Shown here one piece after another: positions 1 to 22,746 of a stretch of 22,746 bases of DNA. The translations under genes and the position numbers were made by a program. The notes below the pieces were generated by a model that saw nothing but the letters and a program-made list of their open reading frames with translations, ran no database searches and was not told where the DNA came from. Origin of the DNA: a virus. How positions within the stretch are numbered: position 1 is the stretch's first letter; the number at the start of each line of letters is the position of its first letter. The stretch spans positions 1 through 22,746 of the IMG/VR virus record IMGVR_UViG_3300030331_005537. The stretch is one strand, 5' to 3'.

Positions 1-68
1 GGGCCTGTAGGACCTGTCACACCCGCTGCCCCTGCCGCCCCTGCTGCTCCTGTGGGGCCTGTAGGACC
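1..68. repeat. 14-bp direct repeat inside collagen-like coding sequence
   Basis: GGGCCTGTAGGACC occurs at 1-14 and again at 55-68. The copies are 54 bases apart, exactly 18 codons, so they keep the Gly-X-Y phase. In-frame repeats of this kind can expand or contract by recombination or replication slippage and so change fibre length. Confidence 0.8.
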
Positions 69-200
69 AGTTGGTCCTTGACTCCCGGTCACTCCTCCAC
101 TTATTTTATTCCAAACACCATAGGTGGCATCATATGACCATGTGTTCTCACCTATTGTATGAGTTGAGCCACCTGATGGATTAAACGGAAATGCGGTCAT
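1..200 (-). CDS. Collagen-like Gly-X-Y repeat protein, probable virion fibre or surface protein (C-terminal part outside window)
   Basis: Only the first 66 residues or so lie in the window; the frame is open to base 1. A non-repetitive head of about 37 residues (with NTWSYDATYGVWNKI) runs into perfect Gly-X-Y triplets: GSQ, three GPT, three GAA, GVT, GPT. Such repeats form collagen triple helices and are common in phage tail fibres and bacterial surface filaments. The ATG at 200 overlaps the stop of the upstream glycosyltransferase by 4 nt (ATGA), and AAAGG lies directly against the ATG, so translation is probably coupled. The repeat DNA is much more GC-rich than the rest of the window. The threonines in the Y position are candidate O-glycosylation sites, because GPT repeats in Bacillus BclA are glycosylated. 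That and the virion location are inference; the collagen-like repeat itself is certain. Confidence 0.85.
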   Translation of the reverse strand, partial: MTAFPFNPSGGSTHTIGENTWSYDATYGVWNKISGGVTGSQGPTGPTGPTGAAGAAGAAGVTGPTG

Positions 201-1456
201 CCTTTAGCTTTTCTTTTTTTAAAAGTTTTATTATTTACCTTTTGCTTTAACGTCTCAACTTTTTGTTTATTATTCATACTTCTAAGCTGTAAATTAATTT
301 TCTTCACCTCATCATCACCAATTTGTGAAAGCACCTTCATGTATTCTTCCAAATTAGTTTTTACCCTTGACTCATGCTCCTTTGGAATAAGATTTTCCTC
401 CAGTAACTTTTTACATGCGGCATATCCTTCGTGCGGTTTACCAGCGAAAAACGCAGTGGCGCCAAGTTCATCCAACGAAACAAATCTATAAACATCCTCT
501 GAAATAAACAAAATATCATTTACTGGGAATTCCATTTCAACTGCCCTTTTTGCAAATATATAGGCGGCCGCGGGTCTACCATTTAATCTATTTAACCTTG
601 ATAACTCAACCAAAGGTTCCGCCCGGATTGGACGTATATTGTGTGCTTTAATGAATTCCATCTGCACGACATCCTCTGGCTCTTTAAGCACAGCAGATAG
701 TAAACCCACTCTGTATTGTGCATAATACGCTTCCTCATTCCAACCACCCTGCTCAACACGCTTCTTGTACGCCTTTTTTGCTTTTTCCCACTGTTGTGAA
801 TCAAAGTAGCTCTGTGCGAGATAAAATTGATATCTGTGATTTTCCGGATCATCCTCTAAGGCTTTTTCTAAAATTTCAGCATCTCGACTATACTTTTCTT
901 TCGCAGTGATACCAATATTTCTATTACCTTCTGTTCTAGCCGTTATGCTATAATCACCCTCAATTTTTCCAATCACACAATCTTGCTTTTTAGTTGCCTC
1001 CGCATACTCATGTAGGATACCAACATATCTCCAACCATGTTCCAATTTAAATATGTGGTTTCTCCACCAACTAAATGACTCTCTTCTAATACGTATTGCG
1101 TACCCATCAGCATCCATTTCATCAGGAAACTTAAAGTCCCCCTCGACCGTATCATCTGCATCAATCACCCAAGCAAAGTCTGCACCACCACTTTCAGCAT
1201 TCCTGAAAGCCTCTGTGCGAGATCCAATGTTACCTGCATGATCACCAAATCCCTTCCAATCAGATTGGTAAACCTCACCGGGTATATCATACTCAGCCAT
1301 TACATTTTTAATAATATCCTGAGTCCCATCAGTGGATCCAGTATCGGTAATATCATACCGATCAATATACGGTGCAATCGAGCGCAAACAACGCTCAATG
1401 ACATGCTTTTCATCTTTCACAATCATACAAAGGGTAATCGTTGGTTTACTTGACAT
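197..1456 (-). CDS. GT2-type glycosyltransferase with C-terminal TPR-like region
   Basis: The N-terminal GT-A domain (about residues 1-180) shows TLCMIVKDE near residue 10, DTGSTDGT at about 38-45 and the metal-binding DADD at about 99-102, the pattern of family 2 transferases. Residues from about 185 onward are helical with TPR-like repeats (for example AQSYFDSQQWEKAKKAY), a common partner in bacterial GT2 proteins that modify protein or glycan acceptors. The C-terminus is very lysine-rich. I chose the ATG at 1456 (419 aa, MSSKPTIT) because AGGAG stands four bases upstream; the in-frame ATG at 1474 has no ribosome-binding site. This is the last gene of the glycan island and its stop overlaps the start of the collagen-like gene by 4 nt, making that protein a natural candidate acceptor (inference). 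Donor sugar unknown. Confidence 0.88.
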   Translation of the reverse strand: MSSKPTITLCMIVKDEKHVIERCLRSIAPYIDRYDITDTGSTDGTQDIIKNVMAEYDIPGEVYQSDWKGFGDHAGNIGSRTEAFRNAESGGADFAWVIDADDTVEGDFKFPDEMDADGYAIRIRRESFSWWRNHIFKLEHGWRYVGILHEYAEATKKQDCVIGKIEGDYSITARTEGNRNIGITAKEKYSRDAEILEKALEDDPENHRYQFYLAQSYFDSQQWEKAKKAYKKRVEQGGWNEEAYYAQYRVGLLSAVLKEPEDVVQMEFIKAHNIRPIRAEPLVELSRLNRLNGRPAAAYIFAKRAVEMEFPVNDILFISEDVYRFVSLDELGATAFFAGKPHEGYAACKKLLEENLIPKEHESRVKTNLEEYMKVLSQIGDDEVKKINLQLRSMNNKQKVETLKQKVNNKTFKKRKAKG

Positions 1457-1571
1457 TTCACTCCTGTTTTTCATTATCTTTTGGAAAAGGTTACCATCAC
1501 CGAAGGGACATGGTCTTTATAATATGTATTGGTTTTTACACACTCAGTCCGAGCACCGGAACGGAGTAAAA
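1457..1571. other. Largest gap inside the glycan island, with weak hairpin and weak promoter-like motif
   Basis: This stretch of about 115 bases separates the HAD phosphatase from the TPR glycosyltransferase. I see no gene in it. It holds an imperfect hairpin (ACTC/GAGT and TCCG/CGGA arms, about 1542-1567) with no following T-run, and a minus-strand TATAAAGA at about 1514-1521 that differs by one base from the T4 late promoter TATAAATA and lies about 58 bases before the start at 1456. The AGGAG ribosome-binding site of the next gene is at its left end. Either motif could be chance. Confidence 0.3.
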
Positions 1572-1874
1572 TCATAGTGACCTAAAATACTCTTCGGAAT
1601 TTATATTCTTATCGTCAATAAACCAATCGTAAATAGGTTTTCCCAAGTGAAGTTCGTGATATTTAACACCCCATTCTTCGAACTGTTTTTCTGTCACCTC
1701 TCTCCAATCGAGACCACTCCCCGTTCCACGAGCAGTCCAGTAAATTACCGTATGCCCGTCTTCGTACAATTGATTGATACGATTTATTCTGTCAACCATC
1801 GGAACAGCCTTTGTATAATCTCTATCTTTAGGAGAGGTGCAAATAGTTTCATCAATGTCAACTCTATAGATCAT
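1572..1874 (-). CDS. Small capless HAD-superfamily phosphatase, capsule-biosynthesis type
   Basis: A 100-aa protein with the HAD signatures in order: DIDETI (residues 6-11, nucleophile Asp and acid/base Asp), WTARG (about 46-50, motif II) and DWFIDDK (about 83-89, motif IV). It resembles short phosphatases in bacterial capsule and lipooligosaccharide clusters, including the C-terminal GKPIYDWFIDDK stretch. It lacks a cap domain and is shorter than KdsC or the usual N-acylneuraminate-9-phosphatase. Its start overlaps the stop of the NeuB-like gene by 4 nt (ATGA), so it is translationally linked to nonulosonic acid synthesis. A role in dephosphorylating a 9-phosphate sugar intermediate is plausible but unproven; another sugar phosphate is equally possible. 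Confidence 0.75.
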   Translation of the reverse strand: MIYRVDIDETICTSPKDRDYTKAVPMVDRINRINQLYEDGHTVIYWTARGTGSGLDWREVTEKQFEEWGVKYHELHLGKPIYDWFIDDKNINSEEYFRSL

Positions 1875-2695
1875 GAAACTGCTTTCCGTAAACTATTCAT
1901 TTTTGAAAGTTCACCAGTGGTTCTGGTTCTAGGTCCACCGTGACCCAAAGATAGCTCTATGTCACGAATACCCTTCATCAATTTCATCAATCCAATTGGC
2001 TCTACTGAAGCCATTTGATCACTACCGAACATAGTTCTATCTAGAGTAACATGCCTTTCCACCCAAGTAGCACCCATAGCGACAGCAGCAAACGTAGTCA
2101 CGAGACCATATTCGTGTCCACTATAACCGATCTCCACATGGGGGTACTTTTCTTTTAACCAATTTATATAATTTAAATTTAATTCCTCTATGGGTGATGG
2201 ATAAGTAGAATTCGTATGAAATACTAGATCAGGAGATCCAACGGAAATTACATTTTCCACTTCCTCTTCATTGCTCATACCGGTAGATACCATCAAATAA
2301 TCACTTCTTTCTCTAGCGTATCGCACCAACTCATTATCGGTTATCAAAGCCGATGGAATCTTCATTGTCCCACCAAAATTACTCATAAAATCTACGGATG
2401 GTTTATCCCAAACCGAAGCCAGGAACCCTATCTGTTTCTCATTAGCATAATTAAAGAGTTCTAGATATTCTTCATATCCAAACTCAATCTTTTTTTTGTA
2501 TTCCAAGTAGGTGAGTTCACCCCACGGAGTTGTCCGGATTACATCTTTCTGGTGATCAGGAACACAAATCTCTGGGGTTCTCTTTTGAAACTTCACATGA
2601 CTACAACCAGCAATAGAACAAACATCAATTAAATTCTTTGCTATTTCGACACTTCCATTATGGTTTATTCCAATTTCACCGATTACATTAATCAT
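1871..2695 (-). CDS. neuB: NeuB-like nonulosonic acid (sialic acid) synthase, single-domain form
   Basis: NeuB-family enzymes condense phosphoenolpyruvate with an N-acyl hexosamine to give a nonulosonic acid. This 274-aa protein shows the TIM-barrel signatures: GEIGINHNGS near residue 6, VKFQKR (barrel lysine), KIPSALITDN, VSTGM, HTNSTYPSP, GYSGHEYG and VERHVTLDR followed by GSDQMAS. It stops just after the barrel (SLRKAVS), where family members continue into an antifreeze-like SAF domain, so the usual 340-350 aa are not reached. The SAF domain supplies a substrate-contacting arginine in Neisseria NeuB, so its absence is notable. The glutamate normally a few residues after the KI(G/A)S lysine is also not visible here. 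AGGA stands eight bases before the ATG; the start overlaps NeuA by 8 nt and the stop overlaps the HAD gene by 4 nt. Exact product (Neu5Ac, legionaminic or pseudaminic type) cannot be told. Confidence 0.88.
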   Translation of the reverse strand: MINVIGEIGINHNGSVEIAKNLIDVCSIAGCSHVKFQKRTPEICVPDHQKDVIRTTPWGELTYLEYKKKIEFGYEEYLELFNYANEKQIGFLASVWDKPSVDFMSNFGGTMKIPSALITDNELVRYARERSDYLMVSTGMSNEEEVENVISVGSPDLVFHTNSTYPSPIEELNLNYINWLKEKYPHVEIGYSGHEYGLVTTFAAVAMGATWVERHVTLDRTMFGSDQMASVEPIGLMKLMKGIRDIELSLGHGGPRTRTTGELSKMNSLRKAVS

Positions 2696-3374
2696 TCAAA
2701 TCATCCTTTTTAAAATTATCAAGGTCTTCCATATAATCAATATCGAATATTTTATCTTGTAGTTGATAAAAAACAGTATCATTACAAAACAAATTCAAAT
2801 CCAATTCCTGTAGTTTACCGACCCGTGTTACAACCACATAATGACAACATTCAAAACAGGGGGGATACTCCTGCCTTCTATAGAGTTGATGTTCTACCAC
2901 CTTCGTTCCTGTGTGATTTTTATTCTCCAAGAAACACATATAGGGGTGAACTTTTAATTCTTTTCTGCACAAAAGAGAACCATTACCATTCTTGGTATAA
3001 AAATCATATATTTTTTGAACATCATCCCAAGTTCTTTGTGGATATGTTAGGTATAGTGTTATCACATCATGATCTTGTTCTAGATTAAGCTCTGTCACTA
3101 CATTAGAAATAACATCTCTCATGCTAGTGGAATCCAAGGACAGATCTTGATTTCTATGTATGGTTCTAAAACCAAGATCTTTTGATCTCTGTAAAAGATG
3201 TTCGTCATCACTGGTAAAGACAACATTTTCCCGCATGTCCTCGGGAATTATAGAGGCTGTATAGTCGAATAAAAATCTGTTTTTGCCCGGAAACCCAACC
3301 GATCCTTTTCTTGCAGGGATTATTATAGTAACATCTTTCATATCAACACAAGGTTTAGTTATGACAAATGGCAT
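2688..3374 (-). CDS. neuA: NeuA-like CMP-nonulosonate (acylneuraminate) cytidylyltransferase
   Basis: These enzymes transfer CMP from CTP to a nonulosonic acid to make the donor used by sialyltransferases. The 228-aa protein has the nucleotide-binding signature IIIPARKGSVGFPGKN (about residues 17-32; family consensus PARGGSKGIPGKN), VVFTSDDE, a TYPQR stretch in place of the usual TSPLR, and a C-terminal IDIDYMEDL typical of the family. I kept the ATG at 3374 because AGGA precedes it by seven bases; the alternative ATG at codon 12 has no ribosome-binding site. It sits immediately before the NeuB-like gene and overlaps it, the classical pairing. The deviating TYPQR could mean an unusual sugar substrate. 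Confidence 0.87.
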   Translation of the reverse strand: MPFVITKPCVDMKDVTIIIPARKGSVGFPGKNRFLFDYTASIIPEDMRENVVFTSDDEHLLQRSKDLGFRTIHRNQDLSLDSTSMRDVISNVVTELNLEQDHDVITLYLTYPQRTWDDVQKIYDFYTKNGNGSLLCRKELKVHPYMCFLENKNHTGTKVVEHQLYRRQEYPPCFECCHYVVVTRVGKLQELDLNLFCNDTVFYQLQDKIFDIDYMEDLDNFKKDDLND

Positions 3375-3377
3375 ATA

Positions 3378-4043
3378 TCAGTCCTCATATATGGGAAACT
3401 CTGAAAGATCTTTGTGAATACCCGAACTTTCAAGATCTTCATTTACCTCTCCTAATTGCTCAAATAGCACAATACCTCTTGCGGCCTGCTCTGGAGGCAT
3501 ATACATGTTCCAACCAACTGTATCAAATTCATCATCTTTATACAGTCGATCCATATGTCTACCCTCATACCTAACAACCTTAAACCATTCATAAGCGTCT
3601 TTGTCATCTGTGAGAATCATCCCACCCTTCCCAATCGGGACATGCTTTCTTCTATGAAAGGAAAGGCAGTAATAAGATCCCGGCACATACATGTTCTTTG
3701 TCATTCTGGTGGCAGAATCATAAACTGGAAATGGGTCAAGAGGATACGCACCGCTCCACTCAATATCATCAAAGTTAACTTTGCACCCAGCGTGAAGAAT
3801 TGTACACGGAACAGACACATATGTCCGTCGTGGAATAGTCACTTCTCCATCTGCTTTAAGATACTTTAGACAAAGAAACATAGCATCGGTACAATTGTCC
3901 ACAGCAACTGCATATTTACTGCCCGCATACTCAGCGATCATCTTCTCAAAAGAATCAACGACATCCCAAGGATCCTCACAATTGTACCTTTCCATAACAG
4001 ATTCTAAAAGTTGTCTATCGTAATCTAGTGGATGAATTAACAT
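3378..4043 (-). CDS. Compact DegT/DnrJ/EryC1-type PLP sugar aminotransferase
   Basis: Members transfer an amino group to keto-sugar nucleotides. The 221-aa protein follows the family from SFEKMIAEYAGSKYAVAVDNCTDA (PLP phosphate region) through VYDSATRM (Asp about 109, ring-nitrogen contact) to SFHRRKHVPIGKGG with the Schiff-base lysine at about 133, and GWNMYMPPEQAARG (family GYNYRMTEIQAALG). It then ends about 30 residues later, whereas usual members run 360-400 aa with a further C-terminal small domain. The sequence upstream of the lysine is also compressed. The gene start overlaps the oxygenase by 7 nt (GGGA five bases upstream) and NeuA begins 3 nt after its stop, so no missing exon or frameshifted tail is visible. 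It probably makes an amino sugar for this island, but activity of such a short form is uncertain. Confidence 0.75.
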   Translation of the reverse strand: MLIHPLDYDRQLLESVMERYNCEDPWDVVDSFEKMIAEYAGSKYAVAVDNCTDAMFLCLKYLKADGEVTIPRRTYVSVPCTILHAGCKVNFDDIEWSGAYPLDPFPVYDSATRMTKNMYVPGSYYCLSFHRRKHVPIGKGGMILTDDKDAYEWFKVVRYEGRHMDRLYKDDEFDTVGWNMYMPPEQAARGIVLFEQLGEVNEDLESSGIHKDLSEFPIYED

Positions 4044-4747
4044 GCAGATCCCAACTTTGCATTTTCAATCGGGTCAAAAGTATTTGGTGTTTTATCTCTA
4101 CTCATTATATCATAATACCCACCAATTGCAAACCTCTGTCTTGTGGTACAACTAGCCAATGTGGAGTTTGGATCATACGCGAACCCAGGCATGACTCTAA
4201 AGTCAAAACTTACTCTGGTTCGATTAGTATCATTGTCCTTGTTACCATGCCTACACTGGTTCAAATAACCCATAAGAAACTCACCGTTATTTAGGTTGAT
4301 AGGAGAAAAATCACCAAGTCCGGGAAGGCTCTCCACCCAAATCGTATTATTACCAAATGACTCAGTTAATGGCAGAAAGATATTAATCTCACCTAGTGGA
4401 TGTCTGTGGTGTGCGTCTCCATCACAGTGCCATTTATAAACAGCTTTAGCGCCAGGCCTACAAAAACGAATACCGGGATACTTCTGATATAAAAGTTCAT
4501 CATCTTCAAACATCGGGAAGATTACCTCTCGAACGAACGCTTGGTATAAATTTGTAAATTCAGGCCAACCACCATCGGCATCGAGTCTTTGATAAAAAAT
4601 TTTATGGAATTCAGTCTTGGTATCGTTACCTAAAGTAAGATTAGTTTTCTGATCTTCGTTGTCCAGTTCAGTAAGGTCTGCATCATACAAACTCCCAACC
4701 AAGTCAGCAAAGTAATATTTTTTCTTATCGTAAGTTAAAATTTTCAT
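4037..4747 (-). CDS. StrG-like Fe(II)/2-oxoglutarate-dependent oxygenase
   Basis: The 236-aa protein carries the double-stranded beta-helix signature: WHCDGD (His107, Asp109) and GYLNQCRHGN (His167), then NRTRVSFDFRV with Arg178 placed to bind 2-oxoglutarate. The closest named relative I recognise is the StrG protein of streptomycin biosynthesis; similar proteins occur in surface-glycan clusters. I chose the ATG at 4747 because it forms an ATGA overlap with the upstream GT11-like gene and has GGA seven bases before it; a TTG four codons upstream is unlikely. Between a fucosyltransferase-like gene and an aminotransferase it may hydroxylate or otherwise oxidise a sugar or an amino-sugar substituent. 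The real substrate cannot be told. Confidence 0.75.
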   Translation of the reverse strand: MKILTYDKKKYYFADLVGSLYDADLTELDNEDQKTNLTLGNDTKTEFHKIFYQRLDADGGWPEFTNLYQAFVREVIFPMFEDDELLYQKYPGIRFCRPGAKAVYKWHCDGDAHHRHPLGEINIFLPLTESFGNNTIWVESLPGLGDFSPINLNNGEFLMGYLNQCRHGNKDNDTNRTRVSFDFRVMPGFAYDPNSTLASCTTRQRFAIGGYYDIMSRDKTPNTFDPIENAKLGSAC

Positions 4748-5604
4748 ATAAATTTCCAAACTTTATAATATTTAGACCCAGTATCATTGTACAAATCTAA
4801 CCAAAAATTATCATATGATTTCCAGTATGATTCAGGATAGTCTTCAGTGTAATTACCCCACATCACATATGACTCATCAAAATGTTTCCGTATCCAATCC
4901 AATGAATGAATTATTTTCTTATTTGGTTTGCCTAAAAAACCAGCGGTGATAACGAATGTACTAGAAGAACATATCAACACATCACATTCCGAAAGTAAAG
5001 CAAAATCTTTAAAATGATTACTCAAATCACCAACCACAAAGTTATGGTTTTTCTTTCTAAGGTAATCTATGGTTTCAATATATGTTTGAAATGATACATC
5101 GTCCGTACAAACATGATAGACAACATCACCAAACTCCAAGTCAACAACATCAATAGCTTTCTTATAATAATCAGGAGAATGAATCTCTCTTCCGTTATTA
5201 CCATCAGATGATATTATGTCGTCACCTCGAATATGAATACCAACATTAACCTTGGACTCATCTAAGACAGGTTTAAATTCCTCTCTTATTTGCAAGAAAT
5301 CTCTGGGATCTTTTTTTGTTAAATGATTAAATGTATTATGTAAGAGATAAGAAGGATCGTCTATGTGATAATCTCTATCCATCGGCAGTTGTGTTATATC
5401 ATCATGTAAAACAGTGTTCCAATTTAAGAAACTTTGAGGTTTGGTTGGCGGGGTATCATCGACAATACTTTCAAAAAAAGTATTACCCTCCCAACTACAA
5501 CAACTAGCTTCTACACCAAGTAAATCAGACAATTGTAATAGACTATTATATTGCAGTACTCTATTACCAAATCTACCGCCTGTTATTTTATTGATTCTTA
5601 TCAT
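4744..5604 (-). CDS. GT11-like (alpha-1,2-fucosyltransferase-like) glycosyltransferase, copy 1
   Basis: The 286-aa protein begins with GGRFGN (residues 9-14) followed by QYNSLLQL, has VGIHIRGDD (about 122-129) equivalent to the HxRxxD motif of GT11 and related fucosyltransferases, and a late SECDVLICSSSTFVITAGFLG block that corresponds to the conserved C-terminal acceptor/donor region. A homologue lies in the same island at 9188-9889 with the same blocks. It overlaps genes on both sides by 4 nt (ATGA). GDP-fucose is the likely donor by family, but no GDP-fucose synthesis genes are in the window, so the nucleotide sugar must come from the host or from elsewhere in the phage. Confidence 0.78.
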   Translation of the reverse strand: MIRINKITGGRFGNRVLQYNSLLQLSDLLGVEASCCSWEGNTFFESIVDDTPPTKPQSFLNWNTVLHDDITQLPMDRDYHIDDPSYLLHNTFNHLTKKDPRDFLQIREEFKPVLDESKVNVGIHIRGDDIISSDGNNGREIHSPDYYKKAIDVVDLEFGDVVYHVCTDDVSFQTYIETIDYLRKKNHNFVVGDLSNHFKDFALLSECDVLICSSSTFVITAGFLGKPNKKIIHSLDWIRKHFDESYVMWGNYTEDYPESYWKSYDNFWLDLYNDTGSKYYKVWKFI

Positions 5605-6296
5605 TTAGCCCAAACCATCCCCGAACGTTGAACCCATACCCTATCCTCCGGAATGGGACAATCTAGAAAATTATCAAACCCAGAGATAAATTCGTCCGCA
5701 GTTTTATAGTTAGTAATTTCATTGTCGTGATAATCGTGTGATGTATGCCATATTTCAGTTGAAAATAAAGTGAAACCAATAGTCTCCAAATGTCTAATTG
5801 ACTTAACCACCTTATCCCTGAGAGGTTCATGCCACTCAAAAGTAATCAAAGGAACTTTTTGACTTAGACCCAATAGAACCTCGTACTCATGACCTTCAAC
5901 ATCAATTTTTATAAAATCAGGTAGACCATGTTCCTCTATTAAGTAGTCAACTGTTATGGTTTCAACCTCGGTAGGTCTATCAAAAGTATAATGATCTTTA
6001 AATGCTTTCCCATCCTGCATTAATTTTTCAGATGCCCTGAAACAAGATTTCTCAAGAAAATCATTGTCTATGCTAGAAACACCACTATCTTCATTGCAGT
6101 GCAAGAGAGTGGCAGTTCCGAATGAGGAGGAGACAGCTTTGTTGTAAAGGAAAACACGGGATCCAAAATTAGAAACAAGATCACTGAAATGATGTAACTG
6201 AGGTTCTACCGCAACAAATTTAGCAGATGGCCACTTACGAATCGCATCTGCTAGATACTTGCCCTGATTACATCCTATATCAAAAATTAAATTCAT
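5601..6296 (-). CDS. FkbM-family SAM-dependent methyltransferase, copy 1
   Basis: The 231-aa protein shows the SAM-binding FDIGCNQGKY (about residues 5-14), VAVEPQ at the end of strand beta 2, and FIKIDVEGHEYEVLLG (about 138-153), the hallmark of FkbM-type O-methyltransferases, which commonly methylate sugar hydroxyls in glycan clusters. AGGTG seven bases before the ATG is a good ribosome-binding site, and the 32-nt gap before it (6297-6328) is one of the few spacers in the island. The stop overlaps the GT11-like gene by ATGA. Likely role is O-methylation of a sugar, perhaps as a chain cap; the position methylated is unknown. Confidence 0.85.
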   Translation of the reverse strand: MNLIFDIGCNQGKYLADAIRKWPSAKFVAVEPQLHHFSDLVSNFGSRVFLYNKAVSSSFGTATLLHCNEDSGVSSIDNDFLEKSCFRASEKLMQDGKAFKDHYTFDRPTEVETITVDYLIEEHGLPDFIKIDVEGHEYEVLLGLSQKVPLITFEWHEPLRDKVVKSIRHLETIGFTLFSTEIWHTSHDYHDNEITNYKTADEFISGFDNFLDCPIPEDRVWVQRSGMVWAK

Positions 6297-6328
6297 TGGG
6301 TTTCACCTGTAGAAGTAAAGCATCTCTT

Positions 6329-7099
6329 TCATTTCCAAATCCAATCTGTTGGTATATCTCTCGTCTCTACCGTGTCAACTCTATTAAATTCTTTATGATG
6401 ATCCAATCGACTCTCATAAGAACCTCGACCATCGAGTTCCTCTATTTTAGCGTAGAATTCTAATTTCTCACCGTTGAGATAACTGGGACACAGTTTGCCG
6501 TAATGAATAATGTAGAAGTCCTCTTGTTCCCCAACCTTGCCAGAATTATTTGGGGCAGGATGATATCTAGAACACCCACCTTTCTGAACCTCTAAGTCAT
6601 AACTATAGTTTATATTCTTATCAAATTTCATTAAGGGATACTTAAACCAAGCGTTATCCGAAAATGGATCAAAGTTAGCTTCTCTATTAAACTTTGTATT
6701 ATATTTGTCCACTCTGTATTTGGTTTCATCATCCCATAGATTTATCATTCTAGACCTCCACAGAAAAACATCATTGTTCATGTTCTCCATGAAATTTACT
6801 ATACTTGGCGTGGGTATCTCATCAGCGTCTAAGAGTAAAACATAATCTGGATCATGCTCGCCGAGGATATTAATAAGTTCCGACCTTTGCTTTGCTTCTT
6901 CTCGAAGTATAGGATTGTGTTCAGGTCTAACTCTCCAGTCAACCTTATCGAACGACTTACATATTAGTTCTGTTTTGTCTGTACTACCATCATCATACAC
7001 TACAATCTCTTCGCAAAAATTACCCAAAGCAGTTAGAGTTTTCTCTATGATCCAGTCTTCATTTTTTGTTGTCAGTCCGGCAACTAATTTATTGTTCAT
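6329..7099 (-). CDS. GT2 family glycosyltransferase (GT-A fold)
   Basis: The 256-aa protein opens with LVAGLTTKNEDWIIEKTL, then VVYDDGSTDKT (about 33-43) and LLLDADEIPT (about 88-97), the donor and metal-binding (DAD) motifs of family 2. Conserved WRSRMINLW and a late HYGKL are typical of single-domain phage and surface-polysaccharide GT2 enzymes. GGAG lies seven bases before the ATG and the start overlaps the sialyltransferase-like gene by ATGA. Its substrate is unknown. Confidence 0.87.
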   Translation of the reverse strand: MNNKLVAGLTTKNEDWIIEKTLTALGNFCEEIVVYDDGSTDKTELICKSFDKVDWRVRPEHNPILREEAKQRSELINILGEHDPDYVLLLDADEIPTPSIVNFMENMNNDVFLWRSRMINLWDDETKYRVDKYNTKFNREANFDPFSDNAWFKYPLMKFDKNINYSYDLEVQKGGCSRYHPAPNNSGKVGEQEDFYIIHYGKLCPSYLNGEKLEFYAKIEELDGRGSYESRLDHHKEFNRVDTVETRDIPTDWIWK

Positions 7100-7815
7100 T
7101 GATCTTCTCCATGAAAAGATACATTTATGAAATCATTTAATTCTTCAGTCAAAGTTGCACTCGTAGTAGTAAATTCAAAATCAATTGACGCATTTTCTTG
7201 TACCAACTCTTTTATATATTCTAGAGCATGTTGATCGTGACCATTTTCTTGATTATATACGAACCCATCTTTAAGAATTGCACCTTGATCAAAAAGATAA
7301 TGGAGATTTGATTGTAAGTGCTCTGGTTCAAAGTAGTACATCCTATCCCCCTTGTTCATTAAATCAAAACCAACCATAGAAATTATTTTATACTTGCGAG
7401 ACTGAATAGCATAACTAAATGCTATGACACCAGTAGAGGGAGAAAATACATTTCCAGAAAGGGTTCTGAAAATAATTGTTCGGTTTGGTCCCGGTTCAAA
7501 GTCGGGATATGTTATTGTTACAAGACGATTATAATATTCAGGAACATCCAATTGTTGTTCTGGTGCGGCTGTACTAACAATTTCTTTTATACCAAATTCT
7601 TTTATTTCATCCTCTGAAAACCTGTCTGTTGAGTTGTTGGTAAATTGTACCGCTGCCTTCTTGGGGATATATTTCTCATAACCATCCCAGATGGGTTTAT
7701 TGCAAATTATCACATCGTCAAACCTGTTGATATAATCGGGGGTGGTTTTGAGAATACTCGGACCCTTTCCCACGACGACACAACTTCTAGCAGTATTCGA
7801 AGGAGACACTATCAA
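7096..7815 (-). CDS. Sialyltransferase-like (GT29/GT42-like) protein
   Basis: The 239-aa protein starts with SCVVVGKGPSILKT (about 11-24) followed by RFDDVIICNK (about 31-40), the arrangement of the CMP-binding region in GT42 (CstI/CstII: GNGPSL then RCN) and of sialylmotif L in GT29. A second block FSPSTGVIAFSYAI...IISMVGFD (about 125-151) matches the motif-S pattern (PSTG, then YGFD-like). With NeuA and NeuB in the same transcript it is the obvious user of the CMP-nonulosonate. The start is uncertain: TTG at 7815 overlaps the upstream stop as TTGA with AAGGG upstream, and GTG at 7809 is the alternative. Family assignment is by motif only; a DUF115-like or other capsule transferase is the main alternative. 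Confidence 0.62.
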   Translation of the reverse strand: MIVSPSNTARSCVVVGKGPSILKTTPDYINRFDDVIICNKPIWDGYEKYIPKKAAVQFTNNSTDRFSEDEIKEFGIKEIVSTAAPEQQLDVPEYYNRLVTITYPDFEPGPNRTIIFRTLSGNVFSPSTGVIAFSYAIQSRKYKIISMVGFDLMNKGDRMYYFEPEHLQSNLHYLFDQGAILKDGFVYNQENGHDQHALEYIKELVQENASIDFEFTTTSATLTEELNDFINVSFHGEDQ

Positions 7816-8585
7816 AGATCCACCCTTAAGCTATGAGGAATGATTTGATCGTTTGGATCAAGTTCCCTGATATCAAATTGCGTACCATTGTCGAATGGAT
7901 ATTTCTTATTTTCTATCGCATCTTCTAGTAATTTTTCATCCGAACAAAATCTATATCGAGGATGACTGTATGTGTCTAACTTGTGAATCATTTCTTTGGG
8001 TGTCATACACCAAGAAAAATGACAACCAACATACTGATCTGTCACCCTACCAATATCTCTCCAGTTGTATGGGTATTTTTTTGATATGCTCCCATAATAT
8101 GTTGCTATCGGAGAAGTAAAATCTTTATTTTTCCAGAGGTAAGTCTTCTTATAAAAGAACTGTCTGAGTTTCAGTGCAACTACTTTGTGCTTCTGAACTT
8201 CACTAATAATGTAAGCTATCTTATCCCCATAAATTATCTCATCTGCATCTATTGATATGATGATATCATCATCATTGAAATCATATAATTTTGTGAAATA
8301 ACTTCTCATTACTGGTTCATTCACATTATGAATTGCGTCCTCGTTTTCATAAGCCCTTGCAGTCTCATTAAAAACTTCACACGCATGGTAATCTATTTTA
8401 TCACGAAGATGCTCTGGAACTTTATCCTCAAGATTCTGGAATTGAAAATTTCTCTTCACTCCAGTATGATTGATATCAAACTCACAGACAATCATCTTCT
8501 CAATATGGTCATAACACTCTTCTAAGTTAGCAATGATGAATTCAAGTTCATGTGGGGCGTACATGTATGTTTTTAAATATATCAT
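7812..8585 (-). CDS. GT17-like glycosyltransferase (GnT-III-like N-acetylglucosaminyltransferase family)
   Basis: The 257-aa protein shows the GT17 pattern: ELEFIIANLEE, VCEFDINHTG (about 33-42), NEDAIHN, DDIIISIDADEI (about 106-117, the DxD), a YYG stretch, and VGCHFSWC with K..TYSHP (about 187-209). GT17 includes eukaryotic beta-1,4-mannosyl-glycoprotein GlcNAc-transferases and many bacterial and viral proteins. Its ATG follows directly on the TAG of the preceding methyltransferase with no gap, and its stop is used in a TTGA overlap with the next gene. A GlcNAc donor is likely by family only. Confidence 0.8.
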   Translation of the reverse strand: MIYLKTYMYAPHELEFIIANLEECYDHIEKMIVCEFDINHTGVKRNFQFQNLEDKVPEHLRDKIDYHACEVFNETARAYENEDAIHNVNEPVMRSYFTKLYDFNDDDIIISIDADEIIYGDKIAYIISEVQKHKVVALKLRQFFYKKTYLWKNKDFTSPIATYYGSISKKYPYNWRDIGRVTDQYVGCHFSWCMTPKEMIHKLDTYSHPRYRFCSDEKLLEDAIENKKYPFDNGTQFDIRELDPNDQIIPHSLRVDL

Positions 8586-9191
8586 CTAACCAATCCTAAT
8601 AACTGCATAAGAAAATAATGGGTGAATTTGTTTGTCCTCAGTATGAGTTATCACATCATAGTCGAAAATTTGTTTTGCTCTATCTAGAAAATCATAATGA
8701 TTCACATCATCAATCATGACATAACAAGGACTTTTCAATTTACCAACCAAATGAGAAAAAGCAAGACTCCTACCATTTCCATTAGGACCGTCAATAAGAA
8801 CCAAATCAATATCATCTGGTAAGTCTTCATCAGTCAAATCATAAAAACAATTTTTTGCACGGAAGTTATCCTTTTCATGTTGAGCAGTTGAAAACACATC
8901 TTTAGTTATTTTTCTATCTTCAAACATTTTATCAAATGCTTCGTCATCACATGTCACAAGATCTCTGATTGTTGCTGAACCAAAGGCATAAGCATCGTTG
9001 TGATCGAAAGAGGTTAGAGAGTAGTCTAAATTGTGAAGTGTTCTAAAATCATTAAAGAATCTACTAGACTGACCAGAACCAAACTCAACTATATTTTTTA
9101 TATCTTTAGTTAAAATAATATTTTCCAACTCCAAGAGTTGACAACTATGAAGACCCATACCACCAATCCAATACGAATTGTAATCAATCAT
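8586..9191 (-). CDS. Class I SAM-dependent methyltransferase-like protein
   Basis: The 201-aa protein has a Rossmann pattern: IVEFGSGQSSRFF (about 34-46, SAM-binding glycine motif), LTSFDHND (acidic end of the second strand), DLVLIDGPNGNGRS (about 129-142) and CYVMIDDVNHYDF. It is the class seen in small-molecule and glycan methyltransferases, distinct from the two FkbM proteins in this island. I chose the ATG at 9191 because GGAG stands six bases upstream and it makes an ATGA overlap with the GT11-like gene; the in-frame ATG at 9203 has no ribosome-binding site. Target unknown. Confidence 0.7.
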   Translation of the reverse strand: MIDYNSYWIGGMGLHSCQLLELENIILTKDIKNIVEFGSGQSSRFFNDFRTLHNLDYSLTSFDHNDAYAFGSATIRDLVTCDDEAFDKMFEDRKITKDVFSTAQHEKDNFRAKNCFYDLTDEDLPDDIDLVLIDGPNGNGRSLAFSHLVGKLKSPCYVMIDDVNHYDFLDRAKQIFDYDVITHTEDKQIHPLFSYAVIRIG

Positions 9192-9889
9192 ATTAATCTC
9201 CATAAAGAATAATCTTCATTTCCACCATCATTTAAATCAACCCAGAACTTATCTTCCTTGCTAACTCTATCAGATACCCAACTGTTGCAATGAATAATTT
9301 TCTTATTCTTACCGATAAATCCTGCACATATACAATATGTAGACGGACTAGAAATAATATAATCACACTCACTCATAGCAGAGAAATCTTCGACATATTG
9401 CTGTCTGTTTGGTACGTTAACACCAACTACAATATTTTTTGATTTTTCTTCTAGATATTTTACCACGGATTTGTATGATTGCAATTCTTTATCATCGGTA
9501 AATAAATAGAATGTTTCTGCTGGAACTTCTTCGATAGCATTCAAATAGTATTCCTCACCCAAAACTGCATCAGAGTTCCATTGGAAAAAATCAGTTCCCC
9601 TAAAATGAATTGCAGCAGAATTAGGCTCAACTATAGATTTTTGTTTGAGTTCAAAAATCGTTCGTGTTGGAATTGTCCTCCACTCAAAAAACTTTTCCCC
9701 AAGACAAAGATTCAATGATCTGTCTCCGGACTGAGAACCATTCAATAAATCCCCAGTAAAAATCTGAGAGCCCTCCCACGGAACACAAGACCATTCTTCA
9801 TTCTCTTTCGCTGCTAACTGTCGAAGATTATTGTAATAAAGAATCTTATTTCCAAATCCACCGCTTGTCATGGTAGTAATAGAAATCAT
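9188..9889 (-). CDS. GT11-like glycosyltransferase, copy 2
   Basis: The 233-aa protein repeats the plan of the gene at 4744-5604: MTSGGFGNKILYYN at the start, AIHFRGTDF (HxRxxD equivalent, about 93-101) and SECDYIISSPSTYCICAGFIG near the end. It is about 50 residues shorter, mostly between the first two blocks and at the C-terminus. I chose the ATG at 9889 (ATGA overlap with the upstream gene, GGAAG upstream, and alignment with the other copy) over a GTG five codons earlier. Likely a fucosyltransferase-like enzyme with a different acceptor or linkage. Confidence 0.75.
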   Translation of the reverse strand: MISITTMTSGGFGNKILYYNNLRQLAAKENEEWSCVPWEGSQIFTGDLLNGSQSGDRSLNLCLGEKFFEWRTIPTRTIFELKQKSIVEPNSAAIHFRGTDFFQWNSDAVLGEEYYLNAIEEVPAETFYLFTDDKELQSYKSVVKYLEEKSKNIVVGVNVPNRQQYVEDFSAMSECDYIISSPSTYCICAGFIGKNKKIIHCNSWVSDRVSKEDKFWVDLNDGGNEDYSLWRLI

Positions 9890-10572
9890 GGGTTTGTCTT
9901 CCACCCCCTATCGATCCAATAATCATATAGACCAAATCGAACACTATCGTGACCCTGCTTCTTGAACGTAGCATGTTCGTCAACGCCCAAATTCTGCATT
10001 ACGTCTCCCCACACATCTGGATTCGATGCTGGTTGAGCAGGAAAGTAGGAATCAATATCACCATGAATTTTGCAGGAAGCACAGAAGTGTATATCTTCTC
10101 CATTATCATAGGTTGGTGGATTTTCTCTCCACATGTAGTGAATCCACTCTGTCTTAAAAAACCAACAATGACCAACTATATCACATTTGATATTGTTTAA
10201 ATTTCCATCACCGCAACCAAATCCAGTCTTGTTGTAATTTCTACAATTCGCTCCAACGATACAATTCTTCTCATCACAAAGTTCTTTACAATGTTGCAAC
10301 CATTTTGGGTTAGGAATTGTATCATCATCAAAGATAGCCGTATACTTGCTATCGAACAATAGAGGTAGAGTAAATCTTCCGTGAAACTTAAAATTCACAT
10401 CTTTAGAATGTACATGTTTAAATTTATATTTTTCTTTGAGATTATCGACATTGACATGCTGTTCATTTTGGTAAACATATATCTCACTAACATCTGCGGT
10501 TTGCTTCTGAATTGCCTGCAACTGCCTTTCTAAAGTATCTCTCTTCCAGACAGTAAGTATTACGTTTATCAT
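9886..10572 (-). CDS. GT-A glycosyltransferase, GT2/GT64-like
   Basis: The 228-aa protein opens with INVILTVWKRDTLERQLQAI, the start of GT2/GT64 folds, and has YTAIFDDDTIPNPKWL (about 77-92), where DDD is the metal-binding motif. NGEDIHFCASCKIHG (about 157-171) holds the ED pair expected of the catalytic base region. A tail with PDVWGDVMQNLG follows. It abuts the preceding gene with no gap and has GGA six bases before the ATG. Exostosin-type GT64 enzymes share the DDDT motif; donor unknown. Confidence 0.78.
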   Translation of the reverse strand: MINVILTVWKRDTLERQLQAIQKQTADVSEIYVYQNEQHVNVDNLKEKYKFKHVHSKDVNFKFHGRFTLPLLFDSKYTAIFDDDTIPNPKWLQHCKELCDEKNCIVGANCRNYNKTGFGCGDGNLNNIKCDIVGHCWFFKTEWIHYMWRENPPTYDNGEDIHFCASCKIHGDIDSYFPAQPASNPDVWGDVMQNLGVDEHATFKKQGHDSVRFGLYDYWIDRGWKTNP

Positions 10573-11385
10573 CTATATTCCAATATTATTTTTTTCTAGT
10601 ATTTCCATTGTTGTGTCAAAGGTGCCTTTAATAGAAGAGTTTTTCTCAAACCATTCTATACAATTATCCGACATCATCTTCCATTTTTCCCTTGAGCAAG
10701 CACCAACAAGTTCGGTAGCTTCCTCTGGTGTATTAGCTTTCAGATAATGCACACCTTCTTCGATTCGATTAAAGTGTTCAACAGAGCAACCCGGAGTTAT
10801 TACAGGAACAACCCCAAGCCCCATGTATTCGATGTCCCTCAAACATTTTGGACCCACTCCCGGCAAACAAAGACCAAACTTCATTTTAGATAATACTTCT
10901 AAATACCCAATTGGAGAATATGCATCTCCACTTGCAGTCAATATAAAGAAGTCACAACACTGCTCCCAATTTAAAGTTCTTAGTGGAGTTGTCTTGCTCC
11001 CAACAAAGCCTAATAAAACTTCCCTGTCATCATATGAAAACCTACTATTTATTTTAAAGTCTTCGTATAGTTTAGAATGTTTAGGCCAGAAAGACCAAGC
11101 ACTCGATCTCTCACCCTCTAACATGCTATTTGCCCACAAGGAAAACTTCCAATTTCGATCTGCTGGGATTCTATCAAGCAAAGCAAAATCATACAACATG
11201 ATATCACCAACATCTCCCATCCAACACTTTGCCTCTGGTAGATTCAATACATCCGTGTTAAAACTGTAAGTGGGAACCGGGCATGGTTTTACTTTACAAT
11301 AACCTCGCTCCCCCCAAACATCAACTAGTCCCCGAAAAGAATCAGTGCTATGTTCACAAAAATATGGTTTTATAATGGTAACCAC
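10573..11385 (-). CDS. Putative exostosin/GT47-like (GT-B) glycosyltransferase
   Basis: The 270-aa protein has few strict signatures, but the C-terminal half, with YLEVLSKMKFGLCLPGVGPKCLRDIEYMGLGVVPVITPG, is the pattern of GT47/exostosin and other GT-B donor-binding halves (small-residue loop, then E, then G.VPVI). Residues 1-120 would be the acceptor half. I chose the GTG at 11385 because GGGAG lies five bases upstream and it starts one base after the upstream stop; a TTG at 11400 is the alternative. Family level is tentative; glycosyltransferase function is fairly likely from pattern and context. Confidence 0.62.
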   Translation of the reverse strand: MVTIIKPYFCEHSTDSFRGLVDVWGERGYCKVKPCPVPTYSFNTDVLNLPEAKCWMGDVGDIMLYDFALLDRIPADRNWKFSLWANSMLEGERSSAWSFWPKHSKLYEDFKINSRFSYDDREVLLGFVGSKTTPLRTLNWEQCCDFFILTASGDAYSPIGYLEVLSKMKFGLCLPGVGPKCLRDIEYMGLGVVPVITPGCSVEHFNRIEEGVHYLKANTPEEATELVGACSREKWKMMSDNCIEWFEKNSSIKGTFDTTMEILEKNNIGI

Positions 11386-11386
11386 A

Positions 11387-12145
11387 TCAACTCCCGACAA
11401 TCAAATCTACCAGCTTGTCTATTTCTTCCTTATGTTGCTGATAAGGTCGTATGGAGTGACAATCGTAGTAGTAATCCTGAGTCACCAAATCTGGTTCATA
11501 TCCCCATGTGGGCCTATCAATTCTAAATCCGTTCTGCCCTCCATTGCGGGGAATTAGAACTACATCTCCACTACCATAAAACCTTTCCATCACCTTTTTA
11601 CTACCATAATATTCATCAGCAAACCAACAATCCTTACCAGACAATTCCCCGCCGGGATCTTTACCGTTCTTTAAGTTAAAAATAAACTTGATTGAATCTT
11701 CCCAGTTGTCGTGCAAATCTAAAACCTCTTTATACTTAGATCCCTTTGCAATATGATAACAACTAGGAATCATACCATAGCTCTCCAAGCAAGGATTAAT
11801 ATGCACATAAAAATCGTCTGGTATTTCTGCAATATTATCCACAAAATATTTCTTAGAAAGTGGGAGCATGTCGATATCGCTCAAAATACTAATGGAATCT
11901 GGTTTCTGGGAGGGATACCAATATCTTACCCAAAGATTTTGTAGATAAACAGGTATATCTTCCACAGGCTTGAATTTTACAACTTCACCATAAGTATTAT
12001 CAATATCAATGTCATGGTTTTCATCTACGTAAATTAGAAGTGGTGTAATATCGAACTTAAGTTTCCATATTTTACTAACAATGGGCCAAAAGTCCAAATA
12101 CATGCTATTAGAATCTGAACTGTGTATTGCGTATTCAATTTTCAT
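11387..12145 (-). CDS. Putative GT-A-fold glycosyltransferase
   Basis: The 252-aa protein has SILSDIDMLPLSKKYF (about 85-100), where DID is a DxD metal-binding motif as in many GT-A enzymes, followed by a region rich in aromatic residues and ADEYYGSKK (about 176-184). I do not recognise a named family. It overlaps the upstream gene by ATGA with GAGG seven bases before the ATG. Position inside an unbroken row of transferases supports the call. Confidence 0.6.
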   Translation of the reverse strand: MKIEYAIHSSDSNSMYLDFWPIVSKIWKLKFDITPLLIYVDENHDIDIDNTYGEVVKFKPVEDIPVYLQNLWVRYWYPSQKPDSISILSDIDMLPLSKKYFVDNIAEIPDDFYVHINPCLESYGMIPSCYHIAKGSKYKEVLDLHDNWEDSIKFIFNLKNGKDPGGELSGKDCWFADEYYGSKKVMERFYGSGDVVLIPRNGGQNGFRIDRPTWGYEPDLVTQDYYYDCHSIRPYQQHKEEIDKLVDLIVGS

Positions 12146-12819
12146 TCTATATCCTCATTTTCTTCATTGCAATCAATAAAAGCGTACCCGACATGCTGCC
12201 TTGGTCTAGGCTGAGTGGGAAAAGGTTTTACCTCCTGTGTCTCGCTATGGCGTAACCAATCATCATGTGCGATTATATCATTCGCATGATAATTGTCAAA
12301 CACCAACTCCAAGAATGTCTGATCACGCCACACATAGCCAGACATGTGTTGATAATTGTCTTTGTGTAGTCCAGTGGAATCTGAGAGCAATTTAGTCATA
12401 TCAAAAAGTTTTTGCTTTGGTTTGCACCCCCACATACCAGTTTGAAATTTCATGTTATGCTCTTTTGCATCGCGCATGGAGTGCAGTGTTTTATCACTAT
12501 CTAACCAATCATGAACTGCTTCCGACTCCCGCTTAGAAAGTCTAGAGTCAATATCACGAACTATAACAGCGTCATACGAGGTATCATCAACGGCTAAACA
12601 TCTCCAGACCACACCACATATCGGCGAAGATGTCATGTCGATAATATCAAATCCCTGAGATCGAAGGGTTTCGATCACATCCATTGGAACAGAATCATCA
12701 ACGTAGCATACCAAGTCCCAACCCGGATAAAATTTATCAGCGAGATCTTTATTCTGCACTGCGTTCCCAATGTACCGAGGATCATCTCCATATAAGCTAT
12801 AAGAAATCAAACCTCGCAT
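12142..12819 (-). CDS. Putative GT-A-fold glycosyltransferase
   Basis: The 225-aa protein starts GLISYSLYGDDPRYIGNAVQN, contains AVIVRDIDSRLSKRE (about 84-98), with a DID metal-binding motif, then WLDSDKTLHSMRDAKEHN and QTGMWGCKP. This set is found in small transferases of viral and bacterial surface-glycan clusters that place the DxD near residue 90. The start overlaps the end of the bifunctional GT gene by 13 nt and has only a weak GAAG before the ATG, so coupled translation is likely. Family and donor are not recognised. Confidence 0.62.
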   Translation of the reverse strand: MRGLISYSLYGDDPRYIGNAVQNKDLADKFYPGWDLVCYVDDSVPMDVIETLRSQGFDIIDMTSSPICGVVWRCLAVDDTSYDAVIVRDIDSRLSKRESEAVHDWLDSDKTLHSMRDAKEHNMKFQTGMWGCKPKQKLFDMTKLLSDSTGLHKDNYQHMSGYVWRDQTFLELVFDNYHANDIIAHDDWLRHSETQEVKPFPTQPRPRQHVGYAFIDCNEENEDIE

Positions 12820-14255
12820 CTTTTCACTTCCTTAACAACAGAACTAAACAAAGCGTCATCAGACATCACCATTTTAGATACTCGATTAAAGTTGTCCTTT
12901 ATCGCACTAAGTTTACTCTCATACAATTCCTCTGTGAGAGAATCAATGTCAAACTCATCATTAATAAAAATAATACCGTCTGTGTTAAAGTAATCACCGA
13001 TGTTTGGACACCCCCAATAAACAGGTATTGTACCATTTGCAAAACAGTCCGTAATCTTTTCTGTATAGTAGTTATTGTATGAATCATTCTCTATTGTTAT
13101 TGAAAACCTATAATCTTTAATAGCTTCGGTCTTTGGTGGGTGTGAAGAAGAAGCAAATCCATCGGTACCAATCCTTGGGGATCCAAGAACTCCACCAAAT
13201 AGATCAACCTTTTCCTGATATTCTTCTGCTAATTGGTGTCTTAGTGCATGACCCACCGTACTTTTCTTTGGTGATGCCAACAGAGAGCAGTTTTTTGTCT
13301 TTTTATGAATACCATAATGACTTTTTGGTGTCCATGGAGCATTACTACCACTAGGTGCAAATTTAAATCTTTTATCTAGAGACAATAGTTCTTCATCGCA
13401 AGTAAAAATTGCATCATAGTACTGGAAAAATTGTTCGTAGTTTTTCTTGAGTGCTTCGCATAGCTCAGGGACAATAGCACGAGACTCACAAACCCACCCA
13501 TAAAACTTATTACCCTCGTGTTTCGGATGGGATGGAGCCATACTCATCCCATTGTCGATGAATATTTTTATTGGTTGATCGGCGTTACTCCAAGAAAACC
13601 TAGTCGTTGGTTTCTTACCACAGGATGATCCATCATTTAAATTGAATGGGGGATACATCGCTTGTAGTTTACTCTCCCAAATTTGATCATCCTCTCCCCC
13701 ACTGAGTCCTATGTTCACGTTTGATGCTGGGTGCATCACGGTACACACATTTTGATGTGGACTGAATGTGACAATATTTGCCCCTGCATTATTTTCATTA
13801 AAAGTTAAAATTAATTGCTCGTGATCACCTAAAGTATACTCACCAACACTAGCCGCGGATTCTTTTGATCTACATCTAGATATCCACTCCCTTAAAAATG
13901 TTATACTTTTCTCTGTATTATTAAAGTAAATCAATGCACTATGTGGAGTCTTCCCATCATGTTCACGCAGACAAAGAGCGACATCGCAGTCTAGATCTGA
14001 AAATTGTTCTGGCAATGAATTTACCACACAATCAATATCAATCCAAATAACAGGCTCATCTAGATTTATAATCATGTTGAGTATATACTCCGGTTTCATT
14101 AGACAATTCAACATATAATTATCTCGTGAAACTAGTCGCTCAATGTGATGTGTTGCACCAAGCTGATCAAGACGAGAAGACAACTTAGAAGCACATCGCA
14201 CGTAGTAATTACTGGTTCCTCTATCACTGAAAAAACTGATAAATTTAGTTTTCAT
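12807..14255 (-). CDS. Two-domain glycosyltransferase: N-terminal GT-A domain fused to C-terminal GT10 fucosyltransferase domain
   Basis: The 482-aa protein has two parts. Residues 1-200 are a GT-A-like domain with NCLMKPEYILN and VIWIDIDCVV (DID at 73-75), homologous to the stand-alone gene just upstream (14245-14889). Residues 225-480 are a GT10 domain: YRFSITIEN (382-390), YYTEKITDCFANGTIPVYWG (396-415) and PNIGDYF match the alpha-1,3/1,4-fucosyltransferase signature, including the Glu and Lys that contact GDP-fucose. GGGAG five bases before the ATG supports the start; the gene overlaps its neighbours by 11 and 13 nt. Two transferase activities on one chain could add consecutive sugars. 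The GT10 call is strong; the N-terminal donor is unknown. Confidence 0.87.
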   Translation of the reverse strand: MKTKFISFFSDRGTSNYYVRCASKLSSRLDQLGATHHIERLVSRDNYMLNCLMKPEYILNMIINLDEPVIWIDIDCVVNSLPEQFSDLDCDVALCLREHDGKTPHSALIYFNNTEKSITFLREWISRCRSKESAASVGEYTLGDHEQLILTFNENNAGANIVTFSPHQNVCTVMHPASNVNIGLSGGEDDQIWESKLQAMYPPFNLNDGSSCGKKPTTRFSWSNADQPIKIFIDNGMSMAPSHPKHEGNKFYGWVCESRAIVPELCEALKKNYEQFFQYYDAIFTCDEELLSLDKRFKFAPSGSNAPWTPKSHYGIHKKTKNCSLLASPKKSTVGHALRHQLAEEYQEKVDLFGGVLGSPRIGTDGFASSSHPPKTEAIKDYRFSITIENDSYNNYYTEKITDCFANGTIPVYWGCPNIGDYFNTDGIIFINDEFDIDSLTEELYESKLSAIKDNFNRVSKMVMSDDALFSSVVKEVKRCEV

Positions 14256-14889
14256 TTTGTCTCCCTACAGACTGCCACTCAATGACATCCTCAGACATTC
14301 CCATTTTTCTTAAAGATTCTTTTTTTGAATCGACATCGGACAACCCCATAACAATCACCGTGCTATCAGTTTCTTGTCCTGGCCATGTGCAATAGTCAGG
14401 ACCAACAAAACCAATATTAATTTTTTCAATATACTCACTAACAATACCAAATAGCGGTTCGTGATCAAAGAGTTCAACATCGTTTTTTATATTATTATCT
14501 ACGGCAGATATCCAACTCCGAAGTAGATTTTTTGTGTTCTCTGTGCTATTAAAAAACAAAGGAGAAGCCTTTATACCACTAAGATTTGGAACTGCGGTGG
14601 ATAAAGCAATATCAGTGCTATCAGGTAAAGCAGCAAAGTCCACGGGATTCTTCAACAGAATCGTATCGATATCAAGCCATAAAAGAGGACAGTCATGTTC
14701 CTCTAACTTATCTAAAATATACTTTGGCTTTCGTGAGCAATTAAGTTTATACGAACCCAAAGAATTCAATTTTTCTATTTCATATGGTAGATCAAATTTA
14801 TCTAATGCACGAATTAAGTCCACAGAACACTTTTCGTAGTAAAGAGAATCATCTACATCACAAAAATAACTTATCACTTTATAGTTCAT
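14245..14889 (-). CDS. Stand-alone GT-A glycosyltransferase, paralogue of the N-terminal domain of the next gene
   Basis: The 214-aa protein aligns with the N-terminal domain of the fusion at 12807-14255: both have NC..KP.YIL (about 50-59), a WIDID/WLDID metal motif (about 71-75), a FN.TE.....L..WIS stretch and DHE.L. It therefore appears to be a tandem duplicate or the parental unfused gene. The ATG shares its first base with the TAA of the FkbM gene (TAATG) and has an AGAG site eight bases upstream. Donor unknown. Confidence 0.72.
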   Translation of the reverse strand: MNYKVISYFCDVDDSLYYEKCSVDLIRALDKFDLPYEIEKLNSLGSYKLNCSRKPKYILDKLEEHDCPLLWLDIDTILLKNPVDFAALPDSTDIALSTAVPNLSGIKASPLFFNSTENTKNLLRSWISAVDNNIKNDVELFDHEPLFGIVSEYIEKINIGFVGPDYCTWPGQETDSTVIVMGLSDVDSKKESLRKMGMSEDVIEWQSVGRQNEN

Positions 14890-15542
14890 TATTTAATCTC
14901 TATATAATCGTCTATATTATTGAGAACGTAAAAATCATCCCAATAATACTCGGCCGCCCGTCTATAATTTTTGCTTTCCAAAAATGATTTTATATCATTT
15001 CTTCTCTCAGTCTCATAGTTGTGTTCTATGGTGAATGCCCCAATAGTGGGTAGAGTATCAAAATCTACACCCTTTAATACATTCAACTCAGATCCTTCTG
15101 TATCAATACTCACGTAATCAATAAACTCGGGGACATCATTTTCTATGAAAATGTCAGCTAATGTTTTGGTTTTGAGAGTCAATGACTCTTTATAGTCTAC
15201 AACACCGTCTTCATTTGGATAATCTTTTTTCTCTGTAAGTCCTGTTATGCCACTATAACAAGACTGTACCATGAACGATACCTCATGTCCACTTGTGTCT
15301 GAGACACACTCGTTCAATGCAATACATTCTCTGTTTTGCACAAGAGATTGCCACGAAGATGGAACAGGCTCTATACAGATACCTTTCCAATCAAAACATT
15401 TTTCCAGTAAGTACGTGTTACTTAGATTAGTGCCATCACAAGCACCCACCTCAACAAAGTAACCATCTTTTTTCATTTTATATAAATCAAGGATCCATAA
15501 ATCTTGATTTAGCTGACTCTTTTTAAATTCTAGATCTATCAT
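14889..15542 (-). CDS. FkbM-family SAM-dependent methyltransferase, copy 2
   Basis: The 217-aa protein begins KKSQLNQDLWILDLY, a common FkbM lead-in, then YFVEVGACDGTNLSNTYLLE (about 28-47, SAM-binding), GICIEPVP (about 54-61) and YVSIDTEGSELNVLKG (about 143-158), the FkbM hallmark. It is the first gene of the glycan island, 18 nt after RegA. The ribosome-binding site is weak (GAG eleven bases before the ATG), so expression may depend on read-through from the RegA operon. Predicted to O-methylate a sugar. Confidence 0.87.
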   Translation of the reverse strand: MIDLEFKKSQLNQDLWILDLYKMKKDGYFVEVGACDGTNLSNTYLLEKCFDWKGICIEPVPSSWQSLVQNRECIALNECVSDTSGHEVSFMVQSCYSGITGLTEKKDYPNEDGVVDYKESLTLKTKTLADIFIENDVPEFIDYVSIDTEGSELNVLKGVDFDTLPTIGAFTIEHNYETERRNDIKSFLESKNYRRAAEYYWDDFYVLNNIDDYIEIK

Positions 15543-15560
15543 AATAAATAATACTCAATA

Positions 15561-15959
15561 TCATTTTTTACCTATATGGTATTTAGGTACCAACTCCCAG
15601 TCATTTTTATCCTTGTGAGAAATGATTTTAATCTGCGCTAAACTGGCTTGGGGTTCCTTAACCTTTTCTGTCTCAATAATATCACACAAATTCCACTCAT
15701 TTAGTAAATCGACTATTGTGTTCCTCCTCGCTAAATCATCATCAGTTATGTCCGAAGACAATCCGTCAAGGATAAACAATTCTTTAAAGTGCATTATAGC
15801 GTATCTACCTCGTTTGTGCAAAATGTGGCACGACTGAAATAGTTTATTTTCTTTTCTAGAAGAGACACCTATTCGTGTGAGTGTTTCTCTGATTTTTAAA
15901 AAATCATCTTTTTCTCTTAGAGAAACTTCTACTCCGAGATCATTAAATATATTTTCCAT
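15561..15959 (-). CDS. regA: RegA translational repressor
   Basis: RegA binds the translation start regions of many early T4 messages, including its own, and represses them. The 132-aa protein matches T4 RegA along its length: DDFLKIRETLTRIGVSSRK, LFQSCHILHKRGRYAIMHFKE, DDDLARRNTI and the C-terminal WELVPKYHIGKK. T4 RegA is 122 aa. GGAG stands seven bases before the ATG at 15959. In T4 the neighbour after regA is DNA polymerase gene 43; here an FkbM methyltransferase follows after 18 nt, so this is the boundary between the core and the glycan island. Confidence 0.96.
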   Translation of the reverse strand: MENIFNDLGVEVSLREKDDFLKIRETLTRIGVSSRKENKLFQSCHILHKRGRYAIMHFKELFILDGLSSDITDDDLARRNTIVDLLNEWNLCDIIETEKVKEPQASLAQIKIISHKDKNDWELVPKYHIGKK

Positions 15960-16010
15960 ATTAATACTCCATACCCAATATCTAATAGTAGGCAGTAGTA
16001 TTTATTTATT
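15960..16010 (-). promoter_or_regulatory. regA leader with tandem AATAAATA motif and ribosome-binding site
   Basis: The 46-nt gap between gp62 and regA is the longest spacer in the replication block. On the minus strand it carries AATAAATA twice, overlapping, at 16010-16003 and 16006-15999. This resembles the T4 late promoter box TATAAATA and the NATAAATA form reported for T4-like cyanophages, and lies about 40 bases before the regA ATG. GGAG at 15970-15967 is the ribosome-binding site. By analogy with T4 this region is also where RegA could bind its own message. Promoter activity is inference. Confidence 0.45.
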
Positions 16011-16398
16011 TTCCATTCTTGGCACCACCAGTTTCCAGCTTATTTCGTATCCAATTTAGATCATCCTCAGACAGCATATCAATAACATCCCTAGCTCTCC
16101 TATCGGAATACCCATAAAATTGCTTAACTAGCTCCAAATTTTCCTCAGACTCTCTCTTTAACCACTTACTGTAACGCTTGTTTTTACGTATTGATTGTAG
16201 TAAATAGTCAAACTGCATCTTTTTGGGAGCATGGGCTCTTTGGTTCATTTCATTAACATATAAAACTGTGTCAATAAAATATGATAGACACCTGTTAACA
16301 ACAAATGGAGTATATTCCCTCTCGACGCTCTCATCATCGGTGTCGAGAAGGAACTCTTTGGTATAGTTGATTGCGTTTAAATACTCACTCAGTTTCAT
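16006..16398 (-). CDS. 62: Clamp loader small subunit, T4 gp62-like
   Basis: With gp44 this subunit loads the gp45 clamp on DNA. The 130-aa protein shows YTPFVVNRCLSYFIDTVLYVNEMNQ (about residues 29-53; T4 gp62 has a comparable stretch ending in YAMN) and FDYLLQSIRKNKRYSKWLKR, close to T4's [20 protein letters not shown]. It is shorter than T4 gp62 (187 aa). It begins inside the last codons of the GroES-like gene (14-nt overlap) with no clear ribosome-binding site, so it is probably translationally coupled. Position between gp44 and RegA fits exactly. Confidence 0.92.
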   Translation of the reverse strand: MKLSEYLNAINYTKEFLLDTDDESVEREYTPFVVNRCLSYFIDTVLYVNEMNQRAHAPKKMQFDYLLQSIRKNKRYSKWLKRESEENLELVKQFYGYSDRRARDVIDMLSEDDLNWIRNKLETGGAKNGK

Positions 16399-16678
16399 CT
16401 GGACGCTTTACAGCAAGAAGGTTGTGTGATTGAACCAAATCCAAAGACTCGTCACCCTGCTTGTAGAAACAGCCAGGATCTGCACCATACTTCCAATACA
16501 CATGATCTCCCTCCAGAATGTCTTCGGTTACCTCTGGACCAACAGAGACAACCTCACTCCATGTCATAAGATTATCGGGAAGATCATCCTTGTATACAAT
16601 ACCTGCGGAAGTAACATGTTCCTCTTTGAATACGGTCTTTACCGCAACCCAGTTTCCATACGCTTTAAACTTACTCAT
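16385..16678 (-). CDS. GroES-like co-chaperonin
   Basis: The 97-aa protein has the length and plan of GroES: GNWVAVKTVFKEEHVTSAGIVYKDD (about residues 8-32; GroES has DRV.VK....E..T.GGIVL), SEVVSVGPEV (about 41-50; GEVVAVGPG), ILEGDHVYWKYG (about 54-65; VKVGDRVLFGKY) and a final HNLLAVKR (about 85-92; DDILAVI). It could act with host GroEL to fold phage proteins, as T4 gp31 does, although it is GroES-like in sequence and T4 gp31 is not. It is inserted between gp44 and gp62, overlapping gp44 by ATGA and gp62 by 14 nt, which ties its dose to the clamp loader. Confidence 0.75.
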   Translation of the reverse strand: MSKFKAYGNWVAVKTVFKEEHVTSAGIVYKDDLPDNLMTWSEVVSVGPEVTEDILEGDHVYWKYGADPGCFYKQGDESLDLVQSHNLLAVKRPDETE

Positions 16679-17607
16679 TTAAATTCACACTCCATCATTA
16701 GCTCGACGATACACGCCGTAAGGTTAATTTCTTGATCTGCAACAAATGCAGATTTGTACTGATAATCTGCGAGGATAAGAATAGCTTGTGGGATAGACGA
16801 GGGCTGAAAATACTCATGAAGTCCCTCATATATTTTTCTAAACAGTTCAGTTTGTGAGTTGTCAAGATTTGAAACAACCCACTTCCTAGCCTCTGTAAAG
16901 TTTTTACTTTTCATCGACGATGCAAGCTCTTTAACTTGAATCTCACCAACCTGAGATAGAATCCCAATATCAATTACCCCAGCCACAGAGTAACGCTGAA
17001 GTTCGTTTAGAACTCTACGAAAATCCGGAAAATACTTAGTAATTAGCTGGGCAACAATGGCGTCCTCGTAGGGGATATTCTCACTTTCAAGAATAAACTT
17101 GACTCGATCCATGAACTGGCCAGCTAATGTGGGCTTTTCCTCAGAGGGAATTGTAAATTCGATATTTGTACATCTAGAGTGAATAGGAGAAATGATTCTA
17201 TTCTTATAATTGCAAGTTATGATAAACCTACAGTTATTCGCAAACTCCTCAATCGCACCACGAAGAGCAGGTTGAATGCTCTGTGCATTACTGTAATCAA
17301 ACTCATCGAGAATAACTACCTTTTTATTTCCACTAATAGATACCGTGCTAGCAAAGGTGCGAATCTTTGTCCTCAGAGTATCAATATTTCCATCTTCAGA
17401 GCAATTGATAATGATAAAATCCGCGTCAAGTTCATTGCAGAGTGCGCGAGCCACACTAGTCTTACCACATCCTGCCCCTCCGGTTAGAAGCAGGTTTTGA
17501 CACTCCCCTGATTTCACAATATCTTTGAAAGTGGTTTTCAAAGAAATAGGTAGAATACAATCATCAATCGTCGAAGGACGATACTTTTCTACGAGTAGAC
17601 CTTGCAT
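16675..17607 (-). CDS. 44: Clamp loader ATPase, T4 gp44-like
   Basis: This AAA+ ATPase opens and loads the sliding clamp. The 310-aa protein starts LLVEKYRPSTIDDCILP, and has Walker A GGAGCGKT (43-50), Walker B VVILDEFD (97-104), sensor-1 TCNY (131-134) and the SRC motif with the arginine finger (144-146). Length is close to T4 gp44 (319 aa). GGA precedes the ATG by five bases; the start is 2 nt after the gp45 stop, and its own stop overlaps the GroES-like gene by ATGA. Confidence 0.96.
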   Translation of the reverse strand: MQGLLVEKYRPSTIDDCILPISLKTTFKDIVKSGECQNLLLTGGAGCGKTSVARALCNELDADFIIINCSEDGNIDTLRTKIRTFASTVSISGNKKVVILDEFDYSNAQSIQPALRGAIEEFANNCRFIITCNYKNRIISPIHSRCTNIEFTIPSEEKPTLAGQFMDRVKFILESENIPYEDAIVAQLITKYFPDFRRVLNELQRYSVAGVIDIGILSQVGEIQVKELASSMKSKNFTEARKWVVSNLDNSQTELFRKIYEGLHEYFQPSSIPQAILILADYQYKSAFVADQEINLTACIVELMMECEFK

Positions 17608-17609
17608 AA

Positions 17610-18281
17610 TTATCCAGTATAGTTACTAGTTGACTCAAGAGCAACCCAATAAGTTACATCAATACCACTATTGACGAACTCACTGACAACCTTTTCTGTA
17701 ATATTTACCGTGTAATCTCCCGGAATAAACTTAAGGTTTTCAATCTTGAAGTGAAAATCAAATTCCGCCCCAGTTTCATTAATACCAACATCAATTGTAT
17801 AATCATTACTAGTTGGTTCAGTCTTATCAAGAACAACCGCTACGATAGCACCATCCTTCGACCGGATAGCGAGATCTGGAAGTTGCAAAACAGAGGCTGC
17901 TCTGAGGATCTCCTTGAAAACAGAGTCTGGGAGAACAAAAGATACGACTGTATCAGGCATATCGAGTCTCTTGGTTGGAACTGTAAGTAAAGATGGTTCG
18001 GAGTAGTAATACTTTACACAAGATCCACTTGCACTCCTAATTAAAACATACTTCTCGGTAAATTCAAAGTCTGGATCTTGGAACAAAGATATGGTTCCAA
18101 GGAACTTGGACAGATCCCAGATACCAAACTCAATGTCAAACTCCTCCGGAACCTTTGCCTCTGACATTACATTTTTAGCACCAGTTATTGTCGATAATGT
18201 ATTTCCAGGCTTAACTAAGATGTTTGAATTAATCGTAGAAAAATTCTTAAGAATTTCAAAAGTTTGCTTACTAAATTTCAC
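17610..18281 (-). CDS. 45: Sliding clamp (DNA polymerase processivity factor), T4 gp45-like
   Basis: Trimeric ring that tethers the polymerase and, in T4, is the mobile activator of late transcription. The 223-aa protein (T4 gp45 is 228) matches T4 at the start, KFSKQTFEILKNFSTINSNI versus KLSKDTTALLKNFATINSGI, then WDLSKFLGTISLF, and near the end KFIPGDYTVNI and YWVALES. The start codon is GTG at 18281, overlapping the stop of the 59-aa gene as GTGA, with GGAG nine bases upstream. GTG plus overlap suggests coupled translation from the small upstream gene. Confidence 0.95.
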   Translation of the reverse strand: MKFSKQTFEILKNFSTINSNILVKPGNTLSTITGAKNVMSEAKVPEEFDIEFGIWDLSKFLGTISLFQDPDFEFTEKYVLIRSASGSCVKYYYSEPSLLTVPTKRLDMPDTVVSFVLPDSVFKEILRAASVLQLPDLAIRSKDGAIVAVVLDKTEPTSNDYTIDVGINETGAEFDFHFKIENLKFIPGDYTVNITEKVVSEFVNSGIDVTYWVALESTSNYTG

Positions 18282-18457
18282 CGAGAGTCACTCCAGTCTT
18301 CCATTTCCATATATTCATCATAATCTAAATTTCCTTGTACGACATTTTTCAAGTTTTCCTTGGTATTATGTCTAGTTTTTTTTCGTCTATTTTTAGTAGA
18401 CTTGATACGGGGTTCATCATCATTACTATAATTTTTTTTACTAGTCTCTTTTTTCAT
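18278..18457 (-). CDS. Small 59-aa charged protein of unknown function upstream of gp45
   Basis: An ATG at 18457 opens a 59-codon frame whose TGA overlaps the GTG of gp45 (GTGA). The N-terminal two thirds is strongly basic (KSTKNRRKKTRHNTKEN at about 19-35) and the last 16 residues are strongly acidic (DYDEYMEMEDWSD). No hydrophobic core, signal peptide or membrane segment is visible, so it is probably disordered or a nucleic-acid or protein-binding peptide. The ribosome-binding site is weak (GAGA eleven bases upstream) and the gene follows the 105-aa gene by 15 nt. T4 has RpbA near gp45, but that protein is 129 aa and I see no similarity. The exact fit into the overlap chain is the main evidence that it is real. 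Confidence 0.7.
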   Translation of the reverse strand: MKKETSKKNYSNDDEPRIKSTKNRRKKTRHNTKENLKNVVQGNLDYDEYMEMEDWSDSR

Positions 18458-18472
18458 TATAACACATTTCTC

Positions 18473-18790
18473 TTAAAGTTCAACCCATTGTTTTGTATCA
18501 CCATCATCAATATAGCAGTACTTTTTACCTGTTTCGGCATTTATCCATTCATCACCAACATATGCATTTTTTGGCTTAGTAGATCTAAACGAAACCCGTG
18601 AGGATCCCCATGGAATCCAGTTTGGTGATAAATCAGGACTCAATCCAGAAATAGCCTGTGACGCTATAAACGCCTTTCCCTCAAATATAACTACATCTCC
18701 CAGTGCATATGAAAATGCCTGACCTGTGCTAGAGGTTGCCTTAAATTCACCTCTAAAAACTTGACGGATGGGAATACTCATATTGGTCAT
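18473..18790 (-). CDS. 105-aa protein with fibre-like/carbohydrate-binding-like modules
   Basis: Two short modules are visible. Residues 25-60 have YALGDVVIFEGKAFIASQAI...PNWIPWG, like the aromatic-rich chitin-binding (CBM5/12) type modules that often decorate phage fibres. Residues 70-105 have KPKNAYVGDEWINAETGKKYCYIDDGDTKQWVEL, a pattern common in phage fibre and neck-appendage proteins (GD.W....G..Y.Y.DDGD..QW). It overlaps the upstream gene by ATGA, which supports the ATG at 18790. A structural-like protein just before the sliding clamp is unexpected. Function as a virion protein is inference. Confidence 0.65.
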   Translation of the reverse strand: MTNMSIPIRQVFRGEFKATSSTGQAFSYALGDVVIFEGKAFIASQAISGLSPDLSPNWIPWGSSRVSFRSTKPKNAYVGDEWINAETGKKYCYIDDGDTKQWVEL

Positions 18791-19470
18791 TTGGTAACTC
18801 TTAGTATTATAGTATCTTTGTTAATTCTTCCTGTTGGCTTTTGTTCTCTTGCTCTCAATGTATTTATTTCATTTATCATTCTAGCAGGAGCACCCACCAA
18901 TAAAGATTTAATCCACTCATAACTTTTTCTTCCACAAGACTTAACTATACCAGAATCATAATTTTTAAGTGTGCTTCCCTTTACTGTCATACCAGAACTA
19001 GAGGTATACAGAGAAACTTTTTTCTGCTTAACATTGTAAAGAAGAACTTGTTTTGATCCGATAAGTTCAACAGGGTCTACACTTGAACCAATATAATCAT
19101 GATTGCTAAGATACTTTAAATTCTTAACGACCTTTATAGGATCAATATTGCGCTTTCTTCTTTTAATTGTGCCTTTTATTGAAAATTCAGTGACTATAAC
19201 CTCTAAGTAACTTTGCAGTCGCTTTAGCTTTGTCATATTAAGGTATGACCAACCCTCTACCAAATCAGAATCTCCATTGCTAACAACGGATGAAATTTCA
19301 TCAAGTAATTTACTAAAATGATTTGCTATCTGCTTTGCCTCTCTAGGCTTGACTTGGTTTGTTGTTATCAGAGCCTTTACATTTCTTCTAACCACACTAT
19401 CGTTAGACTGAAGTGCTTCAATATATTCGTCAATCCATTTTTCTACTATACACGCTGTTTCAGAGATCAT
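18787..19470 (-). CDS. Protein of unknown function, 227 aa
   Basis: I do not recognise the family. The first 100 residues are helical and polar (VEKWIDEYIEALQ, KPREAKQIANHFSKLLDEI), a basic KGTIKRRKRN stretch follows at about 100-109, and the second half looks like beta-strands: KQVLLYNVKQKKVSLYTSSSGMTVKGSTLKN (about 139-169), then a helix ending in INTLRAREQ. The lysine and arginine content would suit nucleic-acid binding. I chose the ATG at 19470: it makes an ATGA overlap with the methyltransferase gene and has GGA eight bases upstream; a TTG four codons earlier is less likely. It sits in the same overlap chain as the replication genes. Confidence 0.7.
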   Translation of the reverse strand: MISETACIVEKWIDEYIEALQSNDSVVRRNVKALITTNQVKPREAKQIANHFSKLLDEISSVVSNGDSDLVEGWSYLNMTKLKRLQSYLEVIVTEFSIKGTIKRRKRNIDPIKVVKNLKYLSNHDYIGSSVDPVELIGSKQVLLYNVKQKKVSLYTSSSGMTVKGSTLKNYDSGIVKSCGRKSYEWIKSLLVGAPARMINEINTLRAREQKPTGRINKDTIILRVTK

Positions 19471-21047
19471 TTTGGTTTCCAAAAAACAAACACAGGTTCA
19501 TACTTAAGGTAACGACCATTCACTTTGCAAAAATTCTTACACTTAGGAATCCCATTTTCATCTAATCTATTTTGTCCGGGCATGGATTCCATTGCCATTT
19601 TCAATGTATATTTATACACCATTCCATGATTTTCTAGAATTTTTATTGAATCTTCTTCTAGTGGTAAATAATTATCTTTAACTTTAATGTCTGCTACATT
19701 CCAAAGAAGATAACGTTCAGGACGCAACCAGTCAACACAATTTTTTAGGGTAGGATAAAGAAATCCATCTCGCCATGATTCATACGACGAGCCAAACTTT
19801 TTGTAAGACTGGTTCTCATCTTCACTATACGCCTCTCTGTTAAAATAAGGAGGTGAAGTAAATACCAAATCAATTGATCCACGGTGTTTTTGAAAATTTT
19901 CATCCTTATGAATTTCCTCAGAGCCTAGTTGGTATAGCTCGTAATTATTTGTTGAACTGAAGAAGGGATTGCCGCGATACGTTTCATTGTTATAAAAATC
20001 AGCGATATCAGAATATTTAGAGCGGTTATTGTCATAGAAATTATCAGGATTAGGATCAGTGCCAATGTAAAGAATGTTCCTATCATCACGACAGCACATA
20101 GCCCCAAGAATTCTCCCACCCCAGCCTGAACTCGGGTCATAGATTTTAATTGTTTCCTGTGACTTGATATCATCAGTGAACCTTTCATAAAGATATTTAG
20201 CTGTCATAGGAGGAAAATTAACAGCAGGCTGTATATAACCAATTCTGAATGATTTAAACCCAGCAGGGAATACTCTGTTCCCTTTTTTGTATATCCGAAT
20301 AGCATACAGTCTCTCTTTGGACAGATTTTCAATATCAAACGTGGAGTGATGTTTATAGGAAAGCATATCCTTCCACTCCTCAACTTGTTCCATAGTTAGT
20401 TGTAGAATATCTGATTGCTCAACCTGATGGTAACTAGTGCTCAAACCATCACGAATCTTAACTTCTTCTAGCATAAAGTCATGTTCCCGAAACACATCGG
20501 GATTATTAAAATACAATTCTAGCCATTGAACAGCCGATGATACATCGACGATAGAGTGCTTTTTACTATGCTTGAGAGCAGAAGTAGCATGAGAATAAAA
20601 AGAATCGCGGCGAAGGTGGCGATTTGCACCACGCACAACCCTAGATAAATATTCTGGATTTGCGACCAGATCGTAGATAGAATAACCATCATCATTCTCG
20701 CTATAGTTAATTCTTGTTTTAAACATGTTAGAAAACCACTGATCCACCTCTACACCACCACGAGACTTATTTATTATGACATCATCTGTGATATTAGATA
20801 GTTCATCTGTGTGTGTAAACTGATGAACTGGATATTCTGCTAACTTGTTAAAGGATTCTATAATTTGTTTTTTATTTTTCCCCATCCGAGGAGGGCATCC
20901 GTATGCATCCCATGCGCGTGTTATCTCTCTCCGCATACGGATGACCCATTCCTCGAACTTATGGGGAGTCATGGACAATAGCTCTTCAAATAAAACATTC
21001 ACATCGCTATTAATAACATAATCGTTTCGTTCGTAGAACTTTGTCAT
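19467..21047 (-). CDS. Putative DNA amino-methyltransferase (SPPY motif) with large N-terminal extension
   Basis: The 526-aa protein has a C-terminal methyltransferase domain: IYDPSSGWGGRILGAM (about 302-317, SAM-binding), YIGTDPNP (about 327-334) and DLVFTSPPYFNREAYS (about 393-408). SPPY followed by F is the catalytic motif of N4-cytosine or N6-adenine methylases. The first 300 residues carry no motif I know; they are charged and helical with FEEWVIRMRREITRAWDAYGCPP early and a FPAGFKSFRIGYIQPAVNFPPMTAKYLYERF stretch leading into the domain. The ATG at 21047 lies 10 nt after the glutamine synthetase stop; a TTG at 21095 would overlap that gene. It may modify phage DNA against host restriction; RNA or other targets are possible. 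Confidence 0.78.
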   Translation of the reverse strand: MTKFYERNDYVINSDVNVLFEELLSMTPHKFEEWVIRMRREITRAWDAYGCPPRMGKNKKQIIESFNKLAEYPVHQFTHTDELSNITDDVIINKSRGGVEVDQWFSNMFKTRINYSENDDGYSIYDLVANPEYLSRVVRGANRHLRRDSFYSHATSALKHSKKHSIVDVSSAVQWLELYFNNPDVFREHDFMLEEVKIRDGLSTSYHQVEQSDILQLTMEQVEEWKDMLSYKHHSTFDIENLSKERLYAIRIYKKGNRVFPAGFKSFRIGYIQPAVNFPPMTAKYLYERFTDDIKSQETIKIYDPSSGWGGRILGAMCCRDDRNILYIGTDPNPDNFYDNNRSKYSDIADFYNNETYRGNPFFSSTNNYELYQLGSEEIHKDENFQKHRGSIDLVFTSPPYFNREAYSEDENQSYKKFGSSYESWRDGFLYPTLKNCVDWLRPERYLLWNVADIKVKDNYLPLEEDSIKILENHGMVYKYTLKMAMESMPGQNRLDENGIPKCKNFCKVNGRYLKYEPVFVFWKPK

Positions 21048-21057
21048 ATCTGATATG

Positions 21058-22119
21058 TTACACGAAAAGACTAGGCTGTGCAACCTCTTTTTCAATAATA
21101 TTCATGTATTTAGTTATGGCACCAATAGATTCATAAGGATCAATATTTGCGGCAGGTCTTCGATCTTCTATGTGACCTCTACCACGATTTGCCGTTGATA
21201 TAGGAATACGAATAGATGCGTTCCTGTCAGAAACCCCCCAAGTGTAATCTTCAATATGAGCGGTTTCATGGTCACCAGTTAGGCGCTTATCATTGTCCTT
21301 ACCATAAACAGAGAGCATTTCATATCCATAGTCACCAATCAATCTACAGATTTCATTTATGTCATCCATACTAGCATCTTCTCGCATAAACTTAGTAGAG
21401 AAATTAATGTGAGCACCAGACCCATTCCAATCACCAGAAATTGGTTTAGGATCTAGCTTAATATACAGATTGTTTTGCTCTGCTAAAATTTCTAAAATAA
21501 ATCTAGCCACCCAAAGATGGTCACATACATCAATAACATTAGCAGGACCAACTTGATATTCCCATTGAGAGAGCATAACCTCTGCATTAGTTCCCTGTAT
21601 CGGCACACCAATTCGATTACACATTTCCGCGTGTTCATCAACTAGAGATCTATGATTGATGACATCACCACCAACCCCACAGTAGTATCTACCCTGTGGA
21701 GGAGGGAATCCATTTTCTGGCCATCCACTTGGTCTACCAGTTTTTTTATCAAAAATAACGTACTCTTGCTCTATACCAAACTTTAGATTTTTAGATACCG
21801 TGGACAATCCACCACACTGATCAATAATTGATCTGAGCTTTGCCCGAGTATTTGAACTATGTGGTGAGCCGTCAGGATTCATCACCTCACATAAAACTAT
21901 GTGGGTCATTCCCAAAGGATCAACAGGATTTTTATACAATTTAACTGGTTCAAGAATGCAATCACTATCTTCACCGTCTGCTTGCATAGTGCTAGAGCCA
22001 TCGAATCCCCAGATAGGAAGATCCTTCATATCTAACTCGTAGCCATTAAAGTAGCGAGTCTTCATTCTCAAATTTTTTACTTCGTAACCATCTAACCACA
22101 CATAATCTAGTTTATACAT
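21058..22119 (-). CDS. glnA: Glutamine synthetase, type II (GSII, GlnII-like)
   Basis: Makes glutamine from glutamate, ammonia and ATP. The 353-aa protein (GSII is usually 350-370) has all main signatures: WGFDGSST (37-44), FGIEQEY (114-120, metal-binding Glu), QGRYYCGVGGD (142-152), GTNAEVMLSQWEYQVG (176-191), NGSGAHINFST (232-242), RLTGDHETA (279-287) and IEDRRPAANIDPY (317-329). Nothing essential looks lost, so it is probably active. AGGAG seven bases before the ATG at 22119 is one of the best ribosome-binding sites here; the start is 2 nt after the preceding stop. GSII is typical of eukaryotes and some bacteria, so acquisition from a cellular donor is likely. It may redirect host nitrogen during infection. 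Confidence 0.95.
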   Translation of the reverse strand: MYKLDYVWLDGYEVKNLRMKTRYFNGYELDMKDLPIWGFDGSSTMQADGEDSDCILEPVKLYKNPVDPLGMTHIVLCEVMNPDGSPHSSNTRAKLRSIIDQCGGLSTVSKNLKFGIEQEYVIFDKKTGRPSGWPENGFPPPQGRYYCGVGGDVINHRSLVDEHAEMCNRIGVPIQGTNAEVMLSQWEYQVGPANVIDVCDHLWVARFILEILAEQNNLYIKLDPKPISGDWNGSGAHINFSTKFMREDASMDDINEICRLIGDYGYEMLSVYGKDNDKRLTGDHETAHIEDYTWGVSDRNASIRIPISTANRGRGHIEDRRPAANIDPYESIGAITKYMNIIEKEVAQPSLFV

Positions 22120-22121
22120 TC

Positions 22122-22746
22122 CTAAGCTCCTACATTCCAAAATAATGCTCCGGGTGAAGCATATTGTTTCATAAATTCCCACGCCTTTGCATCATACGTT
22201 GGTGCAGAGGGAAAGGGAGGTTTTACTTTTGTCTCTCTGTTGAATGGGATTTCACATTTATAGAGTTTTGCTCTTCCGTAGTCTCCTTTGTGTCCAACAG
22301 TAACACAATGGAACGATGCATTTGGCCATGCCCGCTGTAGTCCTCTAGTAAGAGTACCGGAAGATCCGACTGTCCATACTTCGGTTGGGGATACATCCAT
22401 TTTACTAGCGACCATATTAATGGAAGCAACAACACTAGGGTGATTAAAACCAATAGGAAGTAATCTACGGGTGTTAGGGCTTTCTTGTACATAATCTCTT
22501 GCTCTTTTCTCTGTCACCGACAGCATACCATTTGGAACCCACTTCATTGTAGCACCGCTCTCGATGGCGCGCAACTGATATTCATGCAGTTTGTCCTTTG
22601 CACGATCAGCCATAAAAATTATTGATTTTTTACCATACTTGCGACACAAACAAGAAAGAGAAATCTGCGCGTACCCAGTTGCGGGAGAACTCCCATATAC
22701 CCATTCTTCTATCTCCGGTTGACTTTTAATTAAACAATCTGCAAAA
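22122..22746 (-). CDS. Putative PLP-dependent fold-II enzyme (ACC-deaminase/D-cysteine desulfhydrase-like), N-terminus outside window
   Basis: The frame stays open to the right edge, so 207 codons are visible and the true start lies outside; no start inside the window is needed. Visible blocks fit PLP fold-type II: WVYGSSPATGYAQISLSCLCRKYGKK (asparagine/serine loop and helix), GATMKWVPNGM, RRLLPIGFNHPSVVASI (compare IP.GGSN..G in desulfhydrases) and VWTVGSSGTLTRGLQ (PLP phosphate-binding GSGGT-like loop, here GSSGT). The catalytic lysine, normally near the N-terminal loop, is outside. It is separated from glutamine synthetase by 2 nt, suggesting linked amino-acid metabolism. Substrate unknown; a general cysteine-synthase-fold protein is the alternative. 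Confidence 0.52.
   Translation of the reverse strand, partial: FADCLIKSQPEIEEWVYGSSPATGYAQISLSCLCRKYGKKSIIFMADRAKDKLHEYQLRAIESGATMKWVPNGMLSVTEKRARDYVQESPNTRRLLPIGFNHPSVVASINMVASKMDVSPTEVWTVGSSGTLTRGLQRAWPNASFHCVTVGHKGDYGRAKLYKCEIPFNRETKVKPPFPSAPTYDAKAWEFMKQYASPGALFWNVGA

Follow-up and report, generated by a model that had tools for sequence, protein, structure and literature searches.

A TPR-bearing GT2 glycosyltransferase beside collagen-like fibre genes in uncultured T4-like phages is a candidate fibre protein O-glycosyltransferase

In Clostridioides difficile, the gene encoding SgtA, a glycosyltransferase that combines a GT-A domain with TPRs, is located just upstream of bclA3, whose product is a collagen-like surface protein rich in GPT. 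SgtA adds beta-O-GlcNAc to Thr residues of collagen-region peptides in vitro, and the GlcNAc that it adds can be extended on the spore (PMC7157674). GmaR, the flagellin O-GlcNAc transferase of Listeria, has a GT2 domain followed by TPRs and acts on a self-assembling surface fibre protein; it is ~637 aa long and also contains a linker and C-terminal antirepressor domains (PMC9638930). In T4-like marine phages, the hypervariable host recognition cluster of pelagimyophages encodes both tail fibres and glycosyltransferases, and the latter are read by the authors as modifying the host LPS (PMC7029224). In the open-access literature, we found no description of the glycosylation of a phage collagen-like fibre. 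The peptide S-glycosyltransferases SunS, which is prophage-derived, and ThuS (PDB entries 7msn, 7msp and 7msk) consist of a GT2 domain and a TPR-type helical domain, and their acceptor is a cysteine of a bacteriocin.

Here, we examine a GT2 glycosyltransferase with TPRs, termed GT2TPR, that is encoded in a complete IMG/VR virus record of 22,746 bp (the window), which is from a T4-like phage. Like SgtA, which was compared by its description, GT2TPR has a GT2 domain with a DXD-type motif and C-terminal TPRs, and its gene adjoins that of a Thr-rich collagen-like protein; the adjacency is true for the window and not for every phage relative. The two systems differ in that SgtA-BclA3 belongs to the spore coat and SgtA has 358 aa, while the phage enzyme has 419 aa, lies with fibre genes and is preceded by a sugar island of many genes. 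The linker and antirepressor domains of GmaR are both missing from it. The pelagimyophage cluster is located between VrlC and gp14, whereas the island described here lies between regA and gp43, and GT2TPR was not found in the pelagimyophages HTVC008M and Mosig.

The window and its glycosyltransferase

The organization of the window is given in Table 1. The glycan island is tightly packed on the minus strand from 15542 down to 1572, and overlaps of at least 4 nt are the rule across the operon. On the far side of the replication module, the 542-aa protein is kept across the group. The phage glutamine synthetase is 76-85% identical in close relatives (L052, L053, L055 and L059) and 41-50% identical in several others, and the 207-aa partial protein adjoining it is 77-88% identical in close relatives.

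Table 1. Features of the 22,746-bp window.
Coordinates	Strand	Feature	Evidence
3..200	-	First 66 aa of a collagen-like fibre protein, truncated at the contig edge	
197..1456	-	GT2 + TPR glycosyltransferase (GT2TPR), 419 aa	
1475..1571	-	Longest gap of the operon (97 nt), separating the island from GT2TPR and the fibre gene	
1572..1874	-	Small phosphatase-like protein, capsule-biosynthesis type	TIGR01689, sub-threshold; phrog_1238
1871..2695	-	NeuB-type nonulosonate synthase	PF03102, 2.6e-60
2688..3374	-	CMP-nonulosonate cytidylyltransferase-like	PseF, 1.5e-9, sub-threshold
3378..4043	-	Short (221 aa) sugar aminotransferase of the DegT/LegC type	
4037..4759	-	2OG-Fe(II) oxygenase-like protein of carbohydrate clusters	TIGR04324, weak
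4744..15542	-	Remaining part of the variable glycan island	
within 4744..15542	-	Two GT11-like proteins, two FkbM methyltransferases, two GT2	
within 4744..15542	-	GT29-like, GT17-like, GT10-like, methyltransferase, nucleotide-sugar transferase-like, three without assignment	
15561..18281	-	Conserved anchor: RegA, gp62, GroES-like, gp44, gp45 (T4-like replication module)	
19467..21095		542-aa protein	C-terminal N6/N4-type DNA methylase domain
21058..22182		Glutamine synthetase, GlnII type	NF041605, 6e-113, below the curated cut-off
22122..22745		Partial protein, 207 aa	no Pfam or NCBIfam match

The open reading frame of GT2TPR runs over 197-1474 on the minus strand; the ATG at 1456, with AGGAG before it, is the better start and gives a protein whose TPR region is followed only by a basic tail. 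Pfam identifies Glycos_transf_2 (PF00535, 2e-7, above the cut-off) and TPR_14 (4e-6, 27.6 bits against a cut-off of 23.5). A DXD-type motif is present, and the catalytic-type residues of DTGSTD (38-43) and DADD (99-102) are invariant in an alignment of 47 orthologues, from which the rows of annotated phage records were left out. The structure model (pLDDT 91.2) has a GT-A fold, and its helical repeats at residues 185-378 align to TPR domains. Among solved proteins, profile matches were obtained with GmaR (2e-14), SunS (4e-10) and ThuS (7e-9). At an identity of 15-20%, the model aligns in both domains and over most of its length with SunS (7msp; Z 22.5 over 270 residues) and ThuS (Z 20.6), with Foldseek matches at 1e-12. 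These closest characterised enzymes are all soluble protein or peptide glycosyltransferases, as judged for SunS and ThuS from their PDB titles. GT2TPR itself is not filed as SunS, because it scores 34.6 bits against the curated cut-off of 350 for the NCBIfam SunS equivalog TIGR04195. Giant viruses (Indivirus, Pithovirus, Harvfovirus) also encode GT2+TPR proteins, which are 34-37% identical to the phage enzyme.

The stop codon of GT2TPR overlaps the start of the next gene (AAAGG-ATGA), whose product belongs to the collagen family c0. Its residues 1-35 form a non-collagen N-terminal adaptor, and over aa 4-66 the protein matches phrog_3449 ('tail collar protein', 4e-8), an adaptor shared with T4-like tail fibre/collar proteins. 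Unrelated phage fibres often share this adaptor (loci L002-L008), which is thus of no value for identifying the phage. Residues 36-66 are ten unbroken triplets, GVT GSQ GPT GPT GPT GAA GAA GAA GVT GPT (+G), of which four are GPT and six have Thr at Y, and there are six GX(T/S)G sites; at least nine consecutive triplets were obtained in 1 of 200,000 shuffles of this tail. A tblastn search of isolates with the 66-aa fragment gave no match, and since the window is the whole record, the rest of the fibre can be read in relatives only.

The first-pass annotation of this DNA had described a TPR-bearing GT2 gene with an ATGA overlap to a GPT-containing Gly-X-Y protein, and both the Pfam matches and the reading frames bear this out. 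Its view of that protein as consisting of Gly-X-Y triplets holds for residues 36-66 and fails for the adaptor. The translational coupling that it saw in the ATGA carries little weight in an operon where such overlaps are the rule. Its statement that the island leads into the pair agrees with the operon order, except that the longest gap of the operon sets the pair apart.

The enzyme and its neighbours in phages and bacteria

Single-sequence scans with the window's glycosyltransferase found no relative. Relatives of gp44 led to syntenic contigs, and an alignment of eight GT2TPR orthologues was used as the query, which returned several hundred relatives; 80 loci were kept, 62 of them non-redundant. 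Loci anchored on NeuB were also considered as relatives and left out, as they come from other phages and show no GT2TPR beside a collagen gene. Given that the loci are related and were picked by similarity, the p-values below overstate their independence.

The gene order in relatives is gp45-gp44-gp62-regA-[island]-GT2TPR-[fibre cassette]-dUTPase-gp43. The island between regA and gp43 is highly variable, and at one locus (L271) it comprises four genes. Whatever its content, GT2TPR is the last island gene in 62/62 non-redundant loci and nearly always directly precedes the fibre cassette, with the next gene at -4 to 58 nt. Runs of at least six Gly-X-Y triplets are found downstream of it in 40 of the 49 loci that have 1.5 kb or more of sequence there, compared with 2 of 691 ORFs upstream. 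The first gene after GT2TPR encodes the fibre protein c1 in 38/62 loci, and a c0 fibre in the window and several other loci. In 39 whole records, which are not independent and many of which are fragments, PF01391 is present in 18/20 with GT2TPR and 4/19 without it (Fisher 1.7e-5). Of the 62 GT2TPR genes, 15 have the T4 late-promoter octamer TATAAATA in the 100 bp before them, compared with 21 of the 641 island genes (p 4e-8), so that GT2TPR tends toward regulation with the fibres; the 97-nt gap of the window contains no exact copy.

At three loci (L192, L193 and L200, the first two near-identical), the order is regA-GT2TPR-c1-collagen and the island is absent. Thus, the enzyme and the collagen-like gene form the core, and the island is accessory. 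At L158 and L179, GT2TPR is followed by dUTPase with no fibre cassette, and collagen is found ~10 kb further on the same contigs. L093 and L100 have regA-c1-fibres, with neither GT2TPR nor a long collagen in that cassette; sugar genes are wholly absent, and the fibre genes lie between regA and dUTPase. A further T4-like contig (L262, record G028) encodes several very long GTT/GTQ collagens with 31-38% Thr at Y and lacks GT2TPR; another enzyme may act there, or none at all. GT2TPR was not found in seven cultured relatives (pelagi-, methylo- and cyanophages), six of which have the region in their record, with few genes from regA to gp43. No cultured T4-like phage was found to carry the gene, though 2,528 records match gp44.

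Bacterial genomes were scanned with the phage GT2TPR profile only, which is blind to collagen, and 64 loci had a readable enzyme ORF. With poly-Gly excluded, a collagen-like gene is present in the flanks of 27 of these, and in 26 of the 27 it has at least 30% Thr at Y. At 16 loci, the collagen-like gene is within 500 bp of the enzyme, compared with ~6% under uniform placement. The collagen-flanked loci belong to Streptomyces, Bacillus, Paenibacillus, Oscillibacter, Rhizobiales, Ignavibacteria and others; among the relatives that the phage profile recovers beside collagens are the Firmicute loci L327, L350 and L355. In many bacterial phyla, GT2-TPR enzymes are encoded next to collagen-like genes rich in Thr (L297-L376), which suggests a widespread and mostly undescribed family of collagen glycosylation enzymes.

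Candidate acceptor residues

The content of Thr or Ser at Y differs strongly between collagen families. It is 59-79% in c0, c14, c19 and c22, but 5-12% in c3, c4 and c5 beside GT2TPR, and these last three are the families most often next to the enzyme. In addition, 12 of the 18 fully bounded cassettes have repeats with almost no Thr at Y. As many of the neighbouring collagens are Thr-poor, the acceptor is probably to be sought in the fibre cassette broadly, beyond the GPT collagen.

We therefore consider motif counts outside Gly-X-Y runs, obtained in long G/T-rich ORFs with the expectation taken from composition. The observed/expected ratio of GXTG is 3.3 in six contigs with GT2TPR (2.4-4.3 in each) and 0.9 in nine records without it, and that of GXSG is 2.2 versus 1.1. 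For isolated sites, the values are 2.76 and 0.95. The reordered and substituted motifs GTXG, TGXG, GXGT, GXNG, GXDG, GXAG and GXVG are all near or below 1.3. In c1, GXTG is 10-fold above expectation, and GX(S/T)G occurs in 40/40 copies adjoining GT2TPR (mean 3.1) and in 0/7 homologues from phages without the enzyme, in which most of the G/T-rich loop is missing. The c1 family is strongly divergent; fold searches gave generic immunoglobulin-like matches alone, some from phage baseplates. When two c1 proteins were used as tblastn queries against isolates, one had a weak 47-aa match to a Streptomyces phage and the other had none.

In aligned homologous regions, phages with and without GT2TPR show no overall difference in the motif (84 vs 82). 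This confines the motif effect to fibre-type proteins, and we reject the idea that all virion proteins are targets. The enrichment of Gly-X-(Thr/Ser)-Gly, even outside collagen and only in fibre-type proteins of enzyme-bearing phages, is a new observation that suggests a sequon; the putative GX(T/S)G sequon is derived from counts in related sequences.

Taken together, the conserved position, the homology to SunS and GmaR, the bacterial relatives and the SgtA-BclA3 parallel indicate that GT2TPR is very probably a protein glycosyltransferase with a fibre-cassette protein as its acceptor. This upholds the core of the first-pass annotation, namely protein glycosylation in the phage by this enzyme. 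Its choice of GPT threonines now appears too narrow, in view of the Thr-poor cassettes and the enrichment in non-collagen sites. Its further proposal, that the collagen-like protein accepts the assembled oligosaccharide, is unsupported as stated: the annotation had itself named the pair in relatives lacking the island as telling against it, and this is what the three island-free loci contain.

Competing readings and biological meaning

We favour, with a probability of roughly 0.7, the reading that GT2TPR belongs to the SgtA/SunS/GmaR type of soluble GT-A/TPR enzymes and O-glycosylates the fibre proteins with which it is paired, both collagen-like and other. At a late stage of infection, the TPR arm would grip newly made proteins of the fibre cassette in the cytoplasm of the host, and the GT2 domain would transfer one sugar from a nucleotide donor to the Thr (or Ser) of Gly-X-(Thr/Ser)-Gly. 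The predicted targets include, in collagen-like fibres like that of the window, the triplets GPT, GVT and GAT, and in neighbouring fibre proteins the GXTG loops; a candidate acceptor peptide for the enzyme is GVTGSQGPTGPTGPTG. In phages that have the island upstream, the glycosyltransferases, methyltransferases and nonulosonate genes encoded there would probably extend or cap the first sugar, a role that is plausible and not required for the pair.

A narrower variant of this reading, whose weight overlaps with the one just given, is that GT2TPR mainly targets another cassette protein, either the GXTG loop of the c1 beta-sandwich or the non-collagen parts of c0, with collagen serving as a stalk. 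The frequent position of c1 directly after the enzyme, its motif content as compared with homologues from phages lacking GT2TPR and the many Thr-poor collagens all speak for it. On the other hand, a c0 fibre comes first at several loci besides that of the window, the bacterial relatives adjoin Thr-rich collagens and SgtA acts on collagen threonines, and we regard a restriction of this kind as rather unlikely.

It is less likely still that the island, including GT2TPR, remodels the host lipopolysaccharide/O-antigen against superinfection, with the proximity to the fibres reflecting a shared hypervariable host-interaction region. Such a role is the published reading for the glycosyltransferases of the pelagimyophage cluster (PMC7029224), and the island resembles O-antigen/nonulosonate loci in content. 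However, GT2TPR stays fixed beside the fibres while the island turns over, it persists at the three loci without all other sugar genes, and the characterised enzymes closest to it modify proteins or peptides. The sequon enrichment in fibre-type proteins and the late-promoter motif before the gene also argue against it, although the LPS reading may be right for some other island genes. T4-like phages glucosylate their DNA, and a role of GT2TPR in modifying DNA or another phage component, like the T4 glucosyltransferases, can be envisaged; we consider it highly improbable given that the nearest solved relatives are protein or peptide enzymes rather than DNA glucosyltransferases and that the gene is placed with fibre genes.

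The preferred reading of GT2TPR as a fibre O-glycosyltransferase can be extended, tentatively and at somewhat below even odds, to the lineage as a whole: these uncultured T4-like phages would glycosylate their fibres with their own enzyme at Gly-X-(Thr/Ser)-Gly, in collagen and in loops, and an exchangeable island would dress the first sugar, giving fixed fibres with a variable coat. With free swapping of the island, the glycans on a conserved fibre apparatus would differ between related phages.

Glycosyltransferase islands of marine T4-like phages have so far been read in terms of host LPS modification. If the member that they conserve O-glycosylates fibres, a large part of the island may instead serve to decorate the virion, in which the fibres presumably reside, and the adsorption, masking and host range of phages in the ocean would have to be interpreted differently. 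Through the GX(T/S)G sequon, this idea can be tested on peptides and on viral metaproteomes that already exist. The parallel in bacteria points to a single GT2-TPR family that is widespread and glycosylates collagen-like proteins in many phyla, and our results suggest that a large group of uncultured bacterial viruses from marine and fresh waters coats its own fibres with sugars.

Follow-up and report, generated by a model that had tools for sequence, protein, structure and literature searches.

A NeuB-NeuA-HAD gene module and a sialyltransferase-like protein suggest a phosphorylated CMP-nonulosonate route in a T4-like phage

Nonulosonic acids govern recognition at cell and virus surfaces, and bacteria make them by several routes: NeuB-NeuA-NeuC, LegI-LegF and PseI-PseF for Neu5Ac, legionaminic and pseudaminic acid, and a KDN-9-phosphate route in Bacteroides thetaiotaomicron. 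Can a phage do the same with its own genes? The question is raised by a 22.7-kb IMG/VR virus record (the window, meaning the whole stretch of 22,746 nucleotides analysed here; absence of a gene from it carries little weight). From the letters alone, the initial annotation had read in it a synthase, a CMP-transferase, a phosphatase and a sialyltransferase-like protein, and had proposed that the phage makes and transfers its own sialic-like sugar.

The features are collected in Table 1. Open frames are found at all the expected positions of the window, every one on the minus strand, and from 1572 to 15542 there run 19 consecutive genes that overlap by 1-19 bp or are separated by gaps of 0-32 bp. 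The co-oriented set of four stands as it had been described, with the refinement that three of its frames (HAD, NeuB and NeuA, in that order) overlap end to end and the GT29-like gene lies further upstream, five genes away; the DegT, 2OG, GT11, FkbM and GT2 genes in between had gone unmentioned in the initial annotation. Upstream on the same strand are also the T4 gp45, gp44, gp62 and RegA homologues that had been claimed, RegA starting 7.7 kb from the region 1572-7815 (profile scores: RegA 141, gp62 58, gp44 lid 55 and gp45 52 bits). By these clamp, clamp loader and RegA genes the source is a T4-like phage, uncultured and marine; the best-listed relative of its gp45 is that of Pelagibacter phage HTVC008M (46%). 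Within the remaining glycan cluster some Pfam matches fall below cut-off, three frames have no match, and the frames overlap or abut.

Table 1. Positions, strand and main evidence for the features of the window
Feature	Position	Strand	Evidence and remarks
GT2 glycosyltransferase with TPR repeats, downstream cluster end	197..1474	-	PF00535 31.4 bits, TPR_14 27.6 bits
HAD, small phosphatase, proposed nonulosonate-9-phosphate phosphatase	1572..1874	-	4-bp overlap with NeuB; PHROG 1238, 101 bits
NeuB-family nonulosonate synthase, SAF-less, 274 aa	1871..2695	-	8-bp overlap with NeuA; PF03102 204.3 bits
NeuA/PseF-type CMP-nonulosonate cytidylyltransferase	2688..3374	-	TIGR03584 37.9 bits; 6ifd phmmer 4e-8
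DegT-type aminotransferase, half-length, role uncertain	3378..4043	-	PF01041 85.8 bits
Putative 2OG-Fe(II) oxygenase, weak call	4037..4759	-	TIGR04324 21.8 bits, cut-off 150
GT11-like glycosyltransferase	4744..5604	-	PF01531 34.3 bits
FkbM methyltransferase	5601..6296	-	TIGR01444 86.5 bits
GT2 glycosyltransferase	6329..7099	-	PF00535 43.2 bits
Sialyltransferase-fold (GT29/GT42-like) protein, proposed CMP-sugar transferase	7096..7815	-	PF00777 27.1 bits; fold
Remaining co-oriented glycan cluster: GT17, methyltransferases, GT11, GT2, GT10, unassigned frames	7812..15542	-	Pfam
T4-type RegA, gp62, Cpn10, gp44, gp45	15561..18281	-	PF01818, PF16790, PF00166, PF21328, PF09116

The NeuB-NeuA-HAD module is real: its genes are linked in viral contigs far above a control consisting of loci anchored on the GT4 gene of the same clusters. 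NeuB is present in 68 of 80 NeuA-anchored loci (best 80 of 100) and in 61 of 80 HAD-anchored loci (best 80 of more than 570; 52 of the 62 long ones), against 8 of 80 GT4-anchored loci (best 80 of more than 570). Loci of the NeuB scan had supplied the NeuA and GT29 alignments, so that the anchors overlapped with it at first, and 16/80 NeuA, 6/80 HAD, 2/80 GT4 and 2/6 GT29 loci share sequence with that scan; a filter removed such contigs together with near-copies. Among the best 80 of each kind, this leaves NeuB in 46 of 56 NeuA-anchored, 47 of 65 HAD-anchored and 5 of 62 GT4-anchored loci, and, for long loci, near 38 of 42, 38 of 48 and 3 of 38, respectively. All six GT29-anchored loci carry NeuB and a CMP-transferase (3/3 after the filter), and a GT29 gene lies less than 100 bp from the CMP-transferase in 7 of 80 NeuA loci (best 80 of 100). 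The gene set recurs in many environmental phage sequences and is hardly found in catalogued phages: among 50,697 phage records, three hold NeuB relatives (an uncultured phage, a single-cell marine virus and an 11.7-kb Moritella viscosa record) and none matches the GT29-like protein.

The synthase is a NeuB by profile, as had been proposed, its PF03102 score being well over the cut-off of 22.1 bits, and it falls below the equivalog cut-off for N-acetylneuraminate synthase (TIGR03569, 205.7 vs 399.65 bits). Its structure model (pLDDT 93.8) gives Z 34.8 to 6ncs (3.4 Å, 261 aligned) and 33.3 to Neisseria NeuB; the TIM barrel resembles sialic acid synthases (Z 29-35) more closely than KDO8P synthase (about 22-23), and KDO8P and DAHP synthases together give about 22-25 (best DAHP row 24.6; 2.2 Å, 216 aligned). 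Two features place it in a subfamily apart from ordinary NeuB. Pfam finds no SAF domain in it, the frame stopping 59 residues past the His aligned to Neisseria His236, and the position aligned to Neisseria Glu134, acidic in 5/5 PDB alignments shown, is Leu. Core residues aligned to Glu25, Gln55, Lys129, Tyr186, Ser213, His215 and Glu234 are retained. The same pattern holds more widely: of 120 SAF-less viral proteins, 112 lack the Glu134-aligned acid (65 have L and 28 have M), and more than 90% of the 120 retain the metal- and PEP-site residues. In some viral paralogues, those of GNHC type, the sites are clearly altered; the shares of viral NeuB types depend on the anchors used to collect loci. 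Cellular relatives agree: all 80 listed, of 216 in total and spanning bacteria and archaea, are in this state too. They were picked by a scan with GYSGHE among its patterns, which makes that motif uninformative here; neither the missing acid nor the missing SAF played a part in the selection. Because the acid is absent, synthase activity is not assured. An apparent NeuB-HAD fusion in viral locus L022 was rejected as merely a long upstream start.

The phosphatase retains the HAD catalytic motifs DxDxT, T, K and D (alignment A7) and, beside its PHROG match, weakly matches EcbF-BcbF (22.8 bits); KdsC and KDN-9-phosphatase models give no match to it, NF058599 none at E 0.01. Its family is unspecific, with relatives in 384 of the 50,697 phage records; of the 20 rows listed, 16 carry the label phosphoheptose isomerase. 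Loci L252 and L253 have a member of the family next to an ordinary NeuB, and in L018 the HAD is fused to a cupin.

For NeuA, the profile expectation held in part: PF02348 stays under its cut-off (17.4 vs 22.6 bits), while the sole NCBIfam match is PseF (cut-off 205.7), a CMP-Neu5Ac synthetase (6ifd) heads its PDB matches, and the nucleotide loop, RQ pair and C-terminal DxD motifs are present. The motifs IPAR..S.G...KN, RQ and D.D...D are invariant across 14 aligned phage sequences. A scan of viral sequences with NeuA as single query returned no relatives. Translation of NeuA may begin at an internal ATG (Met12).

The GT29-like protein is supported by both checks that had been suggested for it, PF00777 being above its cut-off of 23 bits (over residues 7-63 only) and the model (pLDDT 89.3) folding like solved sialyltransferases. 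Among the families listed in the VIA rows, the top 18 fold matches are all sialyltransferases (Z 10.9-12.7, rmsd 3.5-4.5 Å, 174-201 aligned, identity 12-20%), among them CstII (Z 12.7; 4.2 Å, 201 aligned) and mammalian 2wnf (Z 11.7; 3.5 Å, 174 aligned). Pfam favours GT29 over GT42, and the Z scores to CstII and 2wnf are about tied. Beyond the partial Pfam match, its identity is supported by the predicted fold and by bridging relatives, of which viral L167 reaches 95.9 bits against PF00777. A PDB search with the protein alone or with its close clade gave no match, and a single-sequence scan of viral sequences gave no relatives. A GT29 gene suspected beside HAD in viral locus L339 was rejected for want of a match.

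How might these enzymes act together? The cellular relatives offer a guide. Of the SAF-less cellular synthases, 32/64 and 7/12 have, at most 1.5 kb away, a gene in which a CMP-transferase is joined to a KdsC/KDN-9-phosphatase-like HAD; of the ordinary cellular NeuBs, 0/46 and 0/3 do. The SAF-less class was set by length. Epimerase_2 shows the reverse, near 10/46 ordinary NeuBs vs 1/64 and 0/12 SAF-less ones. A SAF-less frame was obtained from 64 of 80 cellular loci; 9 of the 12 SAF-less control loci lie in genomes first chosen for having one, and control loci span only 3.7 kb. Three of the fusion partners score 94-128 bits against NF058599 (cut-off 180), and KdsB/KdsC profiles also match the fusions. 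From the linked phosphatase one would expect a 9-phosphate intermediate, and we infer from these sequences a route by way of nonulosonate-9-phosphate. The SAF-less NeuB would condense PEP with a hexose-6-phosphate, likeliest mannose-6-phosphate; the HAD would dephosphorylate the product; the NeuA-type enzyme would turn the free nonulosonate into a CMP-sugar; and the GT29-like enzyme would move it onto a glycan built by the neighbouring phage transferases, which would more probably sit on virion proteins than on a polymer exported across the membrane.

We consider it probable that a CMP-nonulosonate is made by a phosphorylated route and transferred by the GT29-like enzyme, a judgement that does not extend to KDN as such. 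The first proposal, that the phage makes and transfers a sialic-like sugar, finds partial support in linkage, families and fold, with the correction that the gene set departs from the usual bacterial one for Neu5Ac: SAF, the Glu134-aligned acid and, in the window, NeuC are missing and a phosphatase is linked. KDN from mannose-6-phosphate is the likeliest product, at slightly less than an even chance. In Neisseria NeuB, according to PMC6795526, Arg314 of SAF positions the N-acetyl group and R314A is inactive, and human synthase accepts mannose-6-phosphate. Serratia neuA and neuB yield mainly KDN, with a NeuB that carries an extra COG1082 domain (PMC9000132). Brevibacterium iodinum has a SAF-less synthase and was considered as a known KDN producer; it was rejected, as strain VKM Ac-2106, which differs from the sequenced one, is reported with other teichoic acids (PMC6801904). 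We know of no SAF-less synthase shown to make KDN.

Other readings differ in the sugar or in its fate. An N-acetylated product, Neu5Ac- or legionaminic-like and made from a ManNAc-type acceptor via a phage or host UDP-GlcNAc 2-epimerase, seems unlikely, though close relatives do hint at ManNAc chemistry, since WecB-like Epimerase_2 genes overlap the HAD 3' end in L122, L131, L202, L203 and L003. Viral relative L013 also has a LegC-like aminotransferase, and LegC is the best match of the half-length DegT beside NeuA. The type of epimerase speaks against it: by NCBIfam all seven scored are far nearer to non-hydrolysing WecB than to NeuC (202-287 vs 45-84 bits; five exceed the WecB cut-off), so that they should yield UDP-ManNAc and not free ManNAc, and NeuC in phage loci was rejected. 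The 22.7-kb window has no epimerase, and its synthase lacks the SAF with Arg314. An eight-carbon or other ulosonate (KDO-like) is suggested by the KdsC sort of phosphatase, and by the KdsB/KdsC matches, of the cellular relatives; we hold it very improbable given the synthase sequence and fold, the sialyltransferase fold of the linked transferase, and a NeuA that matches PseF and no NCBIfam KdsB model at E 0.01.

It is also conceivable that the SAF-less NeuB is inactive and that the module scavenges or modifies, NeuA and GT29 using a host nonulosonate. The widespread loss of the acid and the altered GNHC-type paralogues speak for this; the retained metal and PEP sites, and the same state in bacterial and archaeal relatives, make it quite improbable. 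A stronger competitor, raised already in the initial annotation and in our view possible though not favoured, is that during infection the target of the cluster is the surface polysaccharide of the host and not the virion; LPS-type genes of cyanophages are said to modify the surface of host cells (PMC9602691). Against it, no frame in the window is predicted to encode a membrane protein (hydropathy over 19 residues peaks at 1.59, below 1.6), and the cluster leads into a collagen-like frame at 3-200. The most specific form of the preferred reading, in which a large lineage of marine T4-like phages turns host mannose-6-phosphate into KDN with a SAF-less synthase, activates the sugar and caps virion glycans with it by GT29, we put forward only as a doubtful proposal.

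Compared with known systems, the phage set appears to share with the bacterial routes a PEP-dependent NeuB-family synthase and a NeuA/PseF-family CMP-transferase; it differs in lacking SAF, the Glu134-aligned acid and, within the window, a hydrolysing epimerase, in its linked phosphatase and in being phage-borne. The proposed synthase, HAD phosphatase and CMP-transferase steps resemble the three that lead from mannose-6-phosphate in the KDN-9-phosphate route (a side activity of the human synthase, PMC6795526), although the phage HAD is of a different, shorter family. In the Serratia marcescens KL1/KL2 capsule loci (PMC9000132), neuA and neuB are the two genes set apart and KDN is the main sialic acid; viral loci L152 (where NeuA overlaps the synthase) and L198 likewise have an extra domain (AP_endonuc_2) after NeuB, neither being of the SAF-less type, unlike the window synthase, which is SAF-less and without such a domain. 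Acinetobacter prophage epaA/epaB are also phage-borne genes acting on nonulosonic acid, and turn a host-made sugar into its epimer (PMC12053666), whereas the window phage encodes synthesis and activation. The transferase shares fold and a conserved sialyl-motif pattern with ST3Gal1 and ST8SiaIII, of GT29, and with CstII, of GT42, and like these it would use a CMP-sugar; it differs from the solved enzymes in its low identity and in being encoded beside its own donor pathway. The literature searched, which largely excludes subscription journals, yielded no phage nonulosonate synthesis route; PMC6292376, a candidate phage NeuB paper, was set aside, as it matched only in author names and references.

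Sequence and structure show which four families are present, how their genes are linked and overlap, and that the synthase lacks the SAF domain and the acid; the phosphorylated route, acceptor sugar, product and target are what we infer from them. The SAF-less subfamily offers a sharp case of how NeuB specificity changed. If the synthase-to-transferase route is correct, phages would build a sialic-type cap themselves, without borrowing, and if the product is KDN and it caps the virion, bacterial viruses would sialylate themselves by a complete route of their own with a eukaryote-like GT29.

The window is the whole of a 22.7-kb virus record, in which 19 minus-strand genes follow one another from 1572 to 15542, neighbours either overlapping by 1-19 bp or standing no more than 32 bp apart, and NeuA, NeuB and HAD, in that order, form the 3′ end of this run. 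The gp45 homologue has its best-listed relative among phage records in Pelagibacter phage HTVC008M (46% identity). The half-length DegT aminotransferase of the window recurs in viral loci L003, L004, L012, L013, L202 and L204, often with a 2OG-type gene nearby (L numbers denote loci collected by the scans).

Features of the window (bit scores are profile matches)
Feature	Position	Strand	Remarks
Gap, HAD to GT2-TPR	1475-1571		97 bp; site of a WecB-like epimerase in close relatives L122 and L202
HAD	1572-1874	minus	overlaps NeuB
NeuB	1871-2695	minus	overlaps NeuA and HAD
NeuA	2688-3374	minus	overlaps NeuB
Half-length DegT (~220 aa)	3378-4043		SFH..K kept
GT29-like gene	7096-7815	minus	amid other glycosyltransferases and methyltransferases
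RegA, gp62, Cpn10-like co-chaperonin, gp44 and gp45 homologues	15561-18281	minus	
Cpn10-type co-chaperonin	16385-16678	minus	between gp62 and gp44; 23 bits (cut-off 21.1)
542-aa protein	19467-21095	minus	26.8-bit match (cut-off 26.7) to an N6/N4 DNA methylase domain, close to the C-terminus
Glutamine synthetase, in a T4-like phage	21058-22182	minus	PF00120 64.9 bits, PF03951 40 bits; relative in L002

The initial annotation had assigned the four module genes to families by their motifs, and for the synthase this is borne out: NeuB matches PF03102 at 204.3 bits, and in structure comparison its model (pLDDT 93.8) reaches Z 29-35 to sialic acid synthases and relatives, against about 22-25 to DAHP or KDO8P synthases. 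NeuA lies under the PF02348 cut-off (17.4 vs 22.6 bits); its relatives among curated families and in the PDB are PseF and CMP-Neu5Ac synthetases, and the nucleotide loop, RQ pair and D-x-D-x3-D motif are kept across 14 aligned phage NeuA sequences. The catalytic motifs of the HAD are kept in alignment. The GT29-like protein exceeds the PF00777 cut-off (27.1 vs 23 bits) with a match confined to one end, and its model (pLDDT 89.3) matches CstII at Z 12.7 and a mammalian sialyltransferase at Z 11.7. Its close clade alone finds no match in the PDB by sequence; a profile of the protein and two relatives matches the protein of locus L167 at 41.7 bits, which on its own scores 95.9 bits against PF00777, and a wider profile of 13 sequences has 16 PDB sequences listed, 15 of them sialyltransferases (best E 2e-16) and the 16th unrelated (E 0.18).

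We find that the module genes keep each other's company. NeuB, NeuA, GT29 and HAD each served as an anchor for scanning viral contigs, with a GT4 gene taken from their clusters as the single control, and the locus sets comprise the best 80 of 100 for NeuA, the best 80 of more than 570 for HAD and for the GT4 control, and six GT29 loci. Within these best-80 sets NeuB is present in 68/80 NeuA-anchored, 61/80 HAD-anchored and 8/80 control loci, and in 6/6 GT29-anchored loci; at lengths of at least 15 kb the counts become 58/62, 52/62, 6/48 and 5/5. The contrast to the control persists once contigs shared with the NeuB scan and near-copies are removed, with NeuB in 38/42 long NeuA and 38/48 long HAD loci of those sets against 3/38 for the control (Fisher p 1e-14 and 1e-11), and all three GT29-anchored loci that remain hold both NeuB and a CMP-transferase. 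HAD is found in 57 of the best 80 of 100 NeuA loci compared with 9 of the best 80 of more than 570 control loci, and in seven of those 80 NeuA loci a GT29 gene lies within 100 bp of a CMP-transferase. Judged by eye from the start of each frame, L202 carries the window's set (GT17, GT29, 2OG, short DegT, NeuB, HAD, GT2-TPR) but differs in two respects: the CMP-transferase that follows NeuB is another one, and an epimerase is added. In L384 a GT29 gene (9389-9997; PF00777 93.7 bits) directly precedes the small HAD, with no NeuB seen in the locus. In L018 a HAD fused to a cupin domain (10811-11524; Cupin_2 31.7 bits) directly follows NeuB.

Neisseria NeuB depends on Arg314 of its SAF domain to position the ManNAc N-acetyl group, and the R314A variant has no activity (PMC6795526). 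The window protein has no SAF domain. The position aligned to Neisseria Glu134 is Leu in the window NeuB and Asp or Glu in all five of the PDB relatives listed. Among 156 dereplicated viral NeuB proteins from the scans, 103 are SAF-less, lack this acid and have SGHE replacing the usual SDH; the acid is also absent from all 80 cellular relatives listed of 216 (length 271-306 aa), and ordinary NeuBs of control genomes have acid and SAF jointly, with few exceptions. On its sequence, the window synthase is a distinct kind of NeuB. With the acid gone, the enzyme may be inactive. Core residues are conserved in more than 90% of the 120 SAF-less viral NeuBs having both sites aligned. In a tree of 125 proteins, many of whose cellular rows are MAGs possibly holding stray viral contigs, viral and cellular SAF-less sequences are intermixed and at least six label changes are forced, so that these genes seem to have moved more than once.

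Other NeuB forms occur in the scanned loci. A second, altered copy (~245 aa) with changed metal and PEP residues (GNHC) stands beside an intact NeuB and a NeuA-type gene in L010 (8562-9308), L011, L016 (10201-10773, cut by the contig end) and L019 (5458-6192), and is perhaps a partner with another function. Proteins of ~490 aa are found in L150, where NeuB-SAF is followed by a cupin part near D-lyxose isomerase, and in L162, L182, L190, L124 and L130, which have their C-terminal part in common with it.

A phosphorylated route is proposed because CMP-transferases fused to a HAD domain similar to KdsC and to KDN-9-phosphate phosphatase often accompany SAF-less cellular synthases: such fusions lie near 32/64 synthases chosen by motif pattern and 7/12 of the control set, and near 0/46 and 0/3 ordinary NeuBs, while Epimerase_2 genes show the opposite pattern (1/64 and 0/12 SAF-less vs 10/46 ordinary). 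Against the KDN-9-phosphate phosphatase model the fused HAD scores 94-128 bits in three examples (cut-off 180), and the phage phosphatase differs from these cellular neighbours in being a smaller HAD of another family. Published work describes a human synthase able to take mannose-6-phosphate (PMC6795526) and a Serratia neuA and neuB pair giving mostly KDN, whose NeuB bears a COG1082 domain (PMC9000132); phage L152 encodes NeuB-SAF-AP_endonuc_2 overlapping a phage-type NeuA. Taking these together with the phosphatase linkage, we would name KDN the likeliest candidate product, with somewhat less than even confidence.

Several observations count against the phosphorylated route to KDN. L122, L131, L202, L203 and L003 each carry a WecB-like epimerase gene that overlaps the end of HAD, relatives of the HAD are widespread among catalogued phages (384/50,697 records), and no SAF-less synthase is known to make KDN. 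HAD relatives are annotated as phosphoheptose isomerase in 16 of the 20 matches listed, and a HAD of this family also stands beside two ordinary NeuBs. NeuC is absent within the 22.7-kb window, which proves little since the window is a fragment. In L018 a HAD fused to a cupin domain (10811-11524; Cupin_2 31.7 bits) directly follows NeuB.

Among 50,697 phage records NeuB relatives occur in three, of which none is catalogued as a lytic phage in culture; phage-type NeuA occurs in one or two, depending on the query, the L167-type GT29 in one, and the window GT29-like protein finds no match there. LR756508 (L041, and positions 325506-326006 of that record), from an uncultured phage, spans 484 kb and has NeuA, NeuB and four places resembling L167-type GT29. 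Our literature search returned no report of a phage nonulosonate synthesis route, only phage enzymes modifying nonulosonates (PMC12053666 and PMC6586298). The enzyme families are known; we regard the carrier and the linkage as new and the domain state as unusual. Across the frames of the window, hydropathy over 19 residues peaks at 1.59, short of 1.6, and the window thus shows no sign of export machinery. A collagen-like frame abuts the end of the cluster, and as the putative target of the sugar we lean towards virion glycosylation.
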